Below, piece after piece: positions 1-64,000 of a DNA stretch of 64,000 nucleotides. Positions within the stretch are counted from its first letter, which is position 1. Each line of letters opens with the position of its first letter. The notes below the pieces were generated by a model. It was not told where the DNA came from. It saw only the letters and a program-made list of their open reading frames with translations, and did no database searches. This stretch comes from Deltaproteobacteria bacterium (GTDB lineage: Bacteria > Bdellovibrionota > Bdellovibrionia > Bdellovibrionales > Bdellovibrionaceae). The translations under genes and the position numbers were made by a program. The stretch is from positions 248,001-312,000 of the forward strand of contig JAFLCC010000002.1 of assembly GCA_017302835.1 (NCBI GenBank), in the 5' to 3' direction.

Positions 1-384
1 GAATTAGCAAAGATTTTGGGTTACAAAATAGCTTTTTGTGCCCCCAAAGAAATGATTCCAGAAAACAGTTCTCAAGTCTACTTTGATAATTTGAAGGATG
101 GTTTAGATTGGGCGAGCAGTGTGTACTCGTTAAGAATGCAAATTGAGAGACATACGGAAAAATATTCTTTAAATAATATCAGTACCCAATTTCAAATTAA
201 TAATAAAAGTCTGAAGGGTTGGAAAAAAGACGGCTTGATCCTGCATCCTGGTCCTGTAAATTATGGTATTGAGCTCGCTGAAGAAATTTTAATCGATTCT
301 AGAAATATTATTTTAAAACAAGTGCAATATGGTGTTTTGATTCGTATGGCCTTAATTTATCACTTTTTAAAGGAAACTCTATGA
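1..384 (+). CDS. pyrB: Aspartate carbamoyltransferase catalytic chain, C-terminal part (cut by window start)
   Basis: The reading frame is open from base 1, so only the last 127 codons are present. The segment LHPGPVNYGIEL matches the conserved 'HPGP.NRGVE' loop of aspartate carbamoyltransferase, which binds aspartate in the C-terminal domain. The end 'QVQYGVLIRMALI' matches the family's usual final helix ('Q...GV.VRMA'). The enzyme joins carbamoyl phosphate to aspartate, the first committed step of pyrimidine synthesis. Its stop codon overlaps the start of carA (ATGA at 381-384). The supplier of carbamoyl phosphate is therefore co-transcribed and probably translationally coupled. The canonical arginine after HPGP is Tyr here (PVNYG), a small departure. 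No regulatory region is visible because the 5' part lies outside the window. Confidence 0.9.
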   Translation, partial: ELAKILGYKIAFCAPKEMIPENSSQVYFDNLKDGLDWASSVYSLRMQIERHTEKYSLNNISTQFQINNKSLKGWKKDGLILHPGPVNYGIELAEEILIDSRNIILKQVQYGVLIRMALIYHFLKETL

Positions 385-1508
385 AAGGTTATCTGGTTCT
401 TGAATCCAATGAGGTTTTTCAAGGAGAATTGTCTTTTCCGGAAGAAAAAAGTGAAAAGGAATTTTATTCTTTTGAGCGAGCCGGGGAGGTGGTATTTAAT
501 ACCTCTCACTTTGGATACGAGGAAATTGCTACGGATCCTTCCTACTTCTCTCAGATTGTTGTGCTCACAGCGCCTCAGCAAGGAAATTATGGAATTAGTA
601 AAGAGGTTTGGGAATCAAGACGAATTTGGATTGAAGGTTTCGTTGCTTTGGATGTTCAAGACTCGGTGAGGGATCATTCTTGGAGAAAGCAATTACAGGA
701 ACATCACGTTCCTGTATTGTCAGGATTGGACACTCGATTTATCACCCTTCGCCTCAGAGAAAAGGGAACTCCTTGGGGAGCTATTGTTGTTGCTAATTCA
801 AAAGAGCAGGCTCTAAAGAAAGCACATGTATTAATTTCACAAAAGAAAATGAATCCTAAGGATTGGGTTTTTGAAGTGTCCAGAAAAGAAACTGAATTGA
901 GAAGAGGAGAGATTCCTTTTGGGCCCAAATTGGCAGTTTTAGATTTCGGAGTTAAGGAAAATATAATCAAATTACTTTGTCGTTACTCTAAGGAAGTGGC
1001 TATTTTTAATAGCCGTACTTCTTACGAAAACCTGCAAGCATACATGCCAGATGCATTGATGTTAACAAATGGCCCTGGGGACCCCGCTGAAGTTCAAATC
1101 GTCGTTGATGTTGTTAAAAGATTTCTTGGTAAGATTCCAGTATTTGGAATTTGTATGGGACATCAAATACTCGCTTTGGCAATTGGAGCTAGAACTTACA
1201 AATTAAAGTTTGGCCATAGAGGGAGTAATCATCCCATTGATGACAAATTATTGAACCAAATCTATGTATCCAGCCAAAATCATGGTTATGCAGTTGATAA
1301 AGAGTCCCTTCCGAAAAATGTTCAAGTAACACAAATAAATCTTAATGATAATACCGTGGCTGGTTTTTACTCTCAGGATCGAAATTTTTTGGGAATTCAG
1401 TATCATCCAGAGGCCTGCCCTGGTCCTCATGAGGCCATGAATTTATTTAAGTTTTTCTTTGAAAAAATGTTTTTGCAAGGTTCTCAAAAGGCCAAGGATC
1501 AATTATGA
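381..1508 (+). CDS. carA: Carbamoyl-phosphate synthase small (glutaminase) subunit
   Basis: A 375-residue protein of normal length for CarA. The N-terminal half is the CPSase small-chain domain (begins MKGYLVLESNEVFQGE). The C-terminal half is a class I glutamine amidotransferase. The nucleophile Cys is about residue 258 in 'FGICMGHQ'. The catalytic His/Glu pair is about residues 342/344 in 'QYHPEACPGP'. It releases ammonia from glutamine and channels it to CarB. Its start overlaps the pyrB stop by 4 bases, and its stop overlaps the next gene's ATGATG. The three genes plus carB therefore look like one operon. The reading is secure. Confidence 0.96.
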   Translation: MKGYLVLESNEVFQGELSFPEEKSEKEFYSFERAGEVVFNTSHFGYEEIATDPSYFSQIVVLTAPQQGNYGISKEVWESRRIWIEGFVALDVQDSVRDHSWRKQLQEHHVPVLSGLDTRFITLRLREKGTPWGAIVVANSKEQALKKAHVLISQKKMNPKDWVFEVSRKETELRRGEIPFGPKLAVLDFGVKENIIKLLCRYSKEVAIFNSRTSYENLQAYMPDALMLTNGPGDPAEVQIVVDVVKRFLGKIPVFGICMGHQILALAIGARTYKLKFGHRGSNHPIDDKLLNQIYVSSQNHGYAVDKESLPKNVQVTQINLNDNTVAGFYSQDRNFLGIQYHPEACPGPHEAMNLFKFFFEKMFLQGSQKAKDQL

Positions 1509-2152
1509 TGAGTCACGAAAAACTTATTGAAAAAATTTTAAACCACTTTGCGGGACCTCTTTTTTTTGACGAGCTGAAAATAGCACAAAAAGAATTTTTT
1601 GATCAGACATCTTTAGATCAGGACTTTTCAAAACATTTTGAATTAAGAATGAATCAATTTTATGATTGGTACTTTTTTTCCAGAAAGCTAAGTAATTTTG
1701 GTCAAACGCCGCTGGAGTCTTGTTTTCTGGTGAGAGAGCTTAGGTTTACCGAGGAAGAAATTGCAATGATCGATATATTGAAAAAAAATATTCATTCCTT
1801 GTTTGAGTTTGTTAAGATTAAAAATTCAGATGTTTACATTAAGGATTTAGTAAAAAACCAAAAAATGGTTGTAAAGAACTCTCATGTGATTTTTGGTTTT
1901 AATGAGGACGAGCTTTTTGAAACCAGACTCATCGAGATTAATGGTTATTATGTATTTCTTAAGGGTTTTTGCTTTCATCCCTCAACAGTAAAAAATATTA
2001 TTTTAGCTGAAATTAAAAAGTACAGGAAAAATTCTGATTTAGATCCAGAGGCGTTGATGTTTCGTTTGATGAAAATGCGTTATAAATATGAACAATATAA
2101 ACATGTAAAGCCAGAATTGATATATCAAAACGAATCTAAAATTAATATTTAA
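1505..2152 (+). CDS. Uncharacterised protein inserted between carA and carB
   Basis: I do not recognise this 215-residue protein. It begins at one of two adjacent ATG codons (1505 or 1508) that overlap the carA stop, so it is translationally coupled. No signal peptide or membrane segment is visible. It is rich in Phe, Lys and Glu, with an aromatic patch 'FYDWYFFSRKL' near residues 52-62 and a basic, probably helical C-terminus (LMKMRYKYEQYKHVK). There is no cysteine motif or nucleotide-binding loop. Position between the two subunits of one enzyme suggests a role near carbamoyl phosphate or simple co-expression; the sequence does not say which. It is followed by 46 bases before carB. Confidence 0.75.
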   Translation: MMSHEKLIEKILNHFAGPLFFDELKIAQKEFFDQTSLDQDFSKHFELRMNQFYDWYFFSRKLSNFGQTPLESCFLVRELRFTEEEIAMIDILKKNIHSLFEFVKIKNSDVYIKDLVKNQKMVVKNSHVIFGFNEDELFETRLIEINGYYVFLKGFCFHPSTVKNIILAEIKKYRKNSDLDPEALMFRLMKMRYKYEQYKHVKPELIYQNESKINI

Positions 2153-2198
2153 TTAGTATTTTTATGTTTAATTCATTTTTCAGACAAGAAAGTAAACT

Positions 2199-5100
2199 AT
2201 GCCAAAAAGAAAAGATTTAAAAAAAGTATTGATTATTGGAAGCGGTCCCATTGTCATCGGTCAAGCCTGTGAGTTTGACTATTCAGGTACTCAGGCATGT
2301 AAAGCTCTTATGAGTGAAAATTTAGAAGTGGTTTTGGTTAACTCAAATCCTGCAACGATTATGACGGACCCAGAGCTAGCTACGAGCGTGTACATTGAAC
2401 CCCTAAAGGCCGAGTATATTGAAAAGATTTTGATAAAAGAAAGACCGCAGGCCGTGATTCCCACATTAGGCGGACAGACGGCTTTAAATTTAGCTTTAGA
2501 TTTGCATGAAAAAGGAATTCTGAAAAAATATAATGTGGAACTTCTTGGTGCGACACCGGAGGTTATCAAAGCAGCAGAAGATAGAGAGCTTTTTAGAAAT
2601 ATTTTAGACAAAGTTGGGGCTAAATATCCAAAGAGTTTTTTGGTACGAAATTTTGAATTTGGCCTTACCGTGGCCGATGAGTTGGGTTACCCTTTAATTT
2701 TACGACCAAATTACACGCTGGGTGGTGGCGGTGGCGGCATTGCCTACTCACCCGAAGAGTATAAAAGTATGTTGGTGAGAGCTCTTCATGAAAGTCCAAC
2801 GAGTGAAGTTTTGGTTGATGAAAGTATTTTGGGTTGGAAGGAATATGAGCTTGAAGTGATGAGAGACCATAAGGGAACCTTTGTGGTGGTTTGCCACATT
2901 GAGAACTTTGACCCTTGTGGTGTCCATACAGGTGATAGCATTACCGTGGCTCCACAGATGACTCTATCCGATCGCCAATATCAAGAAATGCGCGATGAGG
3001 CTTATAAAATAATTCAAGAAGTGGGTATCCAAACGGGAGGAGCAAATATTCAATTTGCCGTAGATCCTACGACGGGACAACGTGTTGTTATAGAAATGAA
3101 TCCAAGGGTGAGTCGGTCTTCCGCTTTAGCAAGTAAGGCCACAGGATTTCCAATCGCAAAGTTAGCTGCACTTTTAGCCATCGGGTATTCTTTAGATGAA
3201 ATCAAAAATGATATTACCAAATCAACACCATCTTGTTATGAACCCGCTCTTGACTATGTAGTGACCAAGATTCCTAGGTTTGCTTTCGAAAAATTTGCCG
3301 GAACAAAGGATGCATTGACGACCCAAATGAAAAGTGTGGGTGAAGTCATGGGAATTGGAAGAACTTTTGAAGAGTCGTTAATGAAAGCACTCTTGTCTTT
3401 GGAATTTCACCCCGAAGGGATTCCAGAAGTCGTTTATACATCAGAACAGCTTTCCTATCCCAACTCTAAGAGAATTTTTGCCATTTTCCAAGCCTTCAGA
3501 GATGGGAAATCAATTTCTGAGATTCAAAATTTAACACAAATAAATCCCTGGTTTTTAGAGCATCTTGAAAGAATTATTTTATTTGAAAAAACTTTGAAAT
3601 CCCATAGAGAGTTATTTTTGAAAACAATTTCGGAGGTTTTAGATTTCAGTAAGTCTAGTGCGTCCAGCCCGTTAGCAGAAGATTTATCTCAATCTCTTGC
3701 TGAAAAGCACAGCGAGCACAGATGGCAAAATTTTTATAATTTATTGAAACAGGCGAAACAAAAGGGATTTTCAGATGCGAGAATTGCGAAACTGGTTGGA
3801 GCTAAAGAGTCGGAATTGTTATCATGCAGGAAGGTCTTAAATTTAAAACCAAAATTCAATCGTGTGGACACTTGTTCTGGTGAATTTTTTTCTTCAACTC
3901 CTTATATGTATTCAACCTATTGGTCTGACTTTTCAGAATTGCCAGTGTTGAAAGATCCAGTAGTTGTGATTGGCAGTGGACCAAACAGAATTGGTCAAGG
4001 GATAGAGTTTGATTATAGCTGCGTTCGCGGGGTGAAGGCTTTCCAAAAAAATAAAATGCCCGTTATCATGGTTAATTCAAATCCAGAGACTGTTTCGACT
4101 GATTATGATACGTCTAATTTATTATTTTTTGAGCCACTTACCGTTGAGTCTTTATCTGAAATCATGAGTGCCACCAATCCGTTTGGTTTTGTAGCTCAGC
4201 TAGGTGGGCAAACACCGATAAATTTAGCTAGGCCTTTGGAAAAATTAGGATTTAAGCTTTTAGGTTCTTCTAATAATACCATTGATTTAGCCGAAGATAG
4301 GGGTTTGTTTAGTTCTATTTGCAAAGAAATTGGCATCAAAATTCCAAAGTCAGGTATGGCTGGAATTTTAAATCAAGCTTTAGAATTGGAAAAACATGTG
4401 GGTTTTCCGATGATTTGTAGGCCTAGTTTTGTTCTTGGTGGCAGAAGAATGGAAGTTTTAGAGTCAGTGGATGAGTTAAGATCTTATTTTGAACGGCAGC
4501 ACGATTTTATTTCTGATAAGCAACCGTGTTTGATGGATCAGTTCTTAGAAGGAGCTCTAGAAGTCGATGTAGATCTTATTAGAGGAGACGATTGGATTGT
4601 CATTGGAGGAATTGTTGAACACATTGAGGCTGCGGGAGTGCATTCCGGCGATAGTATGGGAGTGATTCCCCCTCAGCGATTAAAAGATGAGACCTGTTTG
4701 AAAATTGAAGATGTTTCTAAAAAATTAGCCAATCGTTTAAATGTGATTGGTCATTTAAATTTACAATTGGCAGTTAAAAACGATGAAATTTATATTTTGG
4801 AGGCAAACCCAAGAAGTTCTAGATCTGTTCCCTTTATTGCCAAAGCCACGCATATTCCTCTGGTTGATTTAGGGGTTATGGCAACTTTGGGAAAGAAAAA
4901 ATCTGAAATTGAATTTGAAAAATGGAACTGGAGAAATTTAAATACCGTCAGCGTTAAAGGCGTTGTTTTTCCATTTAAAAAATTCTCTGAATCCGATTCC
5001 ATCCTCGGTCCTGAAATGAAGTCAACGGGTGAAACCATGGGGAGAGGAAAAGACTATTCGGAAGCCTTGATGAAGGCTTTTATTTCAAGTCATGTGAATT

Positions 5101-5489
5101 TGCCATCTCAAGGTGAGGCTTTTTTCTCGCTCAGAGAAAAAGATAAAAGTGAAATGTTGGTCCTAGCTAAAGAAATTGCGAGTATGGGTTTCGTGCTGTC
5201 TGCAACGACGGGGACCGCTAAATACTTTCAAGATCATGGATTAAAATGCTTAGCTTTAAAGAAAGTCCATGAAGGCCGACCGCATTGTGTGGATCATATA
5301 AGGCAAGGCAATGTGGATTTGGTTATTAACACCACAACTGGACGTAAGTCTATAGAAGCGAGTTTTGATATACGACGGGCCTGTATTGATTATAGTATTC
5401 CATGTATAACAGAGAGTGATGCCGCAGAAGCCTTTTTATTAGCTCTGAAAAAGAAAATTGAAGGATCTTTTGAGGTTCAATGTTTGTAA
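2199..5489 (+). CDS. carB: Carbamoyl-phosphate synthase large subunit
   Basis: A 1096-residue protein with the full duplicated CarB layout. The first ATP-grasp half starts with '[22 protein letters not shown]', and its phosphate loop is the glycine run '[10 protein letters not shown]' near residue 175. The oligomerisation domain spans roughly 400-550. The second half starts at the repeated motif '[19 protein letters not shown]' near 590. A C-terminal methylglyoxal-synthase-like regulatory domain lies around 950-1090 (includes 'TTGTAKYF' and 'NTTTGR'). It uses two ATP, bicarbonate and ammonia from CarA to make carbamoyl phosphate for pyrimidines and arginine. The start ATG is followed by 'PKRKDLKK', typical of the family. 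It is the last gene of the operon. Confidence 0.97.
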
Positions 5490-5586
5490 GTGAATTAAGA
5501 GCCTTTTTGAAAAGAACAGCTTTAAGGCTTTTCAATCAATCTCTGAGTTAAATAGAGTGTGAGTTAAATCTGGAATATAAATTTAA

Positions 5587-6489
5587 ATGAAATTAATAAA
5601 TTCAAAAACTCTTTTATTTAAAGTTTTGCTTTTTCTGAGCCTTCTGCTAGCACCTCCCTTGGCCAGGACGTCAGCAATTGACACTCCGGATGAAATCACG
5701 ATTGGCGTTATCCCTGGAGGAAATCCTGAAGTTATAAAAAAAGAAAGCATTGAATTAGCTTCTGAACTTCAAAATATGATAGGAATTAAAACTAATATTT
5801 ATATTTCTAAGGACTACAGTACGTTGATAGAAGCAATGAAAGATAAAAAAATAGATTTTGCTTTTTTAACTGCCTTATCTTTTGTGTATGCAGAAAAAAT
5901 GGCCAAGGCAAAGGTATTGCTTAAAAAAATATATTCTGAGCCTTTCTACTATTCTGGATTGGTGACCAATTCAAAAAGTAAGATCAAAAGACTGATTGAT
6001 CTCAAAGGAAAAATAATTGCGTTTGTGGATGCAAAATCGACTTCAGGGTTTCTTTATCCGAAAGCTTATCTAAAAAAAATGAATTTTCTTGATTCTGATT
6101 TTAAACAAATTATTTATTCTGGAAACCATTCCCAGTCAGTTAAGTTATTAGAAGATGGAAAAGTAGATGCGATTGCGGTTTTCAGCGATAATGCCAAAGG
6201 TAGTTCGGGAGCATGGACTAAATTTTCAAGCAAAAAAAATTATTTTAAAGTGATTTGGGTCAGTGACCCTATTCCTACAGATCCTTTTACAGTTCGCCAA
6301 GATTTTTATGATAAGTACCCCAACGTGGTTCATTCAGTCATGGTTAATATTGTAGACTTGTTTGAAAAAAATAAAGATAAGAAAAGGTTCTCTGAAATCT
6401 TAGGAGAAAAAGAACTCATGCCGGCAACAAGTAAACAGTATGATCCAGTGAGAGAAGTAATAAAAAATTTAGACATTGAGATTCGATAA
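5587..6489 (+). CDS. PhnD-like periplasmic substrate-binding protein
   Basis: A 300-residue protein with an N-terminal signal peptide (hydrophobic residues 9-24, cleavage probably after ART/SA). No lipobox cysteine is present, so it should be soluble in the periplasm. The body follows the phosphate/phosphonate-type PhnD fold: 'ITIGVIPGGNPE' opens the first lobe, and 'DFAFLTALSFVYAEKM' is the usual ligand-loop helix. 'DLKGKIIAFVDAKSTSGFLYP' is the anion-binding segment with its Ser/Thr run, and 'VDAIAVFSD' follows. It lies 13 bases upstream of an ABC ATPase and membrane protein, so the three probably act together. The ligand is unknown; phosphate- or phosphonate-like anions are only the family guess. 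Partnering with an ABC-2 type membrane protein is unusual for this class. Confidence 0.8.
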   Translation: MKLINSKTLLFKVLLFLSLLLAPPLARTSAIDTPDEITIGVIPGGNPEVIKKESIELASELQNMIGIKTNIYISKDYSTLIEAMKDKKIDFAFLTALSFVYAEKMAKAKVLLKKIYSEPFYYSGLVTNSKSKIKRLIDLKGKIIAFVDAKSTSGFLYPKAYLKKMNFLDSDFKQIIYSGNHSQSVKLLEDGKVDAIAVFSDNAKGSSGAWTKFSSKKNYFKVIWVSDPIPTDPFTVRQDFYDKYPNVVHSVMVNIVDLFEKNKDKKRFSEILGEKELMPATSKQYDPVREVIKNLDIEIR

Positions 6490-6502
6490 AGGTAGAAATT
6501 TA

Positions 6503-7255
6503 ATGGATGAGTACGCAATAAAAGTTGATAGTTTAACTAAAAAGTTTAAAACATCCTTCTTTAAAAAGGATAAGTTAATTCTTAATAACGTGTCTTTTAA
6601 GATTCCAAAAAATAAAACTACTGGGTTTGTTGGAAATAATGGTTCAGGTAAAACAACCACGATTAAATGTTTGTTAGAATTTATTTTTAAAAACTCTGGC
6701 GAGATATTATTTTTTAATCACCCTTTAAATTCTAAAATGCGAAGCAAAATTGGTTATCTTCCAGAAAGACCTTATCTTTACGAGTTTTTAACTGCTAAAG
6801 AATTTTTGGAATTTCATTATAAATTGAGCACTCCAGATGTCACCAGTCCTCGTTCTTTGATCATTGAAAAGATCAGTAGGGTCCTGCAGAAGGTAGGCCT
6901 GAGTGATGCAAAAGATAAATATTTAAGAAGCTTTTCAAAAGGAATGTTGCAACGAATTGGTTTGGCTCAAGCCCTTATTCATGAACCAGAATTGCTGATT
7001 CTCGATGAGCCTATGTCTGGACTGGATCCTGACGGTCGGTTAATGGTAAAAGATATTTTAAAAGAAGAAAAAAAGAAAGGTATTACCCTTTTTTTCAGTA
7101 GTCACTTGTTGCAAGATATGGAAGAACTTTGCGATTTTCTTGTAGTAATTCATCAAGGAGAAATTATTTATAATGATGAACTAAAAATCTTTATGAGCGA
7201 GTATCCATCATTAGAAGAAGCTTTTAGATCTAGAAAAAAGGAAACAATAAAATGA
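6503..7255 (+). CDS. ABC-2 type transporter ATP-binding protein
   Basis: A 250-residue ATPase when started at ATG 6503, which has AAGG about 10 bases upstream; an earlier in-frame ATG at 6476 overlaps the previous gene. Walker A is 'GNNGSGKTTT'. The signature loop is 'SFSKGMLQRIG' (SKG in place of SGG, as in the NatA/CcmA group). Walker B is 'LLILDEPMSGLDPDGR', and the switch histidine lies in 'SSHLL'. The short length and the GLDPDGR D-loop are typical of exporters and multidrug/ion ABC-2 systems rather than importers. It energises the membrane protein whose start overlaps its stop (ATGA at 7252). Substrate cannot be read from the sequence. Confidence 0.92.
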   Translation: MDEYAIKVDSLTKKFKTSFFKKDKLILNNVSFKIPKNKTTGFVGNNGSGKTTTIKCLLEFIFKNSGEILFFNHPLNSKMRSKIGYLPERPYLYEFLTAKEFLEFHYKLSTPDVTSPRSLIIEKISRVLQKVGLSDAKDKYLRSFSKGMLQRIGLAQALIHEPELLILDEPMSGLDPDGRLMVKDILKEEKKKGITLFFSSHLLQDMEELCDFLVVIHQGEIIYNDELKIFMSEYPSLEEAFRSRKKETIK

Positions 7256-8013
7256 GAAGTACGTTATTGATTGCCAGTGTTACTTTTCAGGAGTTGATCA
7301 GAGAAAAACTATTCTTGGTCATGGTATTTATTTCAATTTTATTTATTTTTTTAAGTTTAGCACTAAGTAATATGACAATTTTTGAATATCAAAGAATTTT
7401 AGCGGATTTAGGAATGTCGACGATGGAAATTTCCACTTTGGGCTTAGCTTTGTTTTCTGGTTCTTATATGTTGAATAAAGAGTTTGATAAACAAACTTGT
7501 TTGTTACTTCTTTCAAAACCATTAAGGAGAGCTCATTTCTTAATTGGTAAGTTTTTAGGTTTGTCCTTTCTCATGTTATTAAATAACGTATTTTTAATGA
7601 CTTTATTAAATATCATTTTTTGGGAACAGAAATATATTTTAAACTCCCTATTTATTTTAATAAACATTTTTATGAAAACAACCGTGGTTTGTTCTTTAGT
7701 ATTTCTTTTGAGTATTTTTATTAGACCCATTTTAAGTTTATTGTTTGGATTAAGTTTTTATTTGTATGGGCATTGGATAAATAATGTAGAATTTTTTGTA
7801 AAACTAATGAAGGATCCAAAAATAACTGAATTTTATAAAATCCTAGAGTTAGTGAGTCCTCAATTTTATAGAATGAATTGGAAAAATTTTTATTACCTAA
7901 AGCAATCTGTTGAGGTTAAAGAGCTATTTTTCATGATTGGCTATTTTTCCATTTGGATTATTCTGTTTTTAATTCTGGCAATTAAAAAGTTTAATAAGAA
8001 AGACATTGTTTAG
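7252..8013 (+). CDS. ABC-2 type transporter membrane protein
   Basis: A 253-residue integral membrane protein with about six hydrophobic segments: near residues 20-40, 58-75, 100-120, 135-165 (two close together) and 225-245. The opening 'LLIASVTFQELIREKLF' and the cytoplasmic segment 'NKEFDKQTCLLLLSKPLRRAHFLIGKFLG' are the usual first-helix and coupling region of ABC-2 permeases of the NatB/ABC2_membrane_2 kind. The ATG overlaps the stop of the ATPase gene. With the PhnD-like protein upstream it forms a three-gene cassette. Downstream, a convergent lipoprotein gene ends 5 bases away. Confidence 0.85.
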   Translation: MRSTLLIASVTFQELIREKLFLVMVFISILFIFLSLALSNMTIFEYQRILADLGMSTMEISTLGLALFSGSYMLNKEFDKQTCLLLLSKPLRRAHFLIGKFLGLSFLMLLNNVFLMTLLNIIFWEQKYILNSLFILINIFMKTTVVCSLVFLLSIFIRPILSLLFGLSFYLYGHWINNVEFFVKLMKDPKITEFYKILELVSPQFYRMNWKNFYYLKQSVEVKELFFMIGYFSIWIILFLILAIKKFNKKDIV

Positions 8014-8018
8014 AGCCC

Positions 8019-8600
8019 TTATTTATCACATTCCATAATGTTTTCTTTGCTAATAGCATGACAAAAAAAGTTTTGACATCTGCCTGCGAATTCCTTGATG
8101 TAGGATTCGCAATCAGGACTTGTGCAATAGGCGGAATTGAAAAGAGATAGACAATCCATGTTATTTGAATCGCATTCAGACATTGAATCTTTAATGATAG
8201 CAGAGCAATTTTTTGACTCGCAAAAAATGGGATTGCCTTCAGTAAGCGCTTTGCAGTCATTACTTTCGCAGAGAGCGCTTTGGTTTTTCAAAATAGCCAA
8301 ACAATTTTTTGAAGTGCAATAAGAATCATTTTGGGAAACAAAGGCCTTGCAGTCTCCCCTGGAGACTGCGGAAAAATTCTTTTCTGAAATCAATATAAAT
8401 TTAAGCAGTCTATTTATTCTTTCTTTTGCTGAGTCGGCGACAATTTTAACATCATTTTTTTCAAGCAGAGAGCTGGGCTCTCTGGACTTGGCTGAAACGA
8501 GAGGATTGCTATTTATGTTTTTATTTGAGCTTGAACACTGAAGACCAAGACAAAAGAAGGACAAAATTAAAAGAAACTTTAAATTAAAATTTATTTTCAT
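8019..8600 (-). CDS. Lipoprotein with seven cysteine-pair repeats
   Basis: A 193-residue protein with a lipoprotein signal: basic start, hydrophobic core and 'LGLQC' followed by SSSN, giving the lipid Cys near residue 22. After a spacer with Lys/Glu (residues 30-80), the rest is a run of about seven units of 13-18 residues. Each unit follows the pattern C-x-A/S-x(5-9)-C-E/T/D-S-x-N/D, for example 'CKALTEGNPIFCESKN' and 'CSAIIKDSMSECDSNN'. Fourteen cysteines fall in pairs. I know no named family with this exact repeat; it resembles short disulfide-stapled or metal-binding repeats in general form only. It is convergent with the ABC cassette and upstream of pilD in the opposite direction. It probably faces the periplasm or the cell surface. 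Confidence 0.75.
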   Translation of the reverse strand: MKINFNLKFLLILSFFCLGLQCSSSNKNINSNPLVSAKSREPSSLLEKNDVKIVADSAKERINRLLKFILISEKNFSAVSRGDCKAFVSQNDSYCTSKNCLAILKNQSALCESNDCKALTEGNPIFCESKNCSAIIKDSMSECDSNNMDCLSLFNSAYCTSPDCESYIKEFAGRCQNFFCHAISKENIMECDK

Positions 8601-8691
8601 AGGAAAACGCCTCTATTTTTTTTAATTCTCAATCAATTCTATCAAAAAAAAATAGTCTTGTCTTAAAAAAAAAATAGTGTTTAATAAAACT

Positions 8692-9492
8692 ATGTTAGAT
8701 AGTTTGGGTATTTCTTCAGAGGCTCTGATATTTATATTTTTTTTTTACGGCTTGATTTTTGGAAGTTTTGCAAATGTTTTGATATTTAGGATACCCCGTG
8801 AAGAAAGTCCCATTCGTCCAAGATCTTACTGTTATCAATGTAGAACTCAGATTAAATGGTATGATAATATTCCTGTAATTTCTTGGTGCCTTCTAAGAGG
8901 AAAATGCCGGAAATGCAAGGCTGCAATTTCTTATAGATATCCTTTAGTGGAGTTATTAACTGGAATTTTATTTTCTCTAGCCTACATTCAGATTGGTTTT
9001 CATTATTATCTGATCGAAGTTATCCTATTTTTATTTGCATCAGTGGTTTGTACATTTATTGATTTTGATCACATGATTTTACCTGATGAGTTCACCCTTT
9101 CCGGAATAGTTATTGGTCTCCTTGGAGCTCTTTTAAATCCAGAGAGAGCTTTCTTGGACGCTGTTCTAGGAGTTCTATTTGGGGGAGGTATATTGTGGAT
9201 GTTGGCCTATATTTATTATTTGATTTCTGGAAAAGAAGGAATGGGTGGAGGGGACATAAAACTTCTAGCCTGGATTGGGGCCTTAGTTGGTTGGAAGGCG
9301 ATACCTTTTGTTATCATGTGTTCAGCAATTACCGGCTCTGTCGTCGGTCTATTAGTCGCGTTTAAATCAAAGGATGGATTCAAAACCGCGATTCCCTTTG
9401 GCCCCTATCTGGTCTTAGGTGCGGTGTTATTTATTTTCTATGGCCAAAAAATTGGCGAATGGTATTTTAATTTATTTTTACCTGGATTTTGA
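8692..9492 (+). CDS. pilD: Prepilin leader peptidase / N-methyltransferase
   Basis: A 266-residue membrane enzyme of the PilD/GspO family. 'GLIFGSFANVLIFRIPR' is the conserved first helix. The two CxxC pairs 'CYQC' and 'CRKC' form the cytoplasmic zinc site of the full-length class. 'DFDHMILPDEFTLSG' carries the first catalytic Asp, and 'GMGGGDIKLLAWIGA' carries the second Asp in its GxGxGDxK motif. It cuts and N-methylates type IV prepilins and pseudopilins. Start choice: ATG 8692 is used; an in-frame GTG at 8677 would add five residues, and neither has a clear ribosome-binding site. It sits just upstream of pilMNOPQ, which fits its role. Confidence 0.93.
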   Translation: MLDSLGISSEALIFIFFFYGLIFGSFANVLIFRIPREESPIRPRSYCYQCRTQIKWYDNIPVISWCLLRGKCRKCKAAISYRYPLVELLTGILFSLAYIQIGFHYYLIEVILFLFASVVCTFIDFDHMILPDEFTLSGIVIGLLGALLNPERAFLDAVLGVLFGGGILWMLAYIYYLISGKEGMGGGDIKLLAWIGALVGWKAIPFVIMCSAITGSVVGLLVAFKSKDGFKTAIPFGPYLVLGAVLFIFYGQKIGEWYFNLFLPGF

Positions 9493-9555
9493 GCCTGTCG
9501 TGCATTTGACTCTTCACTGAGTACAATTCAAAATGAAATCTAAGGAAGAAATCAA

Positions 9556-10611
9556 ATGTTTTTTACTTCAAAAAAAGTTTTAGGACTTGATATAGGTACT
9601 AATTCGATAAAAATTGCAGAATTAGATTTGAAGGGTAGCTCTGCGACATTGCAAAATTTTGGTTTTTTACCTACTCCTGTAAATTCGATGGCTCCAGAAG
9701 AAATCAAAGATGCTCACGCTTTAGGATCAGCGATATCTAATTTGATTTCTGAAATGAAAACAAAACGAAAAAATGCTTCGGTGGGGCTCAGTGGCACGTC
9801 AGTTATTGTCAGAAAAATTAAGATGCCAAAAATGGAAGATAAGCTTTTAAAAGAGCAAATTAAATTTGAGGCTGAGCAATATATTCCGTTTGATATTCAA
9901 AATATTTCTTTAACCCATGTGGTTTTAAACAAGCAGACTCAAGATGCCACGATGGATGTTCTGTTAGTTGCGGCTCAAAATGAAATTGTTTCTCAGTACT
10001 TGTCGGTAATTGAAAATGCCAATCTAAAAACGTCAATAGTGGATGTGACCGGTTTTGCTTTAGCCAATATCTTTGAATTCAACTATGGTAAGAAAAATGA
10101 TTTGAATGTGGGTATACTAAGCTTTGGAGCTTCCGTTATTAATTTTATTGTTATGTCTAAAGGGGAAGTTGTTTTTTGCAGGGACATTTTAGCAGGAGGC
10201 ATCAACTACACAAATGAAATTTCGAAAAACTTGGGAATTTCATTAATTGAAGCAGAAACCCTCAAAATATCGGCCTCATCAAAAAAAGAAGTTCCCGAAG
10301 AAGTAACAATGTTTATGCAGATGACAACAGATTCTATTGTTGAAGAAATCAAAAACTCCTTGGATTTACTTAATGTTTCAACCAATGGTATTACCATTGA
10401 TAGATTTTTTTACACGGGAGGAGCCTCTGCCACTTTTGGACTTATTGAATCATTGCATAAAAGCACTGGGGCTATTTTTGAGCACTTAAATCCATTTAAA
10501 AAAGTGAGCACGAGTTCTAAGAAATTTTCTCCACAATTTGTTAAGCAACTTGCCCAATTTTCAGCAGTCGCAATGGGCTTAGGGTTGAGGCAAGTTGGTG
10601 ACAATGATTAA
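9556..10611 (+). CDS. pilM: Type IV pilus assembly ATPase-like protein PilM
   Basis: A 351-residue protein of the actin-like PilM family. It opens with 'VLGLDIGTNSIKIAEL', the phosphate-1 loop of the actin/FtsA fold. It continues with 'VKMPKMED..LKEQIKFEAEQYIPFDI', a very typical PilM stretch, and ends with 'YTGGASATFGL', the phosphate-2/adenosine loop. PilM stays in the cytoplasm and binds the N-terminal tail of PilN, linking the pilus motor to the inner-membrane ring. AAGGAAGA precedes the ATG. It is the first gene of a tight pilMNOPQ operon and overlaps pilN by 8 bases. Confidence 0.93.
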   Translation: MFFTSKKVLGLDIGTNSIKIAELDLKGSSATLQNFGFLPTPVNSMAPEEIKDAHALGSAISNLISEMKTKRKNASVGLSGTSVIVRKIKMPKMEDKLLKEQIKFEAEQYIPFDIQNISLTHVVLNKQTQDATMDVLLVAAQNEIVSQYLSVIENANLKTSIVDVTGFALANIFEFNYGKKNDLNVGILSFGASVINFIVMSKGEVVFCRDILAGGINYTNEISKNLGISLIEAETLKISASSKKEVPEEVTMFMQMTTDSIVEEIKNSLDLLNVSTNGITIDRFFYTGGASATFGLIESLHKSTGAIFEHLNPFKKVSTSSKKFSPQFVKQLAQFSAVAMGLGLRQVGDND

Positions 10612-11239
10612 AGTAAACCTCTTAACCTCTAAACTTAAATCGCAAGTAAATCCTCAGATGACAACGATTGCCTTAAATCAAGATTTGGTGATTACCAAAT
10701 CTGAATTGAAAAACCAGGCACTTTTGAGAATTTTTACCCTCTTGTTTTTTCCAATTTCTTTTTATATTTTTGATAATTTTTACTATCAAGATGAAATGAA
10801 AGCTCAATTGCCTCCTTTGCAAAAACAAATTGATGAACTCATATTGTTTAACAAAGCGAAAGAAAAGTTTGTTAATGATATCAAACAATTTGAAAAGGAA
10901 GGTGACATCATCAGAGAAAAAATTAAGAAAATCAATTTTTTAAACTCCATTAGGGGACATGAAATTGAAATTCATAAATTTTTTCAAAAGTCTTTGCCTG
11001 AAAAACTTTGGATTGATGAATTTACTTATAATTATGATCCATCAAAAACTGAAGTATCTGTTAAAGGTGAAATTAGAATAAAAGGGTTATCGGTTAATGC
11101 TTCTGATGTGCAGAAACTAAGAACAGAAGTTAAACAAAATATATTGTTTAACTCTTGCGAAATAATTGAGCAAAAAACCGTAGATTTTGAAGGTCAAAAA
11201 CTGGAAAGCTTTGAGATGATTATCTCAATGGGTAAATGA
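10604..11239 (+). CDS. pilN: Type IV pilus inner-membrane protein PilN
   Basis: A 211-residue protein when started at ATG 10604, giving the usual PilN N-terminus 'MIKVNLL', which docks in PilM. A single membrane segment lies near residues 44-60 (LRIFTLLFFPISFYIF), followed by a coiled-coil region (residues 70-115) and a small periplasmic domain. In this organism the segment between tail and membrane helix is longer than usual (about 40 residues). PilN pairs with PilO to form the alignment subcomplex between motor and secretin. A TTG at 10595 is the other possible start. It is 3 bases from pilO. Confidence 0.88.
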   Translation: MIKVNLLTSKLKSQVNPQMTTIALNQDLVITKSELKNQALLRIFTLLFFPISFYIFDNFYYQDEMKAQLPPLQKQIDELILFNKAKEKFVNDIKQFEKEGDIIREKIKKINFLNSIRGHEIEIHKFFQKSLPEKLWIDEFTYNYDPSKTEVSVKGEIRIKGLSVNASDVQKLRTEVKQNILFNSCEIIEQKTVDFEGQKLESFEMIISMGK

Positions 11240-11242
11240 GAT

Positions 11243-11836
11243 ATGATTAATTTTTTTATCAAAATAGTTGGTTTTGAGTATTCAAAAATTATGCTTGCCG
11301 CTTTTGTTCTTAGTGGTCTTTATTATATTGGTTCATTTAAAGACACGATGGCTCAACTTGAACAACAATTAACAACGCTACAACAACAGAAGAATCAAGA
11401 GGAATCTAAAGCTCAAGACACCAAAAAAACAGAAGAGAAAGCTATTTTGGTGCAGCAACTTGTGACCAAATTAAGTCAAAATTTGGATGAAATTCAGAAA
11501 AGATTGCCCAATAATATCACCACCTCTGATGTGATTTCTTATATTGAAGGCTTTTCGAGAAAGCCACAAATTCAAATTTCATCAAAAAAGCCCTTAGCCA
11601 CTGAAAAAATTGATATTGTTGAGAAACTCCCTTTGGATATTGAATTTAAAGCGAGTTACTCCCAGCTAGGAATATTTTTTATTCAAGCTGGAAATTTTGA
11701 AACCATTACCACGATTTCTAAGTATAGAATTTCACGAATACCCAGCTCAGATAAAAATTTGTTACACGTGGATCTGACAATTAATGGATACCGGTCCTTA
11801 GAGAATAAAGTTGAAAAAAATAAGGATAATAAGTGA
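11243..11836 (+). CDS. pilO: Type IV pilus inner-membrane protein PilO
   Basis: A 197-residue protein with one membrane helix near residues 17-32, then a glutamine- and glutamate-rich coiled coil (residues 38-90, starting 'MAQLEQQLTTLQQQKNQEE'). A ferredoxin-like periplasmic domain follows, including 'LPLDIEFKASYSQLGIFF', which matches the PilO core 'v.l...G.y..l..Fl'. It forms the PilN/PilO heterodimer of the alignment subcomplex. It lies directly after pilN and ends in a GTGA overlap with pilP. The call rests on both the sequence pattern and the operon position. Confidence 0.88.
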   Translation: MINFFIKIVGFEYSKIMLAAFVLSGLYYIGSFKDTMAQLEQQLTTLQQQKNQEESKAQDTKKTEEKAILVQQLVTKLSQNLDEIQKRLPNNITTSDVISYIEGFSRKPQIQISSKKPLATEKIDIVEKLPLDIEFKASYSQLGIFFIQAGNFETITTISKYRISRIPSSDKNLLHVDLTINGYRSLENKVEKNKDNK

Positions 11837-12402
11837 TCAAATTATTTCTTTTTTTATTTTTATTTAATCAGGCTTTTGCCGAAGAGGGTAAGACCGAAGT
11901 AAATCCAAATCCTAATGCAGCGGCTACGTCCCCGCCTACGACTCCAGCTACGGCCCCAGTTACTGCTGTTCCCTTGGAGGAAAACCAGGTTACCGCACCT
12001 ATAAATGAATCAAAAAATGATTTTGAATATAACGAAAATGAAGGCCGAGATCCATTTAAAAGATACCGTGATCCAAGTCTTATCTTGCAGTCCAAACAAG
12101 ATCCCAAAAAAGAGGAAATAGATCTGGCTTTGCTAAAAATTAGAAATATTAAAACCATTTTGGTACCTGTTGATGTGATTCTTTTAGGAATAGTTTATAA
12201 TAAAGACAACCCCGTGGCGGCCATCAAAGTTAAGGAAGGTAAAACTTATTATATGAAAAAGAATGATCAAATTGGTCGAAATGAAGGTAAAATAGTTGAT
12301 ATTACAAGTAACTCCGTGCTGATAGAGCAATTTAGAAATTTCGATGGGCAAAAAATTTTAGAAAAAGTTGTCCTAAAGTTTAAAAAAAATGAACAGAATT
12401 AG
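11833..12402 (+). CDS. pilP: Type IV pilus protein PilP, with signal peptide but no lipobox
   Basis: A 189-residue protein. The start is GTG 11833, overlapping the pilO stop. The signal peptide 'LFLFLFLFNQAFA' is followed by EEG. Unlike the enterobacterial and pseudomonad PilP lipoproteins, no cysteine follows the hydrophobic core. Residues 20-60 are a Pro/Ala/Thr-rich linker. The phrase 'EGRDPFKRY' (about residues 70-78) is the conserved 'grRDPF.p' motif of PilP, and residues 110-185 form the beta domain that contacts PilN/PilO and the secretin. Without a lipid anchor it may be held by its partners only. Confidence 0.85.
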   Translation: MIKLFLFLFLFNQAFAEEGKTEVNPNPNAAATSPPTTPATAPVTAVPLEENQVTAPINESKNDFEYNENEGRDPFKRYRDPSLILQSKQDPKKEEIDLALLKIRNIKTILVPVDVILLGIVYNKDNPVAAIKVKEGKTYYMKKNDQIGRNEGKIVDITSNSVLIEQFRNFDGQKILEKVVLKFKKNEQN

Positions 12403-12435
12403 AAGTGAAAAGCATTAACTCCTAGGGAGATTTAT

Positions 12436-14598
12436 ATGAATTTGAAAAGAAAAATAATATTTGTACTCGCCTTAGGATATTTTGTGGTATCCTGTTCTTC
12501 TCAACCAACAGGTTCCGATGAAGACTTAGCCTCGGATAAGGGTGCCAGTTCAGAGGTAGCGGCTAGTGATACAAATGCGGATCCCGCTGTCGAGAAACCT
12601 TCTGAAGGTTCAGATCCAGTAGATGAGTTTAGTGAAAATACTCCAGAGAACCCTCCGCCTCCGACAGCAGAGAATCCGCCACCGCAAGAGCCAGCTAAGG
12701 ACGAGTTTTCTCTGAACGAGGCTCCTCAGCCTGAGCCAGCACCGTCCGAACAGCCGATGCAAGACCAGCCCCTCGCAGAACAACCGCCTGCAGAACCACA
12801 ACCACAACCTCAGCAGCAGGAACTTCCTCCACAGGAAACAGCGGCTCCGGTGGTTGTCAGTGAACCAGCACCCGTAAATAAACCAGTCACAATTAAAGGG
12901 ATACAATTCAAAGGTAATGATACTGGCGGTTCATTGGTTTTGGAAGCTTCAGGTCCCTTTACCTACACGACCAGAAAAAAACCTGAGCTCAATCAACTGA
13001 TTATTGAAATTCCCAACTCTGAAGTTTTGGCAAAAGTTTTACGCCCTCTAAATATGAAAGAATTCAAAGGTGGAATAGCTTCTGTGGATACTTATAAAAA
13101 TCCTGGAACTCAAATTACGAGAGTGGTTTTGCAATTGAGAGCTGGGGCGAGTGATCCATTTATTCAGTTGGAGGGAAATTCTTTGGTTGTGGCGACTAAC
13201 GAAGCCACTGAGAAAACAGATCAAGTGGTAAATACAGATAAGTTGGAGGAAATGAAACAATCTTCCTCTCAAGAGTTTTCTTCAAAAAATGATTCGCAGA
13301 GTACAAGTAAGTTAAATTCCTCTAGCGTTTTGACAGGACAAGAAAGTATTTCAGAGTTTTTAGAGAAAAACACTAAATTCTATGGAGAAATTATTGATTG
13401 TAATTTTGATGATATGGAGACTAAAGAAGTTATAAACCTATTGGCTTCCTCTGCTAATATTAATTTAATTACGGAAGAAGTTCCAGTTTCTAAAATATCA
13501 ATAAGTCTGAATCGAGTGGCTTGGGATCAATGTTTAACAGTCATTATGAAAATTAAAAAACTGGGCTATGCGAAAATTGGTAATATTTTGAGAATCGCAA
13601 CTTTAGATGTTTTGTCAAAAGAACTCAATGACAAGGTAAAAGAATACAATGATCGAAAACAGATCGATCCGACAAAGGTACAGATTTTCCCTATCAGTTT
13701 TGCAGAGGGAAGTGACTTGCAAGACAAAATGAAAATCTTTTTAACTAAGGATCGTGGAAGTATTTCCTTTGATTCGCGCACCAATTCGATGATTGTGATT
13801 GATACAGAAGATGTGCTTAAAAAAATAGGCATCATGATAAGAAATTTAGATACCCCTCCGGCTCAAGTTCTGATTGAAGGTAAAATTGTTGAAGCTAATG
13901 AAAACTTTCAAAATCAGATTGGCGTGAATTGGGGGTTCTCAGGACAGGCCGTAAGTTTAGTAAAAGGAAAAGTAGAGATGACTCCAAATTTCTCTTTAGG
14001 GAAAGCAAGTAGTACTTCTGAATATGGATTTGGACTTAATATTGGTGTTCTAGATGTGTTGGGAAGTTTAGCTGCAACCTTAGCTCTTTTGGAAAAAGAA
14101 GATAAGGTCAAAGTTTTGTCTTCGCCGCGGGTTGTGAGTATTAATAATAATAAAGCAACTATTTCTGCAAAAAATGATGTTAAAAATGCTGTTGTTGATA
14201 ATACAGGAAAATTGATAGAGGGGGCGACAATGTCTACAGCCTTAACTTTAGAAGTGACTCCTCAGGTAACAAATGACGGTTCCGTCAAAATGAATATCAA
14301 AGTATTGCGATCCTATCCAGGTATTGCCTCAAATCCTTCGTTACCGGCATCGGCTCCCAAATATGAAAGAAATGTGGAAACCAATGTGTTAGTAAAAAAT
14401 GGACAAACGTCGGTTATTGGTGGAATATTTCAAAATGATACAGCCGAAGGTGAAGTGGGTATTTCTGGCTTAAAAGATATCCCTATTTTGGGGTATTTAT
14501 TTAGGCAGAAAAGCTCATCCAGGATTAATACCGAGCTTTTAGTGTTTTTAACTCCAAAGATTTTAACGTATAATGACATAGAGGCGGTTAAACAGTGA
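12436..14598 (+). CDS. pilQ: Type IV pilus secretin PilQ (lipoprotein signal)
   Basis: A 720-residue outer-membrane secretin. The N-terminus is a lipoprotein signal ending 'YFVVSC' (Cys near 20). Residues 45-150 are a long Pro/Glu/Ala/Gln-rich linker. An AMIN domain, which binds peptidoglycan, follows at about 150-255 ('VTIKGIQFKGNDTGGSLVLE'). The N0/STN domain is near 325-390 ('VINLLASSANINLITEE'), then an N1 domain. The secretin barrel covers about 475-715 and includes 'VLIEGKIVEANENFQNQIGV', 'VKVLSSPRVVSINNNKATI', 'NETNVLVKNGQTSVIGGIF'-like strands and the end 'ELLVFLTPKIL'. It is the last gene of the pil operon. The pilus passes through it. The motor ATPases and pilins must be elsewhere. 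Confidence 0.95.
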   Translation: MNLKRKIIFVLALGYFVVSCSSQPTGSDEDLASDKGASSEVAASDTNADPAVEKPSEGSDPVDEFSENTPENPPPPTAENPPPQEPAKDEFSLNEAPQPEPAPSEQPMQDQPLAEQPPAEPQPQPQQQELPPQETAAPVVVSEPAPVNKPVTIKGIQFKGNDTGGSLVLEASGPFTYTTRKKPELNQLIIEIPNSEVLAKVLRPLNMKEFKGGIASVDTYKNPGTQITRVVLQLRAGASDPFIQLEGNSLVVATNEATEKTDQVVNTDKLEEMKQSSSQEFSSKNDSQSTSKLNSSSVLTGQESISEFLEKNTKFYGEIIDCNFDDMETKEVINLLASSANINLITEEVPVSKISISLNRVAWDQCLTVIMKIKKLGYAKIGNILRIATLDVLSKELNDKVKEYNDRKQIDPTKVQIFPISFAEGSDLQDKMKIFLTKDRGSISFDSRTNSMIVIDTEDVLKKIGIMIRNLDTPPAQVLIEGKIVEANENFQNQIGVNWGFSGQAVSLVKGKVEMTPNFSLGKASSTSEYGFGLNIGVLDVLGSLAATLALLEKEDKVKVLSSPRVVSINNNKATISAKNDVKNAVVDNTGKLIEGATMSTALTLEVTPQVTNDGSVKMNIKVLRSYPGIASNPSLPASAPKYERNVETNVLVKNGQTSVIGGIFQNDTAEGEVGISGLKDIPILGYLFRQKSSSRINTELLVFLTPKILTYNDIEAVKQ

Positions 14599-14670
14599 TT
14601 TTAATAAGAACTAACCATATTGAATCATTGGTGCAACCTCATAGAGGTAACTACTTAGCATCAAGCACAC

Positions 14671-14712
14671 GGAATTAAACGCATGGAATTAGCCACATAG
14701 AATTAGCCACAG
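14671..14712. repeat. Three tandem copies of a 14-bp unit
   Basis: Between pilQ and the next lipoprotein gene, three adjoining 14-mers read GGAATTAAACGCAT, GGAATTAGCCACAT and AGAATTAGCCACAG. They lie immediately upstream of a strong ribosome-binding site (AAGGAGGT, 14715-14722). The array could be a short protein-binding site or replication slippage in a leader; I cannot tell which. Confidence 0.7.
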
Positions 14713-14726
14713 ACAAGGAGGTTAAA

Positions 14727-15377
14727 ATGACAAAGTTAAAAATGACGATGCTAAGAATAAAAATGTTTAGCCTCCTGGTATTTTCAATATTGCTGAGCTG
14801 TTCCGGTTCTGGTGAGGATGCTAGTGATAATCTGAAGGTAGAGATTTCATCGGGAGTTAATAATATTATTCCTTCATCCACGCGTTCTTGTGAAGAAGAA
14901 GCCAAAGGGACTTTGGTTGCAGGTTCGGTTACAAATTACTTTGAAGTTCCAACTCCCGTGATTGTTTGGCAAGGAAGCAAGACTTCAGAGGTACGAGTGG
15001 AGGTTCTAAAGTTAACCGTGGAGTCCGCTCAAATTGGTAAATATGAATGCACCTTATCCTCCAGTTCTTTAAATATTCTTTTTTGGAAACGTGAATATGA
15101 TAAAGACAAAAACGTTTTGGTATCCTCTTGGGATCATCATTTGGGAGCCAATTCCGCTGATACAATTACTTCAACGTCTGAACTTAAAGCCAAGGGGTAT
15201 ACTTCTTGTCCTATAAAGTGTGGCGGAGTTTCAATTAAAAAGGATTCCATAAAGTTTACTGCCAAGGGAAAATGGGAACTGATCGCTATAGAAAAAAGAT
15301 ATGCTGCAGATAATAGCAGTTATGAAGAGTTCCCATTAAAAGTGACTGGCGAATTTAAGGTACAGAATCCATTTTGA
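14727..15377 (+). CDS. Uncharacterised lipoprotein
   Basis: A 216-residue protein with a lipoprotein signal ending 'SILLSCSGSG' (lipid Cys near residue 25) and a strong upstream AAGGAGGT. The mature part has five more cysteines (near SCEEE, YECTL, TSCPIKCGG), which could form disulfides. It has beta-strand-like patterns and no motif I recognise. Its stop lies 5 bases before the ATG of the fused E1 gene, and it overlaps a possible TTG start of that gene. The two may therefore be co-transcribed, though a functional link between a surface lipoprotein and a cytoplasmic dehydrogenase is not obvious. Confidence 0.75.
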   Translation: MTKLKMTMLRIKMFSLLVFSILLSCSGSGEDASDNLKVEISSGVNNIIPSSTRSCEEEAKGTLVAGSVTNYFEVPTPVIVWQGSKTSEVRVEVLKLTVESAQIGKYECTLSSSSLNILFWKREYDKDKNVLVSSWDHHLGANSADTITSTSELKAKGYTSCPIKCGGVSIKKDSIKFTAKGKWELIAIEKRYAADNSSYEEFPLKVTGEFKVQNPF

Positions 15378-15382
15378 GCCTT

Positions 15383-17650
15383 ATGTATAATAGAGCCGAA
15401 GTTGTTGATCAAAATTTTATTAAGTTTGTAAGTCATTTACAGTTTCCCAAATCAAAGCAGGAAATTTTTTATGATGAAAAACTTATAAAACTTATTAAAC
15501 CCACAGAACTTGTTGATCTTTTCGAAAGTCAAATTATCAGCCGTCATTTAGACTTAAGAGCAAGAATTCTTAAAAATTCAAATCTGTGTTTTTACACCAT
15601 TGGGAGTTCTGGGCATGAGGGCAATGCTGTTTTTGGTAAGTACTTTAAACACTCGGATATGGCATTTTTGCATTATCGATGCGGGGCCTTCATGGTGCAA
15701 AGATCTAAACAAGTTCCTGGGGTTTCCGCCATCTATGATGCCATGTTAAGCTTTGTCGCTTCAAGCGAGGATCCCATTTCTGGAGGTCGTCACAAAGTAT
15801 TTGGAAGCAAAGCCTTAAATATTCCACCGCAAACAAGCACCATTGCGTCTCACTTGCCAAAGGCAGTAGGGGCTGCTTTATCTATTTCGAGAGCCAAAGA
15901 ATTAAACTTACCTAGTATGATTCCCTCGGATGGCCTTGTTCTTTGTGAGTTTGGGGATGCATCGGCTAACCACTCAACCGCCGTGGGGGCTATCAATACC
16001 GCATCTTGGATTGCCTATCAAAATATTCCCTTACCTTTGATTTTCATTTGCGAGGATAATGGGATTGGGATTTCAGTTCACACTCCTAAAAATTGGATAG
16101 AAAGTAATTTTTCAAATAGGCCAGGAATAAAGTATTTTAAAGCAGACGGATTAAACTTATTGGACTTGGTTATAAAAACTAAAGAAGTTGAGGCCTATGT
16201 TCGTCAAACCAGAAGGCCCGTATTTTTTCATATAGAAGTGATTCGTATGTTAGGCCATGCCGGCTCCGATGTTGAATTTAACTATCACACCCTGGAGCAT
16301 ATTGAAGCCATCGAGTTTCAAGATCCCTTACTCCACAGCGCTCGGATCTTAATTGAAAATAATATTCTTTCTATGAATCAAATAATTGAAATGTACGAAG
16401 ATTTAAGAGCCAGAATTGATAGCGTTGGTCAGTATGTCATCACAAGGCCAAAGCTTTTAAAGCCAGAAGAGATTAGGTCCTCGCTGATCGCTTGCGATCA
16501 TCCTCGTGTGGCCCCTGAAAAACCATCGATAAAACAAAGAGAAAAATTTTTTGGTAACGAGTTTGCGAGATTGAAAACGCCTCAGCATTTAGCCAAATTA
16601 TTAAATTACACCTTGATCGATCTATTGGCTCAATATCCAGGAGCTTGTGTCTTTGGTGAAGATGTGGCGCAAAAAGGCGGTGTTTATAATGTGACGGATG
16701 GTCTCTATTTAAAATTTGGCGCCAAAAAAGTATTTAATTCTTTGTTAGACGAACAGTCGATACTTGGAACAGCTTTGGGTTTTGCTCAAAATGGTCTTTT
16801 GCCTATTCCTGAGATTCAATTTTTAGCTTATGTTCACAACGCCGAAGACCAAATTCGTGGGGAGGCCGCGACCTTGGCTTTTTTTTCGAAAGGTCAGTTT
16901 ACAAATCCTATGGTTGTTCGCATCGCAGGATTGCCCTATCAAAAGGGTTTCGGTGGCCATTTTCACAATGATAATTCTTTAGCTGTGTTTAGGGATATTC
17001 CCGGATTGATTCTAGCTGTGCCTTCAAATGGTTTAGATGGAGCGAAAATGCTAAGAAGATGCGTTCGAGAAGCTTATGAAAAAGGGCGAGTCGTTGTTTT
17101 TATAGAACCTATTGCTCTTTATATGACAAAAGATTTGCATCAAGAGGGAGATAAGGGCTGGTGCTTCGCCTATCCTGATCCAGAAGACGAGATTGAGATT
17201 GGGGACTTTGCTCTCCATAGCAAACAAAGCCCTCTTGCGGAAGATATTCTTATCATCACTTACGGAAATGGGGTTTATTTCTCTTTGCAGGCCCAAAAAA
17301 TCTTGGATGAAAAACATCAACTAAAAGTTCATGTTTTGGATTTAAGATGGGTAGCGCCCTTAAATAAGGAAAAAATATTTTCGGTCGCAAAAGAATTTAA
17401 AAATATTTTAATCGTCGATGAGTGCCGACAAACGGGATCTTTAAGTGAAGGTTTGGTTTCATTATTAGTCGAGGGATTTAATTCCCTTCCTTTGAGTCCA
17501 CAAATTCAAGTGATAGCTGCACATGATTGTTTCATCACCCTAGGTGTGGCCGCCGCCGCCGGATTGCCATCTCGAGATGAAATTATTAAAAAATGTTTGG
17601 AAATGAGTTTACAAAATAATTTAGAAATCAAAGAAGTGAAGTCAGAATGA
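15383..17650 (+). CDS. 2-oxoacid dehydrogenase E1, alpha and beta fused in one chain
   Basis: A 755-residue protein. The first half is a thiamine diphosphate-dependent E1 alpha subunit: 'GSSGHEGN' near residue 75, 'LHYRCGAFM', and the ThDP motif GDASAN...(about 27 residues)...CEDNGIG near residues 190-225. The second half, from about residue 400, is the E1 beta transketolase-like domain: 'CVFGEDVAQKGGVYNVT', 'DEQSILGTALGFAQNG', 'PEIQFLAY', 'GFGGHFHNDNS'. The C-terminal transketolase domain includes 'VLDLRWVAPLN'. The pattern is closest to branched-chain 2-oxoacid or acetoin-type E1 enzymes. No E2 or E3 gene is next to it. The start ATG 15383 is chosen; a TTG at 15374 is possible. The stop overlaps the acyltransferase gene by 4 bases. 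Confidence 0.9.
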   Translation: MYNRAEVVDQNFIKFVSHLQFPKSKQEIFYDEKLIKLIKPTELVDLFESQIISRHLDLRARILKNSNLCFYTIGSSGHEGNAVFGKYFKHSDMAFLHYRCGAFMVQRSKQVPGVSAIYDAMLSFVASSEDPISGGRHKVFGSKALNIPPQTSTIASHLPKAVGAALSISRAKELNLPSMIPSDGLVLCEFGDASANHSTAVGAINTASWIAYQNIPLPLIFICEDNGIGISVHTPKNWIESNFSNRPGIKYFKADGLNLLDLVIKTKEVEAYVRQTRRPVFFHIEVIRMLGHAGSDVEFNYHTLEHIEAIEFQDPLLHSARILIENNILSMNQIIEMYEDLRARIDSVGQYVITRPKLLKPEEIRSSLIACDHPRVAPEKPSIKQREKFFGNEFARLKTPQHLAKLLNYTLIDLLAQYPGACVFGEDVAQKGGVYNVTDGLYLKFGAKKVFNSLLDEQSILGTALGFAQNGLLPIPEIQFLAYVHNAEDQIRGEAATLAFFSKGQFTNPMVVRIAGLPYQKGFGGHFHNDNSLAVFRDIPGLILAVPSNGLDGAKMLRRCVREAYEKGRVVVFIEPIALYMTKDLHQEGDKGWCFAYPDPEDEIEIGDFALHSKQSPLAEDILIITYGNGVYFSLQAQKILDEKHQLKVHVLDLRWVAPLNKEKIFSVAKEFKNILIVDECRQTGSLSEGLVSLLVEGFNSLPLSPQIQVIAAHDCFITLGVAAAAGLPSRDEIIKKCLEMSLQNNLEIKEVKSE

Positions 17651-18657
17651 AGAAAAGAGTCGTGGTTGTCTGCCCTGGACGGGGGTCTTATACCAAAGAA
17701 ACCCTGGGCTATTTAAAAAAATATGATTCAAAATTTCCAGATTTTATTTCTCAGTTAGATTCGGAAAAGCAGCATTTGAATGAAATAACCATTTCAGAAT
17801 TGGATAAGGCCCCTTTGTTTAACCCTCAGTTGCATACTAAAGGCGAACATGCATCAACACTTATTTACGCTTGTGCCTTTGCTGATTTTTTAAATTTGGA
17901 CAAAGAAAATTACGAGATCGTAGCCGTTACTGGAAATTCAATGGGGTGGTATATTGCCATGGCGGTGGCAGGATCTTTTGGAATTAAGGAAGCCTTCAAA
18001 GTTATCAATACCATGGGTTCAATGATGAAAGATGAGGTCATCGGGGGACAAATCATTTATCCCATCATGGATTCCGATTGGAAAATAATTGAAGAAAAAA
18101 AAATATTAGTTCTAAACTCCCTCATGGAAGTCAATTTGATCTCTGGCTGTGAAGCTTACATTTCCATTTTTTTGGGAGGGTATTTAGTCATCGGTGGGAA
18201 CCAAAAGGCATTGAATCACTTATTAAAAACCTTACCCAAATACGAAAATTACCCGTTTCAGCTCTTGAATCATGCTGCTTTTCATACGCCATTACTAAAA
18301 ATGACGTCGCAACAAGCCTTTCAAGAGCTTCCCCTCAGTTTGTTGGATACGCCTAAATTACCCCTTGTTGATGGCCGTGGGCACCTGTGGATGCCGTATT
18401 CAACTGACTTAACAGAGTTATATCAATACACTCTAGAGCATCAGGTTCTTGAACCCTATGATTTTAGCAAAGCGATCACTTATTGTTTGAAGGAATTTTG
18501 CCCTGATCAGGTGATTCTTTTGGGCCCAGGAAACTCCCTTGGTGGAGCGCTGGGTCAGATATTTATTGAAAATAATTGGAAAAGTTTGAGCTCAAAATCA
18601 GATTTTATTTTGTTGCAAAAAGAAAATCCATTTCTTGTTTCCTTAGGTAGGGATTAA
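17647..18657 (+). CDS. FabD-like acyltransferase with altered substrate pocket
   Basis: A 336-residue protein of the FabD/acyltransferase-domain fold. The oxyanion segment is 'CPGRGSY' (FPGQGSQ in FabD). The nucleophile elbow is 'GNSMGWY' (GHSLGE in FabD), with Ser near residue 99. The catalytic His is in 'HAAFHTPLL' near residue 217. In FabD the helix after the elbow carries an Arg (RG.LM) that holds the malonyl carboxylate. The matching stretch here reads 'NTMGSMM', with Met in that place. By family logic this argues against a malonyl substrate and for an uncharged acyl group. The gene starts inside the E1 stop codon, so coupling to the 2-oxoacid dehydrogenase is strong. Confidence 0.75.
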   Translation: MKKRVVVVCPGRGSYTKETLGYLKKYDSKFPDFISQLDSEKQHLNEITISELDKAPLFNPQLHTKGEHASTLIYACAFADFLNLDKENYEIVAVTGNSMGWYIAMAVAGSFGIKEAFKVINTMGSMMKDEVIGGQIIYPIMDSDWKIIEEKKILVLNSLMEVNLISGCEAYISIFLGGYLVIGGNQKALNHLLKTLPKYENYPFQLLNHAAFHTPLLKMTSQQAFQELPLSLLDTPKLPLVDGRGHLWMPYSTDLTELYQYTLEHQVLEPYDFSKAITYCLKEFCPDQVILLGPGNSLGGALGQIFIENNWKSLSSKSDFILLQKENPFLVSLGRD

Positions 18658-18818
18658 AACGCGTAACACCTGTTTTCACCTTGAGATGAACCCTAAACTA
18701 GAGTTATTAATTCTCCTTATGGCTCCCTAAAAATCTTTTGCCTTGCCTCCAGCCTTGTCTGAATCTAGTTTCCAGCAAGTTAATTTGCAATTTTGCAACT
18801 TTGCAACGTGGGGGAAAA

Positions 18819-19904
18819 GTGAACCAAAAATGTTTTTCTAATTTCAAAAATCGACTAGGCAAAAATGTCCAACTTATATTTAGACAATTCCTATGCATTT
18901 TTATTTTTTGGTTAATTCCCATTAGTTTTGCAAACACCACTGTGATGACTTCAGATAAAAACTTATCCAAGAATTCTGAGAAATCTTCCACTCAAGAAAA
19001 GGAGAATTGTCATTTTATTCCTCCGAATAAACTCAGATTTCCAATTAGATCATTTGGACAAATGTCAGAAAAAACGTTTAACCAAGTTATTCACGCGGTA
19101 GAAGAAGTGTATGATCCTATTTTTAGACAAATGGGGCAGGGACGATTTCATATTAGAAATTTATGGACTGACGACACCGTTAACGCCGTGGCCTTTATTT
19201 GTGATCCAGCTCAATTATTAAATAACTCGGCCTCTGATGAAAACACCAAGGCGATGAAAGAAAAGTGTTCGAGTTTATTATATACAGCTCCCAACGTGAC
19301 AGTAAGAACAAGAGTTGTTGAAATGTACGGAGGCCTAGCGAGACACCCATTAATGACAGCCGAAGGTTTGCTTTTAGTTGCATGCCATGAAATTGGCCAT
19401 CACCTTGGTGGAGCCCCTTTATACTCGGGTAGCAATCTTTCAACGGAAGGCCAATCGGATTATTTTTCTACAGCAAAATGTGCCAAAACGATCCTTTCTA
19501 AAGTGCCTAATAATGAGGGCTGGATTCAAGTGGCCAATATTCCCCTCGAGGTACGTACTTCTTGTCAGAATGCTTTTCCGAATAATCTTTTACGTGCAGC
19601 CGTTTGCATGAGATCTTCCATGGCAGGATTATCGCTAGCAAGGGTTTTGGCTTCTTTTAGTAGTGATTGGAGACAAATAGATTTTTCAAGAACAAATAAA
19701 ATTAAAGTGAATGAAACTTTCCAAGGTCATCCAGAAGCTCAATGTCGGTTAGATACTCTTTATGCGGGAGCGCTCTGTAATGTTTCTGAAGATATTCCTT
19801 TTAGCCTGCGAGACCCAAGAGCTGGGGCTTGTCTGTTACAACGAAATCAATTTCGAAGCGCAAGACCCAGCTGCTGGTATAAGGATCCATTGGTTAGATT
19901 TTAA
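18819..19904 (+). CDS. Secreted HExxH metalloprotease-like protein
   Basis: A 361-residue protein when started at GTG 18819, which has GGGGGA five bases upstream. An in-frame ATG at 18738 would put 27 poor-quality residues before the signal peptide. The hydrophobic core is 'FLCIFIFWLIPISFA'. The mature protein contains 'LVACHEIGHHLGG', an HExxH zinc site near residue 188, followed by 'STEGQSDYFS', which could supply the third ligand. It has about ten cysteines in the second half, which suits an exported, disulfide-bonded enzyme. I do not know the exact peptidase family; the third-ligand histidine of metzincins is absent. It is convergent with a subtilisin-type gene 13 bases away. Confidence 0.75.
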   Translation: MNQKCFSNFKNRLGKNVQLIFRQFLCIFIFWLIPISFANTTVMTSDKNLSKNSEKSSTQEKENCHFIPPNKLRFPIRSFGQMSEKTFNQVIHAVEEVYDPIFRQMGQGRFHIRNLWTDDTVNAVAFICDPAQLLNNSASDENTKAMKEKCSSLLYTAPNVTVRTRVVEMYGGLARHPLMTAEGLLLVACHEIGHHLGGAPLYSGSNLSTEGQSDYFSTAKCAKTILSKVPNNEGWIQVANIPLEVRTSCQNAFPNNLLRAAVCMRSSMAGLSLARVLASFSSDWRQIDFSRTNKIKVNETFQGHPEAQCRLDTLYAGALCNVSEDIPFSLRDPRAGACLLQRNQFRSARPSCWYKDPLVRF

Positions 19905-19917
19905 TCACGAAAGAAAT

Positions 19918-21429
19918 CTATTTCATTAAGTTGATAAGATTTAATTTTCCTTCGCTTTTAATCTTATTTTCCAAGGAAGGTATTTTTACGGCTGAAGCTA
20001 AAATGGCTTCTTTAACTTCACTAGCAGTTTTTTCAGGATGCATCGACCAATAGAGGGCGGCAGCTCCAGAAACATGGGGAGCTGCCATGCTGGTTCCCTC
20101 CCAATTAGCTAAAAAAGGAATCACCTTATCCGCATAACTTCCGCCAACAATCGTGCTTAAAATTTTGACTCCGGGAGCGGCAATGTGAACCGTTTCTTTT
20201 CCCCAGTTTGAAAAACCACCTAGATTATTTTCGCTATCAATGGCAGCAACGCTGATAATATTACTGTATTTGTAACTTGCGGGATAGCCAGGTCGAGAAT
20301 CTGTATCATTATCATAACCTTTTCCGGCATGGCCATTTCCTGCGGCAGCAATAAATAAAACGCCTTTGGCCTCCGCGTAGGCAATTATTTCTTTTAAGGC
20401 TCTGTTTTCGGTGTCTTCCCCGGGATTTTCTCCTTCAGAACCCCAAGAATTATTCAAGATTTTGGCGCCATTATCAACGGCATATTTAATGGCTTTGATG
20501 GCAGCGGAAGTTGTGCCTCCACGATTGCCGATAAAACGCAAAGCCATAATCTGAGCATTGGGGGCAACTCCCGAAATGCCAAGACCATTGTTTCCTCTAG
20601 CGGCAATGTTTCCCGCGCAATGAGTTCCATGGCCAGGATTTCCACCACCGAGAAGCAATTGCCAAGCGGGCACGGCAAGGTCATAAGGAAAAGCGTCATT
20701 ACTTAAAAAATCATAGCCAACAACATCATCGATATAACCATTTCCATCATCGTCAATTTTATTAGTTGATTTATTTTTCCCAGAAGCATCTAGTCCTGTT
20801 TCTCCGGGATTTCTCCACATGTTGGGGTTCAGATCTGGATGGGTGTAATCCACCCCTGTATCTATCACGGCCACAATAATAGGAGTTTGTTGATTCATTT
20901 GAGTTGTTTGGATTTGCTTCCAAACTTGGGGGCCACCCATGTCGAGCATTCCCCATTGGCTAGCTAGCATGGGATCGGGGTTGGTTTTTTGAGGAAGAGC
21001 TTCACTGATTTTAGGATTATCAGAGTACTTGGAGCTAGCCATGATTTGTTGATTCTGTTGAAGGTAGGTTAAGTAATCAGCTCGCTCCTTAGGATTGTTG
21101 AGTTGGTAATCTTCGATTAAATTAATTTTAAAATCAGGTTGGATGTATTCAATTTCTTTTTTCTGCATTTGCAGAATGCGGTTCATATTTTGCGGATTTC
21201 CAGAAATTTTAACCCATTCAGGAGTTAAAGCTTCCACTTTTTGAGTCGAGTTTGATAAAAATGTTTTAGCATTCTCCATTTTTTTGATCGCTCTGAGTTG
21301 AAGTTCTGGAGTTTTGTATTTAATTAAAAAGGCTGATTCCTCTATATCAGATTCGCTCCCTTGAGACAGAGTCGAAAATAAAAGTGAAAAAATCAGTAAA
21401 GCTAAAGGGTAGATTTTTAAAATAGCCAT
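19918..21429 (-). CDS. Secreted subtilisin-like serine protease (S8)
   Basis: A 503-residue protein. The start ATG at 21429 has AAGGAG just upstream; an earlier ATG would add 26 residues before the signal. The signal peptide is 'ILKIYPLALLIFSLLFSTLSQG'. Residues 30-110 look like an I9-type propeptide (includes 'MQKKEIEYIQPDFKINLIED'). The catalytic triad is clear: Asp in 'VAVIDTGVDYTHPDLN', His in 'NPGHGTHCAGNIA', Ser in 'WEGTSMAAPHVSGAAALYW'. The oxyanion Asn is in 'AAAGNGHAGKG'. The enzyme is probably secreted and self-processed. No C-terminal anchor is seen. It diverges from nuoB. Confidence 0.95.
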   Translation of the reverse strand: MAILKIYPLALLIFSLLFSTLSQGSESDIEESAFLIKYKTPELQLRAIKKMENAKTFLSNSTQKVEALTPEWVKISGNPQNMNRILQMQKKEIEYIQPDFKINLIEDYQLNNPKERADYLTYLQQNQQIMASSKYSDNPKISEALPQKTNPDPMLASQWGMLDMGGPQVWKQIQTTQMNQQTPIIVAVIDTGVDYTHPDLNPNMWRNPGETGLDASGKNKSTNKIDDDGNGYIDDVVGYDFLSNDAFPYDLAVPAWQLLLGGGNPGHGTHCAGNIAARGNNGLGISGVAPNAQIMALRFIGNRGGTTSAAIKAIKYAVDNGAKILNNSWGSEGENPGEDTENRALKEIIAYAEAKGVLFIAAAGNGHAGKGYDNDTDSRPGYPASYKYSNIISVAAIDSENNLGGFSNWGKETVHIAAPGVKILSTIVGGSYADKVIPFLANWEGTSMAAPHVSGAAALYWSMHPEKTASEVKEAILASAVKIPSLENKIKSEGKLNLINLMK

Positions 21430-21580
21430 GAAAACTCCTTTTTTCCCCAAGAATTGATCTTGGAATGATTGTCTAAGATTAGAGCAAAGTTTTAGATGTG
21501 AAGACAAGAAAATATTAGAGTTGTCATCATTATAAAATTAAAGTAACCATTAAGTATTCAGAAAAAAAAGAGGTTTTCAA

Positions 21581-22153
21581 ATGAGTCAGAAAAGTGTTGA
21601 GGATTTATCGCGGTCATTTGCCTTTACATCAAAACTGGATTCTCTCGTAGCTTGGGGTCGCAAGAATGCACTATGGCCTTTGCCCTACGGAACGGCGTGT
21701 TGTGGGATAGAGCTGATGAGTGTGATGGGGCCACGTTACGATCTTGCACGGTTTGGCGCAGAGGTGGTTCGATTTTCCCCTCGTCAAGCAGATTTGCTTC
21801 TTGTTGCTGGAACTATTACCGAGAAAATGGCGCCGGTTCTGGTTAGAATTTATGAACAAATGCTGGAGCCAAAGTATGTTCTTTCCATGGGGGCTTGTGC
21901 GAGCTCTGGCGGTTTTTACCGAGCTTATCATGTGCTTCAAGGTTGTGATAAAGTCATACCTGTGGATGTTTATGTTCCTGGGTGTCCTCCCGCTCCCGAA
22001 GCTGTATTGGATGGAATTATGTTGTTGCAAAGGATGATTGCCACCAATCAACCGCGTCCATGGAGAGATCATTGGAAAAACCCGTATACTGGAAAATCTC
22101 TGGATCTTCCCGCAAGTTCTTTGGATCAACCTCGAATTGTAGATGGAAAATAA
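21581..22153 (+). CDS. nuoB: NADH-quinone oxidoreductase subunit B
   Basis: A 190-residue protein carrying the N2 iron-sulfur cluster. The cysteines are in '[10 protein letters not shown]' (adjacent pair near residues 40-41), '[10 protein letters not shown]' and '[10 protein letters not shown]'. The flanking phrase '[25 protein letters not shown]' is diagnostic of NuoB. It lies at the quinone end of the peripheral arm. It is the first gene of a tight nuo operon. No nuoA precedes it; the upstream neighbour is the divergent protease. AGAGG lies upstream of the ATG. Confidence 0.97.
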
Positions 22154-23849
22154 AATGACTAAAATTGATGAATTAAAACAAGAATTAGAAAAACACTTTC
22201 AAGCCCAGGCTCAAAATCAAAATTTTAAATTTTCCAACTCTGTTGGCGATGATGTCATTGAGGTTCCAAAGGAAGAATTAATTGCCGTTTTAATTCATTT
22301 GAAATCAGTTCATCGCTTTGATTTTTTAATGGATATATGTGGTGTTGACTTTCCAAATCGTGAGAAAAGATTTGAAGTTGTCTATCATTTGTTTTCCTCA
22401 AAAGATTCTTCAAGGTTGCGATTAAAAACTCAAGTTGCAGAAGGCGAAGCTGTTGAAACAGCTACGTCTATTTGGAAAGGTGCTGACTGGTTTGAAAGAG
22501 AAGCTTATGATATGTTTGGGATTCGTTTTGATAAGCACCCCAATTTAAGAAAAATTTTGACCCACCATCAGTTTGTGGGACACCCTTTAAGAAAAGATTA
22601 TGAAGCTGATCATCAACAGCACTGTACTGAAACCTTGCCCATTTTCTTTAACAATGAGGGAAGCAGCCGTGGGGATGTTTTAAATGAAAATCTTGTCCCC
22701 TTAAATATTGGTCCCTCTCATCCCGCAATGCATGGGACATTAAGGGTTATGGTTGAGTTAGATGGCGAAACCGTTGTCAGAGCCAATTGCGAAATTGGTT
22801 ACCTTCATCGCTGCTTTGAGAAAATGGCAGAGACTCATCCCTATAATCAAGTCATTCCCTATACCGATAGGCTAAATTATTGTTCGGCGCCAATGAATAA
22901 TGTGGGTTATTGCAAAGCTGTTGAAAGACTTTTAGGCGTTGAAATTCCAGCCAAAGCCCAAGCCATGAGGGTCATTCTTTGTGAGCTTTCAAGAATTATT
23001 GATCACATTATTGCTGTAGGAACGGGGGGCGTGGATTTAGGAGCTTTAACCGCTTTCTTTCATTTGTTTTCCTATCGCGAGAAAGTTTATACTTTATTTG
23101 AAAAACTTTGTGGGGCTCGTCTGACGGTCTCTATGACCCGAGTGGGAGGAATGGCTCAAGATGCACCCGAGGGCTGGTTCGATGATGTGATGGCCTTTTG
23201 TAAAGAAATGAGTGCTGGGGTTGATGAGATCTCACGGCTCATGATCGATAATAAAATTTTTATTAAAAGAACTCAAGGGATCAGTCCGGTATCAGCGGCT
23301 GATGCGATCAATTGGGGTTACACAGGACCATTGCTCAGAGCCAGTGGTGTGAACTTAGATTTAAGAAAAGCGACCCCTTATTATGGTTATGATGGATTAA
23401 ATTTTGATGTGCCCATTGGGACTAATGGTGATATTTTTGATCGTTATTTAGTTCGTATTGAAGAGATGAGGCAGAGTATTCGAATTATTGAACAGGTGTG
23501 TAAGAATGTTCCTGGTGGTGATTTTACTCTTCGGGATAAGAGTCTTGTCCTTCCAGAAAAAAAAGATGTTTATGGAAATATTGAAGGATTAATGAATCAC
23601 TTCATGTTGGTGATTAAAGGCCTGCGACCTCCAGTTGGGGAGGTTTACGATGCCACAGAAGCAGCTAATGGAGAATTGGGATTTTATTTAGTCAGTGATG
23701 GTTCTGCGAATCCTTATCGGTTAAAAGTGAGACCTCCTTGCTTTGCCATTTATCAGTCTTTTCCAACGGTAGTGAAGGGATCCATGTTGGCAGATGCCAT
23801 TGCCACGGTGGCAAGTATGAATGTCATTGCCGGCGAGCTTGATAGGTAA
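22143..23849 (+). CDS. nuoCD: NADH-quinone oxidoreductase subunits C and D fused
   Basis: A 568-residue fusion. Residues 1-180 are NuoC (30 kDa): '[20 protein letters not shown]' and '[24 protein letters not shown]'. Residues about 185-568 are NuoD (49 kDa): '[15 protein letters not shown]', '[12 protein letters not shown]', '[12 protein letters not shown]' and the typical ending '[13 protein letters not shown]'. NuoD helps build the quinone pocket. The linker between the parts is short. The ATG at 22143 lies inside the end of nuoB; a second ATG at 22155 directly after the nuoB stop is also possible. NuoC/D fusions are known in gamma-proteobacteria and some other lineages. Confidence 0.96.
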
Positions 23850-23882
23850 GCTCAAGCCAAAGAAAGAGTCAGAGGAGATAAA

Positions 23883-24404
23883 ATGTCAGAAGTAAATGAA
23901 GTTAATGAAGCTCATGAAATTGTTAAAGAGGCTTTCAAATTATCTGAAGAAGGATTAGCTGAAGTTCAAAAGGAATTGAAACGATATGAGACCAAAGAGT
24001 CGGCGATTATTCCAGCTCTTTATGTGGCACAAAAAGAAAATAAAGGATTTATCACTACGGAAATTATTCATTATTTAGCAGAAGTTATGGAACTCCCTTC
24101 GAGCCGTATCAATGAAGTTTTCAAGTTCTATACCATGTTTAATCAAAAATCTGTCGGAAAGTATCATGTTCAAGTCTGTACAAATATTTCTTGTTCCCTA
24201 GAGGGAGGGCGTGAACTGGCGGATCATATTTGTCATCAATTAGGCGTGAAGTATGATGAAGTGACAAAGGATGGAAGATTTTCTGTTTCCAAAGTGGAAT
24301 GTCTTGGATCTTGTGGAACGGCTCCGATGATGCAAGTGAATGAAAAATATTTTGAAAAACTAACGCCAGAGTCTGCAATGAATATTTTGAGAGGGATAAA
24401 ATAA
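23883..24404 (+). CDS. nuoE: NADH-quinone oxidoreductase subunit E
   Basis: A 173-residue protein with a thioredoxin-like [2Fe-2S] domain. The cluster cysteines are in 'QVCTNISCSLEGG' (C-x4-C) and 'VECLGSCGTAP' (C-x3-C), the normal spacing for NuoE. The N-terminal 30 residues are acidic (EVNEVNEAHE...). It binds NuoF at the NADH end of the peripheral arm. GAGGAG precedes the ATG by a few bases. Its stop codon overlaps the nuoF ATG by one base (TAATG). Confidence 0.95.
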   Translation: MSEVNEVNEAHEIVKEAFKLSEEGLAEVQKELKRYETKESAIIPALYVAQKENKGFITTEIIHYLAEVMELPSSRINEVFKFYTMFNQKSVGKYHVQVCTNISCSLEGGRELADHICHQLGVKYDEVTKDGRFSVSKVECLGSCGTAPMMQVNEKYFEKLTPESAMNILRGIK

Positions 24405-25693
24405 TGGAAGTGAAATATTTAACTGAATTTTATCATCTGGATGAATTTCGATATCTTGAGGGTTATAAAAAAAATGGTGGCTATGTCCAGCTGGAAAAAG
24501 CCTTGAAAATGCAACCTCAACAAATTGTTGATGAAGTCAAAGCCAGTGGTTTACGAGGCCGCGGTGGCGCGGGGTTCTCCACGGGTATGAAGTGGAGTTT
24601 TTTACCTAAAAATAATGAACCTAGATATTTGATTTGTAATGCCGACGAAGGGGAACCAGGAACTTTTAAAGACAGACTGATGATGGAAAGAGCTCCCCAT
24701 CAATTGATTGAGGGGATGATCATATCGGCTTTTGCCGTCAATTCTAAGAAAAGTTATATTTATGTGCGTGGGGAGTATGACTTTCCTATTAAGGTTCTCG
24801 AGCAGGCAGTCCAAGAAGCCTATAAGGCAGGGTATCTTGGAAAAAACATATTAGGTTCAGGATTTGACCACGATTTAGATGTCTATCGTGGAGCTGGAGC
24901 TTATATTTGTGGAGAAGAAACGGGGTTGATTTCCTCTTTAGAAGGACTAAAGGGACAACCCAAGTTAAAGCCTCCGTTTCCAGCGATACAAGGCTATCTC
25001 AGAAAGCCAACGGTTGTAAACAATGTGGAAACTTTAGCTGCTGTGAAATATATTATTCGTGATGGAGCCCAAGGCTACAGAAAGTTCGGTACCGAAAAAG
25101 CTCCAGGAACGAAATTATTTTCTTTAAGTGGTAATGTGAAAACTCCCGGAAATTATGAAGTCCCTTTGGGGTATTCATTGATGGATTTAATTATGAAAGA
25201 AGGAAGTGGAATGAAGGTTGGCAGAAAGCTCAAAGCCGTTATCCCTGGAGGATCTTCGGCGCCTGTCTTAACCGCCGAAGAGGTCGCAAAAGCCACTTTA
25301 GATTACGAGTGCTTGGCAGGAATGGGTACCATGCTGGGGTCTGGAGCCGTTATCGTGATTGATGATTCTCAATGTATGGTGGATATGTTAGGAGTTCTAA
25401 TGCATTTTTATCATCATGAATCCTGTGGCCAGTGCACTCCCTGCAGAGAGGGAACAGGATGGTTGAATAAAATTGTTCATTCTATTTTAGAAGGACGAGG
25501 ACGATTGCAAGACATCGATTTATTAATCAAAGTGGCTGATAACATGAAAGGTCGAACCATTTGTGCTTTATCCGATGCTGCGGCCTTACCCGTATTGAGT
25601 TTTGTATCAAAGTTTAGAGAAGAATTTGAATTTTATGTTCGTGAAGGACGTTCCAAAGTGAGAGGAAACTTCTATGCCCAAATGCACCATTAA
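24404..25693 (+). CDS. nuoF: NADH-quinone oxidoreductase subunit F (NADH/FMN site)
   Basis: A 429-residue flavoprotein. 'GLRGRGGAGFSTGMKWSF' near residues 50-67 is the FMN/NADH glycine-rich loop. 'NADEGEPGTFKDR' follows. 'RGAGAYICGEETGLISSLEG' is the second nucleotide loop. The N3 [4Fe-4S] motif is 'ESCGQCTPCREGT', near residue 347, with its fourth Cys in 'TICALSDAAALP'. It takes electrons from NADH. It overlaps nuoG by 20 bases. All key residues are present. Confidence 0.97.
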   Translation: MEVKYLTEFYHLDEFRYLEGYKKNGGYVQLEKALKMQPQQIVDEVKASGLRGRGGAGFSTGMKWSFLPKNNEPRYLICNADEGEPGTFKDRLMMERAPHQLIEGMIISAFAVNSKKSYIYVRGEYDFPIKVLEQAVQEAYKAGYLGKNILGSGFDHDLDVYRGAGAYICGEETGLISSLEGLKGQPKLKPPFPAIQGYLRKPTVVNNVETLAAVKYIIRDGAQGYRKFGTEKAPGTKLFSLSGNVKTPGNYEVPLGYSLMDLIMKEGSGMKVGRKLKAVIPGGSSAPVLTAEEVAKATLDYECLAGMGTMLGSGAVIVIDDSQCMVDMLGVLMHFYHHESCGQCTPCREGTGWLNKIVHSILEGRGRLQDIDLLIKVADNMKGRTICALSDAAALPVLSFVSKFREEFEFYVREGRSKVRGNFYAQMHH

Positions 25694-27257
25694 CGGAAAA
25701 GAAGTCGAAGTCAAAGACGGTCAAACTATTATGGAGGCTTTTCATAAAGCCGGTGAGCCTATTGCTCATTATTGTTATCATCCTGGATTGAGTGTCGCAG
25801 GTGTCTGTCGTCTTTGTATTTGTGATATCGAAGGAAATCCAAGACCTCAGATAGCTTGCAATACGGCCGTTGCCGAGGGGATGAAAGTTTCGACCAAGTC
25901 AGAAAAAATCAAGGATGGCGTGAAATGGGTTCTAGATTTTCATTTGATCAATCATCCTTTGGATTGCCCAGTCTGCGATCAAGCTGGTGAGTGCGGTTTG
26001 CAAGAACAATACATGGAATTTGGAAAATACGATCCCGAAATGGCAGAAAGAAAAGTAAAAAAGCACAAGGTGGTTGATTTAGGTCCTACAGTGGTTTTGG
26101 ATTCGGAAAGGTGCATTTTGTGCTCTCGTTGTGTTCGCTTTACTGAAGAAGTGTCAAAGACGAATGAGTTAGGTATTTACAACCGGGGCGATCGTTCAGA
26201 AATTGGCTGTGTAGAAGGAAAAATACTTGATAACAAATACTCTTTAAACACCGTGGATATTTGTCCGGTAGGCGCTCTGACCTCTAAAGATTTTAGATTT
26301 AAGCAACGGGTGTGGTACCTAAAAGATTCTGAGACCGTATGTAATGGCTGTTCCACTGGATGCAATGTGAAGGTTTATTTCAATAAAGAAGGTATGTTTC
26401 GAGTTAAACCTGTTTACAATGAAAAGGTGAATGGCCATTGGATGTGCGATGATGGACGTCAAATCTATCAATTTGCAAATAAAGAATTTCGTTTTCAGAA
26501 AGCTCTAAAGAAAGATTCATCTGGACAACAAGAGATGCTGCCTGGAGCACTGGCTAAAGAGCTCCACGAAGTTGTTAAGCGTGGAAAGGATCAGACGGCA
26601 GTGGTTCTTACGGGTCAGTACACTTCAGAAGAGTATGACTCTTTTATAGGAACTTTGAGTAAAGAATTTGGTATTAAAAAGTTTTTTCATTGGGATAATT
26701 GCCTTGAGCAAAGGAATGATTTTGATGGCTTGTTGATTCGTGGAGATAAGAATCCAAATACCAAGGGCTTAGAGAAAATTTTTGAAAAATACCAGATAAA
26801 GACAGAATGGGTTGATCTCGAAAAGGGGATCTCCTCTAAGGCGATAAAAAATCTAATCGTTGCAGGACCAGAAAATGCCTCTGTTTTTAACGATATGGAT
26901 GCCAAATTAAAACTGTATGAAAAGGCAGAAAATTTAATCTGGCTGGGGTCTGCAAAAATTGAAGCTTTATTGAGTTTAAAAAATAATCTTTTTGTTATTC
27001 CTCTGAAGTCCTTTGTTGAAAAAGAGGGAACATTTATTAATCATGCAGGTTTAGAGCAAAAATTTAAAAAAGCGACCACCATTTTACATGAATGTTTAAC
27101 CTTGACGGAAGTAGCTATTTTGTTTGCTGGGAAAAATTTGATGATGCCCTATTCACAAGAAAAGCCAGATTTTGTTGAATCGCAAAGAAGAAAAGATCAG
27201 GTTCTTTTAGAAAATAGAAAGAAAAACGAATTTGTATTCAAGCGAGGAACACTATGA
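25674..27257 (+). CDS. nuoG: NADH-quinone oxidoreductase subunit G, short form
   Basis: A 527-residue protein. The N-terminal [2Fe-2S] site is 'HYCYHPGLSVAGVCRLC'. A His/Cys [4Fe-4S] site is 'HPLDCPVCDQAGECGL', a further [4Fe-4S] is 'CILCSRCVRF', and an oxidoreductase-type site 'VCNGCSTGCNVK' starts near residue 221. The remaining 300 residues are much shorter than the molybdopterin-like half of the 900-residue enterobacterial NuoG; they keep only a reduced version of that domain. It overlaps nuoF by 20 bases and nuoI by 4. There is no nuoH between G and I, as is common elsewhere. Confidence 0.93.
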   Translation: MPKCTINGKEVEVKDGQTIMEAFHKAGEPIAHYCYHPGLSVAGVCRLCICDIEGNPRPQIACNTAVAEGMKVSTKSEKIKDGVKWVLDFHLINHPLDCPVCDQAGECGLQEQYMEFGKYDPEMAERKVKKHKVVDLGPTVVLDSERCILCSRCVRFTEEVSKTNELGIYNRGDRSEIGCVEGKILDNKYSLNTVDICPVGALTSKDFRFKQRVWYLKDSETVCNGCSTGCNVKVYFNKEGMFRVKPVYNEKVNGHWMCDDGRQIYQFANKEFRFQKALKKDSSGQQEMLPGALAKELHEVVKRGKDQTAVVLTGQYTSEEYDSFIGTLSKEFGIKKFFHWDNCLEQRNDFDGLLIRGDKNPNTKGLEKIFEKYQIKTEWVDLEKGISSKAIKNLIVAGPENASVFNDMDAKLKLYEKAENLIWLGSAKIEALLSLKNNLFVIPLKSFVEKEGTFINHAGLEQKFKKATTILHECLTLTEVAILFAGKNLMMPYSQEKPDFVESQRRKDQVLLENRKKNEFVFKRGTL

Positions 27258-27778
27258 GCATAGTTCAGAAGTCTGCAACTCAAGAAAAGTGGTATCTTCC
27301 TGGAATTCTAGGAGGCTTGGGAATTACTATCAGGCATTTACTGAAAAATCTGATCTCTCGAAAAAACATGCCTACAGTAAATTATCCGGAAGAAAAGTAT
27401 GAATACAGTTCTCGGTTTAAGGGGAATCATATTTTAACTGTGAAAAAAGATGGTCATATTCGGTGCACGGCCTGCATGTTATGTGCAACAAATTGTCCCG
27501 CTGAATGTATTAAAATTACAGCCAGTGAAAATCCAGATCCTAAAGTTGAAAAATTCCCAATCAGCTATGAAATTGATATTTTAAGATGTGTATTTTGTGG
27601 CTATTGTGAAGAAGCTTGCCCTGTTGATGCCATACGCCTAGGTCCAGAGTGGCAAACCCCAGCGCTTAATGGAAAGAATTTCACCTACGATATTAATCAT
27701 TTAGCCTATCGACCAACTCTTAAAGGCGGAATTCAATCCCACGTTGACGATGAAGAACGCCACAAAGAAGGAATATAA
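27254..27778 (+). CDS. nuoI: NADH-quinone oxidoreductase subunit I
   Basis: A 174-residue protein with two [4Fe-4S] ferredoxin motifs, 'CTACMLCATNCP' and 'CVFCGYCEEACP', that pass electrons to NuoB. The N-terminal helix 'GGLGITIRHLLKNLISRKNMPTVNYP' is the usual membrane-surface anchor. It ends the nuo operon. The next gene is convergent 3 bases away, so subunits A, H, J-N are not in this transcript. Confidence 0.96.
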   Translation: MSIVQKSATQEKWYLPGILGGLGITIRHLLKNLISRKNMPTVNYPEEKYEYSSRFKGNHILTVKKDGHIRCTACMLCATNCPAECIKITASENPDPKVEKFPISYEIDILRCVFCGYCEEACPVDAIRLGPEWQTPALNGKNFTYDINHLAYRPTLKGGIQSHVDDEERHKEGI

Positions 27779-27781
27779 AAT

Positions 27782-28396
27782 TTAGATACCAAAACCAAAC
27801 ATGATTTTAGCGTAAGTGCCGCTCATATCCAAATCAGGATTCGAAGTGATGAGGCCTTTTGAATCTTTTAATGTATTCCATTTTAGATTTTGATAACCAG
27901 CCTCAGCTCCAATGACAAAGCTCAATAACTTCACTCCAGCTTCTAACCCTACAGAATAGGAACTTGCAGAGTCTGGGGTTAAATCTGCAGAGAGGCTTGT
28001 ATTTGAGTCCGTCCATTTAATGTTATTAGAATGAGAAAGTCCAATAGTGGCTATGGGTCCAAGATAGATAAGAGTATTGATCAGTCTGAAATTAACAACT
28101 AAAGAAGTGCGGGTAATTTGAGATTTATACTCTAGGCCGTTTGAGCTTGCTGTGAATCCTAAATTTTCATATCTTAAACCGCCTCCTAGACCTATGATAG
28201 GAACGATAAAGATAGCGTCAATTCCAAGACCCATATTGGGGACAATGGAAGGTACGGCTGTGGTTCCAGCGGGATCATAAATACTGGCTAAATTTGGATT
28301 ACTTCCAAGTAAGCCGTAACTAAGTCGAGCCTCAACAAGTGCATGAGCAGAATGTACAGAAAAAACGGTCAATAAAAGAATTAGAATCTTTGTCAT
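27782..28396 (-). CDS. Outer-membrane beta-barrel protein
   Basis: A 204-residue protein with signal peptide 'ILILLLTVFSVHSAHA' and GGAGG seven bases before the ATG (28396). The mature chain is a run of alternating amphipathic strands rich in Gly, Ser, Asn and Tyr ('GLGGGLRYENLGF', 'SYSVGLEAGVKLLS', 'GAEAGYQNLKW'). It ends 'YAKIMFGFGI', with a hydrophobic C-terminal strand typical of BAM substrates. It resembles small eight-stranded barrels of the OmpW/OmpA-like type in general form; the exact family is not clear. It is convergent with nuoI. Confidence 0.75.
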   Translation of the reverse strand: MTKILILLLTVFSVHSAHALVEARLSYGLLGSNPNLASIYDPAGTTAVPSIVPNMGLGIDAIFIVPIIGLGGGLRYENLGFTASSNGLEYKSQITRTSLVVNFRLINTLIYLGPIATIGLSHSNNIKWTDSNTSLSADLTPDSASSYSVGLEAGVKLLSFVIGAEAGYQNLKWNTLKDSKGLITSNPDLDMSGTYAKIMFGFGI

Positions 28397-28511
28397 AGAG
28401 CCTCCTTAAAAAATTAAATTTTAATCGACATCGACAGGATAGACCTTTGTTGGAGTAGGAACAACTTTTTTTATGGATAAATAGAGCGAATTCAGGTCTA
28501 ATATCTTGAAT

Positions 28512-29492
28512 ATGCTAGAAGTGTTTCCACAACCGGAAAAATGGGATTTATTAAATAATAAATTAAAAAATGAATTAAAATCTGATCAATCCGTGCGTGC
28601 GTACGTCAATCCTTACCTGGCGACCTATGATTTAGTTATTGGGTTATCACAGTTGTTTTCCCATAAACGAAGTATTGCTTGGATCAAGGGATTATCCCCA
28701 TTGTTTGATAGTGTGTATTCTTATTTTGTTCGAGAGGGTTACCATATTCAGACTTACACTCTAGAAGAATTTCAGAAAGAGGCGATCGATCTTCTGAAGT
28801 TTGTTGATCAATTAAAAAAAGACACTCTATTCTTTTTTTATGCTGAAGATAACCCTTTAACAGGAGAACTTTACGATTTTGAGAATTTGGAAAATATTTT
28901 GAGCCACAAAAAAATATTTTCGATCTCTGTGAGCCATCAAAATGTATTAAATCGAAGTAAAAGTTTCTATCCACTGAGCTCGCGTATCTGTTGGCAGGAT
29001 GAAGATTTAACCTTGGTTTACCTTGGTGAAAAGTTAAAGGTAAACTCTATTGTGGGTTATTTTCAGAATTTTGGGTTTAAAAATGATTTATTTTTTAATG
29101 ACCTTTTTCTGAAGAATAAGTTCAAAAACTTTCACCATAGGCAGACTTTTAAGAAAGAAATTCTACATTTTGAAAACTCTTTCGTTGAAAATAATATGAT
29201 TCATTCTGATCAAAGAATCTGGGATAGATCCTTACTCAAATTCTCTGAAGTTCATTCCGATGAGCTAGCTTATCGATTAAAAGAGCTGGGGTTTAATAAC
29301 GTTTTTTCTTTGAGCGTCTGCAGCTTTGGTTCCGTTAAGATGTTCCATAAAGGATTATCTTCAGAATATTTAAAGACAGATTTAAATCATTTAATATTGT
29401 TTTCTTTCAAGGAATTGTCTGATTTTCCAAGTGCAGAGCAAATTAAAACATGTATTGAAGAGATCAAATCCTCTTCTTCCTGGGTGTTTTAG
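28512..29492 (+). CDS. Uncharacterised cytoplasmic protein upstream of recO
   Basis: A 326-residue protein, started at ATG 28512 (a TTG at 28506 is also possible). No signal peptide, membrane helix or cysteine motif is seen. It has mixed alpha/beta character and segments such as 'KDTLFFFYAEDNPLTGELYD' and 'KIFSISVSHQN', which alternate like a Rossmann or PLP-transferase-type core. No lysine/aspartate signature of those enzymes can be placed. I therefore give no function. It ends 3 bases before the TTG start of recO, so it probably shares that transcript. Confidence 0.7.
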   Translation: MLEVFPQPEKWDLLNNKLKNELKSDQSVRAYVNPYLATYDLVIGLSQLFSHKRSIAWIKGLSPLFDSVYSYFVREGYHIQTYTLEEFQKEAIDLLKFVDQLKKDTLFFFYAEDNPLTGELYDFENLENILSHKKIFSISVSHQNVLNRSKSFYPLSSRICWQDEDLTLVYLGEKLKVNSIVGYFQNFGFKNDLFFNDLFLKNKFKNFHHRQTFKKEILHFENSFVENNMIHSDQRIWDRSLLKFSEVHSDELAYRLKELGFNNVFSLSVCSFGSVKMFHKGLSSEYLKTDLNHLILFSFKELSDFPSAEQIKTCIEEIKSSSSWVF

Positions 29493-29495
29493 TTT

Positions 29496-30119
29496 TTGTT
29501 ACACACCGGATTTTTTATCATATTAAAAAAAGTTAAATATTCTGAGGCCGACTTGATATTAACGGCTCTTTCTTCTCTGGGAGAAAAAAAATCTTTTTTA
29601 GCTAGGAACGCTCTCAAAAGTAAAAAAAGATTTGGAGGAGGAGTCCTGGAGCCCACTCACTATGTTAAGTTAACTTATCTTAATAAAGAGGATCGCCATC
29701 AATTAAATATTTTAGAAGAAGCACAGCTTGTAAATGATTTCAATTCTTTAAGGAAAAATTATGACCTTCTAGAATTCGCCCTTCAGACTGTAGATTGTAT
29801 TTATAAAATTTGTCAGGAGGGGGATCAAAATTCTGCAACACTTTATAATTTGGTAGGCCATACATTGAAGAATCTTTGTAAGGAAAATATAAATCTAGAT
29901 TTGGATCTACCCATATTAAAATTGCAATTTTATATTAAATTGTTAACGGAACAAGGGGTTTTGGATCCAGAACCCTGGATGTTTGGTTACTTACAAACCA
30001 AATTGAGTGACCATGAGATCTTGAGGACAAAAATTTTGCACGATAAGAATTTTGTTTCTCAGATCGAAAATAAGATAAAACACTATTTGCTCCATGCTAA
30101 TTTGGATGAGAGCTCTTAA
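29496..30119 (+). CDS. recO: DNA repair protein RecO
   Basis: A 207-residue protein starting at TTG. The N-terminal OB domain shows 'GFFIILKKVKYSEADLILTALSSLGEK', the usual 'v+.+.y.E.d.ivt.lt...G' RecO signature. 'ARNALKSKKRFGGGVLEPTHYVKLTY' then matches the 'G.r+.ks+f...lePf' segment. It is shorter than the usual 240-250 residues, and no zinc-binding cysteine cluster is visible in the C-terminal part. RecO loads RecA on SSB-coated DNA with RecR. The 3' ends of recO and the convergent xer gene overlap by 4 bases. Confidence 0.85.
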   Translation: MLHTGFFIILKKVKYSEADLILTALSSLGEKKSFLARNALKSKKRFGGGVLEPTHYVKLTYLNKEDRHQLNILEEAQLVNDFNSLRKNYDLLEFALQTVDCIYKICQEGDQNSATLYNLVGHTLKNLCKENINLDLDLPILKLQFYIKLLTEQGVLDPEPWMFGYLQTKLSDHEILRTKILHDKNFVSQIENKIKHYLLHANLDESS

Positions 30120-31060
30120 AGAGGTTTGATTTTTTTTCCAAGAGGATGATGGTTTTCCATAACGTGATAGAGATGGTTTAAGCTTAAATGGGTGTATTTT
30201 TCTGTTGCGGCTAAACTTTCATGGCCTAAAAGAGTTTGGATAACTCTCAAGTTGGCACCACTACTTAATAAATGAGTCGCATAACTATGCCTGAGAGCGT
30301 GGGGGTTAAGGCTTTTTGTTAGTCCGGCCTTTTTCCCAATACTTCGAATCCACTCATATCCAGTTCGTGGGGATAACTCCCGATCTCCGAAAACGAATTC
30401 AGAAGATGAAAAATATTTCTCAGAAAAGCTCTTTAGGGATAGGCTAACGATTTTGGGAATAACAATGATCCTTTCTTTCTGCCCTTTTCCAAGGATTCGA
30501 AGGGATCTTTTTTCAAATGATATGTTATTCCATTTTAACTGACAGGCCTCAGAGACTCTTAGGCCTCCTCCGTAAAGAACAAGAAAAAAAAGAGTCTGAC
30601 TGCTATTTAATTTTCTTTTCTGATCCTCATGAGTGGCCTGAATTTCATTGGATAAAAAGCTAAGACAGCTTAAAACTTCATCAAAAGAGATAAAATGAGG
30701 GATTTTTTTTGGCACTTTGGGAGAGGGAATCAATGTTCCAAGATTTTCCTCTATTTTTTTTTCTTTAAAGAGATAGTTAAAGAAACTTTTTAAGGCCCCA
30801 ATTTTTCTATTTCTAGTTGAAAGTTTTTTATCCTTCCAGATGGAAAGCCTGCTAAAGATAAATGCTTTTAATTGATCAACAGATATAAATTGGAATGGTT
30901 TTAAAGTGGAGTCTTCAGATTTTACATTAAAAAACTCAAACAGGTCATTTTTGTAAGCTCTGAGGGTGTTTACGGATGAAAAGTTTACATTTTCAAGTAA
31001 TTTTAAATAGTTATCTATTTCATGTTGTGGATAAAAAGGCTTCATTTTTAGGCAATTCAT
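30116..31060 (-). CDS. xerC: Tyrosine recombinase of the XerC/XerD type
   Basis: A 314-residue integrase with an N-terminal SAM-like core-binding domain (residues 10-110) and a catalytic domain. The first Arg is in 'LYGGGLRVSEACQLKW'. 'LNPHALRHSYATHLL' gives H-x-x-R. 'LRVIQTLLGHESLAATEKYTHLS' gives the second His and the Tyr nucleophile near residue 296. These match XerC/D closely. It probably resolves chromosome dimers at dif; only one Xer gene is seen here, so XerC versus XerD is undecided. Two starts are possible (31060 and 31045). It diverges from the sigma-54 activator. Confidence 0.85.
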   Translation of the reverse strand: MNCLKMKPFYPQHEIDNYLKLLENVNFSSVNTLRAYKNDLFEFFNVKSEDSTLKPFQFISVDQLKAFIFSRLSIWKDKKLSTRNRKIGALKSFFNYLFKEKKIEENLGTLIPSPKVPKKIPHFISFDEVLSCLSFLSNEIQATHEDQKRKLNSSQTLFFLVLYGGGLRVSEACQLKWNNISFEKRSLRILGKGQKERIIVIPKIVSLSLKSFSEKYFSSSEFVFGDRELSPRTGYEWIRSIGKKAGLTKSLNPHALRHSYATHLLSSGANLRVIQTLLGHESLAATEKYTHLSLNHLYHVMENHHPLGKKIKPL

Positions 31061-31212
31061 AAAATTAATTTAGTACCATGCAAATTTTTCTTGCAGATTC
31101 TACAAGGACGATGTATGTTGCGCTGCGTATACACAAGGTGACATTTTTTGTAAGTCATCAATTCAAACACTAGCACATTTAGCAGCACAATTAGCATAGA
31201 AAGGTGGTAAAT

Positions 31213-32283
31213 ATGAACGAAAACTCGATAATCTCTTCTCAGGTCCTGCCGACGAGTCAAACTCAAAATCAGATTCTTTGGGGAAAGCCAACAGAGCAAG
31301 TTAAAGTTCCTGAAATTAATCGATCTATAATCTATCAATCAGATGCCATGTCAAATCTCATGAAGATGATTGATCGAGTGGCCCCTTCAAATGCCAATGT
31401 TTTAGTTCTTGGAGAATCAGGAACAGGCAAGGAATTACTTGCAAGGGCTGTTCATGAAAGGTCACTTCGCAAAAATAAACCCTTTGTTGCCATTAACTGC
31501 GGAGCTCTTCGCGAGACTTTACTTGAAAGTGAATTATTCGGTCATGAAAAAGGCTCTTTTACTGGAGCTTACACCAAAAAAACAGGATTAGCAGAAGTAG
31601 CTAACCATGGAACTTTATTTTTAGATGAAATCGGTGAGTTATCCCCTGGAATACAAGCGAAACTTTTAAGATTTATTCAAGAGGGTGAGATATTTAGAGT
31701 TGGTGGAAAAGATCCTATCAAAGTTGATATTCGATTAATTTCTGCAACAAACCGTGAATTAGACCAAGAAGTACAAAAAGGAAATTTTAGAGAAGATTTA
31801 TTTTATCGTATAAATACAATCATCGTTAATGCTCCTCCTTTAAGAAGAAGAAAGGAAGATATTCCAGTTCTTATTCAGCATTTTATGAGCCATTCTTCCC
31901 AATCTCAATATGGCAAACTTAAAACAATGAGTTCTGAGGCTATTCAAAATATGATGAAATACGAGTGGCCAGGAAATATCAGGGAATTACAAAATGTTTG
32001 TGAACGGCTACAAATTCTTTCCGATGGGCACCAAATTGAAGTGGGAGATTTACCTGAAAATATTAAAAATCCAGATGTTCAAATCGATTTTTTGGAATAT
32101 GACCCAACAATTCCCCTATATGAAATTGAAAAAAAATATATTCTAAAAGGATTGGCCCATTTCAGTGGAAACAAAACCCAAGCGGCTAATAATTTAGGAA
32201 TCACTATTAAGACTCTTTATAATAAACTTCATGAGTATGGTGAATTTGACAAATTTGCAGTACACTCAAAGCCAACAAAATAA
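31213..32283 (+). CDS. Sigma-54-dependent activator without a receiver domain
   Basis: A 356-residue AAA+ regulator, started at ATG 31213 after AAGGTGG. The short N-terminus (about 45 residues) holds no response-regulator or GAF domain. The AAA+ core has Walker A 'GESGTGKE', the sigma-54-contacting loop 'GSFTGAY' (a normal variant of GAFTGA), Walker B 'GTLFLDEIGEL', and the arginine finger region 'FREDLFYRIN'. The C-terminus is a Fis-type helix-turn-helix ('KTQAANNLGITIKTLYNKL'). With no sensory domain it may be always active, or controlled by its level or a partner. It ends at a strong bidirectional terminator. Confidence 0.93.
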   Translation: MNENSIISSQVLPTSQTQNQILWGKPTEQVKVPEINRSIIYQSDAMSNLMKMIDRVAPSNANVLVLGESGTGKELLARAVHERSLRKNKPFVAINCGALRETLLESELFGHEKGSFTGAYTKKTGLAEVANHGTLFLDEIGELSPGIQAKLLRFIQEGEIFRVGGKDPIKVDIRLISATNRELDQEVQKGNFREDLFYRINTIIVNAPPLRRRKEDIPVLIQHFMSHSSQSQYGKLKTMSSEAIQNMMKYEWPGNIRELQNVCERLQILSDGHQIEVGDLPENIKNPDVQIDFLEYDPTIPLYEIEKKYILKGLAHFSGNKTQAANNLGITIKTLYNKLHEYGEFDKFAVHSKPTK

Positions 32284-32311
32284 ATAAAAAAATCTAAAGT
32301 CCAAATAACGG

Positions 32312-32340
32312 AAAATAGGGGTCTATATAACCCCTATTTT
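32312..32340. terminator. Bidirectional intrinsic terminator
   Basis: An 11-bp perfect stem, AAAATAGGGGT paired with ACCCCTATTTT, encloses a 7-base loop. T-rich tracts lie on both sides (TTTTTATTT on the + strand; the A-run on the other). It lies between two convergent genes, the sigma-54 activator and the histone-H1-like gene, and serves both. Confidence 0.88.
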
Positions 32341-32343
32341 TAT

Positions 32344-32988
32344 TTAGAAATAACCTTCTTCTCCATCGTCTTCTTCGTCGTCCTCTTCATCATCTGAGTC
32401 GTCAATATCTTCAAATTGATCTTCAGTGGTGCTTTCATCTTTTTCGTCCCAATTGTCGTCATCTTCTTCAGAAGATGAGGATTCATCGTCTAAACCAACA
32501 AGAGTATCGACATCTCCATCGTCATCAAATTCAGAAGAAAGTTCCTCTAAAGATTTTGAAGCTTCTTCGCTCAAAGCGGAAAGCCCAGCTCCGGCAACAG
32601 CAACAGCCGCAACAGCTGCAGCTAGTTTACCATTTTTAGATTTAGCAGTAGGCTTAGTTGCTGCTTTGGTAGTTGCTTTAGCAGTCGCTTTTTTCTTAGC
32701 TGCGGTTTTGGCAGCAGGCTTAGCAGCTGCTTTGGTAGTTGCTTTAGCAGTCGCTTTTTTCTTAGTTGCAGTTTTGGCAGCAGGCTTAGCAGCTGCTTTG
32801 GTAGTTGCTTTAGCAGTCGCTTTTTTCTTAGTTGCAGTTTTAGCAACAGGCTTCGCTGCTGCTTTAGTAGTTACTTTAGCAGTCGCTTTTTTCTTAGTTG
32901 CGGTTTTAGCAACAGGCTTTGCAGCTGCTTTGGTAGCTGCTTTAGCAGTCGCTTTTTTCTTAGTTGCAGGTTTCGTTGATTTGGCCAT
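32344..32988 (-). CDS. Histone H1-like Lys/Ala repeat protein with acidic tail
   Basis: A 214-residue protein in three parts. Residues 1-120 are Lys/Ala/Thr/Pro-rich and built from a 22-residue unit (KAAAKP.AKTA.KKKATAK.TT) repeated four times plus flanks. This is like the tails of bacterial H1-like DNA-binding proteins (AlgP/HC1 group). Residues about 125-145 are an Ala/Val/Gly hydrophobic stretch ('KLAAAVAAVAVAGAGLSAL'). Residues 150-214 are an acidic tail of Asp, Glu and Ser. The basic arm should bind DNA or RNA; the acidic part could shield it or bind other basic proteins. AAGGAG precedes the ATG. Such repeats vary in copy number by slippage. Confidence 0.85.
   Translation of the reverse strand: MAKSTKPATKKKATAKAATKAAAKPVAKTATKKKATAKVTTKAAAKPVAKTATKKKATAKATTKAAAKPAAKTATKKKATAKATTKAAAKPAAKTAAKKKATAKATTKAATKPTAKSKNGKLAAAVAAVAVAGAGLSALSEEASKSLEELSSEFDDDGDVDTLVGLDDESSSSEEDDDNWDEKDESTTEDQFEDIDDSDDEEDDEEDDGEEGYF
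32668..32931 (-). repeat. 66-bp tandem repeat inside the H1-like gene
   Basis: Four near-identical 66-base units, each coding for 22 residues, lie head to tail within the basic part of the H1-like gene. The unit borders are visible on the + strand as repeated 'gcagtcgcttttttctta' blocks at 66-base spacing. Because the unit is a multiple of three, gain or loss of units keeps the frame. Confidence 0.85.
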
Positions 32989-33067
32989 TAAAACTCCTTA
33001 AAGTATATTCATAATAGGGTTTACGAGATTATGCTATACGAGGAAAATTTTAAGGGCAAGAAATTAC

Positions 33068-33883
33068 TTAGTAAAGATAGTACTCTTCGAGGAGTTTACT
33101 TAGCTGTGGATCCAATCGATAAGACATAAAGAATCCACCATTCGTTACATTCTTTTTCCCTAGAAAAGTTAAGTAGCCCATGATTTTAGTATTTTCTTTA
33201 TTTTTTATACTAAACACCAGCTCATTGATCTGTATGGAACCAAAGTTGATAACGGGATCAAATTTAGTCTCGGCATAAAAGCCAATCGCTTCGGCGCTTA
33301 GGTAAAGATAGAGCTTTTCTTCTTTGTCAGGAGTTAGTAAAAAACCTTTTGATGGCGGTTCTCCAGAGGGAAAGAAGGGTATTCTGTTACCATTTGGAAG
33401 TTTCGCAGGAACTTCACTGACATTTTGCAGCACATATTTGACGGGGATAATGAGTTTGATAAGCGGATTGTCTGCAGAATTGTCCGAGATAATTCTCATT
33501 CCAGGGTAGTTTTTAATCTCCATTTCAAAGTTTACTAAGTTAGAAAAATTTGACATCGGAATTCCTATCGAGAATTCGCCTCTTTCTTTATTAAAGTCCA
33601 ATGCGGGAGTTGTTATGTTTTTAGCAGGTCCATTAGCTATAAACCCGCTAAGGTTTGTTTTTTTTAAGATTTCTAAAATTTCTTTTTTTCGGTCAGCAGA
33701 AGTTTTTTTGTCAGGAACGGCTATGGTTCCATTGTCAGTATTATGATTTGCTTCCTGACTGTCTTCATTAGTGGAAGATGCCGTTTTAGAGTTAAAACTT
33801 TCAGGTGAGCAATTGGTTAAACAACATAAAGTGAGAGTGAGAAGCGCTATTTTTTTATGTGAAAAAGTTGAATTTAATTTCAT
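33068..33883 (-). CDS. Uncharacterised lipoprotein
   Basis: A 271-residue protein. The start ATG at 33883 has AAGGGGGA just upstream; an earlier start would add 16 residues ahead of the signal. The lipoprotein signal ends 'LTLCCLTNCSPES'. A low-complexity Asn/Asp/Ser/Thr linker (residues 25-50) follows. The mature domain (about residues 60-271) has beta-rich segments such as 'FSIGIPMSNFSNLVNFEMEI' and 'VNFGSIQINELVF'. I recognise no family. It is a single-gene unit, upstream of the palindromic element and flagellin. Confidence 0.75.
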   Translation of the reverse strand: MKLNSTFSHKKIALLTLTLCCLTNCSPESFNSKTASSTNEDSQEANHNTDNGTIAVPDKKTSADRKKEILEILKKTNLSGFIANGPAKNITTPALDFNKERGEFSIGIPMSNFSNLVNFEMEIKNYPGMRIISDNSADNPLIKLIIPVKYVLQNVSEVPAKLPNGNRIPFFPSGEPPSKGFLLTPDKEEKLYLYLSAEAIGFYAETKFDPVINFGSIQINELVFSIKNKENTKIMGYLTFLGKKNVTNGGFFMSYRLDPQLSKLLEEYYLY

Positions 33884-34007
33884 AATTTCCCCCTTGGGTC
33901 TAAGTCTAATGAGCTCATTTGCTGGACTCACAGCTAGTCATCGGCCCTAAGGATTAAGACTTTAGGCTTTTTATATAAAATGTACCTTAGTCTAGGGAAG
34001 TGTTTTT

Positions 34008-34138
34008 AGAGCCTGTCCCTAAAAGGTCATCTACTTCGTTGGACCGTCAAAAAATTCGTTCCAACTTACATAAAGTAAGTCTCCACGAATTTTTTGACGG
34101 AATCACGCCTTGTATCTGACCTTTTGGGGACAGGCTCT
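34008..34138. repeat. 131-bp imperfect palindrome (MITE-like or REP-type hairpin)
   Basis: Outer arms AGAGCCTGTCCC (34008-34019) and GGGACAGGCTCT (34127-34138) pair perfectly. Inside them AAAAGGTCA/TGACCTTTT, then the 16-bp CCGTCAAAAAATTCGT (34044-34059) / ACGAATTTTTTGACGG (34085-34100), and a core ACTTAC/GTAAGT pair in order. The whole element could fold into one long hairpin. It sits in the gap between a lipoprotein promoter and the flagellin terminator. It has no coding capacity. The form fits a non-autonomous mobile element or an extragenic palindromic repeat; no second copy is in the window. Confidence 0.8.
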
Positions 34139-34179
34139 TTTAGTTTAATCAGTTTGATCAGATTATTCAGTTTAAAAAC

Positions 34180-34211
34180 AAAAAAAGGGGTTAACATTTA
34201 AGTTAACCCCT
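34180..34211 (-). terminator. Flagellin transcription terminator
   Basis: On the minus strand, the stem AGGGGTTAAC / GTTAACCCCT (10 bp, perfect, loop of 6) is followed by TTTTTTGTTTTT. It lies 23 bases past the flagellin stop codon. This is a classic intrinsic terminator. Confidence 0.9.
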
Positions 34212-34234
34212 AACGATGTGATAATAGCGGGACT

Positions 34235-35068
34235 TTAGCCAATTAGTTTAAGAGCTAATTGATTAGTTTGATTTGCTTGAGAAAGAGTTGCTGTACCTGC
34301 TTGTAAGAGAATGTTATTTCTAACCATCTCTGATGAAGCTTGAGCAACATCGGTATCTCTGATTCGACTATTAGCAGCACTCATGTTTTCATGAGCAACT
34401 CCTAAATTGTCAACAGTCGATGTCAATCTATTCTGTAAGGCTCCCAAATTGGCTCTGTAGCCATTTACAAGTTCCTGGGCAGAATCTAAAGACATCAATG
34501 CACTTTGAGCTCCTTCTTTGGACGTATAGTCTAATCCACTTAATCCCAAGGCATCTAAAGTAGCTACATTTTCTGATGCATTAAATGAGATTCTGTCTTC
34601 TTCAGCATTGTTAAAAATACCAACTTGAAAATCGAAAGTTGGTGTGGATCCATCAAGAAGTTTAGTTTTACCCCAAGTAGTCACTGAAGCAATCCTTTGG
34701 ACTTCCGATTTCAACTGATCTACCTCTTTATTTAGAAATCCTCTCTCTACTGAGCCAACAGTGTCAGACGCTGACTGGATGCCTAGTTCTCTTAATCTAA
34801 CAATGACGTTACCAATTTCGTTTAAACCACCTTCAGCAGTTTGAACCATTGAAATACCATCATTCGCATTTCTTTGTGCTTGCGATGTAGATCTGATACT
34901 CGCCTTTAATCCTTCGCTGATAGCCAAACCAGCAGCATCGTCTGCAGCTATGTTGATTCGACTACCAGAGGCTAGTTGCCCCATGGATTTTCCTATTGAT
35001 CGTTGGCTACCCACTAAATTTCTTTGTGCATTGATAGCCGCCAAGTTCGTTGTTACTCTCATACCCAT
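34235..35068 (-). CDS. fliC: Flagellin
   Basis: A 277-residue flagellin, a compact type with only the conserved D0/D1 parts and a short middle. The N-terminus 'VTTNLAAINAQRNLVGSQRSI' and 'LASGSRINIAADDAAGLAISEGL' are the standard D0/D1 helices. The C-terminus contains 'RIRDTDVAQASSEMVRNNILLQ' and ends 'QLALKLIG'. It is exported by the flagellar type III system without a cleaved signal. GGAGG lies before the ATG. A strong terminator follows and a 445-base leader region precedes it, so it is transcribed alone. No other flagellar gene is in the window, so it may be one of several flagellins. Confidence 0.97.
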   Translation of the reverse strand: MGMRVTTNLAAINAQRNLVGSQRSIGKSMGQLASGSRINIAADDAAGLAISEGLKASIRSTSQAQRNANDGISMVQTAEGGLNEIGNVIVRLRELGIQSASDTVGSVERGFLNKEVDQLKSEVQRIASVTTWGKTKLLDGSTPTFDFQVGIFNNAEEDRISFNASENVATLDALGLSGLDYTSKEGAQSALMSLDSAQELVNGYRANLGALQNRLTSTVDNLGVAHENMSAANSRIRDTDVAQASSEMVRNNILLQAGTATLSQANQTNQLALKLIG

Positions 35069-35513
35069 AAATTAATCCTCCGTTAAATTAAATTCTTTCA
35101 TATACCTCCTTGTTGTTAATTTTCTCCTCAATCTTTTGAGGCCGCATTCCTTGCGAATTAATAAATATTTTGGCCTATTACTATTTTTGAAAATTATTTG
35201 AACATTCTATTGTTCTTTAGTATCTTCCTTGAAGGCCTCCTTTCTTTAAGGTTGAAAAGTGTGACTTCACTTTTCGGTTCTTCCTGAATCCCAGTTATTG
35301 CTTCACATCTTAAATCGTTGCTTACAAATAACAGTTCGGGAGCAGTGACATATTCTTGACAGGACATAAGGTAAGAAAAAGCAATCAGAAATCAAATTCG
35401 GTCTTTAGAACGAGGAAAAAAAATCCACGTAGAGGAAAAATATATATAGGCGAGTTCTCCAACGAGCTCGTGTTAAGTAAATAATTTGAGGTGGAGGATA
35501 TGTGTAGATGAGT
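35069..35513. other. 445-base non-coding region upstream of flagellin
   Basis: No gene is seen. It must hold the flagellin promoter on the minus strand. I found no convincing sigma-28 or sigma-54 consensus. One hairpin is clear: GAAAAGTG (35254-35261) with CACTTTTC (35268-35275), loop of 6. A second short palindromic patch, around 'gagttctccaacgagctcgtg', is near 35454-35474. The length leaves room for a long structured leader. Confidence 0.6.
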
Positions 35514-36146
35514 TTATGTAACAGCGAGAGTATATTCTTTGAGAATTCGATGGGCTGGTTCATAGGAGCAGCCCAAAATTTTCGCTATCTGATAAGGAGT
35601 TTTAATTCCTACATCAATCGCAGTTATAATATCAGCTCTCCACGAAGCGCCAAAAATAAGACGATTACGATACTGTGGATTTTTTCTAACCAGTCGTTCA
35701 GGTGTTTGTGAGTCTGAAGCACGTATCCTGATAGTTCCGTTTGGTATTAAAAATCCATTTTTTTTAAAATTAGGTTCTTCTCCTTTTAAAATCATCGAAC
35801 TTAATGCCAGTTCAGTATTGACTAAAGCCAGAGGACCTTTTTGTTTTTTTATCAGTCTCTTCCATTGATGAAAGCCCATATTAAATGCACAAATCGCTAC
35901 AGCAACAAGCCATGGGGAATTTTTCTTTTTTTGAAGCTTCATCAATTTTTCAATAATGACGTAGTCTCCATGAACAGATACCCAACTGCATAGCAATGAA
36001 AATAGGCTACTATCATGAGGAATTTCTAAAGTGGCATCATGCAAAGTATTTTCAATATCGACCCATTGTGGATCTTTTATTTTTTGAACGCCAGCTAGCT
36101 GAACACCAATGTAAATCAGCTTTTGGTCAAGAGATAGATTACTCAT
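35514..36146 (-). CDS. HTH protein paired with a nucleotidyltransferase (possible antitoxin)
   Basis: A 210-residue protein whose start overlaps the end of the nucleotidyltransferase gene by 8 bases. The first 150 residues are helical with no motif I recognise. The C-terminal 45 residues look like a winged helix-turn-helix: 'RLIFGASWRADIITAI' followed by 'KTPYQIAKILGCSYEPAHRIL', in which the last segment is a recognition-helix pattern. Similar HTH partners sit next to minimal nucleotidyltransferases in toxin-antitoxin-like pairs such as AbiE. There, however, the HTH is N-terminal and its gene comes first. It probably binds the palindrome upstream of the pair. Function as antitoxin is inference. 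Confidence 0.65.
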   Translation of the reverse strand: MSNLSLDQKLIYIGVQLAGVQKIKDPQWVDIENTLHDATLEIPHDSSLFSLLCSWVSVHGDYVIIEKLMKLQKKKNSPWLVAVAICAFNMGFHQWKRLIKKQKGPLALVNTELALSSMILKGEEPNFKKNGFLIPNGTIRIRASDSQTPERLVRKNPQYRNRLIFGASWRADIITAIDVGIKTPYQIAKILGCSYEPAHRILKEYTLAVT

Positions 36147-36666
36147 AACCCAAAGCCTTTCCTAAGATCGCGAAGGCAGTCTCCACATGGCTAGGCCACT
36201 TTGGGTTGGAATCTCGTTCTTTGACCCAATTGATGGCAGTTTTCAGTTCATCAACTGTAGGTTTTAAATTTCGAAGATCCTCAAAGTCCGGCGTTGTTCG
36301 GTCACAATATGCAAATAGTTTGGATTTAAGCAGATCGTCTCTCCCTAAAACTTGTAGAAAAAGAGCTCGGCCATGATACAGAGGCTGTACTCGGTTCCTC
36401 CAGCCTTTAGGAAGATCTGTTTTTAGGGATTGGGGGCCGTTATTCAACCAACTGATATCAAGTGCGAAATCTAGCCTTTTCGTCGCGAACTCCTTAGATG
36501 CGATTTTAATTTTTTCTGGAATTTCAGGATCAAGACAATCCACGTCTCTTGTTTTGCGAGAACTGATATCCAGAATATTAAGCGCAGCTCCACCAATAAT
36601 AACAGCTGCAAAATTGAGATTTTGGCTTTCTAAATATTTATCAAACTCAATAATGACATCTTTCAT
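36139..36666 (-). CDS. Nucleotidyltransferase-fold protein (DUF6036/AbiEii-like, possible toxin)
   Basis: A 175-residue protein. 'VIIGGAALNIL' followed by 'RKTRDVDCLD' is the minimal nucleotidyltransferase active site: the GG loop, then the D-x-D pair near residues 41-43. 'KRLDFALDISW' could supply the third acidic residue. The lower part, 'VLGRDDLLKSKLFAYCDR' and 'DFEDLRNLKPT', matches the 'R..DL...Kl.a..dR...D..Dl' pattern of DUF6036/AbiEii-type proteins. Relatives act as nucleotidyltransferase toxins or as tRNA/protein modifiers. It is the first gene of a two-gene unit. No ribosome-binding site precedes the ATG; the promoter lies so close that the message may be leaderless. Confidence 0.78.
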   Translation of the reverse strand: MKDVIIEFDKYLESQNLNFAAVIIGGAALNILDISSRKTRDVDCLDPEIPEKIKIASKEFATKRLDFALDISWLNNGPQSLKTDLPKGWRNRVQPLYHGRALFLQVLGRDDLLKSKLFAYCDRTTPDFEDLRNLKPTVDELKTAINWVKERDSNPKWPSHVETAFAILGKALGYE

Positions 36667-36671
36667 CAGTC

Positions 36672-36702
36672 ATATTGTACCATACAATATATAAAGAATC
36701 AA
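36672..36702 (-). promoter_or_regulatory. Promoter with palindromic operator for the nucleotidyltransferase/HTH pair
   Basis: On the minus strand, a -35 TTGATT (36697-36702), a 17-base spacer and a -10 TACAAT (36674-36679) point at the ATG only 8 bases downstream. A perfect 8-bp inverted repeat with 3-base spacer, ATATTGTA/TACAATAT (36672-36690), covers the -10 and part of the spacer. A protein bound there would block the promoter. The short gap to the ATG leaves no room for a Shine-Dalgarno site. Confidence 0.7.
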
Positions 36703-36802
36703 AAAAAACAGTATTATCAATACTAACCATTTGGTTTTATTTAGTTTTTAATAGTTAGTGACGGTTATTGCTTAACTTTTCAAATCTCTACAGTGAAAAA
36801 CT

Positions 36803-36839
36803 TAAAGTAATACTTTATATTAAAGTCAATTTAAATTGA
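36803..36839. repeat. Cluster of short AT-rich palindromes
   Basis: Three overlapping inverted repeats follow one another: AAAGTA-a-TACTTT, ACTTTA-tat-TAAAGT (36812-36826) and the perfect 14-mer TCAATTTAAATTGA (36826-36839). They abut the DUF4097 scar. They could be an operator, a recombination site or the remains of a promoter; no gene starts directly from them. Nothing else is seen between 36703 and 36802. Confidence 0.6.
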
Positions 36840-36873
36840 AGGTTCTGGCGACATGAAAATTAAATCTTACTAA
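36835..36873 (+). pseudogene. Last 12 codons of a lost DUF4097-type gene
   Basis: Reading + from 36835 gives I-E-G-S-G-D-M-K-I-K-S-Y-stop. This matches the end of the intact DUF4097 gene 2 kb away (38210-38932), which closes K-T-G-S-G-D-L-N-I-K-S-Y-stop, in 9 of 12 positions. The DNA is also alike (ggctctggcgat.tgaa.attaaatctta.taa). A stop lies just upstream in frame, so nothing functional remains. This is the tail of a second gene copy whose front was removed, probably when the neighbouring pair was inserted or by recombination. Confidence 0.65.
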
Positions 36874-36905
36874 AGATCCCAAGATTTGGGAGGAATGATA
36901 CCAGA

Positions 36906-37148
36906 TCAATCAATTTCATGAAAACGACAAAAGGCTATTTTTCCGCTTAGCTCGTAGTCATGTATTTGCTGTGCCTTGAGATGGTGTGAAATAATATATC
37001 CTATAGTGCAAGCTTCGTCAGAAAGTTCATCTTTTCTTTTAAAGTGGGAACAATCTTCACAAGACCATCGGTGATCGAATTTTAAATAATCGCTAGGATT
37101 GACATGATCTTTTTTTATGGAGGGGGTTAATCGTTTGGGTGTTTTCAT
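36906..37148 (-). CDS. Small four-cysteine protein
   Basis: An 80-residue soluble protein. Four cysteines are arranged as 'CEDCSHF', then 'EACTIGY', then 'AFCRFHEID', that is C-x2-C-x(12)-C-x(27)-C. This is suitable for a zinc ion or an iron-sulfur cluster; several histidines (SHF, SHH, FHE) could add ligands. The N-terminus is basic (MKTPKRLTPSIKKDH). I do not know a named family. A weak AGG lies upstream of the ATG. The clean C-terminus on a cysteine motif argues that it is a real gene, although it is short and stands alone. Confidence 0.6.
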   Translation of the reverse strand: MKTPKRLTPSIKKDHVNPSDYLKFDHRWSCEDCSHFKRKDELSDEACTIGYIISHHLKAQQIHDYELSGKIAFCRFHEID

Positions 37149-37183
37149 TAAGTAAACCTACTTCTTTATATTAATTTAACGGC

Positions 37184-38020
37184 TCAAAATGGTTTGGTTG
37201 GAGTTACTTTGGGCACGAAAAGAACTCCATTAGCCTGCTCAGCGAAAATAGTACTATTAATATTTACTCCATTGAACTGAAAGTCATGTGGTGTTTTTAA
37301 TTCCAATGGAAGCCCTCCAAGCATTGGCACTAAAACTGGCTTATCTGGACTGGCTTTTAGAAATTTTGCGTTAAGAGATTCATTGTTTAAATCGATGGAG
37401 CATTCCATTTGTGGACATTCGGGGCCGGGACCTCGTGAGCCGCCACCATATAGCATCCAAATTCCGAAAACTTGCAGGGGTGGCTGAGTCGCCGTCCGCG
37501 TGCTATTCAACTGACGAATTTTTCGCCAAAAAGCCTTATTGCCCTCGATCCATTGAAGCTTGCCTTTTTTTATCTCATCGCTCTGAGCGGTCCCAAGCAA
37601 ACCTTTTGGGAGGTCTCTTTGTGTGATGACTTCTGACAAGTTTCCGAATAGTGCTACGGATTTGAGAATTTCTTCATTACCCGTCATTAAGTATTTATTG
37701 ATACGACGGGCATCACTTCGGCCCATTTCTATAGCTTGGGTGTGATAACCTTTTGAGACATATCTTTTAATGAGCTGATATTGATATTGAAGTTTTTCTG
37801 TTATGTAATGATCGGGCTCGCCTAAAAACAAAAGTCTCTTCGTTACTATCATTTTATCAATTGAATTAAGGGCTGTTGAAGTTGAAAGGTCCTCAAGATG
37901 ATCAAAGTAAATTCCATTTTTTTGAATCCAAGGATTAAATTCAGGAGAAATGGCAAAGCTAGTGTTCGTATTCGAAATTGAAATGATAAATACGGATACT
38001 GCAAATGCCTTCCATCCCAT
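37184..38020 (-). CDS. Exported erythromycin-esterase-like protein, short
   Basis: A 278-residue protein when started at ATG 38020, placed directly before the signal peptide 'AFAVSVFIISISNTNTSFA'. A longer ORF begins at 38104. The segment 'LLFLGEPDHYITEKLQYQYQLIKRYVSKGYHTQAIEMG', with 'RSDARRINKYLMTGNEE' after it, matches in pattern the N-terminal part of the erythromycin esterase/EreA-like fold: GE..H...E, then a long helix, then 'E....A..in.Y+.tG'. That fold normally spans about 400 residues, so the second half is reduced or different. The family includes hydrolases and many uncharacterised members. Export makes an antibiotic-resistance role unlikely. Confidence in the family is moderate. 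Confidence 0.55.
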   Translation of the reverse strand: MGWKAFAVSVFIISISNTNTSFAISPEFNPWIQKNGIYFDHLEDLSTSTALNSIDKMIVTKRLLFLGEPDHYITEKLQYQYQLIKRYVSKGYHTQAIEMGRSDARRINKYLMTGNEEILKSVALFGNLSEVITQRDLPKGLLGTAQSDEIKKGKLQWIEGNKAFWRKIRQLNSTRTATQPPLQVFGIWMLYGGGSRGPGPECPQMECSIDLNNESLNAKFLKASPDKPVLVPMLGGLPLELKTPHDFQFNGVNINSTIFAEQANGVLFVPKVTPTKPF

Positions 38021-38209
38021 AATCCAATAACAGTATATTTCCACGGTTTCGATATCCACAACTTTCTTTCGTACTTGAAAATATTTTAATGTTGCGTAGA
38101 ACATATTACAAATAAAGACGCTTAAGTGATTGATATTTTTTTAATCGTCGTTTATGAGGAGTACGAAATAAGATTAATCTTTTTCAAAATAGTCAAAAGA
38201 GGTAGATAA

Positions 38210-38932
38210 ATGAATAAAGTTGTTTTGATTCTAATTTTTTTAATTGGGTGTTCTGCTTTTGCTACTTCCGAGTCCAAAGAGTTTGAAGTAAAGGACTTAA
38301 CTGGCGTTTCAGTTGAGAATACTTCTGGAAAAGTTTTTATTACCGAAACAGATGGTTCAAAGGCCTATGTTGTTGCTACTAAAAATAAATTTGGTGATAA
38401 ATGTAAAATGACGGTGGAGCGGTCTGCAAATAAATTAGTTATAAAACTTGAAAAGACAAGTAGCTTTTTCTCAACTGAAGAGTGCAATGTTGATTTTCAA
38501 GTAAAAGTACCTAAGAATGTGGATCTGGACATAGCCTTGGGATCAGGTAATGTTACAGTTAAGGGCATTCATGGTGATTTGGCATTTAAAATCGGCAGCG
38601 GTGATATCTTAGCTGATGGAACATTTAGAAAAATTAGCGGCTTTTCAGGAAGTGGAAAAATCTCACTTAGAGGCTTGATTGGTGGTGGAGAGCTTAAAAC
38701 TGGTAGCGGGGACATGGATCTGACCTATGCTGCAGTTTCTCTAAATGGTGAACTTGATTTAAAAACAGGAAGCGGTCGGACTTCAATTTTGTTTCCCAAA
38801 GGAGCAAAGATTAAAACAAATTTTAAAGCTGGTAGTGGCAAACTCAGCAATGAGCTGGGTGATACCCCTGAGGCTTCATTTAAAGTTTCAATGAAAACTG
38901 GCTCTGGCGATCTGAATATTAAATCTTATTAA
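38210..38932 (+). CDS. Exported DUF4097-type repeat protein
   Basis: A 240-residue protein with signal peptide 'VVLILIFLIGCSAFA' and SD GAGGT. A cysteine is present in the signal ('LIGCSAFATS'), so it may be a lipoprotein. The mature chain is a beta-helix of the DUF4097 (putative adhesin) type. Seven 'GSG' turns recur about every 18-22 residues (ALGSGNV, KIGSGDI, FSGSGKI, KTGSGDM, KTGSGRT, KAGSGKL, KTGSGDL). Members are envelope-associated; their molecular role is not settled. It lies upstream of the histidine kinase with 110 bases between. A remnant of a paralogue is found at 36835-36873. Confidence 0.82.
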   Translation: MNKVVLILIFLIGCSAFATSESKEFEVKDLTGVSVENTSGKVFITETDGSKAYVVATKNKFGDKCKMTVERSANKLVIKLEKTSSFFSTEECNVDFQVKVPKNVDLDIALGSGNVTVKGIHGDLAFKIGSGDILADGTFRKISGFSGSGKISLRGLIGGGELKTGSGDMDLTYAAVSLNGELDLKTGSGRTSILFPKGAKIKTNFKAGSGKLSNELGDTPEASFKVSMKTGSGDLNIKSY

Positions 38933-39042
38933 GAATTTAATCTTTCGTTCGTTCAGTAGGCTTAATCGGCAGTTCGGTTCTTTCGCGAGAAGTTACATAA
39001 AAAATAAACCAAGGAGCACCTTCTTTCTAAGGGGAAAAAATA

Positions 39043-40173
39043 ATGGAACGACTCAAAAGATTTTTTGTATTTTCAAAGATCTGCAGTTTCAAAGATCGCC
39101 TCAATAACTATCTTAGGGTCGTTTTCATTTGGTGTCCCATCGTGACCGTCTTGTTTATTTTTGGTTTCGGAAGCATCGACAATTTGGCCCGTAGATTTTC
39201 AATTTCAATGATCATTTCTACAACAGTGGCAACCTCTTGTTTTTTTGGTTCTTGGCTGACTAGCGATCTTTACAATAGCTATCGACGATGGCGTGGCCAA
39301 GAAACCAAAAAAGTTAGTTTCCTATGGGGAGTTTTTTTAGCTTATCCTTTTCTTCTTCCTGGTCTCTATTTTGGATTTATCTTCGCAGGAGCGTTTGGCA
39401 CAGCCATTGGTCACACCTGGGACCCACCTAGCTTTCAAGACTATAGCTCCGGTGTGATTTTTGGAATAATGGTTTCTGGCCTATTCTCACTTTTTGAGGT
39501 CGTACGGGAATCAAAGCAGGCAAAGAAAGCTGCCGAACTAAAATTTCGCACCCTCGAAAATGAAAATCTCAAAGCACAGATTTCTGCTTTGACAGCTCAA
39601 ATGAATCCACATCTTCTTTTTAACTCACTCAACACTATCGCATCGACGATCACGACGGATCCAAAGTCTGCCGAAGAAATGGTTGTCCAGCTATCCGAAC
39701 TCTATCGCGGGATATTGAAGTCGGCTAAGGATGAGGTGCACTCTCTTGAGAATGAACTCTGGCTCTGCCGATCCTATTTAGATATTGAACAAAAGCGCTT
39801 CGGCCCAAGAGTTGACTACAAGATTCTCGTTGCTGAGACCATCGATCCAAAAAAAATGAAAATCCCCGTTTTACTTATACAGCCCCTTGTCGAAAATGCA
39901 GTGAAGCATGGTATCTACCCTAAACGCGACGGAGGAGTTGTTTCAATTGATGTAAGAAAAACTGATTCTCATTTTGTAATCAGCGTGATGGATAATGGAA
40001 TTGGCATTCAATTTGAGAAATCCACAAAGGGGACAGGCTCAGGCCTTTCGAATTGCGAATCCCGAGTAAAGCTGAAGTATGGAGCTGAATCCAAATTTAT
40101 TTTTTCAAGAAATGATAAAAATGAAACAACAGCGTGCATCCATATTCCATTGAAAGGAGCGGCCTTTGGCTAG
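39043..40173 (+). CDS. LytS/YehU-type sensor histidine kinase
   Basis: A 376-residue membrane kinase of the His_kinase (PF06580) class. About four membrane segments lie at residues 25-45, 55-72, 92-115 and 130-150. A short coiled linker follows. Then comes the phosphoacceptor motif 'LKAQISALTAQMNPHLLFNSLNTIAS', with His near residue 193. The ATPase domain has 'LLIQPLVENAVKHGI' (N box), 'ISVMDNGIGI' (G1) and 'GTGSGLSNCESRVKLKYG' (G2). Such kinases pair with LytTR response regulators, normally the next gene. Here the next gene is only a stub (40166-40225), so the kinase has lost its local partner. AAGGGGA precedes the start. Confidence 0.93.
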   Translation: MERLKRFFVFSKICSFKDRLNNYLRVVFIWCPIVTVLFIFGFGSIDNLARRFSISMIISTTVATSCFFGSWLTSDLYNSYRRWRGQETKKVSFLWGVFLAYPFLLPGLYFGFIFAGAFGTAIGHTWDPPSFQDYSSGVIFGIMVSGLFSLFEVVRESKQAKKAAELKFRTLENENLKAQISALTAQMNPHLLFNSLNTIASTITTDPKSAEEMVVQLSELYRGILKSAKDEVHSLENELWLCRSYLDIEQKRFGPRVDYKILVAETIDPKKMKIPVLLIQPLVENAVKHGIYPKRDGGVVSIDVRKTDSHFVISVMDNGIGIQFEKSTKGTGSGLSNCESRVKLKYGAESKFIFSRNDKNETTACIHIPLKGAAFG

Positions 40174-40225
40174 AACCTTTATTGTTGATGATGAAATTCC
40201 TGCCATTGATCGACTGAGCCAGTAG
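40166..40225 (+). pseudogene. Response-regulator gene cut after 19 codons
   Basis: Directly behind the kinase, with AAAGGAG (40153-40159) as ribosome-binding site, a TTG start gives M-A-R-T-F-I-V-D-D-E-I-P-A-I-D-R-L-S-Q then TAG. This is the exact opening of a LytTR-family response regulator ('.+.LIVDDE..A.+RL...'), including the paired Asp residues of the receiver domain. It overlaps the kinase stop by 8 bases, as is normal for such pairs. No continuation is found in any frame of the next 40 bases before the convergent gene. The rest of the regulator (about 220 residues) has been deleted. Confidence 0.75.
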
Positions 40226-40263
40226 TTTCTTTTTGAGATTAATTTATTCAAATTTATTGGTTT

Positions 40264-40794
40264 TTAATTATTGCATTCTGATATATAAATTTTTTCTGGA
40301 TTCAATTTTTTAGACTCGAGCCAAAATTTGATCTGTGATTTAACGAGATCTGGGTATTCACCACATTTAAAATTTTTAGAGGCTAGGAAAAGTTGTGGTG
40401 CTTTATCAAATTTCCCCTCGTAAATAAAATGTATTATTGCCATCACAGAAGTCTTCCCTTTGGAATCTGCAAAATAAAATCCTTTTTCATCACAACTGTG
40501 TTGCCTACAAGCGGTCAAAACGATTGAATTTTCATTGGGAGAAATACTCTCATCAGGTGGGCCTCCTAAAACGGTTAATAGGGCATCAGACAAACTACTT
40601 TTCTTATGTCTTTTTTCAAAGCCGAAATCTTCCCTAAAGGTAGGCAACTCTGCTTTCAAAAAATTTAACTTCTTTAGTTCTCTAATTACCGAATTAGTAC
40701 TTTTTCCTTTTGAAGACTTTACCCACTCCCAGCTGATTTGGGCGCTTGATAGACTTTGAAAAAGAATCAAAATAGTTCCAAAATAATATTTCAT
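40264..40794 (-). CDS. Uncharacterised exported protein
   Basis: A 176-residue protein with signal peptide 'FGTILILFQSLSSA'. Four cysteines lie in the second half (ACRQHSC, FKCGEY, SECNN), likely two disulfides. It has no known motif; the central 'GFYFADSKGKTSVMAIIHFIYEGKF' looks like a beta-hairpin plus helix. It is the gene that now borders the truncated response regulator, convergently, 38 bases away. The 282 bases between it and the next gene (40795-41076) hold only one 8-bp hairpin, TTGAAATT/AATTTCAA (40864-40885). Confidence 0.65.
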   Translation of the reverse strand: MKYYFGTILILFQSLSSAQISWEWVKSSKGKSTNSVIRELKKLNFLKAELPTFREDFGFEKRHKKSSLSDALLTVLGGPPDESISPNENSIVLTACRQHSCDEKGFYFADSKGKTSVMAIIHFIYEGKFDKAPQLFLASKNFKCGEYPDLVKSQIKFWLESKKLNPEKIYISECNN

Positions 40795-41076
40795 GATTTA
40801 ATTGAACCAGGATGTAAAGGCTCGATCAACAAACAAATACTTAAATGGCGGAAAGACTTTCGATTGAAATTTTTTTGAATTTCAAAGCTTCTTTCTTCCA
40901 TTCTTTAAACTCAGTAAGAAATCTTTTTGTTAATCAACTTAACTTCGACCTCGATAAATTGCTATGAAGCCTTCAAATGAAAAACAAAATAGCTATTGAG
41001 AACTGCTGGCAAAGTTATAAATTTTTATTTCAGATTTTCACCATTGCGAAAAATAATTCCTTTTTATAGAGCCCCG

Positions 41077-43296
41077 CTAATCCACAAGACTATTGTCACT
41101 TTCAAAGTCTTCATCTCCTATTTTAGGATTGTTAATGCATGTTCCTCTATGCCAACAACGTTCCGGCCCGCAATCACATCCACCAGTCATAGCGGCCCCG
41201 CAAGCAGACGGAAAAACTTGATCGAAACAATTATCAACGCAGGTACTTCCAAACACCACATACCTTCCTCCAACGCGCTCACATTCGTTTTTTCTATCTG
41301 GCAAGATCGATGCCCAATCTGCGACAGGCCATCGGCAGTCTTGGCCATCTGAAATTCCTCCGGTGTTTACACAGGTTCTAAAATCCAAGGGTATTCGAAC
41401 TCTATTTGCAGCAACAATCAAAGGATTCTTTTCGAGATTTAACAAGACTTGCTGAATATATTCAGCATTCATATTTTGATCAACGATAAGAAATATTTTA
41501 CTATGTTCGCGTTTTGATTTGAAAATCTTCAGCTTATTGTTGGTTAAGACAGAATTGACATCTTTCACCCTTGCATCTGACTTAAAAATGACCCTAAAAA
41601 GGGAAATATGTTTCTTTGGGTCGAGATTTTGAGATGCCACAGGGCGCTCACGGAAATTCACAGTTGACTGCTGCCACAAATGAGTTTCAGGACCAGGCAA
41701 CATGCCGTTGGGATATTTAAAATGGGAAGAATCAACACACTGATGATCCCTGCAATAGAGATTTTCGAGGCGCTCAGGGTGAGTCCAATAAGAAAGTCGA
41801 TCCTTACTGTATCCGACTTTAGATAAGCGGGAAAAAAGTTGTTCTTCATTTTTCCGATTGAGGAAAAAGGCTCTTTTGCCAAAAAAAATGATGTTTCTTC
41901 CGCAGTCTGAGGTCTTTTGGCAAGAATTGTTCTTTGATAACTTCAAAGCCTCTGCCATTAAAAATTCTTCCGATCCAGCCGCAAACTCGAGTTGAATATT
42001 TTCATTGGCATCTCTGAGGTGCTCACAGTTCGAAGTCAAGGGCAAACTCATTTCCGTAAAGTCCCTCAAGGGATTTTCTGTATATAGTAAAATTGGAAAA
42101 ATATCTATTTCATTTTTAAGTTTCGAGTATGTTTGATCTAGATCTCCTTCAAATATTTTTCTGACTTTAAACTCTCTTTTAAAAGCATAGGATCCTTTCA
42201 AATACTTCTTCTTGAGTTCAGCAATAAATCTAATGCAATTTCTTTCATTAGCAAGGTTCTGATCCCGAAGAGCTCTTACTTCTGCAATACTATAGTTTCT
42301 CGCAGAAACGCGAAAATGAGTCTCATCCTTCCACTTCACTCTTACAAAATGCGCAATGGAAGTTCGGATGACCTCTTTTTCCAAGAAATCGGCCAGAACT
42401 AGATTCCCTTTGCTTTCAAAAACCACAGTTCTTCCTGATGGTGATAGACTCAGAAATGAGCTTGGTGGCCCCATTGCTTCAACACACTTATGAATCAACT
42501 CATTAAGATGTAACTGGCAGATTTTCGTACGATCCGAACCCACCTTCGTTTGCCAAACAAAAAAGTCTTCTGAACTTGCAAACTTTGTTGTTTTATCCAA
42601 ATTTTGGATCGACCCTTTAGGCTTTCCATTTTTTTCGAAGAGAAATAGAGTTTTCTTTGAACTCTGATTTAAAGGTTCAACCTGAAAATAATATCGAAGA
42701 CCAAATAATTGAGCTCTTTCTTTATCATAGGGAATAAAAGGTTTTTTGGAGTTGAAGGGCACGTACGACTCCATACTGGTCTGCGACTGATTAAAAGCAC
42801 CACTCACTAAAGGTTGTTTTTGAACTTCTCTAAAGACGAGCTTGGCTAAAGCGAGCTTGGGATCTGCTTTGGCTGGTGAAGGTGCAGATTCATTTCTGGG
42901 TTGGACCGTTCCCGAACCTTCATTGAGGATTTTGAATTGTTCCATTCCAGAAATTGTTCCCTGGCCTTCAATCGCATATACTTTCCCTGTAACAGGTGAA
43001 TGAACACCCCTAAATTCCACTCTGCAGGAGGGCATTTTATCGTCAATATCAACTTCAAATAGTCCTTCAATCGATTTTGGAATCCTGTAATCAAGGTCGA
43101 ATAGATCAGTCGGACATTCATTGGTCGCAATCCAAGTTGCCATCGATTGTCGAAAAATTTCACGCAAAGTCACTTGGACCTGTTTTTCGATAACATCAAC
43201 TGAAAGAGGTTGAGATGGCACCATCTGGGAAAAAGCGGGATGTATCAAAAAGAACTGAGCACATTGAAAAAAAAGAGCATATAATAATCGATTCAT
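41077..43296 (-). CDS. Large exported cysteine-rich protein of unknown function
   Basis: A 739-residue protein when started at ATG 43296, placing the signal peptide 'LLYALFFQCAQFFLIHPAFS' at the front. A GTG at 43320 is the alternative. The middle (about residues 170-320) has strands with turns like 'LSLSPSGRTVVFESKGNLVL', suggestive of a beta-propeller blade. The last 110 residues are dense in cysteine ('DNCFDQVFPSACGAAMTGGCDCGPERCWHRGTC' contains eight). The 'CDCGPERCWHRGTC' stretch looks like a small disulfide knot. I recognise no family. It diverges from the 985-residue surface protein and may share its control region, so both may act at the cell surface. Confidence 0.7.
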   Translation of the reverse strand: MNRLLYALFFQCAQFFLIHPAFSQMVPSQPLSVDVIEKQVQVTLREIFRQSMATWIATNECPTDLFDLDYRIPKSIEGLFEVDIDDKMPSCRVEFRGVHSPVTGKVYAIEGQGTISGMEQFKILNEGSGTVQPRNESAPSPAKADPKLALAKLVFREVQKQPLVSGAFNQSQTSMESYVPFNSKKPFIPYDKERAQLFGLRYYFQVEPLNQSSKKTLFLFEKNGKPKGSIQNLDKTTKFASSEDFFVWQTKVGSDRTKICQLHLNELIHKCVEAMGPPSSFLSLSPSGRTVVFESKGNLVLADFLEKEVIRTSIAHFVRVKWKDETHFRVSARNYSIAEVRALRDQNLANERNCIRFIAELKKKYLKGSYAFKREFKVRKIFEGDLDQTYSKLKNEIDIFPILLYTENPLRDFTEMSLPLTSNCEHLRDANENIQLEFAAGSEEFLMAEALKLSKNNSCQKTSDCGRNIIFFGKRAFFLNRKNEEQLFSRLSKVGYSKDRLSYWTHPERLENLYCRDHQCVDSSHFKYPNGMLPGPETHLWQQSTVNFRERPVASQNLDPKKHISLFRVIFKSDARVKDVNSVLTNNKLKIFKSKREHSKIFLIVDQNMNAEYIQQVLLNLEKNPLIVAANRVRIPLDFRTCVNTGGISDGQDCRWPVADWASILPDRKNECERVGGRYVVFGSTCVDNCFDQVFPSACGAAMTGGCDCGPERCWHRGTCINNPKIGDEDFESDNSLVD

Positions 43297-43636
43297 TTCA
43301 TTTCTCACTCTTTTCCTCACCGCTCCGTCATAGGCGGAGGATCCCTGATCGAAGACTCGAGGGCAATTGCCAAGTTGATTCTATCGAGAGCTTTTGATAC
43401 TCGCAAGCAGATAAAGTATATACCTCTAACACAAATGTAAAAGTTCTGAATGATCCAAGAAACATAAAGAAAGAAAGTTAAATCGATCTGCCGTTTTAGG
43501 TTGAGACACGTAATAAGTTCAACATAAAAATGTAAAAGTTTATCCTGTTGTCATTGTTGGTGATTTCTTAGTCCAAATTGTTGATTTCTCAAATAGATAC
43601 TTTTGTTTAGTCTGAATCAGTCGAAGAAGACTCTGT
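43297..43636. other. Divergent control region with direct repeats
   Basis: No gene is seen in these 340 bases between two divergently transcribed surface-protein genes. A 13-bp exact direct repeat, AAATGTAAAAGTT, occurs at 43433-43445 and 43528-43540 (95 bases apart, the same orientation). A looser pair, ATTGTTGGTGATTTCT (43553-43568) and AATTGTTGATTTCT shortly after, follows. A small hairpin CTCCG/CGGAG lies at 43323-43339 in the leader of the minus-strand gene. These could be sites for one regulator serving both genes. Confidence 0.55.
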
Positions 43637-46594
43637 ATGGACGTAGAACCTGATTACAAACTATTAAAGGTTTCATTTGGTTTGAATTCTTGGTGTTATA
43701 TTCTAATATCATCCATCTTTGTGATATTTATCGGAATTCAAAAAGCCCATGCAACGGGGGCTGGGATTACCTATCATGGCAGGCTCATAGATCCCAATGG
43801 TAATCCCGTTGTGGGAACAAATGTTCAGTTTCGATTGCAGATTAGAACTCCAGGAAATGAAAATTGTTTGATGTATGAGGAAGTCCAAAACAAAGATCTC
43901 TCTATGACAAGTGGAGCCTACGCAGTAACAATTAATGATGGCACGGGGTCTAGATTGGACTCTTCGGGATACACTTTGGATCAAATCTTTGCGAATCGAA
44001 ATTCTTTTACCTTTGCAGGGAGCAGCTGCACCGCGGGAATTACTTATTCTCCTAATACGACGGACAGTCGGAAGATTCAGGTTTTCTTTAATGATGGAAC
44101 CTTTCCCATAGGCCAGTGGGAACCCGTGGCTCCGATGGCAATTAACTTTGTTCCTATGGCCATTGAAAGCATGCAAGTGGGTGGTTACAAGAAAGAGCAA
44201 CTTATAAAGATTGCTGATGGGGTATCGACAACAGGAACAGAACTCAATAGTGCTTCATGGACCGAGCTTCTAGCTTTGATTGGTGGAACCACCACTCAGT
44301 ATGTGAAATCGGGATCGGCTAATTTCACGGCAGCTCCCCAGTGGAATGGAGTTCCTTCGGGAGCCAATGATCTTGTCAACAAAACCTATGTGGACGCACA
44401 GGTAGTGGCAGGTTTACCCAATGTGGGAACTCCAGGGACTTATGCGAAAGTAACGACAGATACAAAGGGCAGAGTGACAACAGGAGCCGCCTTAGTGGAA
44501 GCAGATATCCCGACACTTTCCACTGCGGGAAAAGTCAGCGGCAGCGCTATCAATGCAGGCACCTTGGCCGGAAGCACCGCCATCAATTCCTCTGGAAATC
44601 TTGTGACCACGGGCACAGTTCAAGGAGCCACAGTGAGTGCGACGAATCTGCGAGCCTACAACGGCGCTAATTATGTTCAACTGGCAGCGCCGGCACTAGG
44701 TGCTGGAAATTTGAATTTCATACTACCCTCCACAGATGGAGCTTCCGGTACTTTGATGAAAACCAACGGATCTGGTCAACTCAGTTTTGGAACTTTAAGT
44801 TCATCAGATATCCCTAGCTTGGATGCTGGAAAAATCACGACAGGAACATTGCCTGTGGCTCGAGGTGGAACCGGACTCACGAGTTATGGGAACAACAGTG
44901 TATTGGTTTCGAATGGCACAGGCACTGCGATAAGTTCATTGAATTGCACCATCGGACAAATCATCAAGTTTGATGCCTCTGGCTTTGCAGGGTGTGGTAC
45001 CGATAGCACGGGGGCTGGGTCTCAGTGGACCACGACTGGATCGGATATTTACTATACAACCGGCAAAATGGGTGTGGGAACGGCCACCCCCGGGGCCACG
45101 CTGGATATTACCCAAACTAACGGAGATGTCAGCGCCGGGCCCCTAGGTTATGCACTGAAAGTGATCGGCGGCAGAAATACGAGCGCAGTTTATCCAGCTC
45201 GAGGTGGCGATATATCTTTGGCGGCTGGCATGGGAATTTTTGGCGGAAATGTAAATATTGCCGCAGGGTCGAGTTGGACGACCGGACCTTATAGTACCGG
45301 AGCATCTCTTAATTTGGATGGAGCCTACAATATTGGTCAAGCAGGCTCCGCAACTCTTTTTGGGGGCACTGGTAAAAATGGAGAGCCTGGGGGCTCTGTT
45401 GTCTTGTCGGCTGGGGATGCAACCACTGGCCCTGGCGGGGATGTGCGATTGTCTGGCGGTCCAACCGGCGGTGGGGCATCGGGTGGAAATGTCTATCTCA
45501 ATGGAGGTCTGGGCAGCTGGGCGTCCACTCGCGCAAACGTTATAGTTGCAGATCTCGGGGGCAAAGTCGGTGTCGGCACAGCGGCCCCTGTTGTTAGAAT
45601 GGATGTCAGTGGAACAATCAAAGTCGGTGATGGTGGGGAATCATGTAGCTCCTCAACAAAAGGATCTATCCGTTACAACAATGTCACGAGCGTGCTTGAA
45701 TTCTGTAATGGCACCGGGTGGAATCTCATTCAGGCCGCTGCTTGCAATGACCCAACTCCTGATACGATTTCTTTCACTAATGAGGCCAATGCAACAACAT
45801 CAACCCTCTATATCTCCGATATTCAGCAAGTGACCGGCATAAACTGCTCGGTGCCTGTCACTATCACTGGTCAGGGATCTCCGCAGTATCAAATTTGCAG
45901 TGATGCTTCTTGCACAACAGTGATTCAGGCTTGGACTTCTAGTTCAAGTTCTGTCACCACAGGTCAGTACTTACAGACGAGACTAACTACCGACAACGTA
46001 GGGGGCGCTAGCTTTCAGGCCACTCTAATCATTGGATCCGGAGCCACTGTTTGGACCGTCACTACCGCTGGAGGCGATTGTACGGGCTCACCAAGCATCG
46101 GGACTGTCTGTGCTGATGGCACCATCTATGCGGGGCTTTCACCGGATGGTAACAACAAAATGTTCACAACCCGTTGCGATGCTGGTCAAACCTGGGATGG
46201 ATCAATTTGTATAGGTGCAAGAGCCAGCCTCAGTTGGAATAATGGAACCACAAACAGGCCTGTCACTGGCTATGGTAGTGCCGTCACAGGTAAAACCAAT
46301 TCTGCGGGCTTATATGGTCTGTCCGATACGGGATCACCCTATGAAGGAGCCGCCTACTGTGAAACACTAAACATCGATGGTAAAACTGACTGGTATCTGC
46401 CCGCATTGTCTGAATTAAATATACTGTATTCCAACAAAAATATAATCCGCAACTTTGATACCAGTGGATCTTACTATTGGTCTGCCACAGAATATAGTTC
46501 TGACGGAGTCTATGCTGTTCGTTTCTCTGACGGTAACGTCAGTTATCTCGCCCAAAAGAATCTGTTTAGGTTGACCAGGTGTGTGCGACGTTAG
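43637..46594 (+). CDS. Large surface fibre protein with C-terminal DUF1566 domain
   Basis: A 985-residue exported protein; the hydrophobic segment 'WCYILISSIFVIFIG' lies at residues 20-34, with cleavage near 'AHA'. Residues 42-190 form an N-terminal domain ('GITYHGRLIDPNGNPVVGTNVQF') typical of giant tail-fibre-like proteins of Bdellovibrio relatives. Residues 200-640 are a Gly/Ser/Thr/Ala-rich fibre with phage-fibre phrases ('TGTLPVARGGTGLTSYGNN', 'GVGTATPGATLDI', 'GGNVNIAAGSSW'). After a Cys-bearing beta domain (about 690-800), residues 810-985 are a DUF1566/Lcl C-type-lectin-like domain ('TDWYLPALSELNILYSNK', 'YYWSATEY', 'LTRCVRR'). Base composition is clearly richer in G+C than its neighbours. 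It is probably an adhesin; ligand unknown. Confidence 0.82.
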   Translation: MDVEPDYKLLKVSFGLNSWCYILISSIFVIFIGIQKAHATGAGITYHGRLIDPNGNPVVGTNVQFRLQIRTPGNENCLMYEEVQNKDLSMTSGAYAVTINDGTGSRLDSSGYTLDQIFANRNSFTFAGSSCTAGITYSPNTTDSRKIQVFFNDGTFPIGQWEPVAPMAINFVPMAIESMQVGGYKKEQLIKIADGVSTTGTELNSASWTELLALIGGTTTQYVKSGSANFTAAPQWNGVPSGANDLVNKTYVDAQVVAGLPNVGTPGTYAKVTTDTKGRVTTGAALVEADIPTLSTAGKVSGSAINAGTLAGSTAINSSGNLVTTGTVQGATVSATNLRAYNGANYVQLAAPALGAGNLNFILPSTDGASGTLMKTNGSGQLSFGTLSSSDIPSLDAGKITTGTLPVARGGTGLTSYGNNSVLVSNGTGTAISSLNCTIGQIIKFDASGFAGCGTDSTGAGSQWTTTGSDIYYTTGKMGVGTATPGATLDITQTNGDVSAGPLGYALKVIGGRNTSAVYPARGGDISLAAGMGIFGGNVNIAAGSSWTTGPYSTGASLNLDGAYNIGQAGSATLFGGTGKNGEPGGSVVLSAGDATTGPGGDVRLSGGPTGGGASGGNVYLNGGLGSWASTRANVIVADLGGKVGVGTAAPVVRMDVSGTIKVGDGGESCSSSTKGSIRYNNVTSVLEFCNGTGWNLIQAAACNDPTPDTISFTNEANATTSTLYISDIQQVTGINCSVPVTITGQGSPQYQICSDASCTTVIQAWTSSSSSVTTGQYLQTRLTTDNVGGASFQATLIIGSGATVWTVTTAGGDCTGSPSIGTVCADGTIYAGLSPDGNNKMFTTRCDAGQTWDGSICIGARASLSWNNGTTNRPVTGYGSAVTGKTNSAGLYGLSDTGSPYEGAAYCETLNIDGKTDWYLPALSELNILYSNKNIIRNFDTSGSYYWSATEYSSDGVYAVRFSDGNVSYLAQKNLFRLTRCVRR

Positions 46595-46644
46595 TTTTTC
46601 AAATTTCCGAACACATGTGACGGTCCCCTTCTTGTTATTTGAGT

Positions 46645-46785
46645 CTATGCATCAGTCCAAATAAACTCAGAAAGTTCTGGAAACGCTATCCTTAAATTTT
46701 CAATTTTAGATGCGTTTACCCTAGGAGGGCGAGAGAGTTCCTTGGAGCCTTGACATGTCCTTAAAGAACACCAATAATTTTCATA
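46645..46785 (-). pseudogene. Possible gene remnant, 46 codons, no start
   Basis: The minus strand is open for 46 codons from just after the TAA at 46786-46788 to a TAG at 46645-46647. Its translation is protein-like ('SRPPRVNASKIENLRIAFPELSEF') rather than low-complexity, yet it has no ATG, GTG or TTG at its front. I do not know the family. It is best read as the tail of a lost gene, lying downstream of the broken membrane gene. The frame continues past the TAG with more ordinary codons (TQITRRGPSHVF), so a point mutation is also possible. Confidence 0.3.
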
Positions 46786-47090
46786 TTAAAGGGAGGTCAT
46801 CCTGCGACAGTTTACCTTTGTTCTCCTGGTTTTTTCGTTTCCTTTGTTAGCCCTTTCTGAAACCAACAAAGCGGCATAAATAGACAAACAAATTAAATGA
46901 AAATAAGCTAGAGCAGACTGGTCACCAAATTTGTCTTTAAAACTAATAAACACCAAATCCAAATTTTCCAGAAGGAGTTTATTTCGCTCAGATTCATTCT
47001 CATATTTTGCACGTCGAGTACATGTAGAACAAAACCGATGAAATAAAAAAGCGCAATTAATTTCAAAAAATTAGACTTTATTTTACTCAT
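46786..47090 (-). pseudogene. Frameshifted small membrane protein
   Basis: From ATG 47090, 'KIKSNFLKLIALFYFIGFVLH' is a clear first membrane helix, with 'FWKIWIWCLLVLK' as a second. The frame then ends at TAG 46908. A shift of frame near 46938 lets the reading go on as 'DKFGDQSALAYFHLICLSIYAALLVSE' (third helix) to TAA 46786. The good membrane pattern on both sides of the shift suggests one gene broken by a frameshift, possibly with a deletion. The family is not known to me. Nothing else is seen in the 144 bases from 47091 to the cupin gene. Confidence 0.45.
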
Positions 47091-47238
47091 AATTCATGTA
47101 TTTGACCCTGTTAAAAATAAATTGTCATATTTTTTGAATTGCCGACAGAAGTGTGGCACAAACATCTTGGCGGTGGGCAAGTTGGGCGAATCCATCTGTT
47201 ACCGAGTTTTAAGAAATGCTCATCGAGGGGGTTATTTA

Positions 47239-47595
47239 ATGTCAGCTCCAATTTCTCTGAAGCAGATCAGCGATTCGATCTTAGAAAAGCATAAAAATGT
47301 TCTCGTTTCGCAAGTAAATGATAGTTGTCTCCGCCTTGCCGTCATTGAAGGAATTTTCGACTGGCATCATCATCCAAACTCCGATGAGCTTTTCCTCGTC
47401 CTAGAGGGTTGTCTTCAAATCGATTTTCAAGATCAGAAATCTGTCGAACTTCTCCCGGGAGACGTTTTTACTGTACCTGCAAAAAAGATTCATCGAACAT
47501 TTGCAAAAACTAGAACTGTAAACCTTTGTTTTGAACTCACAAAGGGCGAGACCGTTTTCTTTCAAAATGGAGGTGCTCAGCATGGAATCTGTTAG
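47239..47595 (+). CDS. Small cupin-domain protein
   Basis: A 118-residue single-domain cupin when started at ATG 47239, which has GAGGGGG upstream; an earlier in-frame start at 47122 has no such site. Cupin motif 1 is 'WHHHPNSDELFLVLEG' (H-x-H and Glu metal ligands) and motif 2 is 'LLPGDVFTVPAKKIHR' (second His). A metal ion, probably Mn, Fe or Zn, is expected. Substrate cannot be told; small cupins are enzymes or ligand sensors. It overlaps the next, RidA-like, gene by 14 bases, so the two were an operon. Confidence 0.85.
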   Translation: MSAPISLKQISDSILEKHKNVLVSQVNDSCLRLAVIEGIFDWHHHPNSDELFLVLEGCLQIDFQDQKSVELLPGDVFTVPAKKIHRTFAKTRTVNLCFELTKGETVFFQNGGAQHGIC

Positions 47596-47893
47596 ACATC
47601 CCAATGAGGCCAGTCAGGATAACAATTTCAATTCAGACTTTGAAAAAACTGAGCTAATTAAACCGACGATTGGAAGAACCTTTAGCGGCGCGCCATGGGA
47701 AAAGAAAGTCGGCTACTGTCGAGCCATACGGATGGGTAACACCATTGCCGTTACTGGCACCACGTCTATTACAGATGACGGAAAGGTCTTTGCGGATCAT
47801 CCACCAGCAACCACGATGGTAGAGATCAAAGCTCTGATTGATCCAAGCATGTTGGTTGAGATCGAGGCTGATGCCGTAGTGTTGCAGCCATGA
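47582..47893 (+). pseudogene. RidA/YjgF-like gene with internal deletion
   Basis: A 103-residue reading frame from ATG 47582 (GGAGG upstream). 'SGAPWEKKVGYCRAIRMGNTIAVTGTTS' is the standard RidA-family N-terminus and 'PPATTMVEIKALIDPSMLVEIEADAVV' is the standard C-terminus. The stretch that normally joins them is absent: about 50 residues with the helix 'A.AQ...AL.NIE.AL..AGA...DVV+.+.Y+.D'. The two ends meet at 'DDGKVFADHPPATT'. The frame is kept, so a shortened protein could be made. It lacks a central helix and strand, so a working trimer of the usual kind is unlikely. Confidence 0.7.
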
Positions 47894-47992
47894 ATTTATC
47901 AAACACTTATGTCAAACAGTTTAAAAAAAATGGTATCTATAGTCATTAGAAAAAAGGTGACACCCTTACGAGAATAAAAATAGTCTTAATTT

Positions 47993-48709
47993 ATGGATAA
48001 AAAATACCGTAAAAACATTTTAAAATTTATTTCCCTATTGGTTTTAGGTTTTTCAAGTTTGTCCCTTGGCTACTCGGATCCAGACAAATGCCCTAAAAAA
48101 TTAACCCATTTTGATAATCTTCAGTTTGGAAGAAGTTACCAAGAGGAAATCGCTGAATGCTGGATTTCTATTGATAACATGGATGCCTACAAGACTCTTA
48201 TCTATCGTAGTTACTTAATTACGACAGAAGGTCTATTGATGGTATTTAATTCCTATGGAAAGGGTCCAAATTCGAGCTTTACAGGTGCCAGAATGTTTTA
48301 TTTTCTTCCTAGAGAGGTATTTTTAAACGAAATTAGCCAAAAGAAAAATTTGTTAAGTGTAAGACTCAATAGCAGATTAAACTTACAATTTGAAACAAAA
48401 AAATTGAACTTGGTTAATCAAGAAAATTTTAAAGTAATAACAGATCCTAAGATTAATAGAAAAAACAATGGTGGTGTTGAAATTAAGAAGTACACAGGGG
48501 TGTATCTGGACACAGGGTTTTCTCTTGGTCAAGCTCCAACCACTAATCCAGAAAGGTCTAGTTTTTTTGTGAACCCGCAAGGGCAAAGATGTAGTGTGCT
48601 CAATAAGAAAATTTTTGATTACAAAAATGAGGAAATTTATTTGCAAGGAGATTCTGTTTTAAAAGCGACAGTCCAAAGAGTTTGTCCTGAATTTGTTTGG
48701 GTGGATTAG
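47993..48709 (+). CDS. Uncharacterised exported protein
   Basis: A 238-residue protein with signal peptide 'FISLLVLGFSSLSLGYS' (residues 12-28). The mature part begins 'DPDKCPKKLTHFDNLQFG' and holds four cysteines (DKC, AEC, RCSV, RVC), likely two disulfides. It has mixed beta character ('LITTEGLLMVFNSYG', 'FYFLPREVF'). I recognise no motif. It stands as a single gene ahead of clpB, with 80 bases between. Confidence 0.7.
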   Translation: MDKKYRKNILKFISLLVLGFSSLSLGYSDPDKCPKKLTHFDNLQFGRSYQEEIAECWISIDNMDAYKTLIYRSYLITTEGLLMVFNSYGKGPNSSFTGARMFYFLPREVFLNEISQKKNLLSVRLNSRLNLQFETKKLNLVNQENFKVITDPKINRKNNGGVEIKKYTGVYLDTGFSLGQAPTTNPERSSFFVNPQGQRCSVLNKKIFDYKNEEIYLQGDSVLKATVQRVCPEFVWVD

Positions 48710-48789
48710 TTTTTATTTAGTAGATCAGCTTAAATTTATTTGACAGTCATTATTTTGGACTCAAGTTGAACCATGAGATAGAGGTGTTT

Positions 48790-51381
48790 ATGGCCAGCGA
48801 AATCGAAAAAATGACACAAAAAAGTCAAGAGGCGATGCAAGCAGCTGCTTTAAGGGCTGAAAACAAAAAAAACCCGACGGTGGAACCTGAACATTTGTTG
48901 GCTGAGTTGTTAGTTCAATCGGAGGGTGTTGTCCCCAGAGTTCTTGAAAAAATGGGGATTAATATTCAATCCGTTGCCTATGATTTTCAAAACAGGATTG
49001 ATAAATTTCCCCAGGTCACTGGGGCTGAGCAAAAGTCTTACGCCAGTCAAAGACTCCAAAAAGTTTTCCAAAATGCAGAGATTGAGTGCAAAGCCATGGG
49101 GGATAGTTTTATCTCAACGGAACACTTTTTTTTGGCAGGGATTAAGTTAAATGATTCGGATCTAAATAGTATATTTAAGCGGCACCAAATCAAAATAGAT
49201 GGTTTTTTAAAATCATTGAATGAAATCAGGGGGAATCAAAAAGTGATTGATGATCAACCAGAAAACAAAATGGAAGTTTTAAAAAAATACGCTCGGGATT
49301 TAACAGCTTTAGCCAGTGAAGGCAAATTAGATCCCGTTGTTGGCAGAGATGAAGAAATTAGAAGAGTGGTGCAGGTGCTTTCGCGAAGAACGAAAAATAA
49401 CCCTGTTTTGATTGGCGAACCAGGTGTTGGTAAAACAGCCATCGCTGAGGGTTTGGCACTTCGAATAGTTAAAAAAGATATACCTGAAAATTTAATTGGG
49501 AAGAAACTCATGAGCTTGGACCTCGGAGCTTTGATTGCTGGAGCTAAGTACCGTGGCGAGTTTGAAGATCGGCTCAAGGCAGTTATCAAAGAAGTGACAT
49601 CGAGCGAAGGAAAGATCATTCTTTTTATTGATGAGTTGCACACTCTTGTGGGAGCTGGGAAATCGGAAGGAGCTATGGACGCTGGTCAGCTCTTAAAGCC
49701 AGCGCTGGCTCGGGGCGAGCTCAGATGTATTGGAGCAACGACCCTTGATGAGTACCGTCAGTACATCGAAAAAGATGCAGCCTTAGAGCGAAGGTTTCAA
49801 ACAGTGTTGGTTGATGAGCCTTCGGTAGAAGATGCCATTACCATACTGAGAGGCCTGAAAGAAAAATATGAAGTCCATCACGGAGTCAGGATCACGGATG
49901 GAGCTATAGTCTCGGCTGTTAAGTTGTCCCATCGTTATATCACTTCTCGATTTTTACCGGACAAAGCCATCGATTTGATTGACGAGGCAGCTAGTAAAAT
50001 GAGTATCGAAATAAAATCCGTTCCTGAAGAGATTGATGAGATCGAACGTAAGTTAATGCAACTAAAAATCGAGAAAGAAGCTCTTAAAAAAGAAACTGAG
50101 GCCGGGGCCAGAGACCGCTTGGCCATTATCGAGAATGAGCTTAAAGAATTAAGCGGAAGTAATCAGAAGTTAAGAGAGCAGTGGGAGTTTGAAAAAGGTG
50201 GTATCGAGCAACTAAAAAAACTCAAACAAGACTTTGAAACAACTAAAATTGAAATCGAAAAGGCCCAACGGAGCGGAGATCTGGGTAAGGCTGCCGAGCT
50301 TAAATATGGCAAATTGCCTGAGCTAGAAAAGAAAATTCAACTTTTTGAAGAAAAGGCAAGTGCTAAAACTGTCTCCAAAGAGTCAAGAATGTTGAAAGAA
50401 GAAGTTGGTCCCGAAGATATTGCTGAAATTGTTGCGAGATGGACGGGTATTCCTGTTGCTAAAATGTTAGAAGCTGAAACTCAAAAATTATTAAAAATGG
50501 AATCCAAACTTCAAGAAAGAGTTGTTGGTCAAGATCACGCATTGACCATCGTGGCTGATGCCATTCGTCGGTCGAGGGCAGAGATTTCTGATCCAAATCG
50601 ACCTATTGGTTCGTTTATCTTTTTAGGACCCACAGGCGTTGGAAAAACAGAAACAGTCAAAGCTTTAGCTGAATTTTTGTTTGATAGTGAACAATCGGTT
50701 GTGCGAATTGATATGAGCGAATACATGGAAAAGCATGCAGTATCTCGTTTGGTGGGAGCTCCTCCGGGGTATGTAGGCTATGAAGAGGGTGGCCAGCTTA
50801 CAGAAGCTGTTCGTCGTAAACCCTATAGTGTCGTTCTTTTTGATGAAATTGAAAAAGCCCATCAAGATGTATTTAATATCTTGTTGCAGGTTTTAGATGA
50901 TGGAAGGTTAACCGATGGTCAGGGTCGAACAGTTGATTTTAAAAATACCGTCATGATTATGACTTCAAATATCGGTTCGCAATCTATTATTGATCCAAAG
51001 ATGTCTGAGAGCGAAAAAGAAAAGGAAGTAACTTCGGCTTTAAGGGCTCATTTCAGACCCGAGTTTTTGAATCGAATTGATGAAACCATTATTTTTAATT
51101 CATTAAAACAAGAACAAATTGCTGGAATCGTCAAAGTGCAATTGAAGATTGTCGTCGAAAGATTAAAAAACAAAAAAATCGCCCTCGAGTTTTCTGACTC
51201 AGCTATGAATTTTATTGCCAAAATGGGGTACGATCCTATCTATGGAGCAAGGCCTCTGAAGCGCGTGATTCAGAGCGAGGTCTTAAATCCTCTTTCTAAA
51301 GAAATGATCGCCGGCACCTATAAATCTGGAGATAAGATCAAAGTCGAGTGTAAAGGAAATAAGCTGGTTTTTTCGCATTAG
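48790..51381 (+). CDS. clpB: ClpB disaggregase chaperone
   Basis: An 863-residue AAA+ protein, starting at ATG 48790 with GAGGTG just upstream (a TTG at 48766 is in frame but unlikely). The N-terminal Clp_N repeat domain covers residues 1-145 ('[14 protein letters not shown]'). NBD1 has Walker A 'GEPGVGKT' near 208 and Walker B '[21 protein letters not shown]'. The coiled-coil middle domain lies about 400-525. NBD2 has 'GPTGVGKTE' near 613 and '[11 protein letters not shown]'. The full middle domain marks it as ClpB rather than ClpA/C. With DnaK it recovers aggregated proteins. I saw no CIRCE or clear heat-shock promoter upstream. Confidence 0.97.
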
Positions 51382-51481
51382 AGATATAGGTATTTCCCCT
51401 AGCCTTTAGAAAAGTAAAATCTAGACTATTGTCATTTCAATATCTTCCGAAAGTCTTAATAACAAGACCTTTGGGGGAAGA

Positions 51482-52603
51482 ATGAGAATAATTAAAATAA
51501 TCACTTTCGTATTGGGCGCCGGCCTTTTGATGGGAAACCAACAATGCCAAGAAATTAAAAATGTGGATCAACCTAAGTCCAGAGTATTGAAAAAAATTGT
51601 GGAAGTTGGATTGGTCTCGTCAAGACTTATTGATTTACCAGGAGGAGGGCGATTTGATTTTCAATTTGTTTTAAATCAGCAAATTTATCCTGTTTTGCAA
51701 AAAAGTGACAAATTTTGGTTTAGATATGACCCTATTTTTAGGGACAGCATACTTCCGGATAATCAAACAGATAAGCAAAATTTGGATTTAAATAAAATGA
51801 ATTTATCCAAGCTGGATTATGAATATCTGAAAAATTCATTAACTACAAATCCTCCTAAAGTGGTGTTTTCTGATGATGTTTCTTGTTTTGTGAATTTACC
51901 TCAACTTGAAATTTCAGGTTCAGTAAATTCCTTTGAAATGGTGAGCTCCATTGGATTAGGTATCGGGTTTACTCAGCTAGGCCCAGTTTCTTCAGCAGGG
52001 ATTCCTAAAATTGGATTTAAGATCCAAAACTTTCAGTTAGATATGAACATGAATGCCACTCCTCCTTTAGTAAAAACAAATCTGGCGGCAGTTAATGTAA
52101 CTTCCAAACAAACGAAAACAGAAGTCAACTTTTTCTTGCCTTTTCAAAACTTATTGTTTGAACCAAGCTTCTTTTTTCAAACGCCTTTGGCAAAGGTATC
52201 GTATAATGCTTTAGAAAAAGCCTTAGCCGGTATAAACGATCAATTGGTTAAGTCCGAGGTGGACAATAAATCAAATCTTTGGTCCACGCGGGTGCTATTT
52301 GATCATGAAGAAGGAATCACTATTTTAGCTGGAACCAATCATAATATTCAAGTGGGTGATACTTTTGATATTTATAATGAAAAAGCGTATTGGATCAGTG
52401 ACAATGGAGAGGTACCTGTCCCTTGTAATTCAAGATTGCAAGGAACGATTCCTGGTGAAAAAGTTGCGGTCATCGAAATTGACTATGTCGGAGAAGACCT
52501 TTCTCGAGGAAAGGTTATCTATGAAACAGGAATTCCAAGAAAAATGGGAGCCTTGGTTAAGGTGAACAAACTTAAAGCCCCCCCAGTGACGAAGGCACTT
52601 TGA
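51482..52603 (+). CDS. Uncharacterised exported protein
   Basis: A 373-residue protein with a GGGGGA site before the ATG. Its short N-terminal hydrophobic segment 'IITFVLGAGLLMG' is followed by 'NQQCQE'; a cysteine lies near residue 22, but the lipobox is not canonical. The C-terminal 130 residues include 'GITILAGTNHNIQVGDTFDIYN' and 'VIEIDYVGEDLSRGKVIYE', a beta pattern seen in many envelope proteins with a FlgT-like or OB-like end domain. I make no functional call. It lies 45 bases before riboflavin synthase but in a separate functional context. Confidence 0.7.
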   Translation: MRIIKIITFVLGAGLLMGNQQCQEIKNVDQPKSRVLKKIVEVGLVSSRLIDLPGGGRFDFQFVLNQQIYPVLQKSDKFWFRYDPIFRDSILPDNQTDKQNLDLNKMNLSKLDYEYLKNSLTTNPPKVVFSDDVSCFVNLPQLEISGSVNSFEMVSSIGLGIGFTQLGPVSSAGIPKIGFKIQNFQLDMNMNATPPLVKTNLAAVNVTSKQTKTEVNFFLPFQNLLFEPSFFFQTPLAKVSYNALEKALAGINDQLVKSEVDNKSNLWSTRVLFDHEEGITILAGTNHNIQVGDTFDIYNEKAYWISDNGEVPVPCNSRLQGTIPGEKVAVIEIDYVGEDLSRGKVIYETGIPRKMGALVKVNKLKAPPVTKAL

Positions 52604-52648
52604 TTTTTCTTGCTATTGGAAAAAAAGAAAACTATCAATGCGTTAGAT

Positions 52649-53281
52649 ATGTTTTCAGGAATTATTGAAGCCAAAAAGAATATTTTAAAAGTGATTTCGC
52701 TGAATCAGGCTCTCCTTATCCAGTTAGAGAGACCTCATTTCTTTCAAGATGTTAAAAGTGGTGATAGTATCGCCGTGAATGGTGTTTGTTTAACTCTTGA
52801 AGCATTCGATGCAGAGACTCTCCAATTTACCCTTGGCTATGAAACATTAAATATTCTACAATGGAAAAAAGAAAATCTTATAGGAAAAAATGTAAATCTT
52901 GAAAGATCATTAAGGTTTGGAGATCGGATACATGGTCACTTGGTCAGTGGACATGTAGATTCATTGGCTCAAGCCATCGAAAAAAAACAACTAGGAGAAA
53001 GTTTATTTTTTCGGTTTTCGCTACCCTTACAATCTAAAAAATTTATTTGGAAAAAAGGCTCAGTGGCGGTTCAAGGTGTAAGTTTAACGGTAAATGAATT
53101 AGATGAAAATTCCTTCACGGTTTGTTTAATTCCAGAAACTCTTAAAAATACCAACCTGTCAGATATTAAAGAAGGCGAATGGGTTAATTTGGAATGCGAT
53201 TATCTTATCAAGGGTATAACTCAATTTAAGGCTCAGACCGAATTATCTTCGGATGAAAGAGTCATAAAGAAGGATTTATGA
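52649..53281 (+). CDS. ribE: Riboflavin synthase alpha chain
   Basis: A 210-residue protein starting at ATG 52649, which gives the family's usual 'MFSGIIEA' opening; a TTG at 52610 would add 13 odd residues. It has two lumazine-binding repeats: 'VKSGDSIAVNGVCLTLEAF' and 'RFGDRIHGHLVSGHVD' in the first, and 'WKKGSVAVQGVSLTVNELDENSF' in the second. It converts two 6,7-dimethyl-8-ribityllumazine into riboflavin. It overlaps ribB by 4 bases; ribB and ribH follow. No FMN riboswitch fits in the 45-base gap upstream. Confidence 0.94.
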   Translation: MFSGIIEAKKNILKVISLNQALLIQLERPHFFQDVKSGDSIAVNGVCLTLEAFDAETLQFTLGYETLNILQWKKENLIGKNVNLERSLRFGDRIHGHLVSGHVDSLAQAIEKKQLGESLFFRFSLPLQSKKFIWKKGSVAVQGVSLTVNELDENSFTVCLIPETLKNTNLSDIKEGEWVNLECDYLIKGITQFKAQTELSSDERVIKKDL

Positions 53282-53892
53282 GTTTAGCAACAACAGCAGA
53301 GCTCATAGAAGAAATTAAATTGGGTAAAATGATAGTCTTGATTGACGATGAGGATCGGGAGAATGAAGGAGATCTTGTTCTTGCTGCTGATTTTGTCAAT
53401 GCTCGAGCTATTAATTTTATGATTACCAAGGCCAGGGGACTAGTTTGCCTCGCCATGCATCCTGATCAGATTGATCGATTAAAATTGCCACTCATGCAGA
53501 GTGAAGAGCATAGTCATTCCTCAAATAAAACGGGATTTACATTAAGTATTGAGGCCGCCACGGGTGTGACTACTGGGATTTCTGCAAGTGATCGTGCCTG
53601 GACGATAAAAGTGGCATCAAACCCTCTAGCAAAGAGTACGGATGTTCATATCCCTGGACATGTATTCCCGATCCGAGCCAAAAAAGGGGGGGTTCTTGAG
53701 AGGCCCGGGCACACAGAGGGGAGTGTTGATTTAGCAATTCTTGCAGGACTCAATCCCTCAGCGGTGATTTGTGAAATAATGAATGAGGATGGTTCCATGG
53801 CAAGAGTGCCAGAGTTAAAGAAGTTTTCTCAATTCTATGGATTGAAAATGGGATCTATCAAGGATCTCATCGATTTTAAAAAATCAAAATAA
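53278..53892 (+). CDS. ribB: 3,4-dihydroxy-2-butanone 4-phosphate synthase
   Basis: A 204-residue protein. 'LIDDEDRENEGDLVLAADFV' is the acidic metal-binding loop, and 'ARGLVCLAMHPDQIDRL' follows. 'TGVTTGISASDRAWTIK' and 'GHVFPIRAKKGGVLERPGHTEGSVDLA' complete the signature. It turns ribulose 5-phosphate into the four-carbon precursor of lumazine. There is no GTP cyclohydrolase II (RibA) extension, so RibA and RibD must be coded elsewhere. It overlaps ribE by 4 bases and is 11 bases from ribH. Confidence 0.95.
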   Translation: MSLATTAELIEEIKLGKMIVLIDDEDRENEGDLVLAADFVNARAINFMITKARGLVCLAMHPDQIDRLKLPLMQSEEHSHSSNKTGFTLSIEAATGVTTGISASDRAWTIKVASNPLAKSTDVHIPGHVFPIRAKKGGVLERPGHTEGSVDLAILAGLNPSAVICEIMNEDGSMARVPELKKFSQFYGLKMGSIKDLIDFKKSK

Positions 53893-53903
53893 GGATATAT
53901 AAA

Positions 53904-54386
53904 ATGCCAGCAAAAAAAAAGCCCAAAAAGAAAAACATCAAATTATTTAAACAAGAGAAAGCAATTAAAATCGGAGTTGTTGTATCTAAATTTAATGAGG
54001 AGATCACTTCAAAATTAGAAGAAGGAGCCATTGAGTATTTGGATTCTTGCGAAAATGTGATCATCGAACTCATTCGGGTCCCTGGCGCCTTTGAGATCCC
54101 GTTAACGTGTCAATGGCTTTTTGACAGGGCTTGTGATGGCGTTGTGGCTCTGGGTGCTGTCATCAGGGGCGAGACTTCCCATTATGATTATGTATGTATG
54201 GGGGTCACGCAAGGTATTACTCAAGTCATGACTAAAAATAATAAACCCATTGCTTTTGGTATATTGACCACAGAGAATGAAGAACAAGCTTTGCAAAGGG
54301 TAGGAGGCCGTCATGGTCATAAGGGGCAAGAAGCCGCGCAGGTCGTGATGGAAATGATAGGGCTGGGTCGTGAATTATATAAATAG
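53904..54386 (+). CDS. ribH: Lumazine synthase with Lys-rich N-terminal extension
   Basis: A 160-residue protein; AAGGATAT precedes the ATG. The core 'IGVVVSKFNEEITSKLEEGAIEYL', 'VPGAFEIPLTCQWL', 'ALGAVIRGETSHYDYVCMGVTQGI' and 'PIAFGILTTENEEQAL' is typical lumazine synthase. The catalytic His is in 'GETSHYDYV'. The first 24 residues are a basic extension ('AKKKPKKKNIKLFKQEK') not found in most family members. It condenses the RibB product with the RibD product. The extension could bind nucleic acid, or alter assembly of the usual 60-mer or decamer. Confidence 0.95.
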   Translation: MPAKKKPKKKNIKLFKQEKAIKIGVVVSKFNEEITSKLEEGAIEYLDSCENVIIELIRVPGAFEIPLTCQWLFDRACDGVVALGAVIRGETSHYDYVCMGVTQGITQVMTKNNKPIAFGILTTENEEQALQRVGGRHGHKGQEAAQVVMEMIGLGRELYK

Positions 54387-54394
54387 ATCAAAAT

Positions 54395-56596
54395 ATGGCG
54401 CTTGAAGATTATAATCTGGCTGGAACTGTTTCCAGGGAGTTAGCAAAAAGAAAACGAGAGATATTGATTGTTTTCTTTTTGTCGTTATTTTTTGTATTTT
54501 TAACTTGGTTTGAAATTAGACTTTTTTCTACGGCTCAGCAATTGCCATTTGTCCACAGTATCTTTTTTTTCGGTTTAGTTAACTTCAATATTATTTTATT
54601 ACTTCTGTTGATTTTTCTTATATTTCGTAATGTCATGAAAGTTTTTGTTGAACGTCGAAGCCGTTTATTTGGCAGCAGTTTGAAAGCAAAATTGATTGCT
54701 GCTTTCGTAGCGTTTAGCTCGGTTCCAACAATTTTAATTTTCATTATTTCGGTATTTTACATTAATTCCAGCTTTGATAAATGGTTTAGCGTTAAGATGG
54801 TTGGGGTTTTAAAAAGTTCGTTAGAAGTACAAAACTATTATTATTTTAATGAAAAGAAAAAAAATTATCATTTTGCTCATGAAATCATTAATCACATTGG
54901 TAACTTACAAAGTGCTCAAAAAATTGAAATGAAAATTAAAGCCATTCAAAAAGAATACTTAATCGACGCTGTGGAATTTTATCCAAGTATTTTTGGCGAA
55001 AGAATAGCAAGCACAATAGAAGATTTAAATCTCTATGAATTGCCCAAAGTTTCGCTTGAGTTTCTACAAAAGGGCATTAAAAATCAAGTTGAAAGCTCTA
55101 CAATTCATCAATTTGGTGACGGAAATTTAGTAAGAGTTATTGTTCCTGTTAAAGAGGGAGAAGACCGAGGAGCTATTGTGATATCTTCGTTTATACCTCT
55201 GTCATTGATATCAAGAATGAATGATGTTGCGAATGCTTATGATGAATTTAGGGATATTAATCCGTTGGAGTACCCATTAAAATCAATTTATTTGATCATC
55301 CTATTTTTAATGACTTTTGTCATTTTATTAGCGGCAACGTGGTTTGGGTTTCATTTAGCAAAGCAATTATCAATTCCACTGGTTCAGCTTGGCAAAGCCA
55401 CTGATGAAGTTGGAAGGGGTGTCTACTCACAGCTATCCGTTCCTTCGGGAAGTGAAGAAATGTCACAATTGATTTCAGGATTTAATCATATGACATTCCA
55501 ACTCGAAAAATCTAAAAATGAGGCCAAAGCCGCCAACGATAACCTTCAAGGAACATTAAAGTATATTGAGGTTGTATTAAAAAACGTTTCAGCTGGGGTA
55601 ATTTCTGTGGATAAGTCTGGTAAGATCACTACCATCAATCAGCATGCAGCAAAGTTACTTGAGATTGATCCTATGGGTTATATTGGAAGCTCCGTCAGGG
55701 AGTTACTAACTTTAGAATATTTTAGAATTTTTTCTGAATTATTAAAAAATATGGCCTTGTTTAAAATGGAGTCCATTCAGAAAGAGTTTCAATTTAACTT
55801 GCATGGGAATATTATTCCCTTAATGATGAATTTATCAATTTTAAAGGACGATGATGGGCTTGAAATTGGTAAGGTTCTTGTGTTTGATGATATGACTCCT
55901 ATAGTGAATGCTCAGAGGGCACAAGCTTGGACGGAAGTGGCAAGAAGAATTGCTCACGAGATTAAAAATCCACTAACTCCCATCAAACTTTCGGCAGAAA
56001 GATTACAGCGCAAGTTCGCATCTGAGATTTCAGATCCTGCATTTAAAGAATGCACTTCCATGATCGTTTCTCAAGTCGATCAAATGAAGAAGCTTGTTAA
56101 TGAATTTTCTCAATTTGCAAGGCTTCCCCAAAGGAAACCGCTAATGGGTTCGATGAATGACGTGATTCAAGACTCCCTGAAAATGTTCAAATCAGCGCAT
56201 CCGCAAATTAAATTTATAGAGGACTACTCTGAAAACTTACCCAGCTTTAGTTTCGATCAAGAGCAAATGCACAGAGTGATAGTGAATTTAGTAGATAATT
56301 CTATAGCAGCACTGAATAAAAACCAAAACAATGAAATCAGGATTGAAACTCATTTTAATAAAGATTTAAAAATTGTTAAAATTCTCGTTGCTGACAATGG
56401 ATCTGGAATTCCCTTGGGGCAAATGGCTCGAGTTTTTGAGCCCTATTATAGCACAAAGGAAACAGGTTCAGGACTTGGTTTGGCTATTGTTAAACGAATC
56501 ATCGAAGACCACAATGGCTACATTCGAGTCACACAGAATCTGCCCCAGGGAACTAAGATGATTATCGAAATGCCAATTCAGATTGAATCGGTTTGA
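54395..56596 (+). CDS. ntrY: NtrY-like membrane sensor histidine kinase
   Basis: A 733-residue kinase 8 bases after ribH. Membrane segments lie near residues 23-42, 52-75, 95-120 and 300-325. The periplasmic or extracytoplasmic domain is about 125-295. A HAMP domain follows ('LAKQLSIPLVQLGKATDEVGRG', about 325-380), then a PAS domain (about 395-500, 'GVISVDKSGKITTINQHAAKLL'). The HisKA phosphoacceptor is in 'ARRIAHEIKNPLTPIKLSAERL' near 525. The ATPase has 'VNLVDNSIAAL', 'VADNGSGIP' and 'GSGLGLAIVKRI'. The layout matches NtrY. It is followed after 140 bases by an NtrX-like regulator, its likely partner. Confidence 0.9.
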   Translation: MALEDYNLAGTVSRELAKRKREILIVFFLSLFFVFLTWFEIRLFSTAQQLPFVHSIFFFGLVNFNIILLLLLIFLIFRNVMKVFVERRSRLFGSSLKAKLIAAFVAFSSVPTILIFIISVFYINSSFDKWFSVKMVGVLKSSLEVQNYYYFNEKKKNYHFAHEIINHIGNLQSAQKIEMKIKAIQKEYLIDAVEFYPSIFGERIASTIEDLNLYELPKVSLEFLQKGIKNQVESSTIHQFGDGNLVRVIVPVKEGEDRGAIVISSFIPLSLISRMNDVANAYDEFRDINPLEYPLKSIYLIILFLMTFVILLAATWFGFHLAKQLSIPLVQLGKATDEVGRGVYSQLSVPSGSEEMSQLISGFNHMTFQLEKSKNEAKAANDNLQGTLKYIEVVLKNVSAGVISVDKSGKITTINQHAAKLLEIDPMGYIGSSVRELLTLEYFRIFSELLKNMALFKMESIQKEFQFNLHGNIIPLMMNLSILKDDDGLEIGKVLVFDDMTPIVNAQRAQAWTEVARRIAHEIKNPLTPIKLSAERLQRKFASEISDPAFKECTSMIVSQVDQMKKLVNEFSQFARLPQRKPLMGSMNDVIQDSLKMFKSAHPQIKFIEDYSENLPSFSFDQEQMHRVIVNLVDNSIAALNKNQNNEIRIETHFNKDLKIVKILVADNGSGIPLGQMARVFEPYYSTKETGSGLGLAIVKRIIEDHNGYIRVTQNLPQGTKMIIEMPIQIESV

Positions 56597-56736
56597 GTTA
56601 TATAAATAGGATCATTATATTTAGATGGACCTCAGGTAAAATCTCATAGACTTTCAGAGGTGAGCCAGTTATAAACTCATGGAATACTCATCCTCAAATT
56701 CTCCAGTTAAGGAGGATAGGCTTTGAAAAGGTTGCT

Positions 56737-58086
56737 ATGAAGATTCTAATTATTGATGATGAAAAACCGATTAGAGAGGTTTTGTCTGCCTCTCTACAGG
56801 ATGAAGGGTATATTTTAGAAACAGCCAAAGATGGTGATGAAGGTCTAAGAAAAATAGAAGAATTTCAGCCGCAAATTTGTTTTCTGGATATATGGATGCC
56901 AGGACGAGATGGGATTGAAATTTTAACAGAAGCCAGGCAGAAATATCACAGTACTGAGTTCATTATGATTTCTGGTCATGGGACCATTGAGACGGCGGTG
57001 AAATCTACTAAATTGGGAGCTTATGATTTTATTGAAAAGCCCTTGTCTATTGATAAAATTATCATCACTTTGAATAATTTGAAAAATTATTTACATGAGA
57101 AGGAAGAAAAAACAGCGCTTCTAAATAAACTCAGAAAAAGTCTTGCTATTATGGGAGATGCCGACGCTGTTAAGCAAACTAAACAACTCATTTCTCGATT
57201 GGCTCCCACCCATTCATGGTGTTTAATTACTGGCGAAAATGGATCGGGAAAAAATTTAGTAGCACAAAATATTCATTATTTTAGTTCCAGAGCCAGCCTG
57301 CCATTTATCGAATTTAATTGTGCTTCAGCTGCTGAAGAGTTGATAGAAGGCGAGTTATTTGGCATTGAAAAAAATGCCTATCCTGGTATTGAAAAAAACC
57401 GTCGTGGCAAGGTTGAGCTTTGTCAGGGCGGAACCCTATATCTTGAAGAGATACAAGATTTGCCAGCATTTGTGCAAATGAAATTGCTGAAGCTGATGCA
57501 AGAAAAAAAGTTTACTCGTTACGGTGGCAATTTAGAAACAATTGCCGATGTAAGAATAATTGCTTCAACGACTCAAGATCTTGAAAGCCTAGTTAAACAA
57601 GGAAAATTTCGAGAAGACTTTTATCATCGAATCAATATTCTCCCTTTTCATATTGCAAGTCTTAGAGAAAAAAATGGAGACATTCCAACTCTGGTTTCCT
57701 ATTTTAGTGATAGTTTCTCTAGAGAAAGTGGAGAAATTAAAAAAGTTTTTTCGGAAAAAGCTATTCACATGTTGAAAGAATATTCTTGGCCTGGAAATGT
57801 GAGGGAATTAAAAAACTTTGTAGAAAGACTTTATATTTTAACTCCGTCCGAATATATAGATGTTCATGATCTAAAATTTGCGGGACTTGAAGAGGCAAAT
57901 CCAAACAACACAGATTCCGTGTCTATGAGCAATTTCAGAGACGCCAGGGCGCAATTTGAAAAAGAATATCTGGTTCAAAAAATTCGAGAAAACGGTGGGA
58001 ATATCTCTAAAACTGCGGAAGTTATTGGACTAGAACGAAGTTATTTACATCGTAAAATTAAATCCTATGGTATCGAAGTAACATAA
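56737..58086 (+). CDS. ntrX: NtrX-like response regulator with degenerate sigma-54 AAA+ domain
   Basis: A 449-residue regulator. The receiver domain has 'IIDDEKP' and the phospho-Asp in 'CFLDIWMPGRDG' near residue 53. The AAA+ domain is recognisable but altered. Walker A is 'GENGSGKN' (ESGTGKE is usual). The sigma-54 contact loop, normally GAFTGA, reads 'KNAYPGIEKN'. Walker B is 'TLYLEEIQDL' (usual LFLDEIGE). The arginine finger 'FREDFYHRIN' is kept. The C-terminus is a Fis-type HTH ('NISKTAEVIGLERSYLHRKI'). It may no longer activate sigma-54 polymerase and may act as a DNA-bound switch instead, as reported for some NtrX proteins. AAAGG precedes the start. Confidence 0.88.
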   Translation: MKILIIDDEKPIREVLSASLQDEGYILETAKDGDEGLRKIEEFQPQICFLDIWMPGRDGIEILTEARQKYHSTEFIMISGHGTIETAVKSTKLGAYDFIEKPLSIDKIIITLNNLKNYLHEKEEKTALLNKLRKSLAIMGDADAVKQTKQLISRLAPTHSWCLITGENGSGKNLVAQNIHYFSSRASLPFIEFNCASAAEELIEGELFGIEKNAYPGIEKNRRGKVELCQGGTLYLEEIQDLPAFVQMKLLKLMQEKKFTRYGGNLETIADVRIIASTTQDLESLVKQGKFREDFYHRINILPFHIASLREKNGDIPTLVSYFSDSFSRESGEIKKVFSEKAIHMLKEYSWPGNVRELKNFVERLYILTPSEYIDVHDLKFAGLEEANPNNTDSVSMSNFRDARAQFEKEYLVQKIRENGGNISKTAEVIGLERSYLHRKIKSYGIEVT

Positions 58087-58106
58087 TTGAAAAAGAGGGT
58101 GGTTTC

Positions 58107-59873
58107 ATGAGATGGTCGCAAAGTCATTTATACACAGCTAAAGAAGCGCCAAGTGATGCCGAGATTATTTCTCACCAATTGATGATTAGATCAGGAATGA
58201 TCAAAAAGTTGGCTCCTGGTATTTATTCCTACGGAACTTTAGCTTTAAGGGCCATTCGTAAGTTTGAAAATATAATCCGAGATGAATTAAATAAAAAAAA
58301 TTGTCAGGAAATTTTGATGCCCATGGTTCAACCAAAAGAGCTTTGGGTCGAGACCGATCGCTGGGAAGAAATGGGTGCGGGGTTACTTAAATTTAAAAAC
58401 AGAAATGAACATTCATTTTGTCTTGGTGCTACCCATGAAGAAGCGGTAACAGATTACGTAAGAAATGATTTAAGGTCGTATAAGGACTTGCCCAGAACCT
58501 TATATCAAATCCAAACAAAATATCGAGATGAAATCCGGCCCCGTTTTGGTTTGATGAGATGTCGAGAGTTTATCATGAAAGACGCTTACAGCTTTGATTT
58601 GGATCAACCAGCGGCATTAAAATCATATGAAAATATGTACGAGGCTTATAAGGCCATTTTTGATAGAATTGGTGCTTCTTATAGAATTGTTCAGGCTGAT
58701 GCGGGAAATATTGGTGGATCTCAAACTCATGAGTTCCAACTTTTGGCAGATGCCGGAGAAGATTCGCTGTTGGTCTCGGATACAACTTCATTTGCAGCCA
58801 ATATTGAAGTATGTCCAGCAATTGATTTTTCTCCACAAATTTCTATGGCTGAATTAAAACCAAAAGAAAAATTTGCAACTCCAAATGTGAAGACAATTGA
58901 TGACTTGATAAAATTTCTTAGGGCTGAGGAGAAAAGCGTGGAGGTCCCCAATGAGACCTCCCGTGAAGCCTCCGATGACAGCACCAACGAGCCGGCATTG
59001 GTCAAGACACTTTTTTTCTCGGTAAACAATGAAGCTATCGCGATTTTGTTGCGTGGCAAGGATGAGCTAAATCCAATCAAGTTGAAAAATTTTTTAGGTC
59101 TCGCTAATCCTCCATTGATGTTATCTGACGCTGAAGTCCGCGCTGTATCTGGTGCTAATCCTGGCTCTTGTGGCCCCGTAGGGCTGAAAATTCCCATTTA
59201 TATGGATCAGGGTGTTCATGGATTGAGGAACTATATCGTCGGTGCCAATGAAGATGGATTTCATCTAAAAAATGTGAACCACTCTAGAGATTTTTCTGTG
59301 GATAAGATTGCCGATTTAAGAATGGCCAAAGAAGGTGATAAGTGCCCTGAAAGTTCCGGAAGATTAATTTCTTATAGAGGAATCGAAGTGGGGCATGTGT
59401 TTTATTTGGGAAAAAAATATTCAGAAAAAATGAAAGCAAATTATTTAGACCAACAAGGAAAAGCTCAAGCTTTCGAAATGGGATGTTATGGGATTGGTGT
59501 AAGTCGTACCATTCAAGCCATTATCGAACAGTCCCATGACTCAGATGGAATCATTTGGCCATTAGCTATAGCGCCATTCCAGATTCACATTTGTCTTCTT
59601 GATGTTAAAAATGAAACAATCAAAAGTAAGGCCTTAGAGTTCTACAATGAATTAAAAAGTTTAGGTCTTGATGTACTTATTGATGACAGGGACGAGCGGC
59701 CTGGATTTAAATTCAAAGACGCAGATCTTCTTGGGATGCCTTACCGTTTAAATGTAGGGGCTAAAGGGATTGAAGCTGGGGAACTTGAAATTATTGAAAG
59801 AAAAACAAAAAAAATAACTAAAATAAAGCCACAAGAAGTTATTGGCTTTTTTAAGAAAGAAATTTGCAAATAA
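58107..59873 (+). CDS. proS: Prolyl-tRNA synthetase
   Basis: A 588-residue class II synthetase of the bacterial type with the internal editing (INS/YbaK-like) domain. Motif 1 region: 'LAPGIYSYGTLALRAIRKFENIIRDELN'. Motif 2: 'YQIQTKYRDEIRPRFGLMRCREFIMKD'. The editing domain lies about residues 225-385 ('PALVKTLFF', 'SCGPVGLKIPIY'). Motif 3: 'CYGIGVSRTIQAIIEQ'. The anticodon-binding domain covers about 485-588 ('FQIHICLLDV', 'DDRDERPGFKFKDADLLGMPYRL'). It charges tRNA-Pro. The start is preceded by GAGGGTGG. It is 18 bases from the S1-domain gene. Confidence 0.97.
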   Translation: MRWSQSHLYTAKEAPSDAEIISHQLMIRSGMIKKLAPGIYSYGTLALRAIRKFENIIRDELNKKNCQEILMPMVQPKELWVETDRWEEMGAGLLKFKNRNEHSFCLGATHEEAVTDYVRNDLRSYKDLPRTLYQIQTKYRDEIRPRFGLMRCREFIMKDAYSFDLDQPAALKSYENMYEAYKAIFDRIGASYRIVQADAGNIGGSQTHEFQLLADAGEDSLLVSDTTSFAANIEVCPAIDFSPQISMAELKPKEKFATPNVKTIDDLIKFLRAEEKSVEVPNETSREASDDSTNEPALVKTLFFSVNNEAIAILLRGKDELNPIKLKNFLGLANPPLMLSDAEVRAVSGANPGSCGPVGLKIPIYMDQGVHGLRNYIVGANEDGFHLKNVNHSRDFSVDKIADLRMAKEGDKCPESSGRLISYRGIEVGHVFYLGKKYSEKMKANYLDQQGKAQAFEMGCYGIGVSRTIQAIIEQSHDSDGIIWPLAIAPFQIHICLLDVKNETIKSKALEFYNELKSLGLDVLIDDRDERPGFKFKDADLLGMPYRLNVGAKGIEAGELEIIERKTKKITKIKPQEVIGFFKKEICK

Positions 59874-59891
59874 AAAAAGTTAGGAAAAAGT

Positions 59892-61091
59892 ATGAGTGAC
59901 AATAAAGACATTTTTGGTGACGAAATTGAAACTAAAAAGAATGATTTTGCGAGTCTATTTGAAAATAGTTTATCCATGACAAACAAGAAGCTTAAAAAAG
60001 GGGATGAGTTAAGGGGAGAAATTATTTCTATTGATAAAGACTCTGTTTTTATTGCCACGGGTACAACAAGGGATGGGGTTCTTCCAAAGGCAGAATTGCT
60101 AAATGGCGACAAAGAATTATTATTTAAAAAAGGTGATTTTGTTGATGTAGTTGTTGTGAGGGAGAATCAAGATGAAATTTTGCTTCGCTATAAATTAGCT
60201 AAGTCCGTGGCCCAAGATGTTGACTCCTTAGAAGATGCATTTGATATGGAGCTGCCAATAGAAGGAAAAGTAACAGAAGAAGTCAAGGGTGGATTTCGCG
60301 TTCTTATAAATTCCAAAATTGCATTTTGTCCAATAAGTCAGATGGATTTTAAAGTTGATCTAGATCATGGAAAGTATATTGGGCAAAAGTTTGAATTTTT
60401 AATTACTCAATATGAAAATAAAGGGCGGAATATTGTTGTTTCAAGGAGAAGGATTTTAGATCAGCAAAAAGTTGAAAACGAAGGCGCTTTCCTGCAAAAA
60501 TATCATGTTGGAGATATTGTAACTGGAAAGATCACAAAGTTAGAAAAATATGGGGCATTTGTTGAAATAGAAAAAGGGATTGAGGGCTTGGTTCATATTT
60601 CTGAGATCGCCTGGGGAAGAGTGCAAAATCCAGGGGACGTTTTATCCCAAGGTCAAACAGTTCAGGCAAAAATTTTGAAAATTGAAGATTCAGAGAGAAT
60701 GAAAATTTCGCTTTCAATTAAAGAGGGCGGAACATCGATGGATCCTTGGAACTCAATCGATACGGATTTTCCAATTGGAAAAAAAATAAATGGAACTATA
60801 GAAAAGAAAGAAGTATTTGGATATTTTATTTCTATAGCACCAGGACTACAAGGGTTACTGCCAAGATCCAAGTGGAAGGATTCTCCAGATGCCGCCCAAA
60901 TCGAAGGTAAAAAAAAGGGCGATGTGATTGCTATTCAGATCGATCAAATTAACAAAGAAGATCGTCGAATTTCCTTTGGATTGCAGTCTGAAGAGTATGA
61001 TGATTCATGGAAATCCCATGCGACATTAGGAGGTCCTAAAAAAGGGGTAGGAACCTTTGGAGAACTTTTATCAAAAGCTCAAAAAAAATAA
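59892..61091 (+). CDS. S1-domain RNA-binding protein (RpsA-like, four repeats)
   Basis: A 399-residue protein with four S1 (OB-fold) repeats: about residues 34-105 ('GDELRGEIISIDKDSVFIATG'), 118-185 ('EGKVTEEVKGGFRVLINSKIAFCP'), 200-270 ('GDIVTGKITKLEKYGAFVEIEKGIEGLVHISEI', the best match) and 290-365 ('GTIEKKEVFGYFISIAPGLQGLLP'). Ribosomal S1 usually has six, so this could be a second S1-like factor or a short RpsA. S1 proteins help load mRNA on the 30S subunit. It lies downstream of proS, most likely in the same transcript. AGGAAA precedes the ATG. Confidence 0.88.
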   Translation: MSDNKDIFGDEIETKKNDFASLFENSLSMTNKKLKKGDELRGEIISIDKDSVFIATGTTRDGVLPKAELLNGDKELLFKKGDFVDVVVVRENQDEILLRYKLAKSVAQDVDSLEDAFDMELPIEGKVTEEVKGGFRVLINSKIAFCPISQMDFKVDLDHGKYIGQKFEFLITQYENKGRNIVVSRRRILDQQKVENEGAFLQKYHVGDIVTGKITKLEKYGAFVEIEKGIEGLVHISEIAWGRVQNPGDVLSQGQTVQAKILKIEDSERMKISLSIKEGGTSMDPWNSIDTDFPIGKKINGTIEKKEVFGYFISIAPGLQGLLPRSKWKDSPDAAQIEGKKKGDVIAIQIDQINKEDRRISFGLQSEEYDDSWKSHATLGGPKKGVGTFGELLSKAQKK

Positions 61092-61132
61092 AAAGAAAAT
61101 AAAAAGAAACTAAAAATTAGATAGGAGAATAA

Positions 61133-61432
61133 ATGAAGTTCATTTTTATAGGTATTTTTCAGATTTTTCTATCCATATCTGTTGCCCTTGGGGGAAATGA
61201 CTTGATAACTAAGGACCCCAATAGCAAACAGAAAATGATCTGCAAGACGCAAAAAGAGATCAGAGTTCTTGTCCTAGAGCCAAAGGGTTTAGGCTGCGAG
61301 GTCTTGTATACAAAACAAGGCTCTGATAAAATCATTGCTCAGCAAAAACAGGGTACTTTACGCTGTGAGGATGTATTTATTACCTTGAAAGAAAAATTAA
61401 CAAAGGGTGGTTTTATCTGTGAAGCAGAATAG
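61133..61432 (+). CDS. Small exported protein
   Basis: A 99-residue protein with signal peptide 'FIFIGIFQIFLSISVALG' and AGGAG before the ATG. The 80-residue mature part has four cysteines (ICKT, GCEV, RCED, ICEAE), probably forming two disulfides. 'KEIRVLVLEPKGLGCEVLYTKQG' looks like a beta-hairpin. I recognise no family. Its 3' end overlaps the start of the methyltransferase gene. Confidence 0.75.
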   Translation: MKFIFIGIFQIFLSISVALGGNDLITKDPNSKQKMICKTQKEIRVLVLEPKGLGCEVLYTKQGSDKIIAQQKQGTLRCEDVFITLKEKLTKGGFICEAE

Positions 61433-62246
61433 AAAAATTTCTTCTTTTGCTCCTAAAAACAAAAGTCACCCCAAGGCAGTGAATGGAAAATCGAATATCC
61501 AAAATATAAATTTAAAAAAACAGCGATGGGTTTCTGGCAATCATGCTGTTTTGGAAGTGCTTTCAGTACATCCTCGATCCATATTAAAAGTAATTTTTCA
61601 ACAGGGATGGCAAGGGCTTCATTTGCAAAATGAGATCTATAAAAAAGTAAAGACATTGGCCATAGAAGTAGAAGAAAAACCTAAAGGCGTTTTGGATAAA
61701 TTATTTTTAAATCATCAGGGGTGTTTGGTCCTTGTCGAGGGAAGACCTAAGTTGTTAGATTCAAACTTGACCGCACCCTCTCAATTGTTGTTCTTGGATG
61801 GGATTGAAGACCCTCATAATTTAGGAGCTATTTGCAGAACCTCATGGCTTTTGGGAGTTCAGGGCATTTTTATTCCGGAAGATAGAGCTGTCGATATAAC
61901 TCCAGCGGTGCATAAAGTTGCCTGTGGAGGAGTTGAGCATGTTCCCATTTCAGTTGAGACACAGTTTAAGACGTCTCTAGAGAAATTTAAAGAAATGGGT
62001 TATTGGGTGTTCGGATTGAGTCATCAAGCTCAAAATTGCATTTTCGAACTTGAGATTCCCAAAAAAGTCATTTGGTGCGTAGGGGCTGAGGACAAAGGAT
62101 TAAGAGGATCCACGGAAAAATTATGTGATGATTTTGTGTCAATCCCTCAGGTCTCTTCTTCGGCAAGCTACAATGCCTCTGTGGCTGCAGGATTGGTGCT
62201 TTCCGAAGGTTATAGACAACACAATTACGCATCAGGTCGTCCTTGA
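61419..62246 (+). CDS. rlmB: TrmH/RlmB-family RNA 2'-O-methyltransferase (SpoU)
   Basis: A 275-residue protein starting at GTG 61419, eight bases after GGGTGG (a GTG at 61407 is possible). After a basic N-terminal tail, residues 35-105 are the SpoU substrate-binding domain ('WVSGNHAVLEVLSVHPRSILKVIF'). The SPOUT knot domain follows: motif 1 'FLDGIEDPHNLGAICRTSWLLGV' with the key Asn and Arg, motif 2 'VIWCVGAEDKGLRG', motif 3 'VSIPQVSSSASYNASVAAGLVL'. The best match is RlmB (Gm2251 of 23S rRNA), but the TrmH group has close relatives. It is the last gene before the tRNA cluster. Confidence 0.88.
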   Translation: MKQNRKISSFAPKNKSHPKAVNGKSNIQNINLKKQRWVSGNHAVLEVLSVHPRSILKVIFQQGWQGLHLQNEIYKKVKTLAIEVEEKPKGVLDKLFLNHQGCLVLVEGRPKLLDSNLTAPSQLLFLDGIEDPHNLGAICRTSWLLGVQGIFIPEDRAVDITPAVHKVACGGVEHVPISVETQFKTSLEKFKEMGYWVFGLSHQAQNCIFELEIPKKVIWCVGAEDKGLRGSTEKLCDDFVSIPQVSSSASYNASVAAGLVLSEGYRQHNYASGRP

Positions 62247-62344
62247 GTAATTATAATTCTCTTTGACTCTAAAACTATTTGCTCGTAAAAAGTTTCGGTT
62301 ATCAAGATAACAATTCAAGTATATTTTGATGTGCTGTTTTATGT

Positions 62345-62420
62345 GCTGGTTTAGCTCAATTGGTAGAGCAGCTGATTTGTAATCAGCAGGTTGCGGGTTC
62401 AAGTCCCATAACCAGCTCCA
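62345..62420 (+). tRNA. tRNA-Thr (anticodon TGT)
   Basis: The acceptor stem GCTGGTT pairs with AACCAGC. The anticodon stem-loop is CTGAT-TTGTAAT-CAG, giving TGT. The T-arm reads GCGGGTTCAAGTCCC, and CCA is encoded at the end. It is the first of four tRNA genes ahead of tuf. A possible weak promoter is TTGACT (62263) with TAAAAA 17 bases on. The usual partner order in E. coli is thrU-tyrU-glyT-thrT-tufB, matched here. Confidence 0.95.
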
Positions 62421-62422
62421 TT

Positions 62423-62509
62423 GGACAGGTGCCCGAGTGGCTAAAGGGGGCAGACTGTAAATCTGCTGGCTTAACGTCTACGAAGGTTCGAATCCTTCCC
62501 TGTCCACCA
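62423..62509 (+). tRNA. tRNA-Tyr (anticodon GTA)
   Basis: The acceptor GGACAGG pairs with CCTGTCC. The anticodon loop in CAGACTGTAAATCTG gives GTA. The long variable arm (TGGCTTAACGTCTACG) is typical of bacterial tRNA-Tyr. CCA is encoded. Only two bases separate it from the preceding tRNA-Thr, so the two must be cut from one transcript. Confidence 0.95.
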
Positions 62510-62550
62510 AAATTCTTGCCCAGAATTTTGGTAGTATGAAGGGCAAAGTC

Positions 62551-62627
62551 GCGGGAGTAGCTCAATTGGCTAGAGTATCTGCCTTCCAAGCAGAGGGTTG
62601 CGGGTTCGAGACCCGTCTCCCGCTCCA
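62551..62627 (+). tRNA. tRNA-Gly (anticodon TCC)
   Basis: The acceptor GCGGGAG pairs with CTCCCGC. The anticodon arm TCTGC-CTTCCAA-GCAGA gives TCC. The T-arm is GCGGGTTCGAGACCCGT, and CCA is encoded. It is the third tRNA of the cluster. Confidence 0.95.
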
Positions 62628-62697
62628 TTTTTAAGTTTGAGGTCGGTTTGATCTTGAGATCGGTCAGGCTGTATCTTTCTTAGGGGTGGGGTTATGT

Positions 62698-62772
62698 GCC
62701 CGTGTAGCTCAGTGGTAGAGCACACCCTTGGTAAGGGTGAGGTCGTCGGTTCGGCTCCGATCACGGGCTCCA
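62698..62772 (+). tRNA. tRNA-Thr (anticodon GGT)
   Basis: The acceptor GCCCGTG pairs with CACGGGC. The anticodon arm CACCC-TTGGTAA-GGGTG gives GGT. The T-arm reads GTCGGTTCGGCTCCGAT, and CCA is encoded. It is the last tRNA; tuf starts 109 bases downstream. Confidence 0.95.
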
Positions 62773-62881
62773 TTTGATGGCCATTATTTTAAAATGGGTG
62801 TTGAATTTTGAATATAATGAATTAGTATTGGATTTTTAGTTAATAAATATAAATAACAATTTATCTCTTCGGGAGGAAATA

Positions 62882-64000
62882 ATGTCTAAAGAGAAATTTA
62901 ACCGTAATAAACCTCATGTTAACATTGGAACCATTGGTCACGTCGATCATGGAAAAACAACTTTAACTGCAGCCATTACTACTACATTGGCGGCTGAGGG
63001 CAAATCTCAGGCTATGTCTTACGATCAAATCGATAAGTCTCCTGAAGAAAAAGAGCGTGGAATCACTATTTCTACAACTCACGTAGAGTATGAAACAGAC
63101 AAACGGCACTATGCTCACGTTGACTGTCCTGGACATGCTGACTATGTAAAAAATATGATAACAGGCGCCGCTCAAATGGATGGTGCTATTTTGGTGGTTT
63201 CTGCTGCAGATGGACCGATGCCCCAAACTAGGGAGCACATTCTTCTTGCAAGGCAAGTAGGGGTTCCTGCGTTAGTTGTATTTATGAATAAAGTGGATAT
63301 GGTTGATGATAAGGATCTTCTAGAGCTTGTCGAGATGGAAGTGCGTGAGTTATTGAGTAAGTACGAATTTCCTGGCGATAAAATTCCTATAATTCTAGGT
63401 TCTGCTAAGTTAGCTTTGGAGGGTGATAACTCTGATTTGGGAAAACCATCTATTAAGCGATTGATGGACGCTTGTGATGCTTATATTCCTGAGCCTGTTC
63501 GTGCTACTGATAAAACATTTCTAATGCCAGTTGAGGATGTATTCTCAATTTCTGGTCGAGGAACTGTGGTTACTGGTCGTGTTGAGCGTGGAATTATCAA
63601 GGTAAATGAGGAAGTTGAAATCATAGGAATTAGACCTACTCAAAAAACAACTGTTACAGGCATAGAAATGTTCCGTAAACTTCTTGATGAGGGGCAGGCT
63701 GGAGACAATTGTGGAGTTCTTCTAAGGGGAACTAAAAAAGAAGATGTTGAGCGTGGGCAAGTTTTGGCTAAACCTGGTTCTGTAAAACCTCACAAAAAAT
63801 TCAAAGCTGAAGCCTATATTCTTACAAAAGAAGAAGGCGGAAGACACACGCCCTTCTTTAATGGCTATCGTCCTCAGTTTTATTTCAGAACTACGGATGT
63901 AACAGGAGTTGTAACTTTGAAACAAGGAACAGAAATGGTTATGCCTGGTGACAGAGTTGAAATTAATGTTGAGTTAATTGCTCCAATTGCAATGGAAAAG
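62882..64000 (+). CDS. tuf: Elongation factor Tu (cut by window end)
   Basis: 373 codons are present and the frame is open at the window end; about 23 more residues are expected. The GTPase motifs are intact: G1 'GHVDHGKTT', G2 region 'ERGITIS', G3 'DCPGHADY', G4 'NKVD', G5 'GSAKLAL'. Domain 2 has '[17 protein letters not shown]' and domain 3 has '[28 protein letters not shown]'. GGGAGG precedes the ATG. One small difference is the N-terminal '[13 protein letters not shown]'. It brings aminoacyl-tRNA to the ribosome. Its place behind four tRNA genes matches tufB-type operons, so transcription is probably shared. Confidence 0.97.

Follow-up and report, generated by a model that had tools for sequence, protein, structure and literature searches.

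How a complete sensor histidine kinase comes to stand without its response regulator is a question of history as much as of function: the partner may have been lost in place, or the kinase may have arrived without it. Such a gene lies in the 64,000-nucleotide stretch analysed here and called the window (G000:C2:248001-312000, part of a 3.63-Mb draft genome in 35 contigs), where the initial annotation ascribed its orphan state to deletion of the response regulator. The searches made turned up no paper on this locus. The features on which the argument turns are the following.

37149-48115, no strand: stretch about 10.7 kb longer than the matching place in the genus-mate G003 (blastn against L072), containing the kinase fragment
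38210-38932, plus strand: intact DUF4097 gene (PF13349; toastrack, weakly LiaG-like), left of the fragment
38969-39007, plus strand: 3' remnant, 12 codons plus stop, of the small secreted-protein gene found ahead of the kinase in relatives
39043-40173, plus strand: complete LytS-type sensor histidine kinase, 376 aa, with PF06580 and PF02518 above cut-off
40166-40225, plus strand: 5' remnant (19 codons and stop) of a LytTR response regulator gene, with an 8-nt overlap of the kinase stop
40264-40794, minus strand: convergent ORF of 176 aa, function unassigned and no family match, right of the fragment

A whole kinase between two gene remnants

The kinase matches the Pfam models PF06580 (His_kinase, 84.6 bits against a cut-off of 25.2) and PF02518 (HATPase_c, 42.1 bits against 26.4), a combination by which it is classed among the LytS-type sensor histidine kinases. 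Its phospho-acceptor histidine region, QMNPHLLFN, is common to its clade mates, and the translation also holds LVENAVKHG, DNGIGI and GTGSGL, which we take to be the N-box and the G-box; the kinase does have all its motifs, as first annotated. BtsS/BtsR and LytS/LytR are examples of LytS/LytTR two-component systems, in which a PF06580 kinase is paired with a REC-LytTR regulator. The window shares with these systems the domain order of the kinase, its hydrophobic N-terminal half, the overlap of kinase stop and regulator start and a VDDE motif in what follows; however, where they have a full regulator, the window has just 19 codons of one.

This downstream remnant starts with TTG at 40166, runs through 19 codons (LARTFIVDDEIPAIDRLSQ) and ends at a TAG stop at 40223-40225, in agreement with the coordinates and sequence of the initial annotation. 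Its 8-nt overlap with the kinase stop recurs in the nearest relative, G341, and in G103, and the receiver start motif that includes VDDE sits in the register of the cognate regulators. Residues 2-19, aligned to the G103 regulator in the register of the relatives, score 44 (58.8% identity over 17 residues), and since no more than 2 of the 127,892 positions of the two window strands reach this score, the remnant is not a chance resemblance; with the other four regulators the observed score is attained at 2 to 17 window positions. A frame running on past the stop, which would make the lesion a nonsense mutation and not a breakpoint, was considered and rejected: the continuation, FLFEINLFKFIGF, has a faint likeness to strand two of a receiver domain, yet an equal score is reached by 17% of shuffles and 34% of AT-rich window stretches (mean over five regulators), and the 13 codons past the stop lend no support to continued regulator homology. 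Searching the window by tblastn with four regulators brought up no other piece of this regulator, the one strong match (56737-57234) being a separate receiver protein in a 478-aa frame, and the LytTR DNA-binding domain PF04397 has no match anywhere in the window. With no full-length REC-LytTR regulator adjacent to the kinase, the locus is not a complete LytS/LytTR two-component system.

The gene upstream of the kinase is cut as well. Positions 38969-39007 encode AVRFFREKLHKK*. All 12 residues agree with the C-terminal end of the G341 upstream protein, and 10 of the 12 agree with that of the G103 protein. The stretch scores 62, while 1157 other 110-nt pieces of the window score 25 at most, and the DNA match to G341 starts at 38969. 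Only these last 12 codons of the secreted-protein gene are present at the window. Because both outer genes are cut, the window holds only the inner part of an operon: 12 codons, a whole kinase and 19 codons. Deletion of the regulator is thus too narrow a description, correct for the complete kinase and its cut regulator, and silent on the cut upstream gene and on the surrounding block, which G003 lacks at the corresponding site.

The operon in relatives

The kinase was searched in 59 relatives, 140 genomes of the order, 143 of the class and 368 of the phylum, overlapping sets each of which includes the genome of the window. The closest kinases are those of G341 (65% identity), G103 (53%), G095 (41%), G275 (37%) and G345 (36%), followed by more distant ones. 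Sixteen kinase loci were compared, the window included; weaker hits (L010-L014, L016, L017) and the four loci of the genome_contigs scan (L023-L026), each a short matched segment of 34-42% identity, were left out and not used as evidence. Three loci were not assessable, two of them (L007, L035) running into a contig end and one (L009) having a damaged kinase that lies near a contig end. In 11 of the 13 others a regulator, aligned over at least 200 residues, follows the kinase directly, so that the comparison with relatives proposed in the initial annotation sets apart just two loci with a cut regulator, the window and G341. In G103, G345, G275 and G095 the kinase is preceded by a small secreted-type protein, which in the two of these genomes scanned, G103 and G095, has no Pfam match above cut-off; a match to the upstream protein at E <= 1e-3 is missing in 7 of the 16 loci, among them the window, whose 12-codon remnant is too short for that threshold. 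The arrangement in relatives is a three-gene operon of small secreted protein, LytS-type kinase and LytTR regulator, and the window kinase and both remnants are colinear with this module as it stands in G103, G345 and G275, differing in that the outer genes are remnants. The family is not BtsR, since the orthologous regulator of G103 scores 156.7 bits against the NCBIfam BtsR model, below its cut-off of 246.

The small secreted-type proteins that precede LytS-type kinases are about 150-165 aa long (L034 2681-3133, L035 840-1328, L046 941-1402, L015 997-1443), and most members of one clade carry the motif GGGYCFG.GLC. No Pfam match above cut-off was obtained for the three scanned (L034, L035 and L015); they are perhaps sensory accessory proteins. 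As a separate observation, the kinase frame at L009 (G042:C72, 267-1130) lacks both the phospho-acceptor histidine stretch and its 3' end and is still preceded by a small gene like the upstream gene of the module on contig C13 of the window genome; it is another decaying module, with a kinase of the other kind.

G341, which belongs to another family of the same phylum, pairs with the window in the kinase tree (98/97) and resembles it in its damage. Here too a whole kinase stands between an upstream gene cut at its 5' side, identifiable only from around residue 59 of the G103 protein onwards, and a regulator cut at its 3' side, traceable only as far as about residue 63-74. The locus (L044, on G341:C355) occupies a contig of 3178 bases in a genome rated 75% complete, so the cut state may be partly a matter of assembly; if it is real, the breakpoints differ from those of the window and the events were separate. 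This parallel is the only surprising part of the case.

Insertion of a fragment or deletion in place

The operon piece, at about 38969-40222, sits between two intact convergent genes. To its left, 110 nt upstream of the kinase and on the same strand, lies the DUF4097 gene, whose protein scores 51.9 bits against the LiaG family, below the cut-off of 285; to its right, the protein of 40264-40794 has no Pfam or NCBIfam match and no match in five genus-mates. Three segments of the window (34235-35376, 36910-37148 and 48116-50789) match G003 in blastn at L072 4408-3276, 3170-2944 and 2660-1, and since these matches are colinear the window is about 10.7 kb longer between 37148 and 48116. The G003 row comprises a flagellin gene, an 80-aa gene and homologues of the window genes at 47990 and 48724; G003 is the one genus-mate in which the shorter site was compared, with 1.56 of its approximately 3.8 Mb covered for synteny. 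The kinase is sporadic: at E <= 1e-15 it is missing from all five genus-mates and matches in only 7 of the 140 genomes of the order, its own included, and a looser search adds one weak hit among the genus-mates, in G003 (1.7e-4, 27% identity). Two of three other block genes have no match in the five genus-mates, and the third, the DUF4097 gene, has matches of 21-26% in two of them only.

A second excess over G003, of about 1.4 kb between 35376 and 36910, adjoins the flagellin gene; this stretch (35377-36909) contains a DUF6036 nucleotidyltransferase-like gene (36139-36666) that overlaps a gene of unknown function (35514-36146); the two may form a toxin-antitoxin-like pair. The border at the flagellin gene has the look of an insertion hotspot. 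Within the genome-specific block there is also a 985-aa protein with a C-terminal Lcl_C domain (43637-46594), over which GC content is 0.49-0.52 per kb, the window as a whole lying mostly at 0.33-0.43.

The most probable history, in our judgement, is that a piece of about 1.25 kb of the three-gene operon was inserted between the two convergent genes. The source operon would have its relatives in distant members of the phylum, the insertion site would be the variable block next to the flagellin gene, and the breakpoints would have fallen within both outer genes, leaving the kinase alone whole; the piece would have arrived as a fragment rather than having been trimmed in place, recently and without its cognate output. 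That both remnants adjoin the kinase in the operon order of the relatives supports the insertion of an operon fragment, and because mere scraps of both flanking genes are present, a stray acquired fragment is more probable than a system that lost just its partner. A single insertion of this kind also explains the locus more simply than deletion of the regulator in place. The insertion of the small piece is itself unproven, since the closest intact operon found has 53% identity and a relative with the DUF4097 and 40264 genes as neighbours was not found either. The base composition of the kinase points both ways: its GC3 of 0.40, above the 0.27-0.37 of seven other genes compared, counts for the insertion, and its overall GC of 0.417, unlike the 0.373 of the G341 relative, counts against the insertion of a fragment, as does the undamaged frame, which is also what a kinase under selection would show.

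Neither mobile-element genes nor significant flanking repeats were recognised. The hexamer CAGTAG at 38954 and 40220 was considered as a target-site duplication and rejected as being at chance level, since some 6-mer is common to the two zones in 52% of shuffles. Carriage on a plasmid was likewise rejected: kinase matches in PLSDB (347 records) are all distant, below 60% identity, and the 40264 protein has no match there.

The undamaged frame is also a reason to consider deletions in place, a less likely course of events, by which the operon was at first intact, having either come with the 10.7-kb block or been ancestral, two deletions cut the outer genes, and the kinase was perhaps kept by selection. 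An intact kinase between two cut neighbours would suit such a course, and the whole block is genome-specific and may have arrived as a unit; however, two events would be needed, both of which would have had to stop in a non-coding gap next to an intact gene, and the remnants are so young that an intact frame requires no selection. Compared with G341, the upstream remnant differs at 7 of 36 bases, all synonymous; its roughly 28.7 non-synonymous sites are unchanged, so that neutral drift since the cut would have been at most about 0.10 (95% bound). Set against a kinase pS of 0.74 (pN 0.20) between the window and G341, this makes the cut young relative to the split of the two. At a drift of 1-3%, 61-23% of unselected kinase copies would still be without a stop, in an estimate that leaves out indels, and the intact frame is for this reason weak evidence of function.

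An assembly error, with an operon that is complete in the organism but wrongly joined in this assembly, is most improbable. The genome is indeed a draft in 35 contigs, but the error would take two mis-joins 1.25 kb apart within a 347-kb contig, and neither a second LytTR gene nor a secreted-protein gene of this clade was found elsewhere in the genome, which is rated 99.98% complete.

Possible partners of the kinase

The initial annotation left two fates open to the kinase, signalling to another LytTR protein or loss, and the search for an intact LytTR regulator that it proposed did find one. The single LytTR domain (PF04397) of the genome belongs to an intact regulator on contig C13, which is the best, at 5.8e-36, of 24 receiver-like matches to the G103 regulator at E <= 0.01; the idea that the rest of the cut regulator lies elsewhere in the genome was rejected on the same search, its best match being this intact protein and the only one with PF04397. 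A complete kinase, an intact LytTR regulator and two dozen receiver-like matches leave room for a functional orphan that signals to the C13 regulator or another one, yet this seems improbable. The C13 regulator has its own kinase directly upstream, in a different clade of the kinase tree (99/99), and C13 carries a three-gene module of that other clade, with a different, similarly placed small protein ahead of the kinase that has matches upstream in G042, G183 and G184. The phospho-acceptor region of the window kinase is moreover closer to its clade mates (38-57 of 68 positions) than to the C13 kinase (30 of 68), in a comparison from which L048 and L049, lacking the motif as searched, were dropped.

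Decay is the likelier prospect, and of the two fates loss would be favoured over a working pair with the C13 regulator. A search for sigma-70-like promoters found none upstream of the kinase, whose expression would come at most by read-through from the DUF4097 gene 110 nt upstream. The upstream protein of G103 has no match in the genome of the window at E <= 0.01, a silence without a positive control. Since neither a cognate regulator nor an upstream partner turned up in the genome, nor a sigma-70-like promoter ahead of the gene, the kinase is most probably a bystander without cognate output, on its way to being lost.

The event is of a known kind, a neat instance of gene decay but a rather ordinary one. 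A paper on the two-component gene sets of myxobacteria (PMC4603909) names indels, lateral transfer and pseudogenes, the routes considered here, as ways in which such sets change; it includes one Bdellovibrio genome for comparison and does not treat the window locus. The window would provide a clear example of a sensor kinase that became an orphan because only a fragment of its operon was carried over, and not because its partner was lost in place, and it illustrates that an orphan kinase inspected only downstream is given the wrong history. From the parallel in G341 one might suppose, as a rather speculative extension, that the kinase of this operon has been kept, or moved, alone more than once, as a portable unit working without its own regulator, for instance by plugging into other regulators or drawing phosphate from them. 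If that parallel is real, it becomes testable whether such kinases act without their regulator.
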